A stretch of 64,000 bases of DNA from the NCBI GenBank assembly GCA_002839335.1, contig PGXU01000002.1, positions 1-64,000 of the forward strand. The letters run 5' to 3'. Source of the stretch: Spirochaetae bacterium HGW-Spirochaetae-4 (GTDB lineage: Bacteria; Spirochaetota; Spirochaetia; Sphaerochaetales; Sphaerochaetaceae). This document shows, one piece after another, positions 1 through 64,000 of this stretch. The notes below the pieces were generated by a model. The model was given only the letters and a program-made list of their open reading frames with translations. It made no database searches and was not told where the DNA came from. The translations under genes were made by a program, and so were the position numbers. Numbering within the stretch: the stretch's first letter is position 1; every line of letters starts with the position of its first letter.

Positions 1-95
1 GTCTCTTTCTTTTTTCACAAACACGCAGGGGAGATGGTTTATGTAAGAAATCTTATTCTAAAAATACTGCTTGACAAACGTCACATCATATCAGG

Positions 96-182
96 GGCGA
101 GGTATGGATACTTACGTTGCCTGCACTCGCTCGGGAGAGGGAGCATTCCATGGTCCCTTTCCCCTCGCTTCGTTTGGCAATC
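96..182. repeat. dispersed intergenic repeat, family 2, copy 1
   Basis: This stretch of about 86 bases recurs at 26625-26710 with roughly 92% identity by eye. It ends 14 bases beyond the stop codon of the minus-strand dehydrogenase at 196. It contains an imperfect hairpin whose arms are GGGAGAGGGA and TCCCTTTCCC around the loop near 158. There is no T-run, so it is not a classical terminator. A 3'-end processing or RNA-stability element, or a REP-like repeat, is possible. The remainder of positions 1-195 shows nothing recognisable. Confidence 0.75.
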
Positions 183-195
183 AATGGCTTCCTCT

Positions 196-1263
196 TCACA
201 CAACGATTTCCTTTCCTCCGGAACGGGCCGATTCGTGGCAGGCAAGTACCATCGCCACATTGTGCAAGCCCTGCCGACCATCCATAGGTTTGTTGTCGCG
301 TATGGAGTGGGCATGCTCGGCGATCTGCGCCTGGTAGATGTTCTGGACATGGTCCAAGGAAATCGATTCTTCAGATACAGCTGTCTTGACTTCCAATCCG
401 ATCCGCATCGGTTCATCCGCATGTCCAGAGAGCTGGAAGGTTGTTCCATATCCCCGGATGACACCGTCGTGCCCGTACAATTCATACCCTAGATTGTCCA
501 TCGTAGCGAACGAGCCTCCCCGCGGTTGGTTGAAACCGACGCGAACGCATCCCCGAGAGCCGTCTTGCATCCCATAGATGATCAACGCACCATCCTCTAC
601 CGCGATTCGGAGCGTTTTCGGATAATAGACACACCGGATGCTGCATATCTGCCGACCGGACAGGAACTCGGCCATATCCAGGCAATGGCTTGCCACATCC
701 CCGATCGGACCACCCAGCTCGTCGGGCAAGGCGCAGCGCCAGGTTGCGGCCTCGAGCGGATCCTCTCCATAGAGGAACTCCATATGGATCACCGCATAAT
801 CGATTGGTCCCACCACCTGGGAGCGCACCAACTCCCTGGCTTTGATATTGTAGGCATTCTTGGGCATCATGAGGTTCACCGACACACTCAACCCTTGAGA
901 CAAGGCATACTCGCACAGTACGTTCGCATCCTCCAGACTCGTGGTCATCGGCTTCTCCACCAAGACATGCTTACCTGCCTGGAGCGCCTTCATGGCAACC
1001 GGAAAATGGGTGGAATTCGATGTCGCCACATAGATCGCATCGATCGTATCGTCGTCCAGCATCTGCCCGTAGGTATCGTACCAATGCAAGCCCAGTGCGG
1101 TCGCGGCCGTCTTGCGTTTGGGGTCGATATCGGTAGCCCCCACCAACACCATGGGGAGGTCCTGTTGGTTGAAGCGCCTGGTATCCAAGGCAAACCCCTC
1201 TTTGGCGATACGGTTCTCGGCGATTCCACCGAATCCCACGATCGCATAACGAATCTGTTCCAT
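196..1263 (-). CDS. Gfo/Idh/MocA family NAD(P)-dependent oxidoreductase
   Basis: A 355-residue dehydrogenase of the Gfo/Idh/MocA family. It has an N-terminal Rossmann motif (VGFGGIAENR near residue 10) and the family EKP motif (VLVEKPMTTS near residue 100), whose lysine is catalytic in this family. The C-terminal alpha/beta domain binds the sugar or cyclitol substrate. The ATG at 1263 has a strong ribosome site (AAGGAGG, 5 bases upstream). It lies 10 bases after the DegT aminotransferase gene, and such pairs usually oxidise and then aminate a keto-sugar, or the reverse. It is the last gene of the corrinoid operon. The substrate cannot be read from the sequence. Confidence 0.88.
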   Translation of the reverse strand: MEQIRYAIVGFGGIAENRIAKEGFALDTRRFNQQDLPMVLVGATDIDPKRKTAATALGLHWYDTYGQMLDDDTIDAIYVATSNSTHFPVAMKALQAGKHVLVEKPMTTSLEDANVLCEYALSQGLSVSVNLMMPKNAYNIKARELVRSQVVGPIDYAVIHMEFLYGEDPLEAATWRCALPDELGGPIGDVASHCLDMAEFLSGRQICSIRCVYYPKTLRIAVEDGALIIYGMQDGSRGCVRVGFNQPRGGSFATMDNLGYELYGHDGVIRGYGTTFQLSGHADEPMRIGLEVKTAVSEESISLDHVQNIYQAQIAEHAHSIRDNKPMDGRQGLHNVAMVLACHESARSGGKEIVV

Positions 1264-1273
1264 CCGTGCCTCC

Positions 1274-2551
1274 TTATGCTCGATAATGGGAAGCCAGAAC
1301 GGACTTCACCGCATCGATACACCGTTGGATATGGCTGTTTTCCCACGTGGGGTGAAGGAACAAGCTCAATGTCTGGGCCCGCAACCCTTTCGCGGTCTTG
1401 CAGGCGATCTTGTCGTAGGCAACCGACGCTGCGTCGGTATATTCTTCCGAACGGAAGGGGAACTTGACACTTCCGAAGCCGTTGTGCTCCTTATAGGCGC
1501 GTTCCTCGTAGGCCTCGGGCCACTGGATACCGTAACAGGGGATACCGAGTGCCACCAATTCCTTTCCGAAGGCCGGCGCGTCGATATCCAACACCTCCAG
1601 GTCGAGCAGGATCGGATACCACCAGTAGGCATTCCGACGTTCCTCCGTGTCGACCGGGACCGCCTTGATTCCCCTCAGGCCCTTGAAGGCCGCATCATAG
1701 CGGGCCGCATGGGCACGCCTGCGAACGAGGTTCCAAGAATCGAAGCGCTTCAGTTCGTTGATTCCGATAATCGACTGGATCTCGGTCATGCGATAGTTGA
1801 ATCCCACCCGATTGTGCACATAGGGAAGCTTCTCCTCCATGGCCAACAGGTTCAACCGCTGCTGGACATCGTAGCCGTGGTCACGGAACGACCGGCAATC
1901 CCAGGCGAGTTTCTCGTTGTCGGTGACGACCATGCCACCTTCACCACCGGTGGTGAAATGCTTGCTCTGGCAGAAGCTGAAACACCCGACATCACCCAAG
2001 GTTCCCGCTTTCCTGCCCTTGTAGAGTCCCCCGAAACACTGCGCGCAGTCTTCGATCACATAGAGGTCGTGTTGCTTCGCGAACTCGAGGATCGGCCCCA
2101 TATCGGCGACCACACCATACAGATGGACCACGATGATCGCCTTGGTGCGTTTGGAAAGCAGTTTCGGAAGTTGGACGGGATCGAGGGTATGCTCCTCGGT
2201 CACATCGGCGAATACCGGAATGGCACCGGCTTGGACGACACTGAAGGAAGATGCGATAAACGAATAGGAAGGGACGATCACCTCGTCACCCGGACCGATA
2301 TCCAGGCTCGCCAAGGCTATATGCAGTGCGGCGGTTCCATTGGTACAACTCACCGCGAAGGCGGATCCTTCCCATTGTGCGAACATCCGTTCGAATTCCA
2401 TCCCCTTCTTGCCGGTCCAATAATTGACCAACCCGCTTTTCAGGGGTTCCTGCACCGCTTCGAGTGTCTCGGGTGCGAACTGTGGCCACATGGGAAAGCC
2501 CAGTTTGGACGCCCCGTCGGCATTCATCACCAAATCCTTCTTGCCCGCCAT
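1274..2551 (-). CDS. DegT/DnrJ/EryC1/StrS family PLP aminotransferase
   Basis: A sugar aminotransferase of about 425 residues. The Schiff-base lysine lies in QSKHFTTGGEGG, and the PLP-contacting aspartate is in the YVIEDCAQCFGG segment. The open frame extends to 2599, but the ATG at 2551 has AGAGGAGG just upstream and only a 14-base overlap-free gap to the preceding stop, so I take it as the start. Family members make or degrade aminated keto-sugars or cyclitols. It is paired with the downstream Gfo/Idh dehydrogenase and placed in a corrinoid methyl-transfer operon. This may mean that the operon's substrate is a methylated amino-sugar or cyclitol, which is inference only. Confidence 0.88.
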   Translation of the reverse strand: MAGKKDLVMNADGASKLGFPMWPQFAPETLEAVQEPLKSGLVNYWTGKKGMEFERMFAQWEGSAFAVSCTNGTAALHIALASLDIGPGDEVIVPSYSFIASSFSVVQAGAIPVFADVTEEHTLDPVQLPKLLSKRTKAIIVVHLYGVVADMGPILEFAKQHDLYVIEDCAQCFGGLYKGRKAGTLGDVGCFSFCQSKHFTTGGEGGMVVTDNEKLAWDCRSFRDHGYDVQQRLNLLAMEEKLPYVHNRVGFNYRMTEIQSIIGINELKRFDSWNLVRRRAHAARYDAAFKGLRGIKAVPVDTEERRNAYWWYPILLDLEVLDIDAPAFGKELVALGIPCYGIQWPEAYEERAYKEHNGFGSVKFPFRSEEYTDAASVAYDKIACKTAKGLRAQTLSLFLHPTWENSHIQRCIDAVKSVLASHYRA

Positions 2552-2564
2552 GCGAAACCTCCTC

Positions 2565-3638
2565 TTACCGTGTCCAAGGCTTTTCCCCCGAGGCGACATC
2601 CTCCAGGAAATCCATCATCACTCCGATATTGCCTGCCGGTGTCTGGGGGTACAGTCCATAGGTGAGGATCAACCCGCCGGCCGGATCGTACAATAGGCGC
2701 AATACATCGGCCAGGTACTGTCGTACCAGTATCGCATCGGACTGTTGGGTGATGCTCTGGCGATCGATATCGAGATCGAGGGCGACCTTGCCCTTCATAT
2801 GCCCGTGCAACCACGGTAAGGTGTTCGCGTTGTCCTGGATATTGAACACATCGACCGGCAAGGTGAGCAGTTCGTCCGCCAGAGTCCTGATATCCCCATC
2901 CGAATGCATATGGATGATACACCCGGCCTTCTCCGCCGGCTCCATGATGGTCCGGTAGACCGGCATGATCCACTTCTTGAACATGTCCGGGGAGAGCATG
3001 GGTCCGCTTTGCATCCCCAGGTCCTCGGCATACCCGAGCCATTCGACATCGGCATAGGAGATGAAGCGCTCGACCAGACCAAGGTTGAATGCCATGAGCT
3101 TGTCCAGCACCACTGTCAAATTCGGCGCCTCGTCGAACATCGCATACAACGCCTGTTCGTACCCCAGGATATCGATCAGCTTCAAGAACGTATGGCCGTG
3201 GCCGATCTCACCCGAACGGAGGCAATCGAAGAAGCCGATGGAACCGCCGGTTGGCGATACCCCGTGCTTCCAGGTCACCGGATACCAGTGGGTGGTCTTG
3301 TCGGGATCGGGAGCTTCGAAACCGGAAAGCGTGTCGAGATCCTTGATCGGATGGTCCACCACCGTACCGACAAATCCGCTGGTCCGAGTCTCCCAGACAC
3401 AACCCCACGGATCGGTCCACTTCACATCCTCGCGGCACCACTCGGGGTACGGCACAGCTCCCCCCGACTTGACGAATTCCGGCACGCCGTCGGGAAACAG
3501 GACCGGGTGCGTTTCGACCAGCTTCGCAAGGAAGTCGCGGTCGTAGCTGTCCCAGCAGGCCTGGTTGATATGGAATACCACCGGCACGGCACTGGGGAAA
3601 TCGAAATGTACAGCCTTCGTTACAGTTTCCTTGTCCAT
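2565..3638 (-). CDS. uroporphyrinogen decarboxylase (URO-D) family protein, probable methyltransferase-like
   Basis: A 357-residue protein of the URO-D superfamily, which includes HemE and the cobamide methyltransferases MtaA, MtbA and CmuA. The segment HMHSDGDIR (residues 243-251) occupies the position where zinc methyltransferases have H-x-C-G-N. The zinc-binding cysteine is replaced, so it is not a canonical MtaA. The neighbouring corrinoid protein and activators argue against haem synthesis. It may bind the substrate or act as the demethylase half, which is inference. The ATG at 3638 follows an AAAGGAGAGG ribosome site. It ends 13 bases before the aminotransferase start. Confidence 0.82.
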   Translation of the reverse strand: MDKETVTKAVHFDFPSAVPVVFHINQACWDSYDRDFLAKLVETHPVLFPDGVPEFVKSGGAVPYPEWCREDVKWTDPWGCVWETRTSGFVGTVVDHPIKDLDTLSGFEAPDPDKTTHWYPVTWKHGVSPTGGSIGFFDCLRSGEIGHGHTFLKLIDILGYEQALYAMFDEAPNLTVVLDKLMAFNLGLVERFISYADVEWLGYAEDLGMQSGPMLSPDMFKKWIMPVYRTIMEPAEKAGCIIHMHSDGDIRTLADELLTLPVDVFNIQDNANTLPWLHGHMKGKVALDLDIDRQSITQQSDAILVRQYLADVLRLLYDPAGGLILTYGLYPQTPAGNIGVMMDFLEDVASGEKPWTR

Positions 3639-3663
3639 CGGTATCCGCCTCTCCTTTCCAATC

Positions 3664-4380
3664 CTAGTGGTGTGGATGTTTTGCTGTCAAGCGAAGTGTT
3701 TCCCCACTCCGTGGTACCCGCCGCTGGGGGCACTGCTCCCGATCACAGTACGCGCAGCTCTCGTAGTCGGATTTCGCCGAAGCGAAGAGCATGCCCGCTA
3801 TCGACTTGTTGGGGACCATGAGCGAGCTTTCGGTCAACCGCACCCCGATCGGTTCGGCTCCCCGTTCCCCGAGCAACCGGAACAGGCCGTGCATCTGCTC
3901 GATGGGCCACAGGTCGATATTCCCCGAACCGGGGTTCACACTCAGCGGTTTGGAGATGCCGAAGTGTGCCGTACAATACTCCAGTAGCCCACGTCGGGCC
4001 GCACCCAGGGCTTGGTTCTTGATCGAATCGAGCCAATACGGTGCGAGCATGTCCAACCGCTTAAGGTCATACGATTCCATGCCATCTCCACACGTGGCGA
4101 CATATACAAACACCCTGTGCACCTCGTCCAAGGCAGCCATGGCCGTACCGACAAACCGTTCGGAACCGATGGCGACCGACGGTACTCCCGCGACCACCTC
4201 GTGCGAACCGATGAACAGTTGGCGCAGCAGTACCTTCGGCTGCAACAACATGGTTGCATCGTCGAACAGCTGCACGGCCTCCACTTGCGCATCGTCAAGC
4301 GCATCGAAGCGGATGCTGCGACGGTACTGGGACAGCGAGGGAGAAAATGGTACGTCTATGAGAATCGGCTTCTGTGCCAT
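3664..4380 (-). CDS. MetH-activation-domain-like protein (corrinoid reactivation)
   Basis: A protein of about 238 residues resembling the C-terminal S-adenosylmethionine-binding activation domain of cobalamin-dependent methionine synthase, but encoded alone. Visible family signatures are VNPGSG, WPIEQ and the GVRLTESSLMVPNKSI segment. A C-terminal CAYCDREQCPQR cysteine cluster could hold a metal or iron-sulphur centre. Stand-alone versions occur beside corrinoid methyltransferases and may restore oxidised cob(II)alamin. The ATG at 4380 is preferred over 4422 because GAAGGAG precedes it by 9 bases. The operon therefore has two candidate corrinoid activators, this one and the RamA-like protein. 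Confidence 0.8.
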   Translation of the reverse strand: MAQKPILIDVPFSPSLSQYRRSIRFDALDDAQVEAVQLFDDATMLLQPKVLLRQLFIGSHEVVAGVPSVAIGSERFVGTAMAALDEVHRVFVYVATCGDGMESYDLKRLDMLAPYWLDSIKNQALGAARRGLLEYCTAHFGISKPLSVNPGSGNIDLWPIEQMHGLFRLLGERGAEPIGVRLTESSLMVPNKSIAGMLFASAKSDYESCAYCDREQCPQRRVPRSGETLRLTAKHPHH

Positions 4381-4408
4381 ACCGTGTTGCTCCTTCGCCG
4401 GCGCATCG

Positions 4409-5404
4409 TCAAGATACGACAAGACGGGCCCCGTGCGCGGCTATCCGGTTCCAGGTAGCAAGCAGCAGCGTCTTGGCATCGACCGTTGCCGCATGGATGC
4501 CCACCACCCCGGTTTCGATTCCCACCGGCATGTCGCATATGCCCACCTGGACGTACGGTCCCACCGCATCGACCTTCCAAGCCTTCCCGTCACCGCTCGG
4601 AAGGAAGCCTTTCATGCGCAACATGTGCACAGAGGTCTCGGCAAGCAAGGCCTCCAACATCGCCGGCTCCCAATTCCCCTCGATGGAGAACACCACGGTC
4701 TCCGGCCGTCCATGGACACCCCACCCCTTGTAGGCCGTCGTATCGATCGAGCGTATGTGCTCCCATGCGACATCCGTTTCCCAGAGGGACAGCATGTCGG
4801 CCCTGATGGTTCCACGGGTGGTGGCAAAGCACGGGGCGAGTGGACGGATCTTTTGCACCTCCGCCGTCACCGCCGCCAGCGTCGGGGAATCGACCAGATC
4901 GGTCTTGTTCAGGATAATCGCATCGCTGAATACCAGTTGCTCCTCCAGTGTGGTGATGGCCTGCGAAAGCAGGTGGTAGCGCGAGGCATCGATTACGCAG
5001 AGCATGCCGCCATAGGTAACCCGCCCCGCACTCCGGTTGGTGATCACCGATACGATCTCCAACAACGGAGCCGGTTTCGCCAACCCCGAGGCCTCCACGA
5101 CAATCATATCCGGATCATGTGCAAGCAGTGCCTCCACTGCATCGACGAACGATCCGGAGAGGCAGCTGCAGAACAGTTGGCCCCCGCTGAGACTCTTGGT
5201 GGCAACCACCGATGAACTGGCGGCGACCAGCGCGCTATCGACGGCGATGGGACCGAAATCATTGGTGATCAGGGCGATCTTCTTATCCTTCAGATGCCCC
5301 AGCAGGCTGTTGATGACCGAGGTCTTTCCCGAGCCGAGGAATCCGGTGACCAGGTGGAGCTTGATCGGAGGACGTTCACTCCGACGCTGGGTTTGATGCG
5401 GCAT
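4409..5404 (-). CDS. CobW/COG0523 family GTP-binding protein
   Basis: A 331-residue GTPase with P-loop GFLGSGKTS near residue 20 and a guanine-specificity NKTD motif (ILNKTDLV). The C-terminal CobW domain is present. Family members are metallochaperones for cobalt, zinc or nitrile hydratase, or support B12 enzymes. The usual CxCC metal motif reads CSCL here, so one cysteine is missing. The open frame runs upstream to 5821, but that part is the shadow of the preceding gene. The ATG at 5404 overlaps the preceding TGA (ATGA), which implies translational coupling to the URO-D/thioredoxin fusion gene. Confidence 0.88.
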   Translation of the reverse strand: MPHQTQRRSERPPIKLHLVTGFLGSGKTSVINSLLGHLKDKKIALITNDFGPIAVDSALVAASSSVVATKSLSGGQLFCSCLSGSFVDAVEALLAHDPDMIVVEASGLAKPAPLLEIVSVITNRSAGRVTYGGMLCVIDASRYHLLSQAITTLEEQLVFSDAIILNKTDLVDSPTLAAVTAEVQKIRPLAPCFATTRGTIRADMLSLWETDVAWEHIRSIDTTAYKGWGVHGRPETVVFSIEGNWEPAMLEALLAETSVHMLRMKGFLPSGDGKAWKVDAVGPYVQVGICDMPVGIETGVVGIHAATVDAKTLLLATWNRIAAHGARLVVS

Positions 5405-6750
5405 CAGAGCACCTCGCGGATGCGCGCGACCAGCTCGTCGCGACTGGGGATGATCGATGAATAGGCGAGTTTCCCGTTGATGTAGATGCTGGGCAACTGT
5501 TTCACCCCTACCTCCCGGCAGCGGGCGATGTTCTCGGGCACCGTGTACTTGTACTCGATCACATCGATGGCGGCGTCGATATGCGCCACCGCATCCAAGG
5601 CGGCGGCCCACATGTAGGTGCATGCGGCGCAGGTCGCCGAATCGAGGGTGAATACCTCGACCAGGGGTTTGGCCAGTTGTCCGTAGTCGGGCAAAGTGCC
5701 GGAAAATCCGATATCCTTGCGCTCGTAGTTGCGTACCATGGCACGCGCGCTGGCGGTCTCGTGCACCGCATGCTCGGCGGCGATGACATTCTCGATGGGC
5801 ACATCGTAGGGCATGTCGCACCCGGGGGAGATGATCAACCGGCCGGCCGGCACCGAATCGATCAGCTGTACCACCGTCTTCATGTTGTCCTGCTGGTTAC
5901 CGAAGAGCATGACCGAGGTGAGGGGAATATTGCCGCCCAAGGTGATCTTGTAGCGGTCGGTGGTCGTCTTGGCACTTGCCAGGTCCACATTCTCGTCGAC
6001 CGACATGCTGTCGCACCCGGTTCGGCACATCGGTTCGATGTTCCTGGTGGCATTGCCACAGACGAAGAAGGAGGATTTGGCCCCTTGTTCGCGGATGGTA
6101 TCGAACACCCGGGTGAATGGTCCGTGCATGAACTCGGCGAAGTGGTCGGGCGATATCTGGGAAATGAGCGGATCGGTGACCGCCACGACATCGATTCCGG
6201 CTTCGATCAGGTAGGAGCAGACCGCCTGGACGACGGTGGTGGTATAGGCGAGCAATTCGTGCACATACTCGGGTTCGAGGATCAGGTCCATGAATATCTC
6301 GGTACCCCGCAGGTGCGAGGCTAGCGTGAAGGGGCCGGTGCAGACACCGTACAAAGCGGTGGTGGCTCCTATCGCCTTCTTCAACCGGCGCGTGGCTTCG
6401 AGTTCCACCCCGAGGCGCCCCTCGGTCGGTCCTGGGATTCTTGTGGGAATCGTGGTGATCTCGGCCAGCGGATGGCTGCTGACACTCGGAGGGCCATCGT
6501 CCGACCAGAGCATTTCACATCCCAAGAGCTCGGCTTCGATCTGTAGGTCGAACATGACCGGCTGGCCGTCGGGGTGGTAGAGCCGGTTGACCTCGCACGC
6601 GGCCACGACCACCGAATCGACGTCCGTCGAGACGGTCCGGGCATGGTATCCAAGCAACTTTCCGGCATGCACACCGGTGAACGGCACCCACGGCACCTTG
6701 TCGGTCTTGTGTCCTTCGATTGTTCCGATCACCCGTTCTTTTCCTGTCAC
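5404..6750 (-). CDS. URO-D family methyltransferase-like protein fused to a thioredoxin-like domain
   Basis: A 448-residue protein. Residues 1-350 match the MtaA/CmuA branch of the URO-D superfamily, with the segment FVCGNATRNIEPMC (229 onward) and a later cysteine at 311 in SPGCDMPYDVP. In MtaA the zinc ligands are H-x-C plus a distant C. Here the first position is Phe229, while Cys231 and Cys311 remain. Residues 367-448 form a thioredoxin-like module with CAAC (374-377) and a probable cis-proline at 420. The start is GTG at 6750 with CAGGAG upstream. It lies 13 bases after the corrinoid protein, its likely partner. The fusion is unusual. Confidence 0.85.
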   Translation of the reverse strand: MTGKERVIGTIEGHKTDKVPWVPFTGVHAGKLLGYHARTVSTDVDSVVVAACEVNRLYHPDGQPVMFDLQIEAELLGCEMLWSDDGPPSVSSHPLAEITTIPTRIPGPTEGRLGVELEATRRLKKAIGATTALYGVCTGPFTLASHLRGTEIFMDLILEPEYVHELLAYTTTVVQAVCSYLIEAGIDVVAVTDPLISQISPDHFAEFMHGPFTRVFDTIREQGAKSSFFVCGNATRNIEPMCRTGCDSMSVDENVDLASAKTTTDRYKITLGGNIPLTSVMLFGNQQDNMKTVVQLIDSVPAGRLIISPGCDMPYDVPIENVIAAEHAVHETASARAMVRNYERKDIGFSGTLPDYGQLAKPLVEVFTLDSATCAACTYMWAAALDAVAHIDAAIDVIEYKYTVPENIARCREVGVKQLPSIYINGKLAYSSIIPSRDELVARIREVL

Positions 6751-6763
6751 TGGGAACTCCTGT

Positions 6764-7402
6764 TCACCTGCCGCTGCACAGCTCCAACGCTACTTCCGCG
6801 GCGGTCGCAGCATCGGATGTGTACCGGTCCGCCCCGATGGTGTTCCTGAACGATTCGGTCACCGGGGCACCGCCGATCATAACCTTGACCGTCCCGTGCA
6901 GATCGGCATCGCGCACCGCCTTCACCACCTGCTCCATCTCTTTCATGGTTGTCGTCAACAACGCCGAACACGCGATGATCTGGGCATGGTGGGCCACCGC
7001 CTCCTCCACAAAGCGCTTGGGAGCAACATCGGTACCCAGGTCGATCACTTGCAGGCCTTTGCCTTTCATCATCATGCCGACCAGGTTCTTGCCGATATCG
7101 TGCAGGTCGCCCTTCACGGTTCCGATCACGACGGTGCCGCGATCGTGCATATTGGCAGCTGCCAACAGCGGTTTCAGGATTTCCATTCCGGCGTTCATGG
7201 CCCGTGCGGCGATCAGCACCTCGGGGACGAAGACTTCGTTGTTCTTGAACTTCAATCCGATCACGTTCATACCCGCAAGCAACCCCTGGTCGAGGATCTC
7301 CTCGGGTTTCATTCCATCGTCCACGGCCTGTTGTGTCAGTTCCCTGACTTCCTTCGCCTTGCCTTTCTGCAGGAATCCGGACAACGCTTCCATGTCAGCC
7401 AT
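6764..7402 (-). CDS. corrinoid-binding protein (MtaC/MtbC type, B12-binding)
   Basis: A 212-residue methyl-carrier protein. Residues 1-90 form the helical cap (methionine synthase B12-binding domain 1). Residues 91-212 form the Rossmann-like cobalamin domain with the base-off ligand motif D99-L-H101-D-I-G104, in which His101 would coordinate cobalt. The downstream SALLTTT and GGAPVT segments fit the cobalamin pocket. It carries a methyl group between the two methyltransferase halves of the system. The start ATG follows GGGGAGGAAG. It sits between the PocR regulator and the URO-D/thioredoxin fusion. Confidence 0.95.
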   Translation of the reverse strand: MADMEALSGFLQKGKAKEVRELTQQAVDDGMKPEEILDQGLLAGMNVIGLKFKNNEVFVPEVLIAARAMNAGMEILKPLLAAANMHDRGTVVIGTVKGDLHDIGKNLVGMMMKGKGLQVIDLGTDVAPKRFVEEAVAHHAQIIACSALLTTTMKEMEQVVKAVRDADLHGTVKVMIGGAPVTESFRNTIGADRYTSDAATAAEVALELCSGR

Positions 7403-7490
7403 ACTGCTTCCTCCCCTTCAGGGTATCATAAGAACGGTAGCCCACCGGTTGCCAGCAATCTGTAACGATATTGTCATTTTTTGTACAATC

Positions 7491-8897
7491 TTATGGTTTC
7501 TGTGATGCGTCCCCGCTGGCATTGTGGATCCCGTGGGTCTCATGGATCTCATGGATCTCATGGATCTCATGGATCTCATGGATCTCGTGGGTATCGGAGG
7601 GGAATCGTCCTCCCCGGTTGCGGTACTGTCCGGGTGTCGTGCCCGTGATGCGCTTGAACACCTTCGAGAAGTAGCTCTGGTCCTCGAATCCCACCAGGCC
7701 CGCGATCTCCACCAGGGGTAGCCGGGTCTGCACCAGCAGCCGCTCCGAGCGCTCGACACGCAACCGGTTGATGTAGGTGGTGAACGAGACGTGCAACCGT
7801 TCGTTGAACAGGCGGCTCAGATACGGTGCGCTCAACGATACGGCGGCGGCGGTCTGTTCCAAGGTGATGCGTTGGCCATGGTGTGTGCGGATGTACCGCA
7901 GTGCCCGCGACAACCCCACTCCGTACTCGGCGTCCTTGGCGGCGTACACCAGGTCGGTATAGGTGCGCAGGATGCGCGAGAACCACAGCGAGATTCCTTC
8001 GATGCTCGAGTATCGGCCGATCTCCCGCTGGTTGCGGGCGCTGGCTTCCAGGACTTCCCCGACGGGCGCCCCGCCTTGGATGGCCGCCCGCGACAGCAGC
8101 GAGACCAGTTCCAACATGCGGAAGTTGGTGCGTTCCGTCGTCAAGGCATCACCCAGAAACAGCAGTCCGAGCAGTTCCTGCATGATCCGCTGGGCTTCCT
8201 TATGGTCCCCCCACTTGATCGCATCCTGCAGTTGTTGTTCCTTCTCGATCGGATAGTACCGCTCCGATGCGTTGTCCTCCAGGGGGTGCTGTTTCATGTG
8301 CTGGATGAATTCGGAGAGCTTGGATTGCAATTGCAGGGCCTGTTGGGACTCCACCATGCGGTGTTCCGTGTATCCAGAGGCCCAGCCCGCGCACATGCGC
8401 AGCACTTCCGACAGGTGGTGGACCCGGTGGATGTCGACCCGCACCAGGTGTCCCAGCAGTTCCAGTGCCCGTTCGCGGGACAGGTGGTCGGGCAGGTCGG
8501 CATCGTCCAAGGCCTCTTCCGGTTCCATGACCATGACGGGTCCGGCTACGATCGCGTATTCCATGGTCCCTTCCATGAGCACGGGGCTGATCCAGTAGAG
8601 CATCGAGCAATTGCAGAAGTAGACGTAGGCGCCGCCGAAGCGTTCGGCAAGCTGTGCGTGGTGCAGGTGGATGTGCAGGCAGTGGGCGCCGAGGCTCTGG
8701 CCCGCACGCTGGTTGAGCTCGCTGCACAACTCGCAGCCCGATCCATGCAGGCGTCCCTGGCCGATGTCCAAGATCATGCAGGGGATGCCTGTGGCATTGC
8801 CGTAGTGCTCGGCGATGTCCTGCACGCCCTGGGGAATTCCTTCCTTTTGGTGTAGGTCTCCATGGCGTCCGTCGGTGTGGTGTCCGTCGCTGTTCAT
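7491..8897 (-). CDS. PocR-domain AraC-family transcriptional regulator with His/Glu/Ile repeat tail
   Basis: A 468-residue regulator. The N-terminal third has the features of a PocR ligand-sensing domain, including cysteine-bearing segments such as GSGCELCSELN. The C-terminal 100 residues before the tail form an AraC double helix-turn-helix (YIRTHHGQRITLEQTAAAVS onward). The last 30 residues are an HEI tripeptide repeat encoded by a 9-bp tandem array. PocR-type sensors often control corrinoid or propanediol genes, so it probably activates this operon. Its ATG overlaps the preceding gene's stop as ATGA. Confidence 0.9.
   Translation of the reverse strand: MNSDGHHTDGRHGDLHQKEGIPQGVQDIAEHYGNATGIPCMILDIGQGRLHGSGCELCSELNQRAGQSLGAHCLHIHLHHAQLAERFGGAYVYFCNCSMLYWISPVLMEGTMEYAIVAGPVMVMEPEEALDDADLPDHLSRERALELLGHLVRVDIHRVHHLSEVLRMCAGWASGYTEHRMVESQQALQLQSKLSEFIQHMKQHPLEDNASERYYPIEKEQQLQDAIKWGDHKEAQRIMQELLGLLFLGDALTTERTNFRMLELVSLLSRAAIQGGAPVGEVLEASARNQREIGRYSSIEGISLWFSRILRTYTDLVYAAKDAEYGVGLSRALRYIRTHHGQRITLEQTAAAVSLSAPYLSRLFNERLHVSFTTYINRLRVERSERLLVQTRLPLVEIAGLVGFEDQSYFSKVFKRITGTTPGQYRNRGGRFPSDTHEIHEIHEIHEIHEIHETHGIHNASGDASQKP
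7532..7594. repeat. 9-bp tandem repeat coding the HEI tail
   Basis: Five perfect copies of CATGGATCT (7541-7585) are flanked by degenerate units at 7532-7540 and 7586-7594. On the minus strand they encode repeated His-Glu-Ile tripeptides near the end of the PocR-AraC regulator. The unit is a multiple of three, so copy-number change by slippage would alter tail length without a frameshift. Confidence 0.95.
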
Positions 8898-10516
8898 GCG
8901 TCGGGGTCCTCCCCAAAATACATGTGTGAGACGTACTGCTGTTGGAAGGCCGGGGATGACGATAGCTCGATGTAGGCCATGGTGGTCCGTATCTGCTCGA
9001 CCTGTGTTTCTACGCCGTCGAACATGAGCAGTTCCAGGGCTCCCTTGCCGGCGGCGTTGCCCACCACCGAGATACGGGAGGGCGGAACCGGTGGCAGCAG
9101 GCCAATCCGTTGGGCGCTGGCGATGTCAATGTAGGAGCCGAAGCCCCCGGCGATGACTATGCCTTCCAGATCGTCGCTGGCCAGGCCCGCTGCGTCCAAC
9201 AATACCTGGGCCCCTGCGGCGATCGCTGCTTTGGCCAATTGTACTTCGCGCACGTCACTTCTGGTGAAGTACACCGAATCGGTGATACGCAGGGCCAGGC
9301 CGTCGGGCGAGGCGACCAGATACCGGTCGGCGTTCGGGTGGGTGGTGTCCATGGCGCCGGTTTCGTCCACCAGGCCGAGGTCGAGCAGCAATGCCATGGT
9401 ATCGACAATGCCCGAGCCGCATATGCCGTGGGCGTCCTTCGCGCCGATGGTCGACCAGACGATGTGGCCGTCGCTGTCTTGCCAGATGTGGTCGATTGCT
9501 CCGGGTACGGCTCCCAGGCCGTGGCGGATTGCTGCGCCTTCGAATGCGGGTCCTGCGGCCGATGAGCAGGCAGTCAACCGCTTGCCGTCCCACAGGACGA
9601 TTTCGCCGTTGGTGCCGATGTCGATGTACAGCACCGGTTCGCCACCTCGCATGATGTTGGCCGCATGCACGCCTGAGGTGATGTCCGAGCCCACGTAGGC
9701 GGCGACTGCCCCGGGCAGTTCCAGGTGCGCATGGCGGGCATTGGCGAATCCGATTTCCGAGGCTTGTATCGATTTCGGTTCGGTAAAGGCACAGGTGAAC
9801 GGAGCAGCTCCGATGCCGCTGGTATCTTCACCCACCAGCAGGTGGATCATGGTCGGATTTCCGACCGCCACCAGTTCGCCTAGGGCTTCGCTAGGAATGC
9901 CATGGCTTGTCAGGAGGTCCCCGATCATGGCATCCAGTTGCCCGACGATCGCATGTTGGAGGATTCTTGTACCGTCGGGATGTTCCTGCGCGTATTGGAT
10001 GCGGCTGATCACATCCGCACCGTGTGAGCGTTGCCGGTTCATTGCCGAGCGGTGGCCGAAGACCTGTCGGGTGTCCAATCGCACGAGATACACGACGATG
10101 GTGGTGGTCCCGATGTCGATGGCGCATCCATAGGTCTCTGCGTGGTAGTGCCGGCGCGGGGTACTGTGCACCGTTTCGTCGTTGAATGTGGTCAGGATGT
10201 TGGACCGGGCGTCTGTGTCCGCCAAGGTTATCGTCAGATCCGCATCGCCGTCATAGCGCATGCGGCATGCCAAACGCAATCCGCCGTGCAGCTGTGCTGG
10301 TGTCAGCAACCGGCGTTCATCGTCATGCACAGCACCGGCTGTACCTTCGGTTATCTTGACCAGGCACTTGCCGCACAGTCCGTTGCCGCCACAGGGTGAG
10401 GAGAATCCGGAGATCCCAGCGTCCACCAACAGTTCGAGCACGGTCCGTCCACCCACGCCGGTGAGTTTCCAAACGTGATCTTCCGCGACGACCGTCAGTG
10501 TACCGCCAGGTGCCAT
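8894..10516 (-). CDS. RamA-like corrinoid activation protein (2Fe-2S ferredoxin plus ASKHA domain)
   Basis: A protein of about 540 residues. The N-terminal ferredoxin domain has cysteines 42, 48, 51 and 84 in the plant-type pattern (CGGNGLCGKC, then LACRM). The rest is a DUF4445/ASKHA ATPase fold, with phosphate-binding segments such as AIDIGTTTIVVY and YIDIGTNGEIV. Such proteins reduce inactive cob(II)alamin to cob(I)alamin on corrinoid proteins at the cost of ATP. I prefer the ATG at 10516 because GGAAGGA precedes it, while the upstream ATG at 10534 has no ribosome site. It is the first gene after the promoter at 10550-10578. Confidence 0.92.
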   Translation of the reverse strand: MAPGGTLTVVAEDHVWKLTGVGGRTVLELLVDAGISGFSSPCGGNGLCGKCLVKITEGTAGAVHDDERRLLTPAQLHGGLRLACRMRYDGDADLTITLADTDARSNILTTFNDETVHSTPRRHYHAETYGCAIDIGTTTIVVYLVRLDTRQVFGHRSAMNRQRSHGADVISRIQYAQEHPDGTRILQHAIVGQLDAMIGDLLTSHGIPSEALGELVAVGNPTMIHLLVGEDTSGIGAAPFTCAFTEPKSIQASEIGFANARHAHLELPGAVAAYVGSDITSGVHAANIMRGGEPVLYIDIGTNGEIVLWDGKRLTACSSAAGPAFEGAAIRHGLGAVPGAIDHIWQDSDGHIVWSTIGAKDAHGICGSGIVDTMALLLDLGLVDETGAMDTTHPNADRYLVASPDGLALRITDSVYFTRSDVREVQLAKAAIAAGAQVLLDAAGLASDDLEGIVIAGGFGSYIDIASAQRIGLLPPVPPSRISVVGNAAGKGALELLMFDGVETQVEQIRTTMAYIELSSSPAFQQQYVSHMYFGEDPDA

Positions 10517-10549
10517 GTTGTTTCGTCCTTCCATGAATACGTGTCAATT

Positions 10550-10578
10550 ATTCTCGGGGATAGACGGGCAAATGTCAA
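10550..10578 (-). promoter_or_regulatory. sigma70-type promoter of the corrinoid operon
   Basis: On the minus strand a perfect -35 TTGACA (10578-10573) is separated by 17 bases from GAGAAT (10555-10550), which matches the -10 consensus at four of six positions. The predicted leader is about 30 bases before the RamA-like start at 10516. Confidence 0.6.
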
Positions 10579-10592
10579 ATACTACTACGTAG

Positions 10593-10648
10593 GTACCTGG
10601 TACCAACTTTAGGTTTTGTATACAAAATCGAAAATCGGTACCTGGTAC
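10593..10648. repeat. 56-bp palindromic intergenic repeat, family 1, copy A
   Basis: An almost perfect 56-bp dyad centred on TTTTGTATACAAAA (10614-10627), with GTACCTGGTACC-like outer arms. About 23 of 28 arm positions pair. It begins 14 bases past the stop of the COG4091 gene and ends upstream of the corrinoid-operon promoter. The same element occurs at 12027, 13980 and, split, at 19301. Confidence 0.92.
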
Positions 10649-10650
10649 TT

Positions 10651-10670
10651 GCTCTAGCGTCGCTAGAGCA
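10651..10670. promoter_or_regulatory. short hairpin at the end of the COG4091 gene
   Basis: GCTCTAGCG and CGCTAGAGC form a perfect 9-bp stem that overlaps the TAG stop at 10663. Together with the adjacent family-1 repeat it could limit read-through, but there is no T-run, so it is not called a terminator. Confidence 0.5.
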
Positions 10671-12012
10671 TCCTTAGGAGCGAGGAGTTTGCGGTGTCGA
10701 GCATGTCGAGGGTAAGGACGGTGTCCTTTGGTATGTCGCGTGAGAGGGTTTTGCCGGCCATCAGGTAGAAGGGGATGACGTCGGGTCCGACCGAATCGTA
10801 GGGAACCAAGGAGACATCGACTCCTTCGATCTCGTGGTGGTGCCCGTTTACCTCGAGCAATTCGCCTTTGGAGAAGTCGCGCATGGTGGTGCCGACCATC
10901 TTGGAGACCCTGCGGCAGCCTTGCGAACTCGACATCCGCTTCAGGCTGGCCAACAGGACCGACATGGGGGCTTCCACTCCCATGAAGTGGTACGGAAGGT
11001 ACATGCATGCGTATTTCTTGTTGCGCGAGACGATGTGGCCCTTCTCTTTCAGCAGGTCCCAGACCTGCTCGTTGTGGCAGGTGACGATGATGAAGACACC
11101 ACCTGCGAAACTGGCTTCGTCGGGACGTCTGAGGTTGATGAACACATCGACCACACCGGTCTTCTCAAGGATACCGCCGTCTTCGATCGGGATGAAGACA
11201 TCGGCAAGTTCCTCGACACGGCAGATCGGATAATGCATGGCGTCGCAAGCGGGGAGCAGGCCCGTGATGTTGGAGACCACGTTCATCTCGCAGTAATCGG
11301 GAACAGCGGATTGCGGATAATCCTTGAGTAGCTCGCTGCGTTGGATGAGGGTCTGTGGTCCCGCCAGGGTCCAGGTGGAGGCGAATTCGGGGATCGGGGC
11401 GGAATCGCCCAAATATTCGAACATGCCGTTCTGGGGGTCGTAGATGAAGTCGTATTCGCTCGATTTTCCGGCGGCGATGATTTCCAGGCCCAGGGTCTTG
11501 GCCCAGGAGTAGAGTTGGACCAGGTTGCCCGGTTGGTCCCCGTTGACGATCGTGTAGATCAGGTTGTTGCGCTGGGCAAGGTCGTGCAGGTAGGGACCGG
11601 CCACCGAATCGGTTTCCTTCGAGACCATGCAGACGTGGATGCCGTTGAGCAGGCAATCCTCCGCGACGGAGGCACTTACCTCCGGAACGCCGGTGGATTC
11701 CACCAGTACGTCGATATCGGTCGATGAAAGTAGCGAACTCTCTTCCATAATGAGGATCGCATCTTCCTTCAGCAAGGCTGCGGCAATATCGTCGGCGGTA
11801 CGGCACAGGTGGAAACGGTTGGTGTCGTAGCCCAGTTCGTTCAGCAACAACAGCGATTTTTCGGCATCGAGGTCACACATCACCCGCAGGGAGATCGATG
11901 GGATCATGGGGATCTGGGCGAGGAACGAATAACCGAAGCCTCCGTTCGCCCCGATGATTCCCACTCGGATTTCGCCTGCCCTACTGGTATCCAGCAACTC
12001 AAAATAATTCAT
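10663..12012 (-). CDS. COG4091-type NAD(P)-dependent oxidoreductase with C-terminal SAF domain
   Basis: A 449-residue protein with an N-terminal Rossmann motif (VGIIGANGGFGYSF) and a homoserine-dehydrogenase-like middle region (VLVESTGVPEVSA, VSKETDSVAG). The C-terminal SAF-like domain begins near residue 370. Family members are often annotated as homoserine dehydrogenase or FlgA-like and are found in sugar-acid catabolism. The neighbours here (DUF1537 kinase, class II aldolase, TctABC) support oxidation of a hydroxy-acid before phosphorylation. The exact substrate is unknown. The ATG at 12012 has CAGGAGAG upstream. It is flanked on both sides by family-1 repeats. Confidence 0.82.
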   Translation of the reverse strand: MNYFELLDTSRAGEIRVGIIGANGGFGYSFLAQIPMIPSISLRVMCDLDAEKSLLLLNELGYDTNRFHLCRTADDIAAALLKEDAILIMEESSLLSSTDIDVLVESTGVPEVSASVAEDCLLNGIHVCMVSKETDSVAGPYLHDLAQRNNLIYTIVNGDQPGNLVQLYSWAKTLGLEIIAAGKSSEYDFIYDPQNGMFEYLGDSAPIPEFASTWTLAGPQTLIQRSELLKDYPQSAVPDYCEMNVVSNITGLLPACDAMHYPICRVEELADVFIPIEDGGILEKTGVVDVFINLRRPDEASFAGGVFIIVTCHNEQVWDLLKEKGHIVSRNKKYACMYLPYHFMGVEAPMSVLLASLKRMSSSQGCRRVSKMVGTTMRDFSKGELLEVNGHHHEIEGVDVSLVPYDSVGPDVIPFYLMAGKTLSRDIPKDTVLTLDMLDTANSSLLRML

Positions 12013-12026
12013 CAGTCTCTCCTGCG

Positions 12027-12082
12027 GTACCTGGTACCAACTTTAGGTTTTGTATACAAAATTGAAAAACGGTACCTGGTAC
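12027..12082. repeat. 56-bp palindromic intergenic repeat, family 1, copy B
   Basis: The same 56-bp dyad as copy A, in the same orientation, centred at 12054/12055 on GTATAC. Its right end touches the stop codon of the aldolase gene (12082) and its left end lies just upstream of the ribosome site of the COG4091 gene. Confidence 0.92.
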
Positions 12083-12711
12083 TATGAAAAATTTGTTTTC
12101 AAATTTTTCATTTCCCCCTCGGTGAGATACCGGATGGGTAGCGATTGTCCCAGATACCATAGCTTTGCCGTCTCTTCGAATTCCTCGGCTGCCGAGACCG
12201 CATCGGCCAATGTTTTTCCACAGACAATAAAGCCGTGGTTGGCCATGAGCAGGCTCGTGTAGGCCCGTTTTTCGCGTACGTCGTCGGCTATCGCGGGATC
12301 CCCCGGCTTGCGGTAGGGAAGGATACCGACCGCTCCGACTTTCATCACGAAATAGGGAGTGAACGGTTTGATGGGCACGCCGTCGGCCAAGCCTTCGCAG
12401 CTGGCCAACAAGGTGGCATAGGTGGCATGCAGGTGAACGACCGCAGTGATCTCGGGGTGCACTTCATAACATGCCAGGTGGAAGAATATCTCCTTGGTCG
12501 GCTTCTTGCCCGACAAGAGGTTCCCCGATGCATCGATGTGCGAGACATCTTCGGTGTTGAGGAAGCCGAACGACGATCCGGTGGGAGTGGCCAGGAAGGT
12601 GCCATCGTCCAATTTCATGGACATGTTGCCGGCCGTTCCGACTGCATACTTGTGTGCGTAGAGCATATGGGCATACCGCACCATTGCCTGGCGTGCTTCA
12701 AGATTGTCCAT
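12082..12711 (-). CDS. class II aldolase/adducin family protein, probable sugar-acid phosphate decarboxylase (OtnC-like)
   Basis: A 209-residue metal-dependent class II aldolase. Metal-binding histidines are visible in VVHLHATYAT, and a third in ANHGFIV. The TPTGSSFG segment matches the phosphate/substrate loop. When paired with a DUF1537 kinase, such enzymes act as 3-oxo-tetronate-4-phosphate decarboxylases (OtnC/YgbL), which is the most likely role here. The open frame runs to 12855, but the ATG at 12711 has CAGGAG 7-8 bases upstream and overlaps the end of the kinase gene by 14 bases, so it is chosen. Confidence 0.85.
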   Translation of the reverse strand: MDNLEARQAMVRYAHMLYAHKYAVGTAGNMSMKLDDGTFLATPTGSSFGFLNTEDVSHIDASGNLLSGKKPTKEIFFHLACYEVHPEITAVVHLHATYATLLASCEGLADGVPIKPFTPYFVMKVGAVGILPYRKPGDPAIADDVREKRAYTSLLMANHGFIVCGKTLADAVSAAEEFEETAKLWYLGQSLPIRYLTEGEMKNLKTNFS

Positions 12712-13963
12712 CGTACAACTCCTGTGCTTTCTTGAAGAAATCGACTGTGCCGAAATTGCCCGACTTGTACACCAACTGCACCTCGCCGTCGAGCGAGCGG
12801 ATCCATGAGACGCCCGGGTCGATCTGGATACCGATGAGATAGGATGATAGTCCAAGGACGGTCGCCACTACCCCGCTGGTCTCGCCACCTGCGATCAGAT
12901 AGTTCTTGATTCCACGTGTGGCTACAATGCTGGTCATGGTGCCGATCACCTGTTCTATGCGAGCGGATACTTCGGCATCGCCATAGGTTTGTTTGCTCTT
13001 CTCCAACTCCTGTGGTGTCTTGGTCGCATAGACCATCGGAGCGTAGGGGCCGGTGTTGTTCTCGAGGATCCAGTCGGCAAGTTCCTGTGCGTACTTGGGG
13101 TTATCGAGGCATTGGGCTTCCTCGATATAACGCGAGGGAGCGATCGTCCGATACAGGGCGACCTGTTCGTTGGTCCGCTGCGAACATGAGCCGGCGATCA
13201 CCACTGCCGGAAGGCGACGTGGCAGGAAGCTTACCGCCGGGGTGTTCTGTTTGCCAAGGCGGCGGTTGTGCAGGTGTGCCATGCCGATCGCGAGGCCCGA
13301 TCCTCCGGTCACCAGGGGAAAATCCTCGGTGGCTTCGGCGATCGCATGGAGCTGTGCCTCTTCAAGCACATCTACAATCAAGTAATTCGCGTTGCCCGAT
13401 CGGGCGGTTTCGATGCATTGGCGGATATGTTGGGGGCCTTTGGCCATGTCCTCGTAGTGGATATGGGTGCTGCTTCCCTTGAATTGGCCTTCCATGAGGC
13501 GGCAGAGCTTGGCATCCCGCATGGGTGTTATGGGGTGGTGGCGCATGCTCGATTCGCTGAGCAGCTGGTCGTTGACGAACAAGTAGCCCTTGTACACCGT
13601 GCGTCCATTGACCGGCAACGCCGGGCAGATGAGTGTCATCGAGGTGCCGAGACGGGCCATGAGAGCGTCGGCGATCGGGCCGATATTGCCTTCATGGGTG
13701 GAGTCGAAGGTCGAGCAATATTTGAAGTAGAACCGGTCGCACTTGGCCGCTTGCAAGTACTCGAGTGCCTCGAGGGCCTTGTCGACTGCTTCGGAAACGG
13801 GACAGGAACGGATTTTCATGCTTACCACCAAGGCGTCGGCGTCCAACTCGTGCTCCTGGTTGGGAACGCCGTTGAACATGATCGTGCGCATGCCGTTTCC
13901 GACCAGGAAGCCGGCGATATCCGTTGCTCCGGTGAAGTCATCCGCTATAACACCTAGTCGCAT
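12698..13963 (-). CDS. DUF1537 four-carbon acid-sugar kinase (OtnK-like)
   Basis: A 421-residue kinase. The N-terminal acid-sugar-binding domain has the family signature ADDFTGATD. The C-terminal nucleotide-binding domain carries AGGETSGVV, the glycine-rich ATP loop. DUF1537 enzymes phosphorylate 3-oxo-tetronates, threonate, erythronate or 3-oxo-isoapionate. The downstream class II aldolase favours the 3-oxo-tetronate type. The frame upstream to 14035 only translates the adjacent repeat. The ATG at 13963 has AAAGGAG five bases upstream and is preferred. Confidence 0.88.
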   Translation of the reverse strand: MRLGVIADDFTGATDIAGFLVGNGMRTIMFNGVPNQEHELDADALVVSMKIRSCPVSEAVDKALEALEYLQAAKCDRFYFKYCSTFDSTHEGNIGPIADALMARLGTSMTLICPALPVNGRTVYKGYLFVNDQLLSESSMRHHPITPMRDAKLCRLMEGQFKGSSTHIHYEDMAKGPQHIRQCIETARSGNANYLIVDVLEEAQLHAIAEATEDFPLVTGGSGLAIGMAHLHNRRLGKQNTPAVSFLPRRLPAVVIAGSCSQRTNEQVALYRTIAPSRYIEEAQCLDNPKYAQELADWILENNTGPYAPMVYATKTPQELEKSKQTYGDAEVSARIEQVIGTMTSIVATRGIKNYLIAGGETSGVVATVLGLSSYLIGIQIDPGVSWIRSLDGEVQLVYKSGNFGTVDFFKKAQELYDGQS

Positions 13964-13979
13964 ATATGCTCCTTTGCAA

Positions 13980-14035
13980 GTACCTGGTACCAACTTTTCA
14001 TTTTGTATACAAAATCGAAAATCGGTACCTGGCAC
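13980..14035. repeat. 56-bp palindromic intergenic repeat, family 1, copy C
   Basis: The same dyad, centred at 14007/14008. Its right end stops one base before the TAA of the TctA gene (14037-14039), and its left end is next to the ribosome site of the kinase gene. It differs from copy A at a few arm positions, including the outermost right arm (GGCAC for GGTAC). Confidence 0.92.
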
Positions 14036-14036
14036 T

Positions 14037-15542
14037 TTACTTGTAACTTTTCTTAATCTTGGCGACGATTTTCATCACCACGGGAGCCAACAGCAGCGCG
14101 AAGGTAAACAGCAGCAATCCGAGGGCGATGGGTTTTTGCAGGAATACCATCGCATTGCCGTTGGATATCGAGAGCGCTTGTCGGACCGAAATCTCGAAAC
14201 GCGGTGCGAGCACAAAGGCCAGCAGCACCGGCGGTATGGGGAAGGCGTATCGCTTCAGGTAGAAAGCGCCGATTCCTGCGAAGATCATGAACCATACGTC
14301 GAACATGTTGTTGTTGACCGAGTAGGAACCGACGATACAGATGATCACGATGATCGGGGCCATGATTTTGGTGGGAATCCTGAGGAAGGACATGAGGAAC
14401 GGTATGATCGCCATTCCTGCGACCAGGCAGACGAGGTTGCCGATATACATGGAGCTGATCAGGCCCCACACGAACGTCGGATCCGATTCGAACAACAGGG
14501 GACCGGGGCGCAAGCCCCACATCATCAGGCCGCCAAGGAGGACCGCGGTGGTCGCCGATCCGGGAATTCCCAGCGAGAGCAGCGGTACGAATGCGCCGAC
14601 TGCGGCGGCGTTGTTCGCCGCTTCCGAGGCGGCTACCCCTTCTATGGCACCCTTGCCCATCTGGGCACGGTTCTTACCGACCTTCTTTTCCATGACATAA
14701 GCCAAGAACGAGCCGGTGGTACCGCCGGCACCCGGTAGGAATCCGATGAAGTTGCCCAAGAGCGCACTGCGAAGCGATGGCATGAGGATGCGTTTCATTT
14801 CGCTGCGGTCGAGGAAGCTCTCACGCAGGGTAAGACGTTTGGCCGGCTCGGCGTGGGTCGAGGACCCCGGTTGCATCATCTCCATGACCTGGCTGAAGCC
14901 GAACATGCCGATGACCAGGGGAATGAAGGAGATGCCGCTGATCAAATTCATATTCCCGAAACTGAAACGGGGAAGTCCGGAGGCACCGTCGATGCCGATG
15001 GTCGAGAGCAGCACGCCGATTCCCGAGGCTATCAGACCTTTGACGGGATCGTCGCCCAACAGCCAACCGATCGAGGTGAGAGCGAGGAAGATCAGGGCCG
15101 CTACTTCGGCGGGGCCGAACTTCAGCCCTACTTCAGCCAGTAACGGCCCGAAGATGGTGAGGAAGATGATGCCGATCGATCCGCCTATGAAAGAAGCGAC
15201 GTTGCCGGCGAACAGCGATTTGCCCGGTTTTCCCTGCTTGGTCAGCTCATAGCCGTCCAAGGCGGTCATGACCGCCGGCGAATCGCCAGGTATGTTCATG
15301 AGCGTCGCGCTATAGGCGCCGCCGTACATGTTTCCATAATAGATGCCGGCCAACATGATGATGCCGGTGGTGGGATTCAGCTTGAACGTCATCGGAAGCA
15401 ACAACGAGACTCCGGTGACGGCCCCGATGCCAGGCATGGCACCGACTACGATTCCCAGGATTCCGCCCAACAGCGCCGCGATCAGGTTCGGCAACGCGAA
15501 TGCGACGGTGAATCCTTGGAACAACAACTCAAAATTATTCAT
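14037..15542 (-). CDS. tctA: tripartite tricarboxylate transporter, large membrane subunit (set 1)
   Basis: A 501-residue inner-membrane protein with about a dozen hydrophobic segments. The TctA signature GAMPGIGAVTGVSLLLP is in the first loop, and the related GFLPGAGGTTGSFLAY is in the second half. It forms the translocation channel with TctB and receives substrate from TctC. The start ATG has AAGGAG upstream. It is followed, after repeat copy C, by the acid-sugar kinase and decarboxylase genes, so it probably imports a four- or five-carbon sugar acid. Confidence 0.93.
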   Translation of the reverse strand: MNNFELLFQGFTVAFALPNLIAALLGGILGIVVGAMPGIGAVTGVSLLLPMTFKLNPTTGIIMLAGIYYGNMYGGAYSATLMNIPGDSPAVMTALDGYELTKQGKPGKSLFAGNVASFIGGSIGIIFLTIFGPLLAEVGLKFGPAEVAALIFLALTSIGWLLGDDPVKGLIASGIGVLLSTIGIDGASGLPRFSFGNMNLISGISFIPLVIGMFGFSQVMEMMQPGSSTHAEPAKRLTLRESFLDRSEMKRILMPSLRSALLGNFIGFLPGAGGTTGSFLAYVMEKKVGKNRAQMGKGAIEGVAASEAANNAAAVGAFVPLLSLGIPGSATTAVLLGGLMMWGLRPGPLLFESDPTFVWGLISSMYIGNLVCLVAGMAIIPFLMSFLRIPTKIMAPIIVIICIVGSYSVNNNMFDVWFMIFAGIGAFYLKRYAFPIPPVLLAFVLAPRFEISVRQALSISNGNAMVFLQKPIALGLLLFTFALLLAPVVMKIVAKIKKSYK

Positions 15543-15570
15543 TCCTTCGTCTCCTTGCTAGCAAATCTCA

Positions 15571-16059
15571 TTAGAATCCGAACACACCACGTGGGAATGG
15601 GACGCGAAGCCACCAGACGAACACCACGTAGATGAAGAGAACGATCGGAACACTGAACAGGAACGATCGGACGACCGTGTAATGGCTGAGGAAACGCACC
15701 CAGCAGAAGGCGATGAGCGCGACTGCCACGACAACCCCGAGGTAGGTGATCGCGTAGATACCCACGATTGCGATGGCGGCGGGAATCAACGGTTGCAGTC
15801 GGGTCTTCCAGGAATCGATATCGGCGGAGACCGTCGGGGAGGCATCACCTGCCGGCGTTGCCTTCGAAGGGGCCGCACGTTTGGTTCGCACTGCCCTGAC
15901 CAATGCGATGGCCGACAGGATCATGACCAGGATGCTGAACAATACGGGAATGAACCCACTGCCGGGTTTGCCATCGACATAGAACCCGTAGACAGCCAGG
16001 CCTTGTTGCAGCCAGTAGCCCGAAACCGTCATGAATACCAACGCAAGTAGAATTTCCAT
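15571..16059 (-). CDS. tctB: tripartite tricarboxylate transporter, small membrane subunit (set 1)
   Basis: A 162-residue membrane protein with four hydrophobic segments, typical of the poorly conserved TctB subunit. A hydrophilic linker lies near residues 65-90. It sits 28 bases upstream of TctA and 91 bases after TctC, in the usual C-B-A order. The ATG at 16059 has AGGAG at 8 bases. Confidence 0.88.
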   Translation of the reverse strand: MEILLALVFMTVSGYWLQQGLAVYGFYVDGKPGSGFIPVLFSILVMILSAIALVRAVRTKRAAPSKATPAGDASPTVSADIDSWKTRLQPLIPAAIAIVGIYAITYLGVVVAVALIAFCWVRFLSHYTVVRSFLFSVPIVLFIYVVFVWWLRVPFPRGVFGF

Positions 16060-16150
16060 GTTTGTGACTCCTGTGAAAGAAAACCGATGCGCAACCGATT
16101 CGTACAGCGGAGATACCCTTGTCAGGATATCCCCGCGTGCACAAGGAAAA

Positions 16151-17122
16151 TTAGAGCAGGCCGATGGATTTGGCTGCTTCTACGATCTTACGTTCCGATT
16201 CCGTGTTGAATTTGGTGAAATCGTCGGCGTTGAGGAAGAGATCTTCCAAGCCGTCCTTTTCGATATAGTTCTGCTTCCACTCGTCGGTGGCGCAGACTTT
16301 TTCCATGACGTCGCTCCAGTAGAGCTGGGCTTCACGGCTCATGCCGGCACCTGCCATGATCGAGCGGGACATCTGGAATTCGACTCCAGGGTATCCGAGT
16401 TCGGCGAAGGTCGGTGCGGCTTCGAATGGTGCGGCAAGGCGGGTTGGGGAGAAGGCTGCCAATACGCGAAGCTTTCCACCTTCCACCAGTCCGATACATT
16501 CGCCCGGGTTGAAGATACCGAATTCGACGTGGTTGCCGAGCAGTGCTGTGGAGATTTCACCGGCGCTGTTGAAGTAGACGGTATTGAAGTCGACTCCGGC
16601 TTCCTGGTTGATCTGGACGACACACAGCTTGTCGAGGTTGTCGGCGGTTCCGACGGTGAGGGCCTTGGGATTGGCCTTGATGGCTGCCAGGGCATCATCG
16701 AAGGTCTTATACGGGCTGTCGGCCGATGTCACGAACACGACGTTGTCCATGGCCAGGTTCGCGATCATGGTGAACTCGCCCTTGGGGGACTTGCTCTTGT
16801 TGATGTTCATGGAAAGCACGTGGGCGGTGTTTGCCGTGAACAGGGTGTAGTTCGGATTGGGCTTGGAGTTCACATAGGAGTGACCTGCCGCGCTCGACCC
16901 GCCGGGTTTGTTGACGACCATGATGGTCTGGGAAGAGAAGTTGTTCTTCTGGATGATATCGACGATCAGGCGGGCCATGATATCGCTACCGCCACCGGCG
17001 CTTGCCGGGACCACCAATTCGATCGGCTGGTCGGGATAGGTCGCTTGCTCGGCCTGGGCCGCGGCGAACAGGGATCCGATGCCAACGATGAGACACAAGA
17101 ACAGTACACTGATTCGTTTCAT
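16151..17122 (-). CDS. tctC: tripartite tricarboxylate transporter, substrate-binding protein (set 1)
   Basis: A 323-residue periplasmic binding protein of the TctC/Bug family. A signal peptide covers roughly residues 1-22 (MKRISVLFLCLIVGI then SLFAAAQA). The mature protein begins with the family pattern YPDQPIELVVPASAGGGSD, and the conserved VNKPGGSSAAG lies near residue 75. The ATG at 17122 has AAAGGAG six bases upstream and is preferred to the frame start at 17146. It is the first gene behind the sigma54-type promoter at 17204-17220. Confidence 0.92.
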   Translation of the reverse strand: MKRISVLFLCLIVGIGSLFAAAQAEQATYPDQPIELVVPASAGGGSDIMARLIVDIIQKNNFSSQTIMVVNKPGGSSAAGHSYVNSKPNPNYTLFTANTAHVLSMNINKSKSPKGEFTMIANLAMDNVVFVTSADSPYKTFDDALAAIKANPKALTVGTADNLDKLCVVQINQEAGVDFNTVYFNSAGEISTALLGNHVEFGIFNPGECIGLVEGGKLRVLAAFSPTRLAAPFEAAPTFAELGYPGVEFQMSRSIMAGAGMSREAQLYWSDVMEKVCATDEWKQNYIEKDGLEDLFLNADDFTKFNTESERKIVEAAKSIGLL

Positions 17123-17203
17123 TACACACTCCTTTTTGAAATCCATTGCTGATAGGAACCATTCGCGGACGCTGTCCGACCAGGGTCCCCTCCCCGTTCA
17201 TAG

Positions 17204-17220
17204 TGCAAAATTCGTGCCAA
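17204..17220 (-). promoter_or_regulatory. sigma54 (-24/-12) promoter of the tctCBA operon
   Basis: On the minus strand TTGGCAC followed after five bases by TTGCA matches the sigma54 consensus closely, with ten bases between the invariant GG and GC. It lies about 85 bases before tctC and downstream of the gene for a sigma54-dependent activator. Confidence 0.8.
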
Positions 17221-17325
17221 CAATCGAATTCGTGACCACAACCTTGCAAGTCCTTTCTTCAATACATCTTACATTCGATACACAACTATCTATAGCAAAA
17301 CCGCTTAGGTTCGCGGGGTTTGCAA

Positions 17326-17354
17326 TGTTGCAACACTGCAACATTGTTGCAACA
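17326..17354. promoter_or_regulatory. paired palindromic upstream activator sites
   Basis: Two copies of the perfect 10-bp palindrome TGTTGCAACA (17326-17335 and 17345-17354) are centred 19 bp apart. They sit 5-33 bases before the stop codon of the sigma54 activator gene and about 110-150 bp upstream of the -24/-12 promoter, the normal position for enhancer sites of NtrC-type activators. Confidence 0.7.
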
Positions 17355-17358
17355 CATG

Positions 17359-19284
17359 TTACACCAGGCCGTGCTTCAACATGTGCCGGTACAGGGTCGT
17401 CCTGTCCATTCCGAGCATCTTCGCGGTCCTGGTCCGGTTCCCGTCGCAACACGCCAGGGCTTCGGCGATGCGTTCCCTCGCCGGCATTTCGGCCCCTGTT
17501 GTGAGTGGAGCGCGCGATGTGTGGAGCGTCGAGGCATCCCCCGGGCCCGCTGCGCTTGATGCTCTTGTTGTTGCCGAACCCAGACAGGAGGCCACATCGG
17601 CTGCAGTGACCACCTGGGTGGCAACCACCACCGAGAGCCGTTCGCAGATATTTCGCAATTGACGGACATTGCCATCCCACAGATGTTCTTGCAACAAGGC
17701 ATGCGCCGATTCGTCAATGGTGTGCACCACGCTCTTGTTCTCCGCATCGGCTTGAGCGAGGAAATGGCGTGCCAATGGGACAATATCCTCCCGGCGATGC
17801 CGCAGTGGAGGAATATCCAGGCGCAGGACATCCAACCGATAGAACAGGTCCTTGCGGAAGCGGTTCTCCTCGACATCCTGCGCGAGGTTCCGGTTTGTCG
17901 CCGCGATGATGCGGATGTCGACGGGCAAGACGGTGTCGTGGCCAAGACGCATGATCTCGCGTTCCTCGATGACCCGCAACAACCGCCCCTGCAGTTGCAG
18001 GCTCATCTCCGATATCTCGTCCAAAAAGATCGTTCCGCCGTGGGCGAGTTCGAACATGCCCATCTTCCCCTCTTTCGCGGCTCCGGTGAAAGCCCCTCCG
18101 ACGTATCCGAACAATTCGCTTTCCAACAACGATTCGGGCAATGCGGCGCAATTGATGGCGACAAAGGGTCCGTTCATGCGGGGACTGATCTTGTGGATGC
18201 TTTGCGCGAACAGTTCCTTGCCGGTGCCGGTCTCCCCTACCAACAGGATGTTCGCCTGGACCTTGGCGAAGCCTTTGGCCAGTTCGATGGTCTTGCGTGT
18301 GGCGGCGCTGGTTCCGATGACCATGGAAAAATCGTAGTTGGCCACGAGGCCCTTGCGGTTGGCTTCGCGACGGATGCGGGTCTCGATCTTTTGGATCTGC
18401 GACAACTTCTGGAAAGTGACGATCCCGGCGGCGAAGACATCGTTGACCACCACGGGGACCCGGTTGACGGCGGTCCTGGTACCGTTGATTTCGATGAAAT
18501 CCCCGATGGCGGGTGAGCCGAGTGTCGAGAAGTCGGGGCTGTCGAGCGCGGGCAGGATATCGGAGAGGGGTTTGCCGATGATCTCGTCCAGAGGGATACC
18601 AATCAGTTCCTGGGCGTACTGGTTGCAAATGGTGATCCGTTTCCCGCTATCGACGGAGACGATGCCTTCATGGACGTGTTCGACCAGGGCGTTGAGCCGC
18701 TGCACCCGGGTGCGTTCCTCGACATTCAGGTGGAACAATCGCCATGCTTCATCGATTGCCTGCCGAACGCTCTCCTTACCGGTCTCGATGCGTACGGCCG
18801 GGATGTTCCGTTCGATCGCGCGGGTGGATATGAAATCACCACCGATGATCAGATCGGCGCCGTCGGACAGGGCGCGGTCTATGAAGGTATCCAGATTGTC
18901 GGAAGGACCGATCTCATAGGTACGCACCGCCGGCAGGAAGCTGCTTGCGAAGTTGTCGACTCCGTACACTGCGTTCGCGGTTGCGATGATGGCGATGCGT
19001 TTGGCGCCGAATCGTGTGACCCCTTCGGTCATTGCCCGCAGGATGTCGTATCCGCTCATGGGCAGTTCGACGACACTGCCGTTTTGCCTAAGTCGGGTGA
19101 GATATGAGGCAGTCAGGCCCCGGGCAATGAATATATCGCCGGACAGGTTGCTCTGCTTGACGTCGTCGATGCCGACTTGGTTGACAAGGAACTTGATCTC
19201 GTTCCGTTTCGGGTGTTCGGCAAACGCTTCCTGGACCACGGAGACCAGTTTCTCGTAGGGGACTATGAATTCGATGGTGAACAT
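17359..19284 (-). CDS. PrpR-type sigma54-dependent transcriptional activator
   Basis: A 641-residue enhancer-binding protein. Residues 1-190 form a PrpR_N sensory domain as in the propionate regulator. A PAS domain covers about 195-310. The AAA+ domain has Walker A GETGTGKE (350-357) and the sigma54-contact motif GAFTGA (397-402). The C-terminal Fis-type helix-turn-helix ends the protein (NRTRTAKMLGMDRTTLYRHM). It probably activates the adjacent tctCBA operon through the sites at 17326-17354. The ATG at 19284 has GAAGGAG five bases upstream and is chosen over the frame start at 19314, which lies in a repeat. Confidence 0.93.
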   Translation of the reverse strand: MFTIEFIVPYEKLVSVVQEAFAEHPKRNEIKFLVNQVGIDDVKQSNLSGDIFIARGLTASYLTRLRQNGSVVELPMSGYDILRAMTEGVTRFGAKRIAIIATANAVYGVDNFASSFLPAVRTYEIGPSDNLDTFIDRALSDGADLIIGGDFISTRAIERNIPAVRIETGKESVRQAIDEAWRLFHLNVEERTRVQRLNALVEHVHEGIVSVDSGKRITICNQYAQELIGIPLDEIIGKPLSDILPALDSPDFSTLGSPAIGDFIEINGTRTAVNRVPVVVNDVFAAGIVTFQKLSQIQKIETRIRREANRKGLVANYDFSMVIGTSAATRKTIELAKGFAKVQANILLVGETGTGKELFAQSIHKISPRMNGPFVAINCAALPESLLESELFGYVGGAFTGAAKEGKMGMFELAHGGTIFLDEISEMSLQLQGRLLRVIEEREIMRLGHDTVLPVDIRIIAATNRNLAQDVEENRFRKDLFYRLDVLRLDIPPLRHRREDIVPLARHFLAQADAENKSVVHTIDESAHALLQEHLWDGNVRQLRNICERLSVVVATQVVTAADVASCLGSATTRASSAAGPGDASTLHTSRAPLTTGAEMPARERIAEALACCDGNRTRTAKMLGMDRTTLYRHMLKHGLV

Positions 19285-19300
19285 GAACGCTCCTTCGGAA

Positions 19301-19429
19301 GTACCTGGTACCAACTTTCGTAAATGTATACAGAATGAATAACCATTACCCTAATTTCGCTTTGGGGCGGTGGTTCGAGGTATCCGTCAGCTCAAACTGT
19401 ATACAAAATTAAAAACCGGTACCTGGTAC
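19301..19429. repeat. 56-bp palindromic repeat, family 1, copy D, split at its centre
   Basis: The left half (19301-19328) and right half (19402-19429) match the two halves of the 56-bp element. They are separated at exactly the dyad centre by 73 extra bases that begin TACAG and end CTGTA. The right half forms the last codons of the Gfo/Idh gene (stop at 19409). The element separates that gene from the sigma54 regulator. Confidence 0.85.
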
Positions 19430-20611
19430 TTCGATTTCGACGCCTTTCCTGTCGGCCGAGACATATGCGGCGTACACCACGGCGATCGTGTCGGCGGCAA
19501 GTTGGCTATCAGACTCGAGTGGACTGCCATCGGAGAACGCCTTGTAGCAGAAATTCATCTCATGCTGGTACCCGGTGAACCAATCCTCGTCGGGGGACGT
19601 GTTCGCCCAGCCCTGCTTGGTCCCGATCTTCTCGACCACATAGATGTCCTTGAACTGCTCTTCCTTCGGATTATACGTCTGCAACGAATTGTTGGGATTG
19701 ATCGAACAGAGGGTGCGGTGGTTGTTGGCACACACCTCGAGCCAGTTGTGGACCCCGCCCATAGCCAGTTCGGTGGCGAAGATATCGGCGAAGCTGCCGT
19801 CACTGAATATGACATGGACCAGACCGAAATCCTCGATATCGGTGTAGCTCGTTCGCAGGAACCCCGCATCCTCATACCAATCGCTGGTGGTCACCGCATG
19901 GGTACGCGCCGAGACAGCAACCGGTCGGATAGCCTTGCCGTTGCGGGCACGACCCTCGACCTTCTTCATATACAACGCGGCGGTGAGCGGGTGCACCCCC
20001 TTGCCCATGATCGATCCGCCTCCGGAATGGGACCACAAGCCGTAATACTTCGAGTGCGAACCGGAATGGGACTCCTCCCCGTGCATCCACAGGATCTGGG
20101 AGCCGGTCTTCTCCAGGATTTCCCGTTCCTTCTGGATCGCCGGAGCGAATACCCAATTCTCCGCATAGGCTATGGTACCCTTGCTCTGTTGCTCCGCCTC
20201 GAGGATCCGTCCGACACTGGACATGGCACCGGCCAAGGCCTCCATCCTATCCAGCGTCTTGCCACTGAAATCGGGCGACCCGTCGCCAAAATAACCGGTG
20301 AACGGTTTTTCGATGATGCAGTGCCTGTGCATCGCAAGCGCAGCGACCGCAATGGCCTCGTGGGTGGAGGGGGGCGTGCATACGTGCACCACATCGCAGT
20401 TGGCGATCAATTCATCCAACGATGCGAAGGCTCGGATACCCCGCTCCCGGGCAAAGTCCTGGCGTCGTTCGGCCGAAGTCGAGTAGACGCCGACAACCTC
20501 GACATGGGCCTCGTAGACCCGCCTGAGCGATTCATAATGGAACGCGGCGGCAAACCCCGAACCGACCAGACCAGCTTTGAATGTCCGTTTCCCGTGCACC
20601 AAATCCTGCAT
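19409..20611 (-). CDS. Gfo/Idh/MocA family oxidoreductase
   Basis: A 400-residue dehydrogenase with Rossmann motif AGLVGSGFAAAFH near residue 15 and catalytic-lysine motif CIIEKPFTGYFG near residue 95. The C-terminal domain has a substrate histidine region at GKGVHPLTAAL. The ATG at 20611 is preferred to 20620 because GGAGG directly abuts the upstream ATG but is 9 bases from this one. The last six residues are encoded by the right arm of repeat copy D, so the repeat seems to have supplied the stop codon. It follows TctA of set 2, so it may act on the acid imported by that transporter. Confidence 0.88.
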   Translation of the reverse strand: MQDLVHGKRTFKAGLVGSGFAAAFHYESLRRVYEAHVEVVGVYSTSAERRQDFARERGIRAFASLDELIANCDVVHVCTPPSTHEAIAVAALAMHRHCIIEKPFTGYFGDGSPDFSGKTLDRMEALAGAMSSVGRILEAEQQSKGTIAYAENWVFAPAIQKEREILEKTGSQILWMHGEESHSGSHSKYYGLWSHSGGGSIMGKGVHPLTAALYMKKVEGRARNGKAIRPVAVSARTHAVTTSDWYEDAGFLRTSYTDIEDFGLVHVIFSDGSFADIFATELAMGGVHNWLEVCANNHRTLCSINPNNSLQTYNPKEEQFKDIYVVEKIGTKQGWANTSPDEDWFTGYQHEMNFCYKAFSDGSPLESDSQLAADTIAVVYAAYVSADRKGVEIEVPGTGF

Positions 20612-20648
20612 CAAACACATCCTCCCACGATCGCATACCGATCCGCCT

Positions 20649-22172
20649 CTATCGGCGCTTGAACAGTCCCTTTATCGAGGCTTTCACGTTGCCCATGAAC
20701 AGGTTGAACCAGCGCATCTTGCTCACCATACTCAATATGATGAAAAAAATCAGTACTATCGAGATCGGACGGGTGAAGAATGGGGTCAGGCTGCCGTCGG
20801 TAAGCACCAATGCCCGCCTGAGGTTCTTGTCGAGGATATCGCCGAGGATGATGCCGAGCACCATGGGTGCCACCGGATAGTCGAGTTCCTGCATCACATA
20901 GCCCAACAATCCGAAGATCACCATGATGATGATGTCGAAATAGCGGGATTCGACGGCGTAAGCACCGATCACGCACAACACCAGCACCACCGGCATCAGT
21001 TTGCTCCGGGGAACCTGGAGCACTTTGACCAGCGTCTTGACCATGGAGAGGCCGAGGATGAACATGGCGACCGTCGCGAGAAGGAACATGGCGACCACCG
21101 AATAGACGAACTGGGGATTTTCCACCATGATCAGCGGACCTGGACGAACCCCGTGGATATACATGGCGGCCATGAGGACCGCGGCGGGGGCTGAACCGGG
21201 AATCGCCAACGAAAGGACGGGGATGATCGCTCCACCGACTGCGGCGTTGTTGCCGGTCTCGGCGGCAATCAAACCTTCGATGCTGCCATGCCCGAACTTC
21301 TCCGATTCCTTGCTGGCACGGCGTGCGAAGTCATAGCTCACCCATGCCCCGATATCCTCGCCGACACCAGGAATCGCTCCGATGAACGTGCCGATCAAAC
21401 CGGAGCGGATAATGGTCTTCCAGTATTTCGCGATATCCATGAAGCGGGGAATCACCCGCTTGATCTCACTCTTGATGATCTCCACCTTCTGGTGCTTCAT
21501 CATCATGATGACCTCGGCGAACCCGAATGCACCGACCATGGCGGGAATCAGACGGATTCCGCCCGACAACTCGATGTTTCCGAACGAGAAGCGGACGTGG
21601 GCATGGATACCCTCCATACCGATCATGGCGATCATCAGACCGAAGAACCCCGAGATCCACCCCTTGAGCGGATCCTTGGGTGCTGTCAACGTACCGCTGA
21701 TGACCACACCGAATATCGCCAGCCAGAAGAATTCGATCGACTGGAAGCTCAATGCGAAGTTGCCGATAAGCGGGGTGAACAGGGCGAGCATGATCATGCC
21801 GATCACCGAACCGAGGAAGGATCCGGTGGTGGCGATTCCGATAGCTTCTCCGGCCCTTCCCTGCCGGGAAAGGGGGTGTCCGTCGACCGCAGTGGCGGCA
21901 TTGGCGGGGGTTCCGGGGATATTGAGCAGGATCGCACTACGGCTTCCACCGTAGATCGAGCCGATATACATGCAGATCAGGATCAGCACCGCGTTGTCGG
22001 CCGGCATGCGGAAGGTCAGCGTCGTGAGCAACGCGATTCCCATGGTAGCTGTGAGGCCCGGCAGCATACCGACGATGATTCCCAGTTGTGTGGCCCAGAA
22101 TACATTGAATATCGTTCCAAGGGTCAGGAAATTGCCCAACCCGATGCCCAGCATTTTCAATCCTTCAAACAT
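20649..22172 (-). CDS. tctA: tripartite tricarboxylate transporter, large membrane subunit (set 2)
   Basis: A 507-residue multi-spanning membrane protein. The TctA signature appears as GMLPGLTATMGIALL near the N-terminus and GAIPGVGEDIGAW in the second half. The open frame reaches 22370, but the ATG at 22172 has TAGGAG 8 bases upstream and lies 12 bases after the TctB stop. It differs clearly from the set 1 TctA, so the two transporters probably import different substrates. It ends 38 bases before the Gfo/Idh gene. Confidence 0.93.
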   Translation of the reverse strand: MFEGLKMLGIGLGNFLTLGTIFNVFWATQLGIIVGMLPGLTATMGIALLTTLTFRMPADNAVLILICMYIGSIYGGSRSAILLNIPGTPANAATAVDGHPLSRQGRAGEAIGIATTGSFLGSVIGMIMLALFTPLIGNFALSFQSIEFFWLAIFGVVISGTLTAPKDPLKGWISGFFGLMIAMIGMEGIHAHVRFSFGNIELSGGIRLIPAMVGAFGFAEVIMMMKHQKVEIIKSEIKRVIPRFMDIAKYWKTIIRSGLIGTFIGAIPGVGEDIGAWVSYDFARRASKESEKFGHGSIEGLIAAETGNNAAVGGAIIPVLSLAIPGSAPAAVLMAAMYIHGVRPGPLIMVENPQFVYSVVAMFLLATVAMFILGLSMVKTLVKVLQVPRSKLMPVVLVLCVIGAYAVESRYFDIIIMVIFGLLGYVMQELDYPVAPMVLGIILGDILDKNLRRALVLTDGSLTPFFTRPISIVLIFFIILSMVSKMRWFNLFMGNVKASIKGLFKRR

Positions 22173-22183
22173 ATCGGCAACTC

Positions 22184-22780
22184 CTATGGTAGACGGATCA
22201 GGAAGACGTAGCGGAATACGACCGACACCAGTACGGCAGTCAACAGTGCCTCCACTCCAGCCAGGATGAATATCCGCTTCTGTTCGCCCGGGCCTTTGGT
22301 GCGATCGTACTCGAAGATCACGATGAACCCGAAGACATAGAGGAAGGTGGCGATCGGGTACCAGGCCCAACCCACAAGGATTATGGCGTACAACAGGCAG
22401 AAACCGACGGTCAGGATGACCCTGAGCGTTTCCGGCTTGTGCCAGAATCCGACCTTTTGTGGGCTGCCATCTCCTGCCGATGCGGAGGATGACGACGTTG
22501 CCGCCGTAGTGTGCTTGGACAAGCGGTACCCACCGTAACGCATGGCACGGAAGAATAAGGTGATGCTCAGTACTCCCATGATCACACCAAGAATGGCCGG
22601 CACCATTCCAGGTATGGTATAGGGATTGATATTCCTATGCTCAAGACGCGGCATACGCAGCGATTCGATGATCACGAATGCCGACAATGCCATAAGCAGG
22701 ACTGAGGTGATGAAGTCGGCCCGGGGCATTTTTTCGCCAGCCGGACGTTTGTTTTTCAACGATGTCTGCACAGGTGCCAT
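22184..22780 (-). CDS. tctB: tripartite tricarboxylate transporter, small membrane subunit (set 2)
   Basis: A 198-residue membrane protein with four hydrophobic segments and a hydrophilic linker of about 40 residues (near residues 85-115), as in TctB proteins. It sits 12 bases before TctA. The ribosome site AGAGAGGG is weaker than those around it. It is separated from its TctC by a 375-base gap with two hairpins. Confidence 0.88.
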   Translation of the reverse strand: MAPVQTSLKNKRPAGEKMPRADFITSVLLMALSAFVIIESLRMPRLEHRNINPYTIPGMVPAILGVIMGVLSITLFFRAMRYGGYRLSKHTTAATSSSSASAGDGSPQKVGFWHKPETLRVILTVGFCLLYAIILVGWAWYPIATFLYVFGFIVIFEYDRTKGPGEQKRIFILAGVEALLTAVLVSVVFRYVFLIRLP

Positions 22781-23155
22781 GGACGACCCTCTCTTTGTCT
22801 GTATTCCGGACGACTGTTCGCTCGCTGTACCGCGAAATCTTACTATGAAATTAAACTGCGTACTTACAACACGAACTTGTATAATGAAACGCCAAGCATA
22901 GACATGCTGAATCCGGAGTCCCCGAATCCAGCATGCTTTTGTAACTAGTGATCTGCACCATCCTGATCTTTGCTTTTCTTGGGCCTATCGGACAGATGGA
23001 CTGCGTTCGTGTCAGCTCAGATATCTCGATATCTTCGCTTCCTTGTCCTTGCCCTCTTTCCGATCCGCTCCAAGCTCAGCTACAAGCTTATGTTGTTACA
23101 GATCACTAGAGCCGGACACCCTTTTGCAGAGGATGTCCGGTATCCTACAATTCGA
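22781..23155. other. gene-free spacer with two hairpins between tctC and tctB (set 2)
   Basis: No coding sequence seen. A 33-base imperfect hairpin (22903-22935, arms starting CATGCTG) and a 29-base hairpin (23112-23140, arms CCGGACACCC and GGATGTCCGG) lie here. The inverted pair CTAGTGATCTG near 22944 and CAGATCACTAG near 23099 brackets the region between them. In a tctC-tctB-tctA transcript these could cause partial termination or protect the tctC message, so that more binding protein than permease is made. Confidence 0.6.
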
Positions 23156-24190
23156 TTACGGTCTTGGTATGCCTACTGAATCGGGTGACATGACAGCATC
23201 GCCGGCATCATACTTGAGCCATGCGTCGATCTGCACCATGCCGAACGACTTGTCGAATGCGCTCTTGCCATATGCGGGGTCGAACACGACTGCGTTCTGC
23301 TTTGCCCAGGTGCGCAAGCTGTCGCTGGTCATGACGTTCTCTTCCCAAATCTTGTCGAGGGTATCGGAAACTTCCTTGGGGACAGCCTTCGGTACGAAGA
23401 TCGCGAAGTATTGGGCGGCAACCTTGAAGTCGGAGATCCAATTGGTGATCGGTGGAACGACACCATCGTATCCTTCGATTTCCAACGGCTCGGTGGTCAG
23501 GACCACCAGCGGGCGGAGCTTGCCGGCACGGATCATGTCGACCTGTTCGACCGAGAGCTGTGGGACGACTTCCGCTTCGCCACCGACGGTTGCTGTGACT
23601 GCGGGAGCTCCACCATCATAGGTGACATGCCGATAGGTGATTCCGGTGTGCTTGGAGAGCAATTCCATGGCGGTGTGTCCGGCGGAGTTGACTCCGGCGG
23701 TCGCGACGGTGATCTGACCCGGCTTTGCCTTGAAGGCGGCCAAAAGGTCGTCGAAGGTCTTATAGGGGGAGTTGGCGTTGACAGAGATGACGTTGGGCAT
23801 GGCTACGTTGGTGTAGATGTGCCAGTCGTCCAGTGTCGTGTCCAGCAATCCTTGGATCTTGTAGACGCCAAGGTCCTTGACCGCTCCAGCTGTCCAGGTA
23901 TACCCGTCCTTGGGGGCATCCATCGTGGCCTTGGTTCCCAATGAACCCGAGGCACCGGCCTGGTTGACGACGACGACACTGATTCCCAGCGCCTCTTCTA
24001 TGATCGCGGCTGTCGCGCGGGCTGAACGGTCGGTCGATCCACCGGCTCCCCAGGGAACGATCAAGTTGATGGGTCTATTCGGTTTCCAAGTGTAGGCCCC
24101 TGCTGCTTCCGTGGCACCTGCACCAAATACTGAAGTGAGGGTGAAGATGACCAGGACGGCTCCGATAAGCAATACTTTTGCTTTTTTCAT
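23156..24190 (-). CDS. tctC: tripartite tricarboxylate transporter, substrate-binding protein (set 2)
   Basis: A 344-residue TctC/Bug binding protein. The signal peptide (MKKAKVLLIGAVLVIF, ending near residue 24 at FGAGATEA) resembles those of spirochaete secreted proteins. The mature part has PINLIVPWGAGGSTDRSAR and the VNQAGASGSLG motif. The start ATG has AAGGAGG upstream. Set 2 has no local sigma54 regulator. The operon is divergent from the NusG-domain gene. Confidence 0.92.
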   Translation of the reverse strand: MKKAKVLLIGAVLVIFTLTSVFGAGATEAAGAYTWKPNRPINLIVPWGAGGSTDRSARATAAIIEEALGISVVVVNQAGASGSLGTKATMDAPKDGYTWTAGAVKDLGVYKIQGLLDTTLDDWHIYTNVAMPNVISVNANSPYKTFDDLLAAFKAKPGQITVATAGVNSAGHTAMELLSKHTGITYRHVTYDGGAPAVTATVGGEAEVVPQLSVEQVDMIRAGKLRPLVVLTTEPLEIEGYDGVVPPITNWISDFKVAAQYFAIFVPKAVPKEVSDTLDKIWEENVMTSDSLRTWAKQNAVVFDPAYGKSAFDKSFGMVQIDAWLKYDAGDAVMSPDSVGIPRP

Positions 24191-24211
24191 GACACAAAAC
24201 CTCCTTCTGTG

Positions 24212-24227
24212 TAACTACCCTTAGTTA
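24212..24227. promoter_or_regulatory. possible operator upstream of tctC (set 2)
   Basis: TAACTACCCTTAGTTA is a perfect 6-bp inverted repeat with a 4-base spacer, placed about 20-35 bases before the tctC start and overlapping a TATAAC-like -10 on the minus strand. It could be a repressor site or a short leader hairpin. Confidence 0.35.
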
Positions 24228-24361
24228 TACCACGGGTAAAAGGTGAACAACAGGGAAAAATGAAAATTCAGGCAGAAGGCAACCGGGTGATGCCTTGGCG
24301 TTGCGATTACTGGGCAAACCGCCCGATACTTGCTATACCATATAGGGAGGAGTCCTACCGC

Positions 24362-24739
24362 ATGAAACATCTTGCCAGACCCGCGGATGTGTTGATCCTA
24401 ACCCTCAGCATCCTCGCCATTGCCTTGTTGTCGGTTCAGGTGTATGGTCAACCCGTTTCGAATCCGGCCGTACGGATCGAGGTCGCCGAATCCCAGTGGA
24501 CCTATGCACTCGACCAGAACAGCACAGCGCAGGTTCCTGGCCCCAATGGCACGATGGAGGTGGTGATTCGGAATGGAGAGGCCTTTGTGGAGGACTGCGA
24601 TTGCTGTCCCTTGAAAATCTGTGTTTCGATGGGGCGCATCCACCGTGCGGGACAATGGATAATTTGCCTTCCCAACCAGATATTCGTATGGATCGAAGGC
24701 ACTCCGCCCGATACCATGATCGACGATATTTCTTCTTGA
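24362..24739 (+). CDS. NusG domain II-containing exported protein
   Basis: A 125-residue protein with a signal anchor or signal peptide (residues 8-30). A single NusG_II-type beta domain follows, ending in the characteristic AGQWIICLPNQIFVWIEG. Four cysteines (CDCCPLKIC) sit where related proteins have a C-x-x-K-x-C segment. The function of this family is not known, although members often lie beside energy or biosynthetic genes. The open frame begins at 24260, but the ATG at 24362 with GGGAGGAG upstream gives the signal peptide. It precedes pyruvate kinase by 107 bases. Confidence 0.75.
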   Translation: MKHLARPADVLILTLSILAIALLSVQVYGQPVSNPAVRIEVAESQWTYALDQNSTAQVPGPNGTMEVVIRNGEAFVEDCDCCPLKICVSMGRIHRAGQWIICLPNQIFVWIEGTPPDTMIDDISS

Positions 24740-24846
24740 GTTTCCCCTTCGACAACCTGGGTCATGGTACCAGGAACCCAATTCCCGGAATCTGGATTTA
24801 CTCTTGCAATGGAGTATCGTAGAATGGAGTGCATAGGGGGAACCAT

Positions 24847-26301
24847 ATGGAACGCTTGAACACCTATACCAAGATTGTGGCGACAATCGGACCTGCATCG
24901 GAATCGTACGAAACCATCAAGGCGATCATCCAGGGAGGGGCACGGGTCATCCGGCTGAACTTCAGCCATGGTAGTGCCGCCGAACAACAGAGCCGGGTCG
25001 ACCGTGCACGCAAGGCATCGGTGGAACTGGGGATTCCCATAGCGGTGTTCCAGGACCTGCAGGGTCCGAAGATCCGAGTCGGCACCCTTGCCGAACCTTT
25101 CATCGTGTTGGAACGGGGCGATTCGATCATCCTGACTACAGAAATCTGCGTAGGGACGAAAGAACGCATCGGTATCGACTACCCTTTCCTGCATGAAGAG
25201 ATCACCCCCGGTTGCCGCATCCTGATCGACGACGGATTGATCGCACTGACGGCCAACAAGGTGGTGGGGCACGATATCCATTGCACGGCTATCGAAGGTG
25301 GTGTGGTCAAACCCCGCAAGGGTGTCAACTTGCCAGGCGTACCGTTGCGGCACCTGTCGTCGTTCACACCCAAGGACGAGAAGGACCTGGAGTTCGCCTT
25401 CGCCAACAATCTGGACTATGTGGCGCTCTCGTTCGTGCGTAGTGCAGCCGATGTCGCGGCTTTGCGCCGGTTGATGCGCGAGCGGCACGGCCGGGAAATC
25501 CCGATCATCAGCAAGATCGAGAAACCCGAGGCGGTCGACGATATCAAGGGAATCATCGCCGAGTCGAGTGCCATCATGGTCGCACGCGGAGATTTGGGTG
25601 TCGAGATGTATCCCGAGGAGGTGCCGATTATCCAGAAGTCGATCATACGCGCCTGCAATGAAGCGGGATTGCCGGTCATTACAGCCACGCAGATGCTCGA
25701 GTCGATGATGCACAATCCCCGCCCTACCCGTGCCGAGACCAACGATGTGGCGAACGCGGTGCTGGACGGTACCAGTGCGGTGATGCTTTCGGGCGAGACC
25801 GCGGCGGGCGATTACCCGTTGAAGGCGGTCGAGATCATGAACCGCATCATCTCGCATACCGAGTCGAGTGTCGAATTCAAACGGTTGGTGCTCGACCAGG
25901 GGTTGAACCGCGAGCATGTCGAATTGCGCAGCAAGCGAACCACCACCGAGGCCGTGGGTCTGGCGACGCGCGAATTGGCGTTGGCGGTCCAGGCTTCGAA
26001 GATCGCCTGTTTCACCCACTCGGGCAGCACAGCCCGCCGTATCGCCAAATTCCGTCCCGGTACGCCGATCATCGCCTTCTCTCCGGTGGCATCGACGGTG
26101 AGCCGTCTGGCGATTTCCTGGGGAGTGACTCCCGTGTTGATCGACAACCTGGCTACGGTGGACGAGCTGCTCACGTTCGCGCCACGGTATCTGCAGGAGC
26201 ATCGGCTGGTGCAAAAAGGCGAGACGGTGGTGATCACAGCCGGTGTCCCGGTGGGAAGTCCGGGTATGACGAACATGATCAAGGTGGTCGAGATCGAGTG
26301 A
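24847..26301 (+). CDS. pyk: pyruvate kinase
   Basis: A 484-residue enzyme converting phosphoenolpyruvate and ADP to pyruvate and ATP. Visible motifs are TKIVATIGPAS at the N-terminus, RLNFSHG, the PROSITE-type signature IPIISKIEKPEAV, ARGDLGVE, and ATQMLESM with PTRAETNDVANAV. The C-terminal allosteric domain is complete, so the length is normal for the family. The start is the ATG at 24847 (AGGGGG upstream) rather than the GTG at 24829. The upstream intergenic bases hold a weak TTTACT/TAGAAT promoter candidate. Confidence 0.97.
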   Translation: MERLNTYTKIVATIGPASESYETIKAIIQGGARVIRLNFSHGSAAEQQSRVDRARKASVELGIPIAVFQDLQGPKIRVGTLAEPFIVLERGDSIILTTEICVGTKERIGIDYPFLHEEITPGCRILIDDGLIALTANKVVGHDIHCTAIEGGVVKPRKGVNLPGVPLRHLSSFTPKDEKDLEFAFANNLDYVALSFVRSAADVAALRRLMRERHGREIPIISKIEKPEAVDDIKGIIAESSAIMVARGDLGVEMYPEEVPIIQKSIIRACNEAGLPVITATQMLESMMHNPRPTRAETNDVANAVLDGTSAVMLSGETAAGDYPLKAVEIMNRIISHTESSVEFKRLVLDQGLNREHVELRSKRTTTEAVGLATRELALAVQASKIACFTHSGSTARRIAKFRPGTPIIAFSPVASTVSRLAISWGVTPVLIDNLATVDELLTFAPRYLQEHRLVQKGETVVITAGVPVGSPGMTNMIKVVEIE

Positions 26302-26311
26302 CTCGGATCGC

Positions 26312-26461
26312 ATCTTGCAAAGCATCCAACATCACCCTGGTGCCCGGATTCCTCAGATTGTCGAGGTGACCGGCATTTCCACCAGAACTGTGGAACGCTA
26401 TATCTGGACTTTGAAATCCATGAACCTGATCCATTATGAAGATCGCGTTTCCGAGTCGTAG
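26312..26461 (+). pseudogene. remnant of a winged helix-turn-helix regulator (RecG-like/HTH_24 type)
   Basis: Frame-intact 49-codon stretch, ending in TAG, without any start codon. It reads as a complete helix-turn-helix (QIVEVTGISTRTVERYIWTL) followed by the short wing of the kind found at the C-terminus of AlbA/RecG-like putative regulators. The rest of the parent gene is missing, so this looks like a decayed 3' fragment lying directly behind pyruvate kinase. Confidence 0.7.
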
Positions 26462-26484
26462 CATCACCTGACAGGGACAATGCA

Positions 26485-26524
26485 CCAACAAAAAACCTCC
26501 AGGCACGATGCTTGGAGGTCTTTT
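26485..26524. terminator. bidirectional rho-independent terminator
   Basis: ACCTCCAGGCA and TGCTTGGAGGT form an 11-bp stem with one wobble pair around the loop CGA (26495-26519). An A-run precedes and TCTTTT follows, so it can work on both strands. It lies between pyruvate kinase and the convergent nucleoside-diphosphate kinase gene. Confidence 0.85.
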
Positions 26525-26624
26525 GAAAGGCACCCTATCGGTATGTAAGCGTGAAGATGAAAGGTATCCCTACCCCAGGGCAAGCCCAGGAAAGTGGAGG
26601 CTTTGCCTCCCCTGCCGCCCTATG

Positions 26625-26710
26625 GGCGAGTTATGGATACTTACGTTGCCTGCACTCGCTCGGGAGAGTGACCATTGCATGGTCCCTTTCCTCTCGCTTC
26701 GTTTGCCAAT
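26625..26710. repeat. dispersed intergenic repeat, family 2, copy 2
   Basis: This copy matches 96-182 at about 92% with six or seven substitutions. It ends at the stop codon of the minus-strand gene at 26710. Both copies thus lie directly behind a minus-strand gene in the same orientation. Confidence 0.75.
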
Positions 26711-27906
26711 TATGCGTGCATTGCCAGATAGGAACGCATGATATCGCCACACGAGTTGTCGTGGATCTTCACCACCTTCATCTCACGCTTGGCGCTCTCG
26801 GCGGAATCGGAGGCGTGTGCGGTGTTCACCATGATGTTGCTGCCGAACTCGCGGCGGATCGTTCCACCAGGAGCCTTCAGGGGATCCGTGGGTCCCAAGA
26901 CGTCACGTATCTTGCCAATAGCATCCTCTCCCTCGTAGATCAGGATCATGCACTTGACCGAACCGGGTTGGTTCAACTCTTCGAGGGGACATTGCGATGG
27001 GCGGATACCCGACATGAACTCGATGATCTGCTCGAACTGGTCGATGGCGTATTCGATACCGACACTGGAGGACAATGCCTGCTCGGTATCGCCGCTGAGG
27101 GTGATGTTGAAGTGGGCCTCCAACTGCTCCTTGGCCTTGCGACCGAACACCGGAGCCAACTTTTCCTTGAGGGCATCCTTGACCGGGCCGTAGAACTCGA
27201 GGGCTTCGGCAACGCTCATGCGGTGGACCTTCACTCCGACGACACGCAAACCGGTCCTGCTGAACATGTCGATGATGGTACCGGGTTTGCTCGAGGCATA
27301 TTTCCAGTTGTCAGGCTTGATGATGACCAACGAGCGTTGGACCTTGGCAGGATTGGGATACACCATGTTCTCGACGATATTCTGCTCATCGGGCAACCAA
27401 TCCGCGAACATCTTCAGGTGCAAGTCTGCGGTGGACTGCAAACGGGGTGTAAGCACGGCGGGTTCGAAATAGGAGACATGGTCGGGGTCGTCAGAATCCA
27501 TGATCAGGTCGGCATAGGTGTCCCGGATATTCTCACCGGTCATACTGTCGATGCTGCGTCGCTCGGCTTGCACCGGTCCACATATCTCGCTGAGCTTGCG
27601 GCAGGGTTCCTCTCCACGGAATATCAACAGCAACGAGCGATGGCGGCGACCTTGGGAAGGAGAAAGGTTCTGCTCGATGTAATCGGCCAACAATTCGCTG
27701 GTCTTGGTATTGTCGCCATCATGCTGTTCGCGGATCAGGGCAGCATACCTGGTGACAAAATTCTCGTCCGGAGCGAACATTTGGGCCCCTACCAATTCTA
27801 TATCCAAACGGGAAAGCAGGCGTGACAACACCCCGCCGGTACGGCTTTTTGCAATCGTGTAGGGGGTGACCAACACGTAGGAAAGACTATGTTCCATGGT
27901 TTTCAT
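26710..27906 (-). CDS. tandem nucleoside-diphosphate kinase-domain protein
   Basis: A 398-residue protein made of two NDK-like domains. The second (from SLVIIKPDN, about residue 190) is canonical, with GPTDPLKAPGGTIRREFG and the phospho-histidine motif NTAHASDSAESA. The first (from YVLVTPYTIAK) is diverged and lacks the H-[GA]-S-D motif, so it is probably structural or regulatory. The enzyme would exchange phosphate between nucleoside di- and triphosphates. Typical NDKs are about 150 residues. The start at 27906 has AAGGAG very close, and the ATG at 27897 is an equally possible start. Confidence 0.87.
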   Translation of the reverse strand: MKTMEHSLSYVLVTPYTIAKSRTGGVLSRLLSRLDIELVGAQMFAPDENFVTRYAALIREQHDGDNTKTSELLADYIEQNLSPSQGRRHRSLLLIFRGEEPCRKLSEICGPVQAERRSIDSMTGENIRDTYADLIMDSDDPDHVSYFEPAVLTPRLQSTADLHLKMFADWLPDEQNIVENMVYPNPAKVQRSLVIIKPDNWKYASSKPGTIIDMFSRTGLRVVGVKVHRMSVAEALEFYGPVKDALKEKLAPVFGRKAKEQLEAHFNITLSGDTEQALSSSVGIEYAIDQFEQIIEFMSGIRPSQCPLEELNQPGSVKCMILIYEGEDAIGKIRDVLGPTDPLKAPGGTIRREFGSNIMVNTAHASDSAESAKREMKVVKIHDNSCGDIMRSYLAMHA

Positions 27907-27974
27907 GACTCCTTGTCAATTTCTGTACGGCCAACACTATACATGCATTGGAAGCGAATGTCCATGTTTGGAAT

Positions 27975-28017
27975 ATACCTTGTAGGGTATATTATCGATT
28001 TATACCCTGTAGGGTAT
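27975..28017. promoter_or_regulatory. tandem palindromic operator candidates
   Basis: ATACCTTGTAGGGTAT (27975-27990) and the perfect palindrome ATACCCTGTAGGGTAT (28002-28017) are centred 27 bp apart. They lie 70-110 bases upstream of the NDK start and overlap the stop of the XylR-like gene. Two similar palindromes at this spacing suggest a dimeric regulator binding twice. A 3' hairpin for the XylR-like message is the alternative. Confidence 0.55.
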
Positions 28018-29180
28018 TATTTGGAACGCCAGAATCCAGGAGTCACTCCATGGATGCGTTTGAACAGGACATGGAAGCGTTGGACGTTGGGAAAGGCACA
28101 TTCGCTGGCAATCGTTTCAATGGTCAGATCGGTCTGCTTGAGCAACCTGCAAGCCTGTTCAAGTCGTCTCCCGGTTATCTCCCGATGGATCGTCACGCCC
28201 CGGGCTTGCTTGAACCTGACTTCCAATGACCTGCGGGAAACGGAACAGGCCGAGACCACATCCTCCACTCCGATGGGTTTCGAGTAGTGGGAACGGATGA
28301 ACTGCACAGCGCGGGCAACAACCGCATCACGTTCCAATACGACAGTCGTACTCTCCCGCTCCACCACTTCCTGTGGAGCTATGAGCAAGGTGCGCTGATG
28401 GTCGAACGACCGCGGTGAATCAACTTCGAGCAATTCATCCACCAGCGCCGCGGAGCGGTAACCGATGGTGGCGCAATCGAGACGGACGCTGGAGAGGCTC
28501 GGGTTGCACAACGTGCACAGCAGGTCCTCGTCGTCGACACCAAGTAGGGTGATGTCCGCCGGTATCTCCCGTGCGATATCCCCGCAGTGAGCGAGGACCT
28601 TCACCCCCGCGGTGTCGTTGCAACAGAACAAGGCGGTGGTGCGAGGCAGTTGTTTCAGCCAACTGTGCAATGCAGGTGTCTGGTTGCTTTGCTGCCACCA
28701 GGTGAGGCTGCGTTCGAAACGGGGAATCCGATCGACAGCGATCCCAGCTGCTTCGGCGAACCCCAACAGGCGCTGGCGGGACCAATGCACCTCGGGAACA
28801 CCACAGTAGGCGAACGAGCGGGCTCCAAGACGCCGCACGTACTCACCTGCCCGACGCCCGGTGGCGAAATCGTCGTTCTGGACGCGGTGGATGGTCTGCC
28901 GGGTATGGGCTCCCGCAATGTCGACGATGGGAATACCCATGGAGGCGTAGCGGTCGGCATCGTCCTCACTCTCAATGCGGGTGATGATCGCATCGCACTT
29001 GTCCTTGCCCGAGAAGCGCAACGGACGCAAACCGCCGCCCGAACCACGCAACGACCAATCCCGCTTGCCCTTGGCATATTCGATAATGCCGCGCGCGACG
29101 GCGGAGTCGAATGAATCGTGGAATCGCAATGATATGCCGATAACTCCCATGCAGGCATCATATAGGAAAAATTTACGCAA
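28017..29180 (-). CDS. XylR-like transcriptional regulator (periplasmic-binding-protein-like sensor plus AraC HTH)
   Basis: A 387-residue regulator. The N-terminal two-thirds form a LacI/periplasmic-binding-protein-like ligand domain. The last 100 residues form an AraC double helix-turn-helix (PIGVEDVVSACSVSRRSLEVRF onward). This layout is that of XylR, which senses a pentose. The frame starts with TTG at 29180, which has TAAGGA upstream. The ATG at 29150 lacks a ribosome site. It is divergent from an aldo/keto reductase and a zinc dehydrogenase, which it probably controls from the 84-base gap. The inducer is not known. Confidence 0.88.
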   Translation of the reverse strand: MRKFFLYDACMGVIGISLRFHDSFDSAVARGIIEYAKGKRDWSLRGSGGGLRPLRFSGKDKCDAIITRIESEDDADRYASMGIPIVDIAGAHTRQTIHRVQNDDFATGRRAGEYVRRLGARSFAYCGVPEVHWSRQRLLGFAEAAGIAVDRIPRFERSLTWWQQSNQTPALHSWLKQLPRTTALFCCNDTAGVKVLAHCGDIAREIPADITLLGVDDEDLLCTLCNPSLSSVRLDCATIGYRSAALVDELLEVDSPRSFDHQRTLLIAPQEVVERESTTVVLERDAVVARAVQFIRSHYSKPIGVEDVVSACSVSRRSLEVRFKQARGVTIHREITGRRLEQACRLLKQTDLTIETIASECAFPNVQRFHVLFKRIHGVTPGFWRSK

Positions 29181-29209
29181 AACAATATATCCTTAGCGTA
29201 TTTCACGTA

Positions 29210-29237
29210 TTGCATTCGTTCCCATACTTGCTAGGAT
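29210..29237 (+). promoter_or_regulatory. candidate promoter of the aldo/keto reductase gene
   Basis: TTGCAT (29210-29215) and, after 16 bases, TAGGAT (29232-29237) with an extended -10 TG two bases before. It is within the divergent XylR-like/reductase gap. Confidence 0.4.
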
Positions 29238-29264
29238 GATAATCGAAGAGAGGAAACAGTACGT

Positions 29265-30284
29265 ATGAACAAGACACTTGCATTGCAAACACCATATATA
29301 ACCGTTCCCCAGACGCAGGCCCGATTCCCGGCAATCGGCCTGGGAACGTTCGGTAGTGACCATGTGGAACCGGATTCCATTGCCAAGGCGGTCCGAACCG
29401 CTGTCGAAATGGGATACCGGCACATCGACTGCGCGTCGGTCTACGGTAACGAGAAGCAAATCGGAGAAGTCCTTGCCCAATTGTTCGCCGACAACGTGGT
29501 GAAACGGGAGGACTTGTGGATAACCGGCAAACTCTGGAACGACAAGCACGAACCCGAGGCGGCAAGGGCATCGTTCATGCAGTCCCTGCACGACCTGCAA
29601 CTCGAGTATCTCGACTTGTATCTCATCCATTGGCCATTTCCCAACTACCATCCACCGAAGTGCTCGATCGATAGCCGCAGCCCCAATGCGATTCCCTACA
29701 ACCACCAGCGATACATGGCAACCTGGCGTGTGTTGGAGTCGTTGGTCGATGCGAAACTGGTACGCCATATCGGAACATCGAACATGACGGTGCCAAAATT
29801 GAGCCTGGTGGTGCGCGATGCACGGATCGCGCCGGCATGCAACGAGATGGAACTGCATCCCCATTTCCAACAGCGGGCGCTGTTCGACTACTGCAAGCAA
29901 CACGGCATTGTGCCGATCGGGTATTCCCCACTCGGGTCTCCCGGCCGTCCCGAGCGGGACAAGACGGACCACGATACGGTCGACATGGAAGATCCGGTTA
30001 TCGTAGCCATCGCCAAGGACCATGGCGTGCACCCTGCCGCCATTTGCCTGAAGTGGGCGGTTGCGAACGGACATGTACCTATCCCCTTCTCTACCAAGGA
30101 GCGGAATATCCGGTCTAACCTGGAAGCGGTCTGCGGCGATCCGTTGACAACGCGGGAGAAGGAGGCGATCGATGGAATCGACCGCGATTGCCGTTTGATC
30201 AAGGGACATGTGTTCCTTTGGGAAAGCGCCCGGGATTGGCACGACCTGTGGGATGAGGACGGAAGCATCACCACGCTCTACTAG
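29265..30284 (+). CDS. aldo/keto reductase
   Basis: A 339-residue NAD(P)H-dependent carbonyl reductase with the AKR barrel. The catalytic tetrad is visible as Asp and Tyr in YRHIDCASVYGNE, Lys in WITGKLW and His in LIHWPFP. The cofactor-binding region near the C-terminus has PIPFSTKERNI. With the zinc dehydrogenase that follows 36 bases later, it could interconvert an aldose, a polyol and a ketose. The XylR-like neighbour supports a pentose or polyol role. The ATG at 29265 follows AGAGGAAA. Confidence 0.93.
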   Translation: MNKTLALQTPYITVPQTQARFPAIGLGTFGSDHVEPDSIAKAVRTAVEMGYRHIDCASVYGNEKQIGEVLAQLFADNVVKREDLWITGKLWNDKHEPEAARASFMQSLHDLQLEYLDLYLIHWPFPNYHPPKCSIDSRSPNAIPYNHQRYMATWRVLESLVDAKLVRHIGTSNMTVPKLSLVVRDARIAPACNEMELHPHFQQRALFDYCKQHGIVPIGYSPLGSPGRPERDKTDHDTVDMEDPVIVAIAKDHGVHPAAICLKWAVANGHVPIPFSTKERNIRSNLEAVCGDPLTTREKEAIDGIDRDCRLIKGHVFLWESARDWHDLWDEDGSITTLY

Positions 30285-30320
30285 AATAAAGCGCCATAGA
30301 TGCGCAAGGAGGAGTTTTCA

Positions 30321-31385
30321 ATGAGTACAAAGACCATGAAGGGAGCGCTGTTACCTGGTGACAGCACCGTTGCATTCAAGGATTTTCCGATTCCAACTCC
30401 GGGACACGGTCAGGTTGTGGTGAAAACCAAGAGTTCCACGATCTGCGGTTCCGATATCAGGGCTATTTACCGTGAGCATCTGGGCAAGGGTCCCGAAGGC
30501 TACCAGAATGTCATTGCCGGCCACGAACCGTGCGGACAGGTTGTGGAAGCCGGTCCCGGGTGCAAGCGTTTCAAGGCGGGCGACCGCGTGATCGTGTACC
30601 ATATCAGCGGATGTGGTGTCTGCCACGATTGCCGCATGGGCTATATGATCAGCTGTTCAAGCGAATACCGGGCTGCCTACGGTTGGCAGCGGGATGGTGG
30701 CATGGCTCCATACATATTGGCTGACGAAAAGGACCTGGTGTTCCTTCCCGACCAACTCACCTATACCGACGGAGCACAGGTTGCCTGTGGTTTCGGCACG
30801 GTTTACGAGGCGATCGAGAAGATCGGTATCAGTGGAAACGATGCGGTGCTGGTTGTCGGCCTTGGTCCGGTTGGACTGGCGGCGTTGATGTTGGCGAAGG
30901 CTATGGGAGCGAACATGCTCATCGGTGTCGAGTTCCAGCAGGAGCGCATCGAGCTGGCCAAGAAACTCAAGCTGGTCGACCATGTGTTCACTCCGGGTGC
31001 CGATACGCTGGACAAGATCAAGGCGCTCACCGGTGGCAAAGGTGTGGAGAAGGCGATCGATTGCAGTGCCAATGCCGACGGCAGGGCGTTGGCTATCCGG
31101 GCGACCCGACAATGGGGCAAGATTGCGATGGTTGGCGAAGGTGGCACGGTGAGTTTCAACCCGAGTCCCGATATCATCCATGACCAGAAAACCATCTATG
31201 GTTCCTGGGTCACCAGCATTTGGCGCATGGAGGATTTGGTGGAACGCTTGGTGCGATGGAATATCCACCCCGAGGATCTGGTCACCCACCGCTTCAGTCT
31301 CGAACAGGCCGATGAAGCCTATCGCCTCATGGCAAGTGGTGCATGCGGCAAGGTGGCTGTCTGTTTCGACGAAGAGTTGAAGTAG
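30321..31385 (+). CDS. zinc-dependent alcohol (polyol) dehydrogenase
   Basis: A 354-residue medium-chain dehydrogenase. The catalytic zinc ligands appear in STICGSD and AGHEPCG. The structural zinc site has four cysteines in [15 protein letters not shown]. The nucleotide motif is [11 protein letters not shown]. The family includes sorbitol, threonine and galactitol-1-phosphate dehydrogenases. The ATG at 30321 follows AAGGAGGAG and is preferred to 30300. It is in one operon with the upstream aldo/keto reductase. Confidence 0.93.
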
Positions 31386-31406
31386 TAATTTCCAGCATGG
31401 TTTTAC

Positions 31407-31435
31407 GGGAGACGGTGGCAATGCCGCTGTCTCCC
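31407..31435. terminator. hairpin terminator candidate between convergent genes
   Basis: GGGAGACGGTGGCA and TGCCGCTGTCTCCC form a 14-bp stem with two wobble pairs. The sequence after it is only weakly T-rich, so termination is likely but not certain. It separates the dehydrogenase from the convergent FAD oxidoreductase. Confidence 0.65.
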
Positions 31436-31455
31436 TATTCATCATTTGGAAAATA

Positions 31456-32964
31456 TTACTGCGGTAAGGTGCCAGTGAACTGCCGTTTGTCTAGCTTGCA
31501 CAATTTGATGGCGATATCGCGTCCATCCTTTGCAGCGGTAGGCAGCCCCCCTCCAGGTGCTGTCCACTGCCCGATCATGGAAAAATTCTCCAACCCTTTC
31601 AGGGTTTTTGGGAGCGTCTTGCTCAAGGTCTTGCGAGTGGGGGCGAAGCCCTCGTAACTACCCTTCCAGTTGCCTGTGTATCGAATGACCGAATGGGGTG
31701 TCGAGACATCCACCATGTCGATATGCTCCTTGATACCCCCAAACATCTTTTCCAAATAGCCGATCACCTGCTTTGCGATACCATCCTTGGTCAGTTCGTA
31801 TTGTTTCCGGTCGGTTTGTACCAAATCATCCCAGTATCCACTGTTCCATGTATTGAAGAGTACGGTGACCAGGGTTTTTCCCTTGGGAGCCAAGGTATCG
31901 TCGTAGTTGTAAACGGTGACACTGAAATGTGTGTGGACCGAACCATCGGCGAGTTCCAATGGGGGATCCAGATACGGAGTCGAGGCATGGGGCAATGCGC
32001 TGCAGTCCCGGTCGAGTCCCAGGGCCACGAATACGGTAGAAGGAAACAGGGGATAGGTTTCGTAGGCATGTTGCAGCGGCTGTGGCATAAAGGTTCCACC
32101 GAGGAAGTTGTGGAGCGTCTGGTGCCCGTCCGCGGCACTGATCACGTAATCGGCAGCGATGGTTTCGCCCTGCTCGGTGGTGATACCGACAGCGACGCCA
32201 TCGACGACATTGATCTTTGTAACTGTATTGCCATATCGCAGGTCGGCTCCCAACCGCTTGATGACCCGTTCCATGTTCCGAACGAGGTTCAACGAGCCTC
32301 CAACGGGATACCCTGCCCCCTTGATATGCTGTTGTGCCAATCCCAAGGTAAGTGATGCAAGACTCCAATCACCAGGAATTGAGACATTGAAGAATTCCCG
32401 TATCCTGGGGCTAGAAAACCGCTTGCCATATTCCTCCAAAGGTATCAGGTGTCCCATGATATGCCGCATCTGCAGCAGGTTCGCGAGGCTTCTCCCAAGG
32501 CTCTTTTCGTCACTCAGGGCAGGCATCGTCATGGTTGCTAGATTGTGCAATGATTTGCAGAATCTATCGATCTGCTTTTCATCCTCAGGTCCAAGGCGGA
32601 GCAATTCTGCCCGAAACTTCTCGATGTCGCTATGCATTTCGATGGTTTCGCCATCGGAAAGACCAATGGTGGAAAACGTCTCGGCATTGACGATCGGGAC
32701 TGGAGAACCGTCCCCGTTGGTCAACGCTCCCAGTTCTTCCCAAATCTGGTGGAATTCCGTTTCCGGTTTTGTGCCTACCAGCCAATGCACGCAATAGTCT
32801 ATGGTGTATCCTTTCCGTTTCCAGGAGGTGCACAACCCACCGGGCTTGTCGTGTTGTTCGACGACGGTAACCGCATATCCATTTCGCAACAGGTAGGAAG
32901 CGGCCGATAATCCGGCGATTCCAGCCCCTATGACCACAACATGCTTGGTTGGTTCCTTTGCCAT
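31456..32964 (-). CDS. CrtI-like FAD-dependent NAD(P) oxidoreductase (phytoene desaturase family)
   Basis: A 502-residue flavoprotein. The N-terminal dinucleotide-binding motif VVVIGAGIAGLSAASYLLR and the following EQHDKPGG are diagnostic. The C-terminal FAD-contact region (GQWTAPGGGLPTAAKDGRD) is present. The family ranges from carotenoid desaturases and retinol saturases to plain NAD(P)/FAD proteins. No carotenoid genes are nearby, so the substrate cannot be called. The ATG at 32964 follows AAGGAG. It appears to be a single-gene unit. Confidence 0.9.
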   Translation of the reverse strand: MAKEPTKHVVVIGAGIAGLSAASYLLRNGYAVTVVEQHDKPGGLCTSWKRKGYTIDYCVHWLVGTKPETEFHQIWEELGALTNGDGSPVPIVNAETFSTIGLSDGETIEMHSDIEKFRAELLRLGPEDEKQIDRFCKSLHNLATMTMPALSDEKSLGRSLANLLQMRHIMGHLIPLEEYGKRFSSPRIREFFNVSIPGDWSLASLTLGLAQQHIKGAGYPVGGSLNLVRNMERVIKRLGADLRYGNTVTKINVVDGVAVGITTEQGETIAADYVISAADGHQTLHNFLGGTFMPQPLQHAYETYPLFPSTVFVALGLDRDCSALPHASTPYLDPPLELADGSVHTHFSVTVYNYDDTLAPKGKTLVTVLFNTWNSGYWDDLVQTDRKQYELTKDGIAKQVIGYLEKMFGGIKEHIDMVDVSTPHSVIRYTGNWKGSYEGFAPTRKTLSKTLPKTLKGLENFSMIGQWTAPGGGLPTAAKDGRDIAIKLCKLDKRQFTGTLPQ

Positions 32965-33277
32965 TGGATTCTCCTTAACATCTTATTGGTGAAGATGATA
33001 TCATGGATTTTCCCGGAAGTGAACCTACAGAATGTTACGATTTGGCGACGACTATTCACCATGGTTGTCATTTGATGGCTGAATGATGATTCAAACGGGT
33101 GGGACAAAGAAGCATGTACCGGCGAGCGTTGTGGACTTACGGTCATATTACAGCCTTTAAATATTAAACCTAAAGGTAAAAAAAATGCCCTCCGGAATCG
33201 GAAGGCACAACAAGATGATTTGACAACTTGACGATCAAGTTGCCTAGTCGGCTAGTAATATGAAGAAGCTACCTGTT
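32965..33277. other. gene-free spacer, includes the glycan-operon terminator
   Basis: This 313-base spacer separates the FAD oxidoreductase from the polysaccharide locus. Besides the terminator at 33178-33207 no gene or repeat was recognised. A promoter for the FAD gene must lie in its lower part, but no convincing -35/-10 pair stands out. Confidence 0.6.
33178..33207 (-). terminator. rho-independent terminator of the polysaccharide operon
   Basis: On the minus strand TGCCTTCCG and CGGAGGGCA form a 9-bp stem with one mismatch, followed by eight T residues (33185-33178). It lies about 70 bases beyond the glycosyltransferase stop at 33278. Confidence 0.9.
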
Positions 33278-34171
33278 CTACCAGGATGGCTTTTTCCCCA
33301 ATCCACTTAGTATCACCATCGCCAATGAAACGAGGGAAAACGGATAGAGAAAATAGGTCTTCAATGCATACGCCATTCCCTTCACATATCCGTCCCGCGC
33401 CACATAGTATGGTGCAAGCACCAGTTTCCTACGACTCAGTATTCTCTTGCTCTTCACCATGTCGTCATGATAAATCGAGTTCAACATTTCAATCCCATCT
33501 ATACGGTTCTGCACTGAAGTGGTGATCCGTTGCCCTGCGTGGGCATGGTAAATCACCAGGTTCTGTTGCAGCCCAAAAATCTTGAACCGTTTCGAGATAC
33601 GAAGCCAGTACTCATAATCTTGAGAGGACTTCATGTTGATATTGAATGGTCCGCATTGTTCCACAACCGTCCTTCTGATCATGACAAAAGATGTGGATCC
33701 TATGAAATTCCGGTAGAGCAACTTGTCAAAAACATATCCATTAAAACTATTCTTCCTTTTCGGTCGCATGGGTTGGTCACCCACCTGCAGGAAGTAATTG
33801 CAGTAGACAAGTCCTATGGTCGGATCGTTTGTCAGAACAGCTTCCTGTAAAGCAATCTTTTCAGGCAACCACTCGTCATCGTCATCGAGGAATGCGATAT
33901 ATTCTCCCTTGGCTTGTGCTATGCCAGTATTCCTGGCTGCACAGGCACCTTGGTTCGTTTGATGGTGAATCAAGGTGATTCTCGGATCGCCCAATGAAGA
34001 GAGCCCCTCCTCCAGTTCGATACCGAGCGGTGAATCAATTCCATTGTCATCGACAACAAGAATTTCAATCTGCGGATAAGTCTGCTTCGCAACGCTTTCA
34101 ACCGCCTTCCGAATGAAGGTAAAGGTACGCCCATAGGTGGTTATTACCACCGAGATCAAACGGTTTTCCAT
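33278..34171 (-). CDS. glycosyltransferase family 2
   Basis: A 297-residue GT-A fold transferase. The N-terminal SVVITTYGR and VVDDNGID segments bind the nucleotide sugar. The DxD metal site is in IAFLDDDDEWLP near residue 95. A hydrophobic stretch near residues 265-290 may touch the membrane. It adds one sugar of the repeat unit, but donor and acceptor cannot be read. It is the last gene before the operon terminator. The ATG at 34171 follows AAGGAA. Confidence 0.9.
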   Translation of the reverse strand: MENRLISVVITTYGRTFTFIRKAVESVAKQTYPQIEILVVDDNGIDSPLGIELEEGLSSLGDPRITLIHHQTNQGACAARNTGIAQAKGEYIAFLDDDDEWLPEKIALQEAVLTNDPTIGLVYCNYFLQVGDQPMRPKRKNSFNGYVFDKLLYRNFIGSTSFVMIRRTVVEQCGPFNINMKSSQDYEYWLRISKRFKIFGLQQNLVIYHAHAGQRITTSVQNRIDGIEMLNSIYHDDMVKSKRILSRRKLVLAPYYVARDGYVKGMAYALKTYFLYPFSLVSLAMVILSGLGKKPSW

Positions 34172-34205
34172 CAGTAATTCCTTATGTGGGAAGCCTCGTG
34201 GCCTA

Positions 34206-35531
34206 TTATACGCCTACACCATGGTAGACGAACCCAAGTTGCTCCATTTGGTCCCTTCGGTAGATGTTTCTCAAATCAAACAGGACTTTCTTGGCTCCGA
34301 GGGCTTCGTAACGTGTGAAATCAATTGCCCTGAACTGGTGCCATTCGGTTAGGATCACCGTAGCATCGCTCTGCTCGACAGCCGAGTAGATATCCGTACA
34401 CCAAGTCAGATTTTCGGAAATGTCCTTGAATCGCCAAAGGCCCTCTTTCTTTCCTTGGGGATCGGTTACTCTCAGTTTTGCTCCGCACTTCACCAATTCG
34501 GGAAGGATCACCAACGAAGGAGAATCACGCATATCGTCGGTCTTGGGTTTGAAGGTGATCCCCAATATCGCTATGGTCTTGCCATGAAGATCTTCTCCGA
34601 GTTCCCCGGTAATTTTCCTTACCATGCGCAACTTCTGCTTCTCGTTCGCTTCAACCGTGGCATCCATCAGTTTCATGGGTTCACCACAACTACGGGCGAT
34701 CTCTGCAAGCGCCTTGGTATCTTTGGGGAAGCAACTGCCTCCATATCCTGGACCGGCATGGAGAAACTTTGGGGAAATACGCCCATCTTGTCCCATAGCC
34801 TTTGCTACTTTCTGCACATTGGCACCGACCTTCTCACATACGTTGGCGAGCTCGTTGATGAAAGTTATCTTCATAGCAAGGAACGCATTGGATGCATATT
34901 TTATCATCTCAGCGGTCTCAATATCGGTCTCCACAAAGGGGGTCTCGTTGAGAAACAACACACGGTAGACATCCTTCATGATATCCAGGGCTTTCTCATT
35001 CTCGGTGCCTATTACCACCCGATCCGGATGGGTGAAGTCTTGGACTGCAGATCCTTCGCGGAGAAACTCGGGATTCGAGACAACGTCGAAAGAGATGTCG
35101 ACTCCTCTTCTGTCCAACACCTCTTGCATCTCGGAACGGACCCGTTGGCCCGTACCCACAGGAACGGTGGATTTATCCACAATAACCTTGTAGGCATCCA
35201 TGTGCTCGGCGATGCCTCGGGCGGCTGCGAGAACATATTGCATGTCGACACTACCATCATGTGCTGGAGGAGTTCCCACAGCTATGAATATGATATCGGA
35301 GGCACCTACCGCCTGTTTCAGGTCAGTGGTGAAACGCAATCGTTTATAGTAGACGTTGTTCGTAACAATTGGCTCCAATCCCGGTTCGTAGATGGGAATC
35401 TCACCATTCAGAAGACGGTCAATCTTCTGTTCGTCATTGTCGACACAGACAACCGTATGCCCGAAATCACTAAAGAGGGCCCCGGAGACCAATCCGACAT
35501 ATCCTGTTCCTATCACTGCTATGTTTGCCAT
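34206..35531 (-). CDS. ugd: UDP-glucose 6-dehydrogenase
   Basis: A 441-residue enzyme that oxidises UDP-glucose to UDP-glucuronate with two NAD. The N-terminal Rossmann motif is IAVIGTGYVGLVSG, and the catalytic cysteine lies in GYGGSCFPKDTKAL. The C-terminal domain and length are normal for the family. It is distinct from the WbpA-type dehydrogenase at 42680, whose active-site segment differs. It supplies glucuronate for the polymer. It lies between two glycosyltransferase genes in the operon. Confidence 0.95.
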   Translation of the reverse strand: MANIAVIGTGYVGLVSGALFSDFGHTVVCVDNDEQKIDRLLNGEIPIYEPGLEPIVTNNVYYKRLRFTTDLKQAVGASDIIFIAVGTPPAHDGSVDMQYVLAAARGIAEHMDAYKVIVDKSTVPVGTGQRVRSEMQEVLDRRGVDISFDVVSNPEFLREGSAVQDFTHPDRVVIGTENEKALDIMKDVYRVLFLNETPFVETDIETAEMIKYASNAFLAMKITFINELANVCEKVGANVQKVAKAMGQDGRISPKFLHAGPGYGGSCFPKDTKALAEIARSCGEPMKLMDATVEANEKQKLRMVRKITGELGEDLHGKTIAILGITFKPKTDDMRDSPSLVILPELVKCGAKLRVTDPQGKKEGLWRFKDISENLTWCTDIYSAVEQSDATVILTEWHQFRAIDFTRYEALGAKKVLFDLRNIYRRDQMEQLGFVYHGVGV

Positions 35532-35554
35532 GGTGTTCCTTCTAAAAGAATGTT

Positions 35555-36826
35555 CTATCTCGCTATCTTATGAAGTTCCGTTGCGAAGAACTCATAATTC
35601 TTTTCAGCATTGAATTGTTCTTCCCATGTTTTATACGCTTTGCGCTTCATTTCCTCAAGTTTTCCAGTTTGTTTCTGAGAGTACATTCTCAGCAAGATGT
35701 TTTTAATCATCTCAGGAGTTGAAAATTTCGGTAAGAGATAACCACTCCCACCATCTTCAATCATCTCGGTAAGCCCTCCAACATCTGAACATATCGATGG
35801 TATTCCAAAAGAAAAAGCCTCTTGAACTGAAACAGGACATCCTCCCTCTGAAGATGACGTTGTTATGAATACGTCAATGTTATTGTTCTTGTAATACTCA
35901 CGTAAATCAGAATTCCGGATCTGTCCCCCAAAACGATAACTGATATTTCCCATTTCCCCCAACCGTTCTTCAGCAAATTTTTTTAGATTGTCCATACTAC
36001 TTCCAGTTCCAAAGTGCACCCAATCAACCGTAATATCTTTTATAAGTCCAAGAGCATCAATAATCAAATCAATTCTCTTCAACGGAATTACATTTGAGAC
36101 ACTTATTATTGACAAACCGAAATTGGGATTGAGAAGTGTCACAGTATCTGATTTTTCAACACCAAGATAGGCTACGCTGTAATTACATCCTTTTGAAAAT
36201 CCAAAATGCGTTTCATAATAATTCTTTCCATATCTACTCGAAAAAAATAGATTTGAAAGATGTGAATCCATTTCTGTTTTGAAAGCTTGACGATTACCAA
36301 CGTCGACTCGCTCATTGAACAGATCATATCCATGGATTCTGGAAACTATCGGTATCGAATGCAAATTGTTCTTCTCCAGCAACAAGCCCATGCTTAAGAC
36401 CTTATAATTATGCCAATATGAGTAGATTAAGTCCTGAGAATTGTATAATTTCAGACGTTTCATATGATGATAAAACGATATTGCAGATATAACGTTGTAT
36501 AGAGAGGTTTGTAATTTGGCGAGAATGTCCCTTTTTTCCCTAATAATGAGAATTATTTCCTTCCACACGAACTTCTTTGTCAAAGAGATGAGAATGAAGC
36601 AAATCTTGACAAAAAAATTCGAATGAATCTTTATACGATAAACTGGAAAATCATGTCCAACGCCACTGGACAATGGTGATGTGCAATCGGTGGTAACAAC
36701 CGTTAGTGTAAAATACTTTTTCAAATATTCAAGTTCATGACGTAAAAAAGGCTCTTGAACACCAAATGGAAAATGATTGGTAATCAAAAGGAGATTTTTC
36801 TTTATTGGTTGTTTATCATTGTCCAC
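35555..36826 (-). CDS. glycosyltransferase family 4/GT-B
   Basis: A 423-residue GT-B transferase. The C-terminal half has the GT1/GT4 nucleotide-binding pattern: TSSSEGGCPVSVQEAFSFG with the E-x7-E glutamates. The start is uncertain: GTG at 36826 follows AGGGAA and lies one base after the upstream stop, while GTG at 36853 has no good ribosome site and overlaps that gene. The gene is markedly A+T-rich compared with the aminotransferase before it, which suggests separate origin. Confidence 0.88.
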   Translation of the reverse strand: MDNDKQPIKKNLLLITNHFPFGVQEPFLRHELEYLKKYFTLTVVTTDCTSPLSSGVGHDFPVYRIKIHSNFFVKICFILISLTKKFVWKEIILIIREKRDILAKLQTSLYNVISAISFYHHMKRLKLYNSQDLIYSYWHNYKVLSMGLLLEKNNLHSIPIVSRIHGYDLFNERVDVGNRQAFKTEMDSHLSNLFFSSRYGKNYYETHFGFSKGCNYSVAYLGVEKSDTVTLLNPNFGLSIISVSNVIPLKRIDLIIDALGLIKDITVDWVHFGTGSSMDNLKKFAEERLGEMGNISYRFGGQIRNSDLREYYKNNNIDVFITTSSSEGGCPVSVQEAFSFGIPSICSDVGGLTEMIEDGGSGYLLPKFSTPEMIKNILLRMYSQKQTGKLEEMKRKAYKTWEEQFNAEKNYEFFATELHKIAR

Positions 36827-36827
36827 A

Positions 36828-37949
36828 CTACAGTTCCCTAAGAATTGTTTCACAAATTTTTAGTATTTCCGACTTATCCTTTCCAGAGTCCATCGGTAAT
36901 GATAGCACAGTGTTACAAAGTTTCTCCGTCACTTCACACTCAACATACGACTGCAAGTTACCGAATGCCGCTTGCCCCTGCATCGGCTTCGGATAATACA
37001 CCATCGTCGGGATCCCCTGCTCCTTAAGCTTCTGCTGCAAGGTGGTCCGCTCCGTTTCGTCCTTGACCTGGATGGTGTACTGCGCCCAGCTCGAATAGTA
37101 TCCTTCGGGCACAAGCGGAGTCTTCACCTTGGCCCTCAAAGCTTCGGTGTACCACGAGGCAACCTTGTTCACGTCTTCAAGTTCATATTCTGTGAACGCA
37201 TCGAACTTCACCAACAGGATCGCAGCCTGGATGGTATCGAGGCGCGAGTTCCAACCGATGCGCACGTTGTCGTACTTGTAGGAACCCTTGCCGTGCACCG
37301 CGATCGAGCGCAGGTACTCGGCCTCCCGGTCATCGTTGGTGAAGACCGCCCCTCCGTCGCCATAGCATCCGAGGGGTTTTGCGGGGAAAAAGGAGGTGGT
37401 AGCGGCATCGCCCAATGAACAGGCCCGTCTGCCCCTGTACATTCCCCCGAATCCCTGCGCGGCATCCTCCAGCACCCTCAGGCCATGCCGGTGTGCAATA
37501 CCGGTGATCCGGTCATAGTCCGCGGGAAGTCCGAACAGGTCAACGGGAATCACCACCCTTGGATCGAGTCTTCCCTCAGCCTTGACCGCCAGGATTGCTT
37601 CCTCGAGACTGTCGGGATCCATGTTGAAGGTATCGGGATCGACGTCTACGAACACCGGGGTCGCACCCTCGAAGGAGACGACCTCCCCGGTTGCGAAAAA
37701 GGTGAAGTCGGGGACGAACACCGCATCGCCTGGTCCTATGTTCCAGGCCATCAGCATCATCGTCAGGGCGTCGGTGCCGTTACCGCAGCTGATGCAGTGT
37801 TTCACACCCACATACGCTGCAAGCTTCTCTTCGAGCTCCTTCACCTGCCTACCACCGATGAAGTTGCACTCGGCCATCACCTCTGCGACCGCCTTGTCCA
37901 TCCGTTCTTTCAATATCTGGAATTGTTGCTTCAGATTTCTAAACTCCAT
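36828..37949 (-). CDS. wbpE: UDP-2-acetamido-2-deoxy-3-oxo-glucuronate aminotransferase (WbpE/WlbC-type)
   Basis: A 373-residue DegT-family PLP aminotransferase. The Schiff-base lysine lies in TTSFFPAKPLGCYGDGGA, and the PLP aspartate in LEDAAQGFGG. The FFPAKPLGCYGDGGA pattern fits sugar aminotransferases acting on UDP-3-keto-GlcNAcA. Together with WbpA, B, D and I at 39937-43996 it completes synthesis of UDP-2,3-diacetamido-2,3-dideoxy-mannuronate. Unlike its partners it lies apart, beyond the flippase gene. The ATG at 37949 follows AAGGAAGAG. Confidence 0.88.
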   Translation of the reverse strand: MEFRNLKQQFQILKERMDKAVAEVMAECNFIGGRQVKELEEKLAAYVGVKHCISCGNGTDALTMMLMAWNIGPGDAVFVPDFTFFATGEVVSFEGATPVFVDVDPDTFNMDPDSLEEAILAVKAEGRLDPRVVIPVDLFGLPADYDRITGIAHRHGLRVLEDAAQGFGGMYRGRRACSLGDAATTSFFPAKPLGCYGDGGAVFTNDDREAEYLRSIAVHGKGSYKYDNVRIGWNSRLDTIQAAILLVKFDAFTEYELEDVNKVASWYTEALRAKVKTPLVPEGYYSSWAQYTIQVKDETERTTLQQKLKEQGIPTMVYYPKPMQGQAAFGNLQSYVECEVTEKLCNTVLSLPMDSGKDKSEILKICETILREL

Positions 37950-38035
37950 GACTCTTCCTTATCCACGATGAAAAATTTCATTCGCCAACCCTCTCGAGTC
38001 AGCATCAAGTTGTGTAATTTGATTATATGCTCAAT

Positions 38036-39559
38036 CTATCGATTTGTCTTACGGAAAAGCTTCTTGAAGATTGGCATGATAAATGCGAACTCTTTTGTTC
38101 GTCGATACACAAGAAATATGCATATGCTAGGGACTACCAGACCTAGTCCTGTTCTGATTAGGAGAGTCGCGATTTGATTCAAATTAAATCTGCTGGTAAT
38201 GAATACCAATCCGAAGCCGATGATTGCAACGGCGATTATCTCGATAAAATATCGAATAAAATACTCACGACTGGACCTTGAAAAGCCATATTTATAGAGG
38301 ACTATTGGCTCAACCCAAAAGCTGACGACTACGGTACTTATTATCGTACCAAGAATCACCCCATCGACTCCCATTCTTATAGCCAGAAATACAGAGACTA
38401 CAATATTTACAGTGGATTCGAATATTGGTTTGTATCTGTCATACCAAAATAACCCTAAAGCTTCGCGAAAGTTTAAAACCGCACGTCTTCTCCCAGTGAG
38501 GTAATAACTAATTATAATCAAAGAAACAGTTTGAGGTTCTAAGAGATAATGCGCTCCAAAAAGAAGCTCAATGAGAGGGTTAAACAGCAGCGCTAAAAAA
38601 ATACTTGAAAACCCAAAGAACCAGTAGCCAATCATATCAAGACATTGGTAGATAAAAAGCAACCGTTCCGTATCTTTAGTCGCTCCAAGATTTCCGATAC
38701 TTGCAGTAATAGAGCTTGAAAAAATATTATATATTTTGTTGAAACTTGTGATAATGAGTAGATAGTTTGAGTACAACCCTACTTGGACGATTCCAACAAA
38801 TTTGGAGATCAACAGATTATCAGTACCACTTACTACTATCCCACCAGTCTTGTGTAAAAACATTGCCCTGATATTTTTGTAGATACGTCGTTTATCCGTT
38901 GCCTTCAGTTCAAATTTATCTTTCTGCTGTAGATGAGGATAGATTTTCAATGTTTTTCTAGAAATCAACAGTTGTTCTAGAATTGGCACACCCAGTTTAA
39001 TCATCAAATAGAAGATAAAGTTACGGAAAGCCAATAAAACAACTATTTGAAAAATACTGGAGATAATATTGAATTTGATACGGTACCTTATGACGATATA
39101 ATTCTTTTGGTCTGCGATAAGATACGATTGAAAGTAGGAGAACAAGTAGGTAATTCCTGATGAGAATACAAATAGCAAGTAGATGATTGAAAGATGATCT
39201 ATCTGAGGAAGCTCTTTAATAAAATATTTCAAAAATGGAGTTAGCGAGGAACCTACAACGATGATTACTAGACCAATTATCCAGTATGCCCTCTTATAGA
39301 GATTCATCAAACCATTCAGCATATGCATGTCATTATTGAGAAGTGGTTCATACATGCTAAAAACAATTGCAGAACCAATTCCAAGCTCAGCGAATGATAA
39401 AACTGTAATAATATTGTTAAACAATCCATTGACACCCAAATATTCTGCACTAAGGATTCGGACAAATATCATACGAACAACAAAGTTCAGAACGAAGATG
39501 ACTATCTGGTTGATTATTGAGGACTTCAAATTTAATAGAGAATTATTTACTCGTGACAT
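38036..39559 (-). CDS. wzx: Wzx-type polysaccharide flippase (MATE/MVF superfamily)
   Basis: A 507-residue membrane protein with about 12-14 hydrophobic segments and a polar N-terminus (SSIINQIVIFVLNFVVRMIF). The pattern is that of O-antigen/capsule repeat-unit flippases, which move lipid-linked repeat units across the inner membrane. It is strongly A+T-rich and rich in Ile, Phe and Tyr, unlike the Wbp genes on both sides. The ATG at 39559 has only a weak ribosome site. A perfect TATAAT near 39650 on the minus strand could be a promoter -10, but no good -35 accompanies it. Confidence 0.88.
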   Translation of the reverse strand: MSRVNNSLLNLKSSIINQIVIFVLNFVVRMIFVRILSAEYLGVNGLFNNIITVLSFAELGIGSAIVFSMYEPLLNNDMHMLNGLMNLYKRAYWIIGLVIIVVGSSLTPFLKYFIKELPQIDHLSIIYLLFVFSSGITYLFSYFQSYLIADQKNYIVIRYRIKFNIISSIFQIVVLLAFRNFIFYLMIKLGVPILEQLLISRKTLKIYPHLQQKDKFELKATDKRRIYKNIRAMFLHKTGGIVVSGTDNLLISKFVGIVQVGLYSNYLLIITSFNKIYNIFSSSITASIGNLGATKDTERLLFIYQCLDMIGYWFFGFSSIFLALLFNPLIELLFGAHYLLEPQTVSLIIISYYLTGRRRAVLNFREALGLFWYDRYKPIFESTVNIVVSVFLAIRMGVDGVILGTIISTVVVSFWVEPIVLYKYGFSRSSREYFIRYFIEIIAVAIIGFGLVFITSRFNLNQIATLLIRTGLGLVVPSICIFLVYRRTKEFAFIMPIFKKLFRKTNR

Positions 39560-39936
39560 TCAGATTATTTATCCTATTGGTTACAACTGCCTCAGGCTGA
39601 TTTACACTGGTCAAGTTATAATCTTTTGAAATAGAAATGGTACATCCTAACCATTATAAGAATTGTACTGCCAATGGTTGAGTGAGAAATTCTACAAAAA
39701 AAGTGGTTGATGAAAAAAAATAAACCTCCAATTAGGAGAATTTACCACGCATGATTGGTTTCTTGTAACCATCGATTATCACAACTAGATGTTAACCATA
39801 TAATAGAATCGATTCCAAGCTTTGTTGGAACTTAGAAATCGTATGCTTAATACCTCCTATCCTGTTTATTCGGGATATATTCGTAAAGTTCGTTGACTGA
39901 GATACCTAAATTCTAATTTTAATACAATTATTTCCT
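39560..39936. other. gene-free A+T-rich spacer
   Basis: This 377-base spacer lies between the WbpD gene and the flippase gene. It contains a TATAAT box on the minus strand near 39650, but no confident promoter, terminator or gene was found. Confidence 0.6.
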
Positions 39937-40521
39937 CTAATTCAATTCAATTGCCAACTCAATCTGTTTACTATTATCGTTCGAATATCGATACTGCCTG
40001 CCGCAGCTCTTGCAGCCTAGGTCCCCGTCGAGGATGGAGCCGCACTCGCAGGCCCATCCCTTCCGCCTCGCGGGAACACCGACCATCAGGGCATGGTCCG
40101 GCACATCACCGGTCACCACGGCCCCGCTTCCGATCAGGGCCCACTTGCCGATGGTTATGCCGCACACGATCGTCGCGTTCGCCCCGATCGATGCGCCTTC
40201 CCCCACCAGCGTCATCAGGTAGGACTCCCTCCCCTTGGGATACTTCGCCCTGGGGGTAAGGTCGTTGGTGAACACGCACGAGGGGCCGCAGAACACATGG
40301 TCCTGGAGCGTCACCCCCTCGTACAGGCTGACATTGTTCTGGATCTTGCAGCCGTTGCCGACCACCACATTGTTGGAGACGTTCACGTTCTGCCCCAGCG
40401 AGCAGCCTTCGCCGATTTTCGCTCCGCTTTGGATGTGGCAGAAGTGCCAGATCCTGGTCCCTTTTCCTATGACCACACCGTCGTCGACATACGATGAGGG
40501 ATGCACATACCAGTCGTCCAT
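39937..40521 (-). CDS. wbpD: UDP-2-acetamido-3-amino-glucuronate N-acetyltransferase (WbpD/WlbB-type)
   Basis: A 194-residue left-handed beta-helix acetyltransferase with hexapeptide repeats (VVIGKGTRIWHFCHI, IGEGCSLGQNVNV, VVVGNGCKIQNNV, ASIGANATIVCG). Residues 150-180 form a small zinc-ribbon-like tail with two C-x-x-C type pairs (CECG, CKSCG). It acetylates the 3-amino group of UDP-GlcNAc3NA using acetyl-CoA. The ATG at 40521 overlaps the WbpB stop as ATGA and follows GGAGG. The longer open frame to 41772 is a shadow of the upstream gene. Confidence 0.9.
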   Translation of the reverse strand: MDDWYVHPSSYVDDGVVIGKGTRIWHFCHIQSGAKIGEGCSLGQNVNVSNNVVVGNGCKIQNNVSLYEGVTLQDHVFCGPSCVFTNDLTPRAKYPKGRESYLMTLVGEGASIGANATIVCGITIGKWALIGSGAVVTGDVPDHALMVGVPARRKGWACECGSILDGDLGCKSCGRQYRYSNDNSKQIELAIELN

Positions 40522-41594
40522 CAGGAGAACCTCCCCATGAAATCCGTCGTGTCGCACTTCCCGAGGGGAAGCTTCACCGGCCTTCCCTCCGCGGCCGACT
40601 TGTAGATCGCCAGCACCAGCTCCATGGCACGCTTCCCGTCCTCTGCGGTCACCTGCGGCTGCCTGTCCTCCCGGATGGCCCCGATCATATCGGCGAACAG
40701 CGGGGTGTGGCCATAGCCGTACACGTTCGGCGGGTTCTCGTGGTGGGTCGCCTTCACCTCCTCGGCATCGTCGAGCATGTCGCTGAATCGCCACTCCTCT
40801 ATGATGTTGACCGACTGCCCCCCGGCTTTCACCGTCCCCTTCTCCCCGAACAGGTAGAGCGTCTCCTCCAGGTTCCTCGGATAGATGTCCGTGGTCCCCT
40901 CGATGATGCCGTAGGCCCCGTTGGCGAACTTCACCAGGGCGATGCCCAGGTCCTCGGCCTCGATGTAGGGGTGCTCCAGGTTGTCGGTGTAGGCGAACAC
41001 CTCGGCCACCTCGTCCCCCATCATCCACCTCAACAGGTCTATGTTGTGGATGCACTGGTTCATCAGCGCCCCGCCGTCCTGCTCCCAGGTGCCCCGCCAG
41101 GAAGCCCGGTCGTAGTATTCGCGTCCCCGGTTCCACCGGATGTGGGCCGTCCCGTAGAACATGCGTCCGAACCGGTTCTTCTCCACCGCCTCGCGGATCT
41201 TCACCACCGACTTGTTGAACCGGTTCTGGTGGCAGGCGCACACCTTCACGTTGCGATCCCCCGCGGCCGCTATGATCGCATCGGCATCGGCGATGGACAG
41301 GGCGATGGGCTTCTCGATGACCAGGTTGACCCCCGCCCCGATGCAATCCAGGGCGATGGCCGCATGCTTGCCGCTCTCGGTGCAGATGGAGGCCAACTCG
41401 GGCTTCGCCTCCGCCAGCATCGTGCGGTAGTCGGTGTATCGTCCGACCGACGGTCCCAAGGAGAATTTGACGGCCTTGTCCTCCATGTGCTCCACCACGG
41501 GATCGCACAGGGCGACGATCTCCAACCCGTTCTTTTGCGCCGCCACCAGATGGTTGGGACTGATGCGTCCGCATCCTATGAGTGCATATCTCAT
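40521..41594 (-). CDS. wbpB: UDP-N-acetyl-glucuronate 3-dehydrogenase (WbpB/WlbA-type)
   Basis: A 357-residue Gfo/Idh/MocA dehydrogenase. The Rossmann motif is YALIGCGRISPNHL, the catalytic lysine motif is NLVIEKPIALS, and the substrate region has LMNQCIHNIDLLRW. The match to WlbA is good over the full length. It oxidises C3 of UDP-GlcNAcA, and the product is aminated by WbpE. The ATG at 41594 follows AGGAG. It sits between WbpI and WbpD in a tightly coupled cassette. Confidence 0.88.
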   Translation of the reverse strand: MRYALIGCGRISPNHLVAAQKNGLEIVALCDPVVEHMEDKAVKFSLGPSVGRYTDYRTMLAEAKPELASICTESGKHAAIALDCIGAGVNLVIEKPIALSIADADAIIAAAGDRNVKVCACHQNRFNKSVVKIREAVEKNRFGRMFYGTAHIRWNRGREYYDRASWRGTWEQDGGALMNQCIHNIDLLRWMMGDEVAEVFAYTDNLEHPYIEAEDLGIALVKFANGAYGIIEGTTDIYPRNLEETLYLFGEKGTVKAGGQSVNIIEEWRFSDMLDDAEEVKATHHENPPNVYGYGHTPLFADMIGAIREDRQPQVTAEDGKRAMELVLAIYKSAAEGRPVKLPLGKCDTTDFMGRFS

Positions 41595-41603
41595 TGCTCG
41601 CTC

Positions 41604-42680
41604 CTATAATTCCACAGTCCGCAGCAGTTCGCAGATCTTCTCGCAGGCATGCCCGTCCCCGAACGGCTTGTAGGTGGCGTCGAACTTCGGCTTCCTGGAG
41701 AATTTCCCGAGGATGTCCGCGGCATCGGGTCTGGCCAACTGGTTGCAATAGCCGACCATCGTCTCCGGCCACACCACATGGTCGAACACCGTGACGCAGG
41801 GCTTGCCCGCGAAGAACGCCTCCCGTTGGACTCCGCCCGAGTCGGTTACTATCCGTTCCGATTGGCAGACCAGTGTGTTCGACTCGAGATACCCCACAGG
41901 ATCCACGAAGAGCACCTTCCCAAGCCCGCCCTTGCGTTGCATGTCAATCGCCGCCGCACGGTTCCTCGGGTGGACCGGGTAGATGGTGGGCACGTCCATC
42001 GACTCCATCGCATCGAGGATCGCAGCCAGGGCCTGTTCGGTCCCGGTGTTCTCCTCGCGGTGGCAGGTGAGGTAGTTGAACCGCTCGGGCACGTCAATCA
42101 GATTGCCATCCAAGGTCTTAAGCCGGATTTCCCCCAAGGTCTTCTTCCCCTTGTAGTACAGGAATGCATCGTACATGGGGTCTCCCACGAGGAACAGGTT
42201 CCTCGTCAGCCCCTCCTTGCGTGCGAACTCCATCGCACTGGGCACACACGCGAAGAGTACCGAGGAGACATGGTCGGTGACGATCCGGTTCACCTCCTCG
42301 GGATTCGCCATCGTGCCTAGCCGGGCCGCCGCCTCCACATGCAGGATGGGAATGTGCAGCTTCACCGCGGCCAAGGCAGCCGCCATCGTCGAATTGGTGT
42401 CCCCATACACCAGCACGGCATCGGGCTTCTCCTGCAGGAGTATCCCCTCGATGGCGATGAGCATCCTGCCGGTCATCTGGGCATGGCTTCCCCCGCTGAT
42501 GCCGAGGTTGTGGTCGGGATGGGGGATCCCCAGGTCCTCGAAGAAGATGTCCGACATGTTCGGGTCGTAGTGCTGCCCCGTGTGCACCAGTATCTCCCGG
42601 TGCTCCCTGCGCAACACCCGCGAGAGCGCAGCCGCCTTTATGAATTGTGGCCGTGCCCCGACGACCGTGACGATCTTCAT
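41604..42680 (-). CDS. wbpI: UDP-2,3-diacetamido-2,3-dideoxyglucuronate 2-epimerase (WbpI/WecB-type)
   Basis: A 358-residue non-hydrolysing UDP-N-acetylhexosamine 2-epimerase. Family features are VVGARPQFIKAA, TGQHYDPNMSD, VYGDTNST and the C-terminal TDSGGVQREA. The usual HVEAGLR reads HVEAAAR, so an invariant glycine is replaced. It turns UDP-GlcNAc3NAcA into UDP-ManNAc3NAcA, the last step of the pathway. The ATG at 42680 overlaps the WbpA stop as ATGA. The longer frame to 43733 is a shadow of WbpA. Confidence 0.88.
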   Translation of the reverse strand: MKIVTVVGARPQFIKAAALSRVLRREHREILVHTGQHYDPNMSDIFFEDLGIPHPDHNLGISGGSHAQMTGRMLIAIEGILLQEKPDAVLVYGDTNSTMAAALAAVKLHIPILHVEAAARLGTMANPEEVNRIVTDHVSSVLFACVPSAMEFARKEGLTRNLFLVGDPMYDAFLYYKGKKTLGEIRLKTLDGNLIDVPERFNYLTCHREENTGTEQALAAILDAMESMDVPTIYPVHPRNRAAAIDMQRKGGLGKVLFVDPVGYLESNTLVCQSERIVTDSGGVQREAFFAGKPCVTVFDHVVWPETMVGYCNQLARPDAADILGKFSRKPKFDATYKPFGDGHACEKICELLRTVEL

Positions 42681-43996
42681 CACAACACCTCTATGTTTTC
42701 GCGGTCCCGGATGCTCTTCATCACGTTCTTGGTGTCGAAGATCGCCCTCGCGTGCCGCTGCACGAAGGCATAGTCCACATTGCTGTGCGCCGCCGTCACC
42801 AGCACCAGGTCGGAGCCTTCCAAAGTTTCTTTTGTCAATTCCTTCAATCCCTGTACAGTCTTTCCCTTGTACCGGTACTCGGCTACCCACGGATCGTAGT
42901 AGGCAACATCCGCCCCCTGGCTTTCCAGTATCTCGATCACCTTCAGCGCCGGGCTCTCCCGGTAGTCCTCGATGTCCTGCTTGTACGCGACCCCCAGCAC
43001 CAGCACCCTCGAACCGTTCAGGGCCTTCCTGGACCGGTTGAGGATCTTCGAGGCTCGCTCCACCGTGTACTCGGGCATCCGGTCGTTGATCATCATCGAG
43101 CTCTCGATCATCGAGGTGTGGAACCCGTATTCCCTCGCCTTCCACGACAGGTAGTAGGGATCCAGGGGAATGCAGTGGCCCCCAAGACCGGGGCCAGGGT
43201 AGAAGGCCTGGAACCCGTACGGCTTGGTCTTCGCCGCGTCGATGACCTCCCAGATGCTGATGCCCATCTCGTGGCAGAGCTTGGCCAGCTCGTTCACCAG
43301 GCCGATGTTCACATTCCGGTAGGTGTTCTCCAGGATCTTCTCCATCTCCGCTATCGCGGGGCTGGACACCTCGTACACATCGCCCGACAGCACCGCACGG
43401 TACATCGCGGCGATCACTGCGGTGGCGTCCCTGCCGATCCCGCCGACCACCTTCGGGGTATTCTTGGTCTTGTAGATCAGGTTGCCCGGATCGACCCGTT
43501 CGGGGGAGAACCCGAGATAGAAGTCCTCGCCGCACACGAGTCCGGAACCCTTCTCCAGCAGCGGCTTGACCAGCTCCTCGGTTGTCCCGGGATAGGTGGT
43601 GGACTCGAGGACGACAATCGAATTCCTCTTCAGATATTTGGATATCTCGATGACCGAATCCCTCACGTAGGAAATGTCCGGCTGCTGGTGCTCGTCCAGG
43701 GGTGTGGGGACGCAGATGGCGATGAAGTCGCACTCCCCAACGAAGGAGAAGTCGCTGGTTGCGCGGAGCATCCCCGATCCCACCAGGGCGGCAAGATCCT
43801 CCTGCACCACATCGCCGATGTAGTTGGTTCCCTGGTTCACCAAATCCACCTTCTTCTGTTGGATGTCGAAGCCGGTGGTATGGAACCCGGCCTTGGCCTT
43901 CTCGACAGCCAGGGGTAGTCCCACGTAGCCAAGTCCTATGACACCGACCTTGATGGTACGATTCTCGATATTTCCGATGAGTTTTTGATTATCCAT
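42680..43996 (-). CDS. wbpA: UDP-N-acetylglucosamine 6-dehydrogenase (WbpA-type)
   Basis: A 438-residue nucleotide-sugar dehydrogenase. The Rossmann motif is VGVIGLGYVGLPLAVEKAK, and the catalytic cysteine is in GPGLGGHCIPLDPYYL. It makes UDP-GlcNAcA from UDP-GlcNAc with two NAD, opening the Wbp route. It is distinguished from the Ugd at 34206 by its HCIP active-site type. It heads the four-gene run WbpA-I-B-D, three of whose junctions are ATGA overlaps. It lies 8 bases after a glycosyltransferase gene. Confidence 0.93.
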   Translation of the reverse strand: MDNQKLIGNIENRTIKVGVIGLGYVGLPLAVEKAKAGFHTTGFDIQQKKVDLVNQGTNYIGDVVQEDLAALVGSGMLRATSDFSFVGECDFIAICVPTPLDEHQQPDISYVRDSVIEISKYLKRNSIVVLESTTYPGTTEELVKPLLEKGSGLVCGEDFYLGFSPERVDPGNLIYKTKNTPKVVGGIGRDATAVIAAMYRAVLSGDVYEVSSPAIAEMEKILENTYRNVNIGLVNELAKLCHEMGISIWEVIDAAKTKPYGFQAFYPGPGLGGHCIPLDPYYLSWKAREYGFHTSMIESSMMINDRMPEYTVERASKILNRSRKALNGSRVLVLGVAYKQDIEDYRESPALKVIEILESQGADVAYYDPWVAEYRYKGKTVQGLKELTKETLEGSDLVLVTAAHSNVDYAFVQRHARAIFDTKNVMKSIRDRENIEVL

Positions 43997-44004
43997 AGTT
44001 CCTT

Positions 44005-45117
44005 CTATTTTTCCGTTGATGAAGTTGCATCGAATAGTTCTTCATATAGTTCCCTATATCTGCCTTCAACCGATTCCCAGGTGAACTGTTCACCAAGAGC
44101 TTTCGATCCGTTCTTGAATTTTCGCAGAAGAGCCGGATTATCGACAAGCCCTTGTACAAACGTCACCAAATCCGACAGCGGGGGATCAAAGTCGAACACT
44201 CTGCCAGCCACCGAATCGATCTTATCCCAATGTTCGAATCTACCGATACTTACCACTGCCAAACCGGAAAGTAGATATTCGAATATCTTGTTTGGTGAGG
44301 AGCCGATATTGTTGGGTCGATCCTTCTGGAAATAGAGGCCAATATCGGATTTGCAGGTCAATTCAATCAATTCGTTATAAGGAACATAGCCAAGATAGGA
44401 AAATGTTTCGAACTTATTGGACAATGCTTCCAACCGCTCGTCGATCCGGGAATCATTCACTGGGCCGCCGATGACACAATTGACCCCCGACCTCGTACTG
44501 AGTATCGCTTCAATCATATCCAACATCAGCAACGTCGCCCGGGAGCTTTCTGTCAGCGTACCAATGTAGATGAGTGTGATGGGAGAACTGCTCTTTTCAA
44601 CTGCTGAGGAAAACTGGGCTTTCACCTGGAAGTTCGGAATCAGTCTTTTTCGATAGGCGAATGTGTTCAAGTACAACTCTTGATTGCTGTTCACATAGAC
44701 CACACCATCGATCTTCTTGTGGTAGGTGTTTTCAAGATAATTGGAGATCCTTCCATGCAATCCCCCATACAATTCGTACGATTCATGCTTGTCATATACA
44801 GTAGTCATCTTGCGCGATTTCGCGTATGGCAAGAGAACGATGAGCAATGGATCGTGGATATGGATGATATTCGCATTCGATTTCCGTATGATCCGACGCA
44901 CCTTAAGAAAGGCCCATATGATTCCGAAAGGGTTTTTCTTGGTGACATTGACTGGAATTTGTTCCACAGAACAATTTTCCCGGACCGTGAGATTCTGGCG
45001 TTTGGAATCCGAAATGTTCACGTAATGAACATGCTCTGTAAAACGACTGATCGTATTCAGATGTTTATTGATTCTATTGTCATTGATATTATGATAGGAG
45101 ACCACCAATATTTTCAT
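44005..45117 (-). CDS. glycosyltransferase family 4-like (GT-B)
   Basis: A 370-residue transferase with an N-terminal acceptor domain (MKILVVSYHNINDNRINKH) and a C-terminal nucleotide-binding half (SSPNKIFEYLLSGLAVVS) with the family glutamate. IIHIHDPLLIVLL resembles the N-domain of related enzymes. No donor can be assigned. It is intermediate in base composition between the Wbp cassette and the A+T-rich genes. The ATG at 45117 follows without a strong ribosome site. Confidence 0.85.
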   Translation of the reverse strand: MKILVVSYHNINDNRINKHLNTISRFTEHVHYVNISDSKRQNLTVRENCSVEQIPVNVTKKNPFGIIWAFLKVRRIIRKSNANIIHIHDPLLIVLLPYAKSRKMTTVYDKHESYELYGGLHGRISNYLENTYHKKIDGVVYVNSNQELYLNTFAYRKRLIPNFQVKAQFSSAVEKSSSPITLIYIGTLTESSRATLLMLDMIEAILSTRSGVNCVIGGPVNDSRIDERLEALSNKFETFSYLGYVPYNELIELTCKSDIGLYFQKDRPNNIGSSPNKIFEYLLSGLAVVSIGRFEHWDKIDSVAGRVFDFDPPLSDLVTFVQGLVDNPALLRKFKNGSKALGEQFTWESVEGRYRELYEELFDATSSTEK

Positions 45118-45182
45118 TGTTCTACATTAACCACCCGATAGCACTCTATGGAAAAAAGCCAAAAAGATAAACCCTATATTGG

Positions 45183-48023
45183 TCATGATCGGGTGACCTT
45201 CATCCCATCGGTGGACAATTTCAAGTCCACAATTCGCGCGTTCGGCCTTGTCCGATTTTCCCTGAGAATAGATCTGATAGTATTGGTCGATGAGACGTCC
45301 TTGCCAATGATATAGAGGAATCCTCCGCCTCCGGCACCTGGCAGAACATAACCTAATGCAAATTCATCGATCATATCGATGATTTGCTGGATGTCCGTAT
45401 TGTTCGTATCCTTGTCCAATCGGTTCTTCAACTGCCAGGTCCTCGCGATAGCTTGCCCAAACCCTTGGAAATCATGTTGTTGGATAACCTCAGCTGTATG
45501 GAAGGCATGTTGCTTCATTTCATCAAGAATCAACGCGTCATTCGCATCGTTGAGGAACATGCCCTTCACAATTTCTCCCAACAGGTTCTTCGCCACCCGG
45601 GTTATCCCTGTGTAGTAGAGCACCATACAGTCTTTATACTCCGCATCGGTAAACAGGGTGCCAGGAAGCCATTTCACGTTCGGTCGTTGATTGATTCCCC
45701 GTTCCGTATGCAAATGTTTTAGCCCCGGAAATATTCCACCATATTGATCCTGCCATCCGCCTCCACTGGTGAGCAATTGTTCAAGTGCCAAGGAGCGGTC
45801 CCCAATTTCGTACAAATCCCAGCCCAATCCACAGAAATCCGAGAGTGCTCCAAGAATGGTGGCAGAAAGCACTGAACTCGTGCCCATACCGGACCCTCGA
45901 GGAACTGCGGAGAAGAAGGTCAACTCAAAACCCGAGCCTATATCATCCAACTGCTTGGCCAACGAACTGTATGGGATACTGCAAAAGTCAGGATGGAATC
46001 CTGTCAAACACAGGGCTGCTTTTGGAATGGAAAATCCTGAACCCAAATCATCGTGCACCAGCAGGTCCTTAAAATCCCTCACCGTCAGCTCAGAGCCTTG
46101 GTCAATGGACCGAAGGGTTATCCGCCTTTCCGGTATTGGACGGATATACGCTTGTAATGGAGGTTGACCATTTAGCTCCAAGGCTACTGTGACAACGTCT
46201 CCACCATTGAGCAAGCTATGTGGAGGCGTATCGGTCCAACCTCCGGCCAAGTCTATTCTCACAGGGCTACGAGACCATACGATCTGGTCCGGATATACGT
46301 TGCAGGAGGGAAGCACTTTCCGTTTGCGCACCGGCGACAGGATATGTTCCTGTAAAATAGAGAAGGCTTCCTTCTCATACGTTTTGTCCCGAAAAACAAG
46401 TGAACGCAACATACTGTCATGCATCGCGAGTAATGGTGTTTCAGTAGAGTCTGGACGGGGAATGGACTCCAGGAGTGAACTATCCATCTCTTGGGCAGCA
46501 TGACGGAGGTCAATCTGATAAAACACACTTCTACGATAATTCTTCCCCAAGTGTAGGTAATTCCTCTTCCGGAATGAGGTTCGCTGGCGCGACAGCTGTC
46601 GTAAATCTGTATCCACCAGCAACCCGGAAGCAGAGATTTTTGTGCAACGCTCATACAAGCTTCGGTACTGTTCATTGTTGGAAGCAGAAATCATCCATTG
46701 GATAAAATCTCCATCGATCTCCTTGAGAGATAAGACAGGAAACAGTGCATAATCTTGGATATCGGTATGTTCCGAAGGCAGATGCAGTCCCCTTTCTTCA
46801 AACCAACGATTCAACGGTCGGTTCATCCATACGGATTCGTCGGACGAAACGCCCCCCCTGAATGGATCGTCGATTCCATATGGGCGGATGACCCATTGGT
46901 CTTTCCCTAACGGAACGAAATCCAAACAAATTCCTTCGGGAATATCGACAGTCCACCCATTCTCAGGGATACCAGTGATCACTTGGTTTCCATGCAAAGT
47001 CCAAGTTACAGGTATGTGGGCGTTTTCTATCCAGCAATACTGAAGGGTATCCTCCAATTTGCATTCAATAATGGCATTTTGCGTAAAGATAGAAGGATGG
47101 GGTTTGATGTTCCGTGCCCAGATGAGCCGTTGATCCAACACCTTGTTCTGCAATGTCAGTGAACTAAGAATGATCTCGCGACTTGTTCCGAAATGATGGA
47201 ATTCACCATCGGGAATAGGGACGACAGCAACGCTCAATTCATTCAGTGCACTATCTACAACAGAAGGATTGCTACCCAAGCAAGCTCCGAAGGTTCCGTA
47301 GAGATCATGGAAATTTGGGATACCAGGATCGAACTTCTGATTCTTCCTATCCCACCCCGACTTCTCCATAACCAGACTTACCGCCTTATCACTGAGTAAC
47401 CACATGCCAGTGTCTATGAAGAACAGATCTTCCATAGCCACCTGTTGCAAGGCTTCACGTGACGGTTTTTGCAACATCCGTTTCAGGTGTCCTGGTTCTT
47501 CCGGGTCACACACAAACACACCATGATTCATGGCAACCGACGGGTCTGCCGAAACAGCAAATACAACGACATCAGCTTCGGGAATGGAAAACCCGAGGTT
47601 CGCGGTAGTCACCAAAGCATCTCCACTGAGAATGAGCGTGTGCAGCAAAGAGGGTGCTGTCTGAAGTATCTTCTCCGCAAGCGGCAACTGCAAGTCGATA
47701 AGTGTCTGATCGATCTGTTGTCCCCGAGCCCACCTGAATACAGGTATGGGAATCATTGACTTTCCTACCGCGCTGTAAGAGGGCAACCTTCGACTTAACC
47801 CTCCGGCATGTACCAAAATACGCTGATCCTTTGCAAGCCACTTCTCGAACGAAATGCCGGAATCTTCTCTCGTTTGACTTCGATACAATAACCATGCAGT
47901 TCCACCACCTGAACCCAACCGGCTGTCGGGGGGATCTGAAAAGGCTTGCCAGCTATTGTCCACCGCCTTGAACGTTCGAAGGTGGGGGGCAGCTTGTTCG
48001 GGAAGCGAGAGCAGGTATTTCAT
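45183..48023 (-). CDS. fkp: bifunctional fucokinase/L-fucose-1-phosphate guanylyltransferase (Fkp-like)
   Basis: A 946-residue protein, close to the 949 residues of Bacteroides Fkp. The N-terminal half carries a nucleotidyltransferase domain (HAGGLSRRLPSYSAVGKSMIPIP) that makes GDP-L-fucose. The C-terminal half is a GHMP kinase (SPVRIDLAGGWTDTPP, PRGSGMGTSSVLSA, LPGAGGGGFLY). It salvages free L-fucose, and the GT11 fucosyltransferase next to it uses the product. The ATG at 48023 with AAAGGAG upstream is preferred to frame positions 48056 and 48137. Confidence 0.92.
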   Translation of the reverse strand: MKYLLSLPEQAAPHLRTFKAVDNSWQAFSDPPDSRLGSGGGTAWLLYRSQTREDSGISFEKWLAKDQRILVHAGGLSRRLPSYSAVGKSMIPIPVFRWARGQQIDQTLIDLQLPLAEKILQTAPSLLHTLILSGDALVTTANLGFSIPEADVVVFAVSADPSVAMNHGVFVCDPEEPGHLKRMLQKPSREALQQVAMEDLFFIDTGMWLLSDKAVSLVMEKSGWDRKNQKFDPGIPNFHDLYGTFGACLGSNPSVVDSALNELSVAVVPIPDGEFHHFGTSREIILSSLTLQNKVLDQRLIWARNIKPHPSIFTQNAIIECKLEDTLQYCWIENAHIPVTWTLHGNQVITGIPENGWTVDIPEGICLDFVPLGKDQWVIRPYGIDDPFRGGVSSDESVWMNRPLNRWFEERGLHLPSEHTDIQDYALFPVLSLKEIDGDFIQWMISASNNEQYRSLYERCTKISASGLLVDTDLRQLSRQRTSFRKRNYLHLGKNYRRSVFYQIDLRHAAQEMDSSLLESIPRPDSTETPLLAMHDSMLRSLVFRDKTYEKEAFSILQEHILSPVRKRKVLPSCNVYPDQIVWSRSPVRIDLAGGWTDTPPHSLLNGGDVVTVALELNGQPPLQAYIRPIPERRITLRSIDQGSELTVRDFKDLLVHDDLGSGFSIPKAALCLTGFHPDFCSIPYSSLAKQLDDIGSGFELTFFSAVPRGSGMGTSSVLSATILGALSDFCGLGWDLYEIGDRSLALEQLLTSGGGWQDQYGGIFPGLKHLHTERGINQRPNVKWLPGTLFTDAEYKDCMVLYYTGITRVAKNLLGEIVKGMFLNDANDALILDEMKQHAFHTAEVIQQHDFQGFGQAIARTWQLKNRLDKDTNNTDIQQIIDMIDEFALGYVLPGAGGGGFLYIIGKDVSSTNTIRSILRENRTRPNARIVDLKLSTDGMKVTRS

Positions 48024-48079
48024 GTGGACGGAACTCCTTTTATCAATTGTAGCCATGCATATATTTTGCCAAGAGCATA

Positions 48080-48964
48080 TCAAATCTTGATCCAATTCGG
48101 CGGTACTATGTCGATGGGGCTCCCATCTGCAAACCAATCCTTCGGTGCGACGATAATCTTGTCAGGGTTATCAATAAGCCAAGCACCCCACCAGTAGAAA
48201 GTGCTGTTCACGATAATCGCATGCTTACAGGAAGACATGATAAACAATTCCTCTATATCGCTTGTCTGGTCGTCGTCCTCCCTGTAACGGACTTCACCAT
48301 CAAACTTAATGTTATCCTTCACCCAAGGGATATCGTTGGAAAACACATACAGAACAGGATTGCTTACCGTTTCCTTGATGATCTGTATAGCTTTATCAAA
48401 ATATTCCTGTCCGAAATTGCCATAGTGCTTCTTAGCCCAACTTGTAGCAAGATAGTCACCCCTGCGAATACCGACGAATACGGACTCGGAGTCTTTTGCT
48501 CGGTCTATGGTTTTTATGGTTTTTTCACTGAAAGCTTTTCGAGGTACCATCTCGCTTTTCAGTTGTTGTTCGATACCAACCAGATACCTCCATGATTGCC
48601 AGTATCCGTCAAAGTAGGTGTAATCCAGCAAGTTTCCAACGTCTTGAACCGACCTGTCGGGTTCATAATAATACTGTCTATTGAGTTTCCTTTCCAGAAA
48701 TACTTTTATCCGGGATTTCAATAGATTGGGGTTCGCGTCATGGTTGAAGATGCAGGCATTCTTTAAAATCTCAGCACCAGCGTGATTGAGAACAACCTGC
48801 AACTGCTCTATCCTGGGCATCCGTACAGAATCGTTGGTGATATTTCTATAGAAGGAGAAATCTGCATACACTTCATTGTGATCATACTCAAGTTGCAATG
48901 CCCGCAAAAATGCATATTGGAACAATTGGTTCCCCAAACCACCCTTGAATTTCACAAATTTCAT
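48080..48964 (-). CDS. alpha-1,2-fucosyltransferase (GT11)
   Basis: A 294-residue glycosyltransferase. The N-terminal KGGLGNQLFQYAF and the HxRRGDY-like motif (VGIRRGDY, near residue 168) identify GT11. The C-terminal NSTFYWWGAWL is also characteristic. It transfers L-fucose from GDP-fucose onto a galactose or similar residue in alpha-1,2 linkage. It is 56 bases upstream of the Fkp gene, its donor source. The ATG at 48964 follows GGGGAAGG. It is the first gene of the minus-strand run after a long spacer. Confidence 0.92.
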   Translation of the reverse strand: MKFVKFKGGLGNQLFQYAFLRALQLEYDHNEVYADFSFYRNITNDSVRMPRIEQLQVVLNHAGAEILKNACIFNHDANPNLLKSRIKVFLERKLNRQYYYEPDRSVQDVGNLLDYTYFDGYWQSWRYLVGIEQQLKSEMVPRKAFSEKTIKTIDRAKDSESVFVGIRRGDYLATSWAKKHYGNFGQEYFDKAIQIIKETVSNPVLYVFSNDIPWVKDNIKFDGEVRYREDDDQTSDIEELFIMSSCKHAIIVNSTFYWWGAWLIDNPDKIIVAPKDWFADGSPIDIVPPNWIKI

Positions 48965-49827
48965 AAAACACCTTCCCCTTTTCGAATATGTAACAATTTC
49001 AGCAACCCTATCCCTGTGAAATCAGGACTGGTATGGCTTGTCTGTTGATCGGCTGTCTCCTTCTTGTTCATAGATTGAATTATCGACCACTGTCTATGAC
49101 AAAGCCTATTCCATTGTCTAGTTTCATGGAACACACCCCGAGCATTAAAGACATACGCCAGGTGCCGGAACACGCAAAGCGTATCGTTTCTTCCGCACCC
49201 TATGCCGATGCAAAAGAATCCTTGTGCCATAACCAACAACCACTTGTCCAATCAGTAGAACAATTACAATATTCAAATAGACACTATAAGTAGGAAAAAG
49301 TAACCAAATACTACCAGAAGGTCTTCCAGTGGGCAACTACGTTGGCCACTTCAAAAGAAACCCCTTTACGTTCCGATGTCGGCAGGTGCACAATTCCATC
49401 CACAAGGAAGTCATTCCATCGGTATCCATATATATCAATTGGTCCTGAGAAGAACTTTAAAGTAATTGTAGCCATTCACAGTAGAAAAGCAATCGATTCT
49501 TAGATCGGGTACTATGGCTACCGACGTCCATATCCAGCCATGGAATACGAGAACTCCGGTGCATCATAAGTGCAAGATCGGAATAAAGTACAATGAAAAT
49601 ATTAAAGGTGCGGTTCGTACTACTTTTCTGAAACCTGTTCCGTCAGAAAGTGTATATAATGATAGTGGCAACACTATGCACCGGAATATGCCTAAACAAG
49701 ATAGTTTAGGCTTCTATTGCATATCGACGGCCTAGCATGTATTACTAAAGGTGAGAAGTTTTTTCCGAAGTTTATTTAAATGGTTTTAAACAAATACATG
49801 TACGACGTCATCAAGTGAGCAGAAAAA
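48965..49827. other. gene-poor spacer between the fucosyltransferase and Wzy genes
   Basis: An 863-base stretch without a convincing gene. Short open frames on both strands (for example the 96-codon minus frame 48961-49251 and the 73-codon plus frame 49514-49735) are not recognisable and may be remnants of a decayed gene. A hairpin GCCTAAAC/GTTTAGGC lies at 49690-49711. The divergent promoters for fucosyltransferase and polymerase should be here, but none stands out. Confidence 0.5.
49690..49711 (+). terminator. hairpin, possible terminator
   Basis: Perfect 8-bp stem GCCTAAAC/GTTTAGGC around AAGATA, followed by TTCTATTG. The T-run is weak. It stands about 115 bases before the Wzy gene start. 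Confidence 0.4.
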
Positions 49828-50982
49828 ATGGAATTGATACATATGCAAAAGTCTTTTCGTGAAACCGCTTCTTTTATAATCCAAGTTCTCATTTCTGCAA
49901 CCTTGCTCTTTATTTGCCTGGCTATCGTTTTTAACATACCGCATAGTAAAGTTGCAACTGCTATCTTGACAGTTATAATCGGAGTTATTTTCTTACTCTC
50001 CTACGGCAAGGAACTTCACTTGATCCACTATATTGTTGGAGGATATATAGTGATTCTGGATTTGTGGGCATATCGCAATTTGGATAACATGTTTTCTTTA
50101 TCGCGTTCCCTATTCTGGGTATTTCTCGCATTAGCGATTGGGTATCTTGTTGAAAGAAAAAAAATATCTTATTTGACAATGCTGATTCCATTCTTGGCTA
50201 TATCTGCCCTGTTTACTATCTTAATGATATTTCAGATCGAGCAAGTTGATGATGGAAGATTATACTATATGAATCGAAATAGCATTCCAGTATTCTCACT
50301 TTCGTACGGTGCACTTATGAATGTTATCTGGTCAAGACAACATAATTCCAAACCACAAATCTGGCCGTCCATACTTATCCTATTTCTCTCGTTCCTTTCC
50401 AAAAGTCGAATAGGTTTGTTTGCGTCAATTCTATATCTGATCTTAAATATGATGCCTTATATTATCCCCGTAGCGAGCAAGTTTCGAAAAGAGTGGAAAT
50501 TATCCAAGAGAAAAGTTATCGCTCTAATCTTCTTAATAATTGCATCAGCCGTAATTATTCTACTTCTAATCAAATATTCTCGATTCAACACAGTAGGAGT
50601 CTCTAGTAATGGAAGAGTTAAAATAATTGAATCCTATTTTTCCGAGTTGACATTGAGAAATTTCATCACCGGGTTTAATCATACCGAGATCGATAAATTA
50701 CTGAGCAAGAATTTACATAACTCATTTATAAATTTGTTGATGAGTACTGGTTTACTTTCAGCACCAGTGTTCGTTATTTATGGTATCGCAGGATTAAAAT
50801 TGTTCAAGAAATCCTACTATTTGTTCGGATTGTTCATCATTTTAGGAATTTATTCCCTCGTTGAGAAATTCATTTTCTTTGGAATCGGAGATTTTATTCT
50901 CATTCCAATCATCTATTTATCTTTTGAAGCTTCGGAACAAGTTACTATTCTAAACCATACGGATAAAGAATATAACAGTTAG
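49828..50982 (+). CDS. wzy: Wzy-like polysaccharide polymerase (O-antigen ligase/polymerase-type membrane protein)
   Basis: A 384-residue membrane protein with about ten hydrophobic segments. Near residue 255 it has SSNGRVKIIESY, and near 290 LHNSFINLLMSTG, which resemble the periplasmic loop and the H-N-x-F/L motif of Wzy/WaaL proteins. It would join repeat units flipped by Wzx. It is the only plus-strand gene in the polysaccharide locus, and is A+T-rich. The ATG at 49828 has no strong ribosome site, and ATG at 49843 is an alternative. Confidence 0.75.
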   Translation: MELIHMQKSFRETASFIIQVLISATLLFICLAIVFNIPHSKVATAILTVIIGVIFLLSYGKELHLIHYIVGGYIVILDLWAYRNLDNMFSLSRSLFWVFLALAIGYLVERKKISYLTMLIPFLAISALFTILMIFQIEQVDDGRLYYMNRNSIPVFSLSYGALMNVIWSRQHNSKPQIWPSILILFLSFLSKSRIGLFASILYLILNMMPYIIPVASKFRKEWKLSKRKVIALIFLIIASAVIILLLIKYSRFNTVGVSSNGRVKIIESYFSELTLRNFITGFNHTEIDKLLSKNLHNSFINLLMSTGLLSAPVFVIYGIAGLKLFKKSYYLFGLFIILGIYSLVEKFIFFGIGDFILIPIIYLSFEASEQVTILNHTDKEYNS

Positions 50983-51710
50983 ATTCCTTTGCTAAGCCGG
51001 TCACGATAGAAGACATCGACTTGGCCCCTAAATAGAGCCCTCTCCATCTCGACAGCATATTCCACAGCGTGGAAAAATACCTCTCCCTGGGAGAAATCCA
51101 CAACCGCGTATTGGGCTGCAGGATTATGGTTGCGAGGTTGTCCTACCGAACCGGGATTGATGAAGATCGTATTCTTCTTTCCCCGTTTGGCAACAAGCGA
51201 ATCGTCTGCGTAGAAAAGCTCTCTCAAGAACCGTATATGCGAATGCCCGCTCAACACGAAATCGTAGTCTTTATAATCCTGTTTTTGTGATTCGGTATAC
51301 GACATCCCTCCCCAATGGTGATCATGCAAATCACCATGGACACACAGTATCTTCTTACCAGCGATGTTCAATTCTTGGGGATGTGGCGTGAAATTGGCCT
51401 TAATGTACTCTCTCCATGTATCAAGGAGTATCGAAGTCGTATACATGGCGGCCTGTTTCCCTCGCTCGGAACTGAAGCGCTCAATTCCTCGTCCAAACAA
51501 CGCTTCCTCATGATTTCCAGCCAGATTCACCAAAAACCGATTCTTCTCGCCGTAGAGTAGCGCCATACATTCATTCGGGCGCATCCCATAATCCACGATA
51601 TCACCCAGTTGGATTATCGTAAGCTCTCCATAGCGTGTTTGCGCATGTTCGAAAACAGCTTTCAAAGCTGATAGGTTCGCATGGATATCGGCAAGGACCA
51701 TAACATACAT
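50979..51710 (-). CDS. calcineurin-like metallophosphoesterase (YfcE-type)
   Basis: A 243-residue phosphoesterase with all core motifs: ADIHANLSAL, LGDIVDYG, LAGNHEEALF and LSGHSHIRFL, which bind two metal ions. Its partner in the operon may be a phosphorylated or CMP-linked intermediate of the phosphonate pathway, but that is inference. The frame reaches 51749, but the ATG at 51710 gives the usual N-terminus before the first motif and lies 4 bases after the upstream stop. The ATG at 51722 is an alternative. Its 3' end overlaps the convergent Wzy gene by four bases. Confidence 0.85.
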   Translation of the reverse strand: MYVMVLADIHANLSALKAVFEHAQTRYGELTIIQLGDIVDYGMRPNECMALLYGEKNRFLVNLAGNHEEALFGRGIERFSSERGKQAAMYTTSILLDTWREYIKANFTPHPQELNIAGKKILCVHGDLHDHHWGGMSYTESQKQDYKDYDFVLSGHSHIRFLRELFYADDSLVAKRGKKNTIFINPGSVGQPRNHNPAAQYAVVDFSQGEVFFHAVEYAVEMERALFRGQVDVFYRDRLSKGI

Positions 51711-51714
51711 GACT

Positions 51715-52908
51715 TCATCCATCCAATTGGGGTTTGATGATTTCATCAATCAGGAATTCGGCGACAACTGCTGAATCCTCTAGGGATACCTTTTTCTGGA
51801 GATTTACACCAAAAGCACGTTTGACGGATGCACACAGGGCATCGGTATAGACCAACACACCATCAGAGATGTCTTCGATTCCATCCAAAGCGATCGAAGC
51901 TTTGTTGGCTTCCTCCATCTCAGTGAACGAGAACCACCTATCGGCAAATCCGATATGCTTTCCTTCCTGCGCATCCCTTGAGAAATCGATATATACGGGA
52001 TACCCGCCCAGATTACCCATGACACCAGGACTATGGACCAACTCTTTGCCTTCAAATTTGATTGCATCCACTATCTTCCTGATGATCTCAAAATTACTGC
52101 TGGCATTCATGATATTACGTTTTGCATCAACCGGCATTGCGATTGCACATTTTCGATATACTTCCGTCATATCCAATGAAACATCCTTCCCATCGAGCTG
52201 GATGTGGATGAGCGGTGCAATTCCCTCATCTTGCCCCTCCTTACTGATTACCACATCATGAAAGTGACTGGTTGCAAGCACCACTTCGACTCTTGAAGGG
52301 TCCGACACTTCCAGTATATCGGCGACAGCCAGTTTCAGCCTGGGGATCAAGTGGTTGAGGTTTCCACTACCAAAGTCGGGAGCAGGCAATCCTGCGCTCT
52401 TCAACCAAGGATTGGCACCGTCCGAGTATGAAGTGTTGATTACCAAAGCATTGCTTTCAACTCGCTGCACTGCTGTCATGATATTTCGGATGTACTGAAC
52501 CGCCAGCGGCGCCCATATTCCATAAGCCCGCAAATTCTTCCATGAGATGGATCCGTACTTCAATCCACTGTAGACCCTACTCGTGTTGACCAGGAAGTCG
52601 GGCTGTATCTCAAGGAGCACCGATTCGATGGCGTCGATCCGTTCCAGATCAACCTGATGGAAGTATACTTTCTTGAACCGGTTGGACCGAATACCATTCC
52701 CCACCCGCGCTATGTTGATATCGGCGGCGATACGCCCGGCATTTCTTCCACACACGTGGATCTCGATGTCCTGTTTATCCCATGACAACAGATAGTCGAG
52801 CAGGAAGTTGCCGACGCTCCCCAATCCCATTATGGCAATCCTCATATTTTCACCCAATCGAATTCTCTTCGCCAACCGTGCCAATTTATCGTTTGTTTCC
52901 ATCACCAA
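51715..52908 (-). CDS. saccharopine-dehydrogenase-like NAD(P)-binding protein of unknown function
   Basis: A 397-residue protein with Rossmann motif RIAIMGLGSVGNFLLDYLL near residue 23, as in saccharopine dehydrogenase-type enzymes. The rest is not recognisable with confidence. TTG at 52908 is likely used because AAGGAG lies 7 bases upstream. GTG at 52905 and ATG at 52902 are alternatives. It lies in the phosphonate module, which lacks the normal transaminase. Saccharopine-type enzymes can reductively join an aldehyde to an amine, so it could process phosphonoacetaldehyde. This is a hypothesis only. Confidence 0.7.
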   Translation of the reverse strand: MVMETNDKLARLAKRIRLGENMRIAIMGLGSVGNFLLDYLLSWDKQDIEIHVCGRNAGRIAADINIARVGNGIRSNRFKKVYFHQVDLERIDAIESVLLEIQPDFLVNTSRVYSGLKYGSISWKNLRAYGIWAPLAVQYIRNIMTAVQRVESNALVINTSYSDGANPWLKSAGLPAPDFGSGNLNHLIPRLKLAVADILEVSDPSRVEVVLATSHFHDVVISKEGQDEGIAPLIHIQLDGKDVSLDMTEVYRKCAIAMPVDAKRNIMNASSNFEIIRKIVDAIKFEGKELVHSPGVMGNLGGYPVYIDFSRDAQEGKHIGFADRWFSFTEMEEANKASIALDGIEDISDGVLVYTDALCASVKRAFGVNLQKKVSLEDSAVVAEFLIDEIIKPQLDG

Positions 52909-52912
52909 CGTA

Positions 52913-53668
52913 CTACTCCTTCATTACCGCCAAAGCGTTCCTATAATCATCCACTTCATTGCAATTCACCCAATCGGCAAACTGTACCCAAGTAATATCC
53001 TTCGTTCCCACCTGTTGAAAATAGCGCTCGATCGGAATCAAGTTCGTTCCAGCCAGCTCTGTCTCATCAAGAGAATCAGCGACTTCATAGAGTTGTCCGG
53101 TGTCGGAGAATTTCCATACTTGTCCCGAGTTCCCGAGAATGGTGAATGGCTCGGGAATGTGCAATGCACGATGTTGTGTGTCGTATATATAGTGCAGAAG
53201 TCCGTCCTCCGCTACGTAGAATGCAACAGATGAAGCCCCGGTAATCAATTCACCAGTACTCGAAATTGCATTCCCAGGCGCTGACAACAAGTTCTGCAAT
53301 GAAGGTCGATCGATCACCAAATCTCCTTCCATATAAACCAAATCATCCACACCCATTTGTTGTGCCTTCCTGACACCCAAAACGAAGCTGTAACTGGTGC
53401 CCCAATCCCGATACCGGGTATTCTCCACTATGGTGATATCACGACCGGGATAGTATGCTGAGACAAAGGCCCGCACCTCACTCGAACGGTATCCGACCAC
53501 CAGAATGATGGGAGCCAACTCCAATCGACTGGCCATATCCAATTGAAAGCCCAGCAGAGACCGTTTTGGCTCACCTTCATGATAGGTGATTTTCAGTACG
53601 TCATGTCCCACACTCTTGCTGAAACGGGTGGAAAGACCGGCCGACGTTATCAAAAGCGCCTGTTTCAT
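52913..53668 (-). CDS. nucleotidyltransferase (MobA/PntC-like)
   Basis: A 251-residue nucleotidyltransferase. The N-terminal LLITSAGLSTRF is the GxGxxR-type nucleotide loop of the NTP-transferase family, and the metal aspartates are in YMEGDLVID. PntC-type enzymes activate 2-aminoethylphosphonate as a CMP derivative for transfer to glycans, which fits the location. The ATG at 53668 overlaps the preceding TGA. The frame start at 53701 is upstream of this junction and less likely. Confidence 0.82.
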   Translation of the reverse strand: MKQALLITSAGLSTRFSKSVGHDVLKITYHEGEPKRSLLGFQLDMASRLELAPIILVVGYRSSEVRAFVSAYYPGRDITIVENTRYRDWGTSYSFVLGVRKAQQMGVDDLVYMEGDLVIDRPSLQNLLSAPGNAISSTGELITGASSVAFYVAEDGLLHYIYDTQHRALHIPEPFTILGNSGQVWKFSDTGQLYEVADSLDETELAGTNLIPIERYFQQVGTKDITWVQFADWVNCNEVDDYRNALAVMKE

Positions 53669-54681
53669 TCTTGCATCCCTTTGGTCCGGTATTCGATGCA
53701 CTGGCGCAACCCCTCATCCAATCCGACTTTGGGTGACCATCCGGTCCTTTCCCTTATCCTATCCAAATTCAGCAATCGCCTCCGTGGGTCGGCGCTGCGA
53801 GTGCCTTCGAAATTGATAACCAAATCGGAAATATGCAGGAGCTGTGCAATCTTGTTCACCAACCCAACAATCGAAATCTCTTCATCGGTTCCCACATTGT
53901 ATATCGAACCATCCAATGCCGATTCGGTAGCAATCAATGCCAGCACGGCATCGCAGCTGTCGCTGTTGTGGAGAAAAGTCCTCTTCGTCTCCTTCGCATG
54001 CTCCAAAAGCGTCACACTGCCTGTCTTTTGAAGCGAAGAGATGATATGGGGGATAATGTGTTCATCGTGGGCTTCGGTTGGACTGTAGACGTTGGCGAAC
54101 CGGATGGAACATCCTTTTATGAATCCCCGTTCTACCCGATCAAGCATAAAATGCTCGGTGAGCAATTTGCCGGTGGCATAGCTGGTGCGCAAGCTTTGAG
54201 CTGCCGTAGCGAGGAGAACCGGAGAATCTTCCCGGACCCCACCCTCCTCCCATGAGTTCATGGAGTAAACTTCGCTGGTGCTGCAGTTGATGTAAGAGGA
54301 AAAACCAGCCGCAATGGAACGGTCCAAGGAATCCCTCATGGCCAACACGTTGGTAGCGAATGTCGATTCTATCTGATAAAAATATTTGGTATGTACTACT
54401 GCCGCACAATTGATGAACACATGGGGTCGTCCACTCGCAACTTTCTCCTTGCAATCGGCAAAAAGTCGATCCATAGCACATGCATCATGTATATCGGCTT
54501 CTATAAATCCAAACCCTTCATGGGAGGAAGAGAGGAGTGCGATATCGTTCCGCGATCCAGCAAAAAAATTGTCGAATCCAATCACGCGGTGCCCTAGGTC
54601 CAGCAGCCGCCTTGCTACCAGGCTGCCGGTCATGCCGGCAACACCGCTGATCACGTATGTGGTGTTTGCGTTGCATTCCAT
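53665..54681 (-). CDS. NAD-dependent epimerase/dehydratase (extended SDR)
   Basis: A 338-residue short-chain dehydrogenase. The Rossmann motif is YVISGVAGMTGSLVARRL. The catalytic Tyr and Lys are in SYATGKLL, preceded by the serine in CSTSEVYS. Extended SDRs act on nucleotide sugars. Its place between phosphonopyruvate decarboxylase and a nucleotidyltransferase is unusual, so it could instead act on a phosphonate aldehyde or a CMP-linked intermediate. The ATG at 54681 follows GGAG by 9 bases and is preferred to TTG at 54702. Confidence 0.85.
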   Translation of the reverse strand: MECNANTTYVISGVAGMTGSLVARRLLDLGHRVIGFDNFFAGSRNDIALLSSSHEGFGFIEADIHDACAMDRLFADCKEKVASGRPHVFINCAAVVHTKYFYQIESTFATNVLAMRDSLDRSIAAGFSSYINCSTSEVYSMNSWEEGGVREDSPVLLATAAQSLRTSYATGKLLTEHFMLDRVERGFIKGCSIRFANVYSPTEAHDEHIIPHIISSLQKTGSVTLLEHAKETKRTFLHNSDSCDAVLALIATESALDGSIYNVGTDEEISIVGLVNKIAQLLHISDLVINFEGTRSADPRRRLLNLDRIRERTGWSPKVGLDEGLRQCIEYRTKGMQE

Positions 54682-54698
54682 TCGACCCTGCTCCTTTA

Positions 54699-55838
54699 TC
54701 AATGTGAAACGTCAAGGAAACCCATGAAGGCTTTCTTGTTCTCCAGCGGAGTTGTCTTCGGCCTTCCCAGGTCTTTTCTCGAACCTTTGGTGACCAAGAC
54801 CTCGATGAATACCGGACCGACCCCTATCGACGCTTTCAAGCACGACTGCAATTCCTCTATCGTATGGATACTAACTGTCTTGGTATAACCGGCAGCCCGG
54901 GCTATGGTGGCCAGATCGACTTCACGTCCGATAGTAGCCTGACCTCCAACCGAATCGTGCGCACCATTGTTCAATACAATATGGATGAAGTTTTTGGGCT
55001 TCCGGGCTCCAATGACTCCCAGTGCCCCCATATGCATCAATACTGCCCCATCCCCATCCAGACAGACAACTGGTCGCTCAGGTTGCTCCAAGGCGATGGA
55101 CAAGGCTATCTGGGAACTGTGGCCCATCGATCCGACAGTGAGGAAATCCTTGCCATGGCCTTCCCGCCGTGCCTCCCGCAGCTCGTAGAGCTCCCTCGAT
55201 GCCATGCCCGTCGTTGAAACCACTGCCGTCTCGTCTGGCAGCTGTTCAACAATGGCACGAATCGCTTCTTCCCTACCCATATTGCCCGAAACCACATGTT
55301 TTGCTACAGGCACATATGTTTCGAATGTATCCGGCTCAACAACAAATGCATATGGAGTCTCGTATTCCTTCATATGCCTATAAGCAGTTGTTACCTGTTC
55401 TAGAGCCTCTGGCATCTCTTTCGCCAATACGACATAGGGAAGTTCCATGGCATCCAGCAACGCGGTGGTTACCTTTCCCTGTTTGATGTGTTGTGGCTCG
55501 TCATGCTTACCCGGTTTTCCTCTCCACCCTATGAACAGCAACATGGGAATAGCATACACTTCAGTATCGGCAAGTGACAACAAAGGGTTGATGGCATTGC
55601 CCAATCCCGAATTCTGCATGTACACGACTCCGACCCTACCCGTCGCCAAATGGTATCCCGAGGCCAAGGCAATCGCATTCCCTTCGTTCGCTGCAATGAT
55701 GTGCTTGTCCGAGGCGACGTTGTCTGTAATTGCAGCACACAGGTGTTTAAGCAAGGAATCGGGTACTCCCGTATAGAATTCTGCCCCGTGTCCATTCAGT
55801 GCCAGAAGAAAAGCCCGTGTATCCAACATCCCTATCAC
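54699..55838 (-). CDS. aepY: phosphonopyruvate decarboxylase
   Basis: A 379-residue thiamine-diphosphate enzyme. The TPP-binding motif runs from CLDGDGAVLMHMGALGVIG to VLNNGAHDSVGGQ. The N-terminal pyrimidine-binding region has AANEGNAIALASGYHLATG. It decarboxylates phosphonopyruvate to phosphonoacetaldehyde, pulling the unfavourable mutase equilibrium forward. The GTG start at 55838 overlaps the mutase stop (GTGA), a sign of translational coupling to its partner enzyme. Confidence 0.93.
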   Translation of the reverse strand: MIGMLDTRAFLLALNGHGAEFYTGVPDSLLKHLCAAITDNVASDKHIIAANEGNAIALASGYHLATGRVGVVYMQNSGLGNAINPLLSLADTEVYAIPMLLFIGWRGKPGKHDEPQHIKQGKVTTALLDAMELPYVVLAKEMPEALEQVTTAYRHMKEYETPYAFVVEPDTFETYVPVAKHVVSGNMGREEAIRAIVEQLPDETAVVSTTGMASRELYELREARREGHGKDFLTVGSMGHSSQIALSIALEQPERPVVCLDGDGAVLMHMGALGVIGARKPKNFIHIVLNNGAHDSVGGQATIGREVDLATIARAAGYTKTVSIHTIEELQSCLKASIGVGPVFIEVLVTKGSRKDLGRPKTTPLENKKAFMGFLDVSH

Positions 55839-57133
55839 CTCGTTCCCGGAATAAGGTCAAGTATCTGTTTTATCGGCATACACTGGGCATCAGCCTCTAG
55901 GGACCGTCCATGGGAAAGGATTGTTTCCGCCACCTGCTTCATTGCCGGGTAGGATGCCCGTAGCATATGGTTTGCATATATCACGATATTGGCGCCCCAT
56001 GCTTTGAGTTCCCTCTCGGTGAACTGGTTGTAGGTGGTGGGAACAAGCACCAACGGTATGTGTGCGTACAATTCACGGAATCGGGTGCAGAAATCCTTGA
56101 TTTCATGCCCATCCTTTTTCTTGCTGTGGATCATGATTCCATCGGCTCCGGCAACAACATACGCCTTGGCCCGTGCCAAAGCTTCATCCACCGTTCCACC
56201 GGCGATCAAGGACTCGAGTCGAGCGATGACCATGAAGTCGTTGGTCACTTGGGCGCGTTTCCCTGTGCTGATCTTGTTGCAGAAATCCTCGACCGGCGCC
56301 AGCTGCTGTACAACATCGGTGCCGAACAAGGAATTCTTCTTGAGTCCCTGCTTGTCCTCGATGATGACCGCGGAAATACCGTTGCGTTCCAAGGTTCTGA
56401 CGGTGAAAGCGAAATGCTCGGCCAATCCTCCCGTATCGCCATCGAAGATAATCGGTTTGGTCGTGCATTCGAGAATATTGGTCAGGTCCTGTAGCCGGTT
56501 GGTCAGGTCCACCGCCTCGATATCGGGTTTTCCCTTGGACGTACTGTCGGTTAGGCTTGAAGACCACATGCCGTCATAGCAATGAATGCCATCCTCCATC
56601 TCAACGGAAGCATGCTCCACAATCACTCCGGAGAGACCGGAGTGGGCTTCCATGATACGGACAATTGGCCTCGCCGCAATCAGACGACGGAGTGCCTTCA
56701 GACGTATCTCTGGGGTAGTCCCGATGGACTTCATCTGCTCGGAGAGTGCAGTGGAGTCTATTCCCTTGGTGTAGGGGACTTCGATGACCTTGCCACCAAG
56801 CTCATCCATCACAGCGAAAACTTGATCCCGGAGTGTACTCATGGGACCTTCTTTCCAATCATCGCCGTGAATGATGAAATCGGGCTTGTATTTGCGTAAA
56901 TTGGGAATGTAACTCCATTCATCCTGTGGTACGACTCGTGAAACACCCTTGATATACTCCACCACCGCTAGACGTTGCCCATAGTCCAAATATGGGAGTC
57001 GCTTGTGTGATGCAATTGCGGAATCGGTCAACAACCCGATCATCACGTCGCCATATTTGGTTGCTTCCTGGATGATATTGATGATACCTGGGTGGATAAT
57101 ATCTCCTGTAATACCTAAATAAACTAAACCCAT
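55835..57133 (-). CDS. aepX: PEP mutase fused to an N-terminal cytidylyltransferase-like domain
   Basis: A 432-residue fusion. The C-terminal domain is a PEP mutase with catalytic signature EDKQGLKKNS (259-268) and DGDTGG (231-236). It makes phosphonopyruvate, the carbon-phosphorus bond. The N-terminal domain (1-140) resembles glycerol-3-phosphate cytidylyltransferases, but the HxGH motif reads HPGI (14-17), so the second histidine is absent. The final YTKGIDST segment replaces RTxGIST. This domain may therefore be inactive or altered. The ATG at 57133 follows GAGGAG. Confidence 0.92.
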   Translation of the reverse strand: MGLVYLGITGDIIHPGIINIIQEATKYGDVMIGLLTDSAIASHKRLPYLDYGQRLAVVEYIKGVSRVVPQDEWSYIPNLRKYKPDFIIHGDDWKEGPMSTLRDQVFAVMDELGGKVIEVPYTKGIDSTALSEQMKSIGTTPEIRLKALRRLIAARPIVRIMEAHSGLSGVIVEHASVEMEDGIHCYDGMWSSSLTDSTSKGKPDIEAVDLTNRLQDLTNILECTTKPIIFDGDTGGLAEHFAFTVRTLERNGISAVIIEDKQGLKKNSLFGTDVVQQLAPVEDFCNKISTGKRAQVTNDFMVIARLESLIAGGTVDEALARAKAYVVAGADGIMIHSKKKDGHEIKDFCTRFRELYAHIPLVLVPTTYNQFTERELKAWGANIVIYANHMLRASYPAMKQVAETILSHGRSLEADAQCMPIKQILDLIPGTR

Positions 57134-57141
57134 AAGCTCCT

Positions 57142-57990
57142 CTACTCGTTCTTTCCAGAGACAGAACCATGACCAATAAGGTAATACTTGCTCAGATGCG
57201 ATCGTCGTTCACCCTCTGGAGGCAACGCCATATAATCACCATACAGGTTTTTCAAATGTTCGTCATACCCTATCGGGCAGTGAAATGCATCCTCACCGAA
57301 CTGGAGGTCAACCACAGGCAGGTATTTGTTTTTCTCCAAAGCCTCTCCGACATGTTCGCCCCAGGCCAAGTTACCAATCATGTCGGCTTGGTCGAAATCG
57401 AATCGCCTGGAAAACCTGTCCAACCATATCGCAATCCGATGGGCGCCGATAGCTTTTGAAAGTGGTTTGAGGAACATGGTACCCAATTTCTCCACCCCAC
57501 GCAAACTCGAGGGTTTTACGATACCTGTGTAGAGGAAATTCCTCAATTGCTTGGAAATCGCATACGTTCGCCCAAGATGTTTTTCTTCACTCGGCAATCC
57601 GTCGATGGAGAAGACATCCACCCATATCTTCGATTCCCTATGCACATCTTCAACCTTGCTTTCAAAGACCAAGCTGTCTTTGAAAAATACCTTTAGGAAT
57701 GGAACAATGTGAGAGGGAGAGTCCAACCACGAATACTCGAGATCATCCGGCAACGCACCCGTTCTTAGGATATCCAAGAGTTTCATAAAATCGGGACGTG
57801 GGAGCTGGATGTCAAGATCGTCATCCCAAGGAATCGGCCCTTGGTGGCGAACCGCACCGAGGAGGGTTCCCGATGCAAGATAATATCGCAATCCATTGGA
57901 ATCACACATGTCGGCAAGAATTTTCAACATCCGAACCTGAATGTATTGCAGGGTTTGTAGGTCGATTGGGTTCTGTTTCGTTTCCGGCAT
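57142..57990 (-). CDS. LicD family phosphoryl/phosphonyl transferase
   Basis: A 282-residue LicD-like protein. The metal-binding region is LLGAVRHQGPIPWDDDLDIQ near residue 55. LicD enzymes move phosphocholine, or aminoethylphosphonate, from a CDP/CMP carrier to a glycan. With the PEP mutase 8 bases downstream, the likely cargo is a phosphonate. I choose the ATG at 57990 because AGAGG precedes it by 8 bases. The ATG at 58011 lacks a good ribosome site but is also possible. Confidence 0.88.
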   Translation of the reverse strand: MPETKQNPIDLQTLQYIQVRMLKILADMCDSNGLRYYLASGTLLGAVRHQGPIPWDDDLDIQLPRPDFMKLLDILRTGALPDDLEYSWLDSPSHIVPFLKVFFKDSLVFESKVEDVHRESKIWVDVFSIDGLPSEEKHLGRTYAISKQLRNFLYTGIVKPSSLRGVEKLGTMFLKPLSKAIGAHRIAIWLDRFSRRFDFDQADMIGNLAWGEHVGEALEKNKYLPVVDLQFGEDAFHCPIGYDEHLKNLYGDYMALPPEGERRSHLSKYYLIGHGSVSGKNE

Positions 57991-58080
57991 GCAAGGAACC
58001 TCTGAATTCATGTGCGTTATTACTCGTTTGATGATATCATAGAGAGCGGTTTTACCATAGTGATTATCGGTAACCTTCTC

Positions 58081-58109
58081 TTGACATTACCACTGGAGAA
58101 TTCCATATT
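58081..58109 (+). promoter_or_regulatory. sigma70-type promoter of the outer-membrane protein genes
   Basis: Perfect -35 TTGACA at 58081-58086, 17-base spacer, and CATATT (58104-58109), four of six matches to the -10. It lies in the divergent gap between LicD and the first Wzi-like gene. Confidence 0.6.
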
Positions 58110-58145
58110 GGATACCGTTCCGAGACACAAGAGGTTATTTCTGCT

Positions 58146-59954
58146 ATGAAAAAAATAGTTCTATTAGTGATATTGTCGACATCGATACTTTTCCCGTTGG
58201 TCGCAGGTGAACAATTGTCTGTTCCCATTGGCCATGAGGTATACAGTGTGCTGAAGTCCGGCGAGATGCGAGGAATCATCAGAGACCTGCCGGATGTCAG
58301 ACCCTATTCGACATCATTCATCCTTACACACCTCAACACCATGCTACTCTCCGAGAAGGTGTCTGCTGCTGAAAAGCAAAGGCTGGCTGGTCTTATCGGA
58401 GAACTGACCTATTCGTATGAAAAACCTGCCGATTTCTCAGAATTGGCGCTACAAGGTGCATACAGTACCGAGTGGGAAGAGTATGGAATCGGCGTCGCGT
58501 TGGGTGTGAACAGTGAAATTTCCTATGCACACTCTCTGACCGACAACGACCTATATGACGCCAGGAATGCGGTACGTGCTTATCTCCAGGCCCAATTCAT
58601 GGATTATGCCTCGATCTATATGGACTTTGGCCTACGGGTCGACCACGTGGAACCTCGGCTATTCTTGAAGAATGATTTCACAATCCCGACCGATGGAAGA
58701 TACGACACCATTCCCTATTTCAATCTATTGTATGGATTGGACATGCACCCGGAAATTGCCCTCTCGTTCCTTGATGACAATCTTCAATTCCGGTGGGGAT
58801 CTGTCGAACGTGATTGGGGTGTAGGAACCAACAACCTCATGATATCTGGTTCTGCCCGGTCCTTTGAAGGCGTCGAGACCTACGTCCGCTTCGCCCCATG
58901 GCTCCGTTATAGTTTTATTGCGGGATCGTTGGGTGATTTCTATACCGATGCGATGGATAAGGATTCTCCAGAGAATACCGGTTTCTATGATGAATACTTG
59001 TTCCATGATGAGAAATTCGAAAATCTCCATGACAACAACTTCACCGCCCACCGTCTGGAATTGTCGCTTCCGTGGAATATCAATTTCGGTATCTACGAAT
59101 CGGTGGTGTATAGGAAACGATTCGAGCTCGGCTACCTCAATCCCTTGGGTATCATATTGTTCCAGCAGATCAGCATGGGAGACTTTGATAATGTTCTCGC
59201 CGGTGTCGACCTCGAATGGAATTGGCCCGGAGTCATGCGCATGTACGGGGCTTTTGCCACAACAGAAATGCATGAGATCAATCCTTTGAAATTCTTCGAT
59301 CACCCAAGAAATATCATGGGCTTGCAAGGAGGGGCGGATTTCAACCTACCGGTGGGCCAATTCTCATCACTTACCGTCCAGTACACTTACCTGAGTCCGT
59401 TCTTCTATACCCACTATCCATGGGTAGATGAGGATGCAGTTGTCGATGATGGAGCGGGAGGATTGGAAATCAGCCCTGTCATTACCCATGAATTGATGTA
59501 CATCAACAAGGGGCAAAACCTCGGCTACCCTCTCCGCCCAAGCTCCGATGAAATACTGGTGAAGCTAGACGTAGGTATCACCGAATTGCTGCGGGGGGAT
59601 TTGACCCTCAAGTATCAGAGACGAAGTGGGCAGTACGGATTCAACTTCGACACCTTCATGGTGTATTCCTCCACGGGAGGGTATGAAGAGCGGGATTTTT
59701 CTGCCTATATTTTTGAAAAGACATTTGGACTGAACCTCGGGCTCACCAAAAAATTCAAAGATTACCCGGTTTCCATCCAAGGCCGTTATCTCTATACCAT
59801 GGTCTTGGCACAAGAAAATCTTCCTACTCCTGTCCCCGGAGAGACTGGAGAAAGCGACGGCATAGAACAACCGATCAAGTACACCACCGATAGTCCTTGG
59901 TTGGATCCACAGCATACCCATGCTGTCCAGATAGGTGTTTCAATCTGGAAATAG
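58146..59954 (+). CDS. Wzi-like capsule-assembly outer-membrane protein
   Basis: A 602-residue secreted protein with a signal peptide (residues 1-20, ending VAGEQ). The mature part has many alternating hydrophobic beta-strands with aromatic girdles, typical of the Wzi-type barrel (WGSVERDWGVGTNNLMISG is a recognisable segment). Wzi family proteins anchor or guide capsule polymer at the outer membrane. The ATG at 58146 follows AAGAGG. It starts a run of barrel genes directly after the polysaccharide locus. A related name is uncertain beyond the family. Confidence 0.8.
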   Translation: MKKIVLLVILSTSILFPLVAGEQLSVPIGHEVYSVLKSGEMRGIIRDLPDVRPYSTSFILTHLNTMLLSEKVSAAEKQRLAGLIGELTYSYEKPADFSELALQGAYSTEWEEYGIGVALGVNSEISYAHSLTDNDLYDARNAVRAYLQAQFMDYASIYMDFGLRVDHVEPRLFLKNDFTIPTDGRYDTIPYFNLLYGLDMHPEIALSFLDDNLQFRWGSVERDWGVGTNNLMISGSARSFEGVETYVRFAPWLRYSFIAGSLGDFYTDAMDKDSPENTGFYDEYLFHDEKFENLHDNNFTAHRLELSLPWNINFGIYESVVYRKRFELGYLNPLGIILFQQISMGDFDNVLAGVDLEWNWPGVMRMYGAFATTEMHEINPLKFFDHPRNIMGLQGGADFNLPVGQFSSLTVQYTYLSPFFYTHYPWVDEDAVVDDGAGGLEISPVITHELMYINKGQNLGYPLRPSSDEILVKLDVGITELLRGDLTLKYQRRSGQYGFNFDTFMVYSSTGGYEERDFSAYIFEKTFGLNLGLTKKFKDYPVSIQGRYLYTMVLAQENLPTPVPGETGESDGIEQPIKYTTDSPWLDPQHTHAVQIGVSIWK

Positions 59955-59968
59955 AAAGGATACACTGC

Positions 59969-61621
59969 ATGAAACGATTAGGCATCATTCTTCTCCTTAC
60001 CTGTTCCATGATCGGTATCTGGGCGAATCCCTTGTCAAAAATTTACCTGCATGATGACCCGATCCTGAAATCGATCGAACTCCTCAGCATCGAGGCTGGA
60101 ATCGTACCACAACATACTGAACTTCCTACGACAGGTTATGCGTTGGTGAAACACCTCGATAAGATCGAAGGCAAGAGACTCTCTCCGAAAAGCCGCGAAT
60201 TGTTGGAGGATATACAGGAACTGTTGCTTAACCATCACTCCTCTTTCCCTACGCAGTTGAAAATCACATTCAACCCTGAGATATATGCCAATCAGCAACA
60301 AGAAGCAAAATCCCAGGACTGGGAGTATGGATACAATGAACGCCCCCCCATACTCCATGCCCAAGTGGAGAGCATTTTTGCGGATAGAGTCTATGGAATA
60401 TTCTCGTATGGAATTGCACGAACTGAGAGCAAGATGGACTTTTCAGGTATCGAAACCAACTTCCCCTACCCTGCAGGAAGTACCAGCGAGACAAATTTGC
60501 AGAACAGCTACCCTCATACCGCATTCTTGGGAATCAGTGGCGACAGGTTCTCGATAATTGCAGGACGAGATACGCTGTCATGGGGAAGAGGCAATTCTGG
60601 AAATTTGGTATTGGGAGACCATGTCCCATACCACGATTTTTTCCAATTCTCCCTACACAACGAAAAACTCAAATATTCGTTCCTCACAATACCGATGAAT
60701 GAACTTGATGCACAAGGGAAAGCGATTGTACCTTCCAAAGCCAATACAGATACATTGTTCCTTGGTACGCTGCAAAGACTCTTCGTCGCACATCTGTTGA
60801 GCATTGATGTTACACCAAGACTCAGGTTGACCATCGGTGAGGGAGCCTTGTTCTATTCTGACAAACTTGATCTGCGGATGTTCAGTCCGGTAATGTTCAT
60901 ACACAATCTACAGAATTTCTCTGAAGTCAATAATACCATGCACCTCGAAGTCGAATATGCCCTGTCTTCCACCTGGTCCCTCTACGCCCAATTCCTTATG
61001 GACCAAATGCAGACAAAGGGGGAACAGGAACAAACCGAATTGCCACCGAATGCCTACGGGGGGCTACTAGGTGCCGATTTTGTGAAAATTCTGCCATCCG
61101 GTCGCATTTCCGGGTATATAGAAGGAGTTTATACGTCTCCATTCCTGTACCTGCGTACCGGTGACGATACTGGAATATATGATGTTCCCGAATTGGATCA
61201 ACACAACCTCGACCTGGTCCATGCCGTGAGCATGCGCAATGCTGAGAGCGGGACCGCTTGGCTTGGATACCAGTACGGCCCGGACACGATAGTCGGTTCG
61301 TTCAACCTCAGATTCGACCACGATAATAATTTTGGTGCTTCCGGCACCCTACGTTTCATCGCACAGGGAGAAAGAGGGCTCGAGATGTATGGAAAGAAGC
61401 AATATGTGGAATTGGTGCCGGCAGAGGATCTCAATTTGTTGGCTCCAAGTGGTGACAACATCGATTATTTCCTAATTCCCAGTATCTATTCCTATATGGT
61501 TCTACCTGGGACAGATATCAATGTGTACAATACCTTGTTCTTTGTGAACAAATGGAACAATTCGGGATATACATTCGATCTGCAAATGGTCATAGGCTTG
61601 AGTTATTCGCTTACCTTCTAG
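59969..61621 (+). CDS. Wzi-like capsule-assembly outer-membrane protein (second)
   Basis: A 550-residue protein with a signal peptide (MKRLGIILLLTCSMIGIWA). The mature part has the Wzi-like features IAGRDTLSWGRGNSGNLVLG and repeated amphipathic strands, ending in YSLTF, with a C-terminal aromatic as in many barrels. The ATG at 59969 has GAAAGGA 8 bases upstream and lies 14 bases after the first Wzi-like gene, so the two are co-transcribed. It is convergent with the third such gene, with a 29-base gap. Confidence 0.8.
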   Translation: MKRLGIILLLTCSMIGIWANPLSKIYLHDDPILKSIELLSIEAGIVPQHTELPTTGYALVKHLDKIEGKRLSPKSRELLEDIQELLLNHHSSFPTQLKITFNPEIYANQQQEAKSQDWEYGYNERPPILHAQVESIFADRVYGIFSYGIARTESKMDFSGIETNFPYPAGSTSETNLQNSYPHTAFLGISGDRFSIIAGRDTLSWGRGNSGNLVLGDHVPYHDFFQFSLHNEKLKYSFLTIPMNELDAQGKAIVPSKANTDTLFLGTLQRLFVAHLLSIDVTPRLRLTIGEGALFYSDKLDLRMFSPVMFIHNLQNFSEVNNTMHLEVEYALSSTWSLYAQFLMDQMQTKGEQEQTELPPNAYGGLLGADFVKILPSGRISGYIEGVYTSPFLYLRTGDDTGIYDVPELDQHNLDLVHAVSMRNAESGTAWLGYQYGPDTIVGSFNLRFDHDNNFGASGTLRFIAQGERGLEMYGKKQYVELVPAEDLNLLAPSGDNIDYFLIPSIYSYMVLPGTDINVYNTLFFVNKWNNSGYTFDLQMVIGLSYSLTF

Positions 61622-61650
61622 TCAGGAATGAATCGTTATTATTGGGAATG

Positions 61651-63462
61651 TCATAGCTTCCAAGTCATACCGAGCGTCAATTGAACATCGGTAATGGGGG
61701 CCATATCGCTCCGATTTCCAGGATTCTGGATCCAAATGAAATCCATTTGCCCATACAAGTCAAGATTACCACTCAACTGGTATTCCCCATAGGCGCTACA
61801 TACAAGTGAGTGGCTAACAGCATCTCGTGTATCCCTTGCTGTCGGATCTCCATTGTTATCGGGTAGATGATCATCGGTCGGAGTCGATACATTTGGAATA
61901 TTGTCACCCGTATCGTCTGTATCCACCAGGGACCAGAGTGTCCACTTATCGTGTGTCCCGTGCCACATGAAGAATACATTGCCACCCAGAGACCATTTGC
62001 CTATCGCACGATAGCCAAAGTTGGCATTCAGGACGATAGCATCCCCCCCATGGGGATACCCGAGGAATTCCTCTTCATATATGATCTTGCTATTCTGGTA
62101 AAGCCTTCTGATAGCGACTACCCAATTGACTCCATACTCACCCAATTCCTGGCTGTTGTATTCTGCGGTCTGTTCTGGTTCTGTGAATCCATCGTCCCGT
62201 AGGTAGAGGAAGGGATCGGTCATAACCCATTCAAAGGAACCGAACAAATATCCTTCCCTATGCGGCTTATTGGCTTTGACTCCCAACATGTATCCGAATC
62301 CGTTGGGAATAGCATTGTCGTCTTTTCCCGGAAACTCCTCACCCGGCAACGCAAACTCATCCAACACAATCTGGCCATAGAGATTCAGCCCTCTTTTCCA
62401 TGCATAATCAAGATCCAATGATATGATGGAATTGGCATTTTGCCTGATATAGAGATTATGGAACACCATAGCGGGATTGAGGACGCTCAAATCCAGATAA
62501 TTTTCCAACGACTGATACATGATAGCCTCGGTAATGGCAAAACCAAGTCTGTCATCGAACAACCGCCACTCCAATCGATGACCGAGGAACATTTTCAGTC
62601 CTGTCACCAAATCATTGTGTGTCCGGGCATAATCAAAATCTCCAGCATCATCAATGATCGGATAGTAGAGCGCAGGATGGGGAAAAAATGAGGTCAGCAA
62701 CGTATACTTGAAATTCTTTGCATAAGCGGTGAACCGCCCTTGATTATGATAGGTCAGATGATCACTTATGATGAAATTTCCGGTCTCTCCGGCACCCCAG
62801 GAAACCTTGTCCCTACCAATCTGTATATTCCAATTCACCCCCCCCAAGGATCCAAATGCACGATAGGGAACCCCAAAATCGACATCGGCACCACCATTTT
62901 TCATGTACAGGAATATGATATTGCTTGAAATCCATTCACTTCCATAGAAACCCGAAACGGCACCGGAATCACCACTGAACCCGGTAAATTTCGGGAATGT
63001 GATTTGATAGGAGGAATAGCCATAGACAGCCTCCCCCGGCCAAGTCTCCAATACGATATCCACCATGGGACGACGTTGTTCGTAACCACGAATCCACTCG
63101 TCGGGATCGTCGAAGTGCTCGGTGTCGGTGTGTACATACGTTTCCAGCGATACGGGAAATGAAAGGTCAAACACCTGATCGACAGGCTCTATTTCATCTT
63201 CTATAGCTTGGAGTACAAGTTGGGAATCAGTATTCAACTTCGATTTGTCGACCCTTTCCAATAGAAAGAATGCTTCAGCGGCACTCCAAGGACGTGCCGT
63301 CGAAGGCAACGCCATACCTACGTCGATGTATAGATAGTCCATATAATCGTAGAGGGGAGAATCAAGTGGAATGATCTTTTGATAATTCAAATCGGCTGAA
63401 GGAAACACAACACCGAGGGATATCACACAGATAGCAAGTGTCATTGTCAACCGATTTCTCAT
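61651..63462 (-). CDS. Wzi-like capsule-assembly outer-membrane protein (third)
   Basis: A 603-residue protein with a signal peptide (residues 1-22). The segment NIQIGRDKVSWGAGETGNFI matches the Wzi-like core of the second protein. Long aromatic strand repeats follow, and the C-terminal end is LTLGMTWKL. The ATG at 63462 has GGGGAGG seven bases upstream and is preferred to TTG at 63468. It is on the opposite strand to the other two, so the three paralogues have two transcription units. Differences in loop sequence suggest they bind different polymers. Confidence 0.8.
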   Translation of the reverse strand: MRNRLTMTLAICVISLGVVFPSADLNYQKIIPLDSPLYDYMDYLYIDVGMALPSTARPWSAAEAFFLLERVDKSKLNTDSQLVLQAIEDEIEPVDQVFDLSFPVSLETYVHTDTEHFDDPDEWIRGYEQRRPMVDIVLETWPGEAVYGYSSYQITFPKFTGFSGDSGAVSGFYGSEWISSNIIFLYMKNGGADVDFGVPYRAFGSLGGVNWNIQIGRDKVSWGAGETGNFIISDHLTYHNQGRFTAYAKNFKYTLLTSFFPHPALYYPIIDDAGDFDYARTHNDLVTGLKMFLGHRLEWRLFDDRLGFAITEAIMYQSLENYLDLSVLNPAMVFHNLYIRQNANSIISLDLDYAWKRGLNLYGQIVLDEFALPGEEFPGKDDNAIPNGFGYMLGVKANKPHREGYLFGSFEWVMTDPFLYLRDDGFTEPEQTAEYNSQELGEYGVNWVVAIRRLYQNSKIIYEEEFLGYPHGGDAIVLNANFGYRAIGKWSLGGNVFFMWHGTHDKWTLWSLVDTDDTGDNIPNVSTPTDDHLPDNNGDPTARDTRDAVSHSLVCSAYGEYQLSGNLDLYGQMDFIWIQNPGNRSDMAPITDVQLTLGMTWKL

Positions 63463-63529
63463 GATCAATCCTCCCCATATTTATTCGAGGAAGAGTGTAT
63501 CACCTATGAACGAGAACGACCATAGATTT

Positions 63530-64000
63530 CTAGTAGTGCAACCCCATTCCGATGGTCAGCTCGAACTCGATATCGGTAAATCCTATGTCACCATTGAAAT
63601 GACTGACGACATCGTCCAAATTGAAGCCCAAGGATCCTCTGATCGGATACGAGGGGAACTTATCCATGATCCCATATCCCTCGATACCGATGGTCTTGAA
63701 CAACGTGATGTCGTTCCAATCGACAGAATCGTCTGTGGAGCGGGTATCGGTAAACATGCCGACATCCATGAATACACTCATAAAACCTTCTGCAAAACCT
63801 TTGAATTTGAGGAACATCAAGGTTGCATCCATATTCAAGACAGCACCAAGCTTTTGGTAATCCCCATCTCCGAGCTCATCTTCATACGTGGCATTCAGAA
63901 TACCTCGAAGTTTTTCTGGTGCACTTGTTTCACTACTGGGCAAGAATGTCGGGAATGTTTGGGAATCATACCAATCGAATGAAGGAACATGTGAGTAGAA
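63530..64000 (-). CDS. outer-membrane beta-barrel-like protein, C-terminal part (runs off the window)
   Basis: The last 156 codons of a protein whose frame continues open to the window edge at 64000. Strand-like alternation of hydrophobic residues and a C-terminal GMGLHY aromatic end suggest a barrel. A start inside the window is unlikely because no methionine with a ribosome site precedes the conserved region. The product is not recognisable further. It is transcribed toward the third Wzi-like gene. Confidence 0.7.
   Translation of the reverse strand, partial: FYSHVPSFDWYDSQTFPTFLPSSETSAPEKLRGILNATYEDELGDGDYQKLGAVLNMDATLMFLKFKGFAEGFMSVFMDVGMFTDTRSTDDSVDWNDITLFKTIGIEGYGIMDKFPSYPIRGSLGFNLDDVVSHFNGDIGFTDIEFELTIGMGLHY

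Follow-up and report, generated by a model that had tools for sequence, protein, structure and literature searches.

A corrinoid methyl-transfer operon with two divergent URO-D proteins in a Sphaerochaetaceae genome: a candidate system for anaerobic carbohydrate O-demethylation

Operon layout, conserved core and variable downstream genes

The window analyzed here, a 64,000-nucleotide stretch of DNA from Spirochaetae bacterium HGW-Spirochaetae-4, lies at the start of a contig of 109.7 kb in a draft genome of 3.6 Mb (143 contigs, 99.9% complete). Near its beginning, nine minus-strand genes, overlapping or at most 88 bp apart, run from base 10534 down to base 196 in the order RACo, PocR-AraC, corrinoid protein, UroD1, CobW, MetH-activation-like protein, UroD2, DegT, and Gfo/Idh (families by Pfam and NCBIfam; Table 1). 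The presence of a corrinoid protein, a reductive activator, and a methyltransferase-fold protein in one operon places the locus among corrinoid systems in general. All nine genes described in an initial annotation of this DNA are found; its activator stands, with the type corrected from RamA-like to RACo-type (AcsV, 346 bits vs. RamA, 125 bits). A promoter-like TTGACA-17-GAGAAT element, recognized by consensus match only, lies just upstream of the RACo gene (10578–10550, minus strand). Base 1 of the window is also base 1 of the contig, which stops 195 bases past the Gfo/Idh gene; the downstream side is therefore cut, and one more gene could be missing. Searches against Rfam and PHROGs gave no match.

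Table 1. Features of the corrinoid operon, in the direction of its genes
Feature	Position	Strand	Remark
RACo/RACE-type ATP-dependent reductive activator of corrinoid protein	8894..10534	-	Fer2 + Raco_middle + RACo_C; first gene
PocR sensory domain + AraC-type DNA-binding domain	7491..8897	-	likely operon regulator
Free-standing corrinoid protein, methyl carrier	6764..7402	-	B12-binding_2 + B12-binding
UroD1: MtaA-like URO-D barrel + thioredoxin domain (CAAC)	5404..6750	-	proposed MT2
CobW/COG0523 GTPase, likely metallochaperone	4409..5407	-	directly 3′ of UroD1
Small protein resembling end of MetH activation domain (PF02965)	3664..4422	-	closes conserved core
Identity breakpoint vs. sibling genome G123	3698		DNA comparison
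UroD2: divergent URO-D protein	2565..3638	-	proposed substrate:corrinoid methyltransferase (MT1)
DegT/DnrJ/EryC1/StrS sugar aminotransferase	1274..2599	-	Pfam/NCBIfam
Gfo/Idh/MocA dehydrogenase	196..1263	-	last gene before contig end

The first six genes, from RACo to the MetH-activation-like protein, occur in the same order in 11 Sphaerochaetaceae genomes (10 besides this one), some of them cut by contig ends. Such recurrence shows that chance does not account for the gene set. The search for the exact gene set in other genomes, which the initial annotation had proposed, bears out this first part, and the downstream part varies. Between the window and the sibling genome G123, 91.7% DNA identity extends over about 16.3 kb, from position 3698 up to the limit of the compared 20 kb, and it stops at 3698, within the last codons of the MetH-activation-like gene. 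Past this point the present genome continues with UroD2, DegT, and Gfo/Idh, and G123, which lacks UroD2, with a ROK regulator, an isomerase, a ribose-type ABC transporter, a PIG-L deacetylase, a second isomerase, and a URO-D protein of its own. Elsewhere the core is followed by a TRAP transporter and another URO-D (G101 and G096), by another URO-D (G090), or by nothing obvious (G020). Given the sharp break at 3698 and the different URO-D-bearing gene sets, the genes behind the core appear to be swapped as a single cassette, every cassette bringing a separate URO-D protein. That of G123 retains a His-X-Cys...Cys pattern, so the cassette URO-D proteins need not all act on O-methyl compounds.

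Upstream of the core, a region kept in G123 (10663–16059) encodes a 3-oxo-tetronate kinase (above cut-off), a class II aldolase, and a DRL-type oxidoreductase, together with tripartite tricarboxylate-type transporter-like genes recognized by eye, and looks like a locus for sugar-acid catabolism; in G021 (L096), a kinase related to this one is found behind the core as well. An interspersed repeat with the core GTACCTGGTACC is found at 10593, 12027, 12072, 13980, and 19301 (five copies in the window vs. 0.15 expected), its copies sitting at gene junctions around the DRL, aldolase, and kinase genes. Farther along, a PEP mutase with a fused cytidylyltransferase-like domain and a phosphonopyruvate decarboxylase, both above NCBIfam cut-offs, lie at 54699–57133 in an apparent surface-glycan gene cluster, possibly for a phosphonate-decorated polysaccharide. 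A stretch of about 60–62% GC with long odd frames (39937–43733), set between stretches of 35–46% GC, is possibly a mobile insertion.

Methyltransferase inventory and the two URO-D proteins

From the pairing of corrinoid proteins with MtaB, MttB, or MtrH-type enzymes in known systems, the initial annotation had concluded that the operon has no recognized substrate methyltransferase. The absence itself extends to the whole genome, including the unlinked MttB/MtrH gene that the annotation wished to see searched for: genome-wide family searches found no MTTB, MtaB, or MtrH protein, and a hidden partner of these families elsewhere in the genome is rejected. The premise is nevertheless wrong, because URO-D proteins are already recognized as corrinoid methyltransferases that act on methyl groups bound to O, S, or halogen (PMC10418091, PMC13222342); MtaA, OdmB/VdmB, CdmB, and Mlp are among them. 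The genome holds three URO-D proteins and, in this operon, its sole free-standing corrinoid protein. MetH, encoded on another contig, is the only other carrier of B12-binding_2 and the only protein with pterin-binding and homocysteine-methyltransferase domains. The genome has no stand-alone pterin-binding methyltransferase, and tetrahydrofolate methylases, whose absence within 20 kb is a criterion for type 1 mlp clusters, are lacking both in that range and, MetH excepted, genome-wide. The third URO-D, very divergent, is encoded on contig C124 (L027:13260-14336) near an old-yellow-enzyme-type oxidoreductase, a Gfo/Idh-like protein, an amidohydrolase, and ribose-type ABC genes.

In UroD1 the URO-D barrel is followed, at the C-terminus, by a thioredoxin-fold domain whose motif is CAAC (CxxC). 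This fusion, the MT2-like role of the protein, and the core-plus-cassette structure of the locus were missed by the initial annotation, which is partly supported overall. Structure prediction, another check that it had suggested, gave models of both URO-D proteins that match MtaA best in the PDB. For UroD1 the model is confident (pLDDT 93, pTM 0.90) and has the MtaA fold, with 4AY7 as best match (E 8e-22, TM 0.87, identity about 23%). UroD1 stays below the curated NCBIfam cut-off for MtaA/CmuA (153.5 vs. 235.4 bits) and fails the model for hemE, the uroporphyrinogen decarboxylase of the haem pathway (63 bits vs. a cut-off of 303); with UroD2 lacking any NCBIfam match, hemE included, a porphyrin function was rejected. 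In UroD1, the MtaA zinc triad His-X-Cys...Cys reads Phe229-X-Cys231...Cys311, and this Phe-X-Cys...Cys pattern is invariant, as are both thioredoxin cysteines, in 47 of 47 aligned homologues. Because it lacks the His that binds zinc in MtaA, UroD1 is not certain to be active as a thiol methyltransferase.

When 84,980 species genomes were scanned for UroD1, 80 loci were kept; they place the protein in Spirochaetota, Chloroflexota, Clostridia, Halanaerobiales, relatives of Haloplasma, and others. CobW lies directly 3′ of the UroD1 homologue at 52 of the 77 scored loci, with a corrinoid protein within the locus at 43 and RACo at 38. The nearest named UroD1 record comes from Spirochaetae bacterium HGW-Spirochaetae-2 (96%); where the operon has named relatives, these are metagenome-assembled genomes of Spirochaetae and Sphaerochaetaceae. 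In Chloroflexi, the UroD1-thioredoxin protein (UroD1-Trx) adjoins MtaB at one locus (L148) and clusters with MtmB at two (L161, L177). MtaB and MtmB are the textbook MT1 enzymes for methanol and monomethylamine. These neighbors argue for an MT2 role as in MtaA; UroD1 most likely fills the MT2 slot, and UroD2 would then take that of MT1. At two Chloroflexi loci (L160, L174), a homocysteine S-methyltransferase (PF02574) and DUF1638 are neighbors of UroD1-Trx, and homocysteine may accept the methyl group in these cases. A folate-methylating MT2 in these relatives was considered and rejected, as the MetH-like match scanned (L160) is the PF02574 homocysteine S-methyltransferase; members of this type number two in all in the Chloroflexi UroD1 loci.

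UroD2 matches the Pfam URO-D family weakly (34.8 bits), its sequence finds nothing meaningful in the PDB, and its profile aligns weakly with that of UroD1 (hhalign probability 23%). Its AlphaFold model, which rests on 16 sequences and has low-confidence segments at 54–66 and 119–147, is a URO-D barrel (pLDDT 79, pTM 0.81). The best PDB match is MtaA (E 6e-11), ahead of decarboxylases, with 12–14% identity to 4AY7 by structural alignment. H-M-H-S-D-G and E-D are conserved motifs, and at the His-X-Cys position of MtaA UroD2 has His245-X-Asp247, with Asp for Cys; the third Cys is absent. A carboxylate in place of the Cys zinc ligand goes with O- rather than S-substrates (PMC10418091). With the URO-D-superfamily MT1 of O-demethylases (OdmB/VdmB/MtvB type), UroD2 agrees in fold only. 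UroD2 is likely, in our estimate, to be a corrinoid methyltransferase. Acetogen O-demethylases and Cdm (OdmB/VdmB/CdmB) likewise combine a URO-D-superfamily MT1 with a corrinoid protein and a RACE activator; unlike the present operon, which has no folate-methylating MT2 partner and stands among sugar-type neighbors, they possess such an MT2 and act on methoxy-aromatics or chloromethane.

Type 1 mlp clusters (Kountz & Balskus, PMC10418091) also feature several URO-D proteins, a corrinoid protein, and a Ram/RACE activator with no H4folate methylase nearby, and an operon of this line would handle methyl-thiols or methyl-selenols rather than a methylated carbohydrate. The MtaA-like UroD1 is indeed closest to S-methyltransferases, homocysteine S-methyltransferases neighbor it at some Chloroflexi loci, and the G123 URO-D keeps His-X-Cys...Cys. 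By definition, however, such clusters hold at least two Mlps (Mlp2, Mlp3) more than 25% identical to characterized CoM methyltransferases (PMC10418091), a level that neither protein reaches in comparison with MtaA 4AY7 only (not MtbA or MtsA). The full His-Cys-Cys set of Mlps is likewise found in neither, UroD1 having Phe-Cys-Cys and UroD2, far from MtaA, His-Asp without a third Cys; type 1 mlp membership is rejected on ligand motif and similarity. The published account of these clusters is without thioredoxin domains, CobW, or sugars (PMC10418091). The cassettes here contain sugar genes and none related to sulfur or selenium, and the company of MtaB and MtmB elsewhere fits UroD1-Trx as a general MT2. 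We regard methyl-thiol or methyl-selenol chemistry as unlikely. The mec cassette of dichloromethane fermenters (PMC9768040), as described in the available part of its account, shares a PocR-containing regulator, several URO-D methyltransferases, and a corrinoid protein with the operon; unlike the latter, it includes MecF, a proposed MTII, and its substrate is dichloromethane, and that part mentions no sugar genes.

Co-occurrence with corrinoid proteins and sugar-gene neighborhoods

Among 393 genomes of the phylum, a free-standing corrinoid protein related to that of the operon is present in 22 of the 25 with a UroD2-like match and in 16 of the 368 others, among the matches listed (Fisher p 8e-23, kinship ignored; corrinoid cut-off about 155 bits, for a short frame, set after viewing the match list). 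The strict UroD2 set gives 9 of 10 among the matches listed (p = 3e-9, kinship ignored), the sole exception being G023, where UroD1 lies at a contig end at which the corrinoid gene would be expected. Within the family, the core is found in 5 of 6 UroD2 carriers vs. 12 of 139 genomes overall (p = 1e-5, kinship ignored). Genomes with both UroD2 and a corrinoid protein may share ancestry. The core and UroD2 lie apart in G124 (by about 30 kb, on one contig), G021, G027, and G023, and in these genomes they are connected only through their co-occurrence.

UroD2 and its relatives keep company with sugar genes. In G124 and G027, which belong to two genera, the series UroD2-ROK-DegT-Gfo-PIG-L lies opposite a sugar ABC transporter-isomerase-Gfo cluster, and the DegT of the window is 81–84% identical to the DegT proteins of these clusters. 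In G023 and G025, a relative of about 40% identity directly adjoins glucuronate isomerase in a uronate cluster (L022:8429-10928, L023:5360-7889), which suggests 4-O-methylglucuronate as a candidate substrate for that clade. G378 has a UroD2-like gene in one co-directed run with an ABC transporter, PfkB, mannitol dehydrogenase, RACo, PocR, and a corrinoid protein, and in G285 a relative adjoins alpha-L-fucosidase. The theme common to these settings would be a methylated sugar, uronate, or aminocyclitol. 4-O-methylglucuronate and other O-methylated sugars are found in plant and algal glycans. The PDB matches of DegT are scattered over sugar aminotransferases, 2-deoxy-scyllo-inosose aminotransferases being among the better ones, and do not single out one function. 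The suggestion in the initial annotation that one URO-D protein is a demethylase for a carbohydrate-like substrate is best attached to UroD2. PIG-L, ABC transporter, and URO-D genes are also repeatedly accompanied by related proteins of about 310–320 aa (L093:3380-4330, L027:5718-6689, L021:7279-8208); the two that were scanned have no Pfam match.

Alternatively, UroD2 could be no methyltransferase but catalyze another reaction on sugars, for instance as a lyase or isomerase with the URO-D fold, its cassette having been inserted downstream of a corrinoid operon; the co-occurrence of UroD2 with corrinoid proteins would then be lineage history. Its place among sugar genes unlinked to corrinoid genes in G124, G027, G023, and G025 is consistent with this, as are its very low similarity to known methyltransferases and the lack of a PDB match by sequence. 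What makes it distinctly unlikely in our judgment is that the 22 of 25 co-occurrence, among the matches listed, spans many families, that the exchanged cassette of G123 brings a URO-D too, that UroD2-like and corrinoid genes are independently linked in G378, and that the fold match to MtaA ranks above decarboxylases.

A proposed pathway for anaerobic carbohydrate demethylation

With confidence barely above even, we propose that UroD2 removes an O-methyl group from a methylated sugar or cyclitol derivative in an anaerobic, corrinoid-dependent reaction, and that UroD1-Trx passes this group on to a thiol. As MT1, UroD2 would bind a carbohydrate-like methylated substrate, which is probably either an O-methyl sugar or a derivative of an aminosugar or aminocyclitol, and hand its methyl group to Co(I) of the corrinoid protein. 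UroD1-Trx, as an MtaA-like MT2 with a putative metal site, would transfer it from methyl-Co(III) to a thiol acceptor, which the CxxC thioredoxin domain may present or regenerate. RACo would return Co(II) to Co(I) with ATP, CobW would load metal, the MetH-activation-like protein may help corrinoid reactivation, and PocR-AraC would govern expression of the operon. DegT and Gfo/Idh would feed the demethylated product into central metabolism, or could serve biosynthesis instead. That the methyl group ends on tetrahydrofolate via UroD1-Trx or MetH, the operon being a methylotrophic feed, accords with typical bacterial corrinoid O-demethylase systems (PMC13222342, PMC10418091) and with the presence of MetH, and is very improbable in a genome without MtrH or a stand-alone pterin-binding methyltransferase, given that thiols are substrates of MtaA-type enzymes and that the thioredoxin fusion indicates thiol chemistry.

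The proposed demethylation by UroD2 and UroD1-Trx resembles the methanogen MtaABC and MtmBC-MtbA systems in its set of MT1, corrinoid protein, and URO-D-type MT2, UroD1 having the MtaA fold; unlike in those systems, MT1 would here be a URO-D protein, and MT2 is fused to thioredoxin and lacks the zinc-ligand His. Rhizopine catabolism (moc genes) offers a looser analogy, in that Gfo/Idh (MocA) and TIM-barrel (MocC-like) enzymes accompany the O-demethylation of a methylated aminocyclitol, O-methyl-scyllo-inosamine. The rhizobial step is oxygen-dependent (Rieske), whereas demethylation here would be corrinoid-dependent. To our knowledge, known sugar O-demethylations are oxygen-dependent, and we found no description of corrinoid-dependent carbohydrate demethylation in the open-licence literature searched.

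More tentatively, and on balance doubtfully, the locus may exemplify a general anaerobic system of corrinoid carbohydrate O-demethylation, in which a core with a thioredoxin-fused, MtaA-like MT2 of altered metal site would be combined with swappable, sugar-adapted URO-D demethylases (for 4-O-methylglucuronate, for instance, where glucuronate isomerase is the neighbor), and methyl groups would pass to thiols, not folate. If this is true, the thioredoxin-fused MtaA-like protein would represent a new type of methyl-acceptor enzyme, and many URO-D genes in the sugar operons of anaerobes would gain a testable function. The operon thus suggests a way in which methyl groups may be removed from methylated carbohydrates without oxygen.
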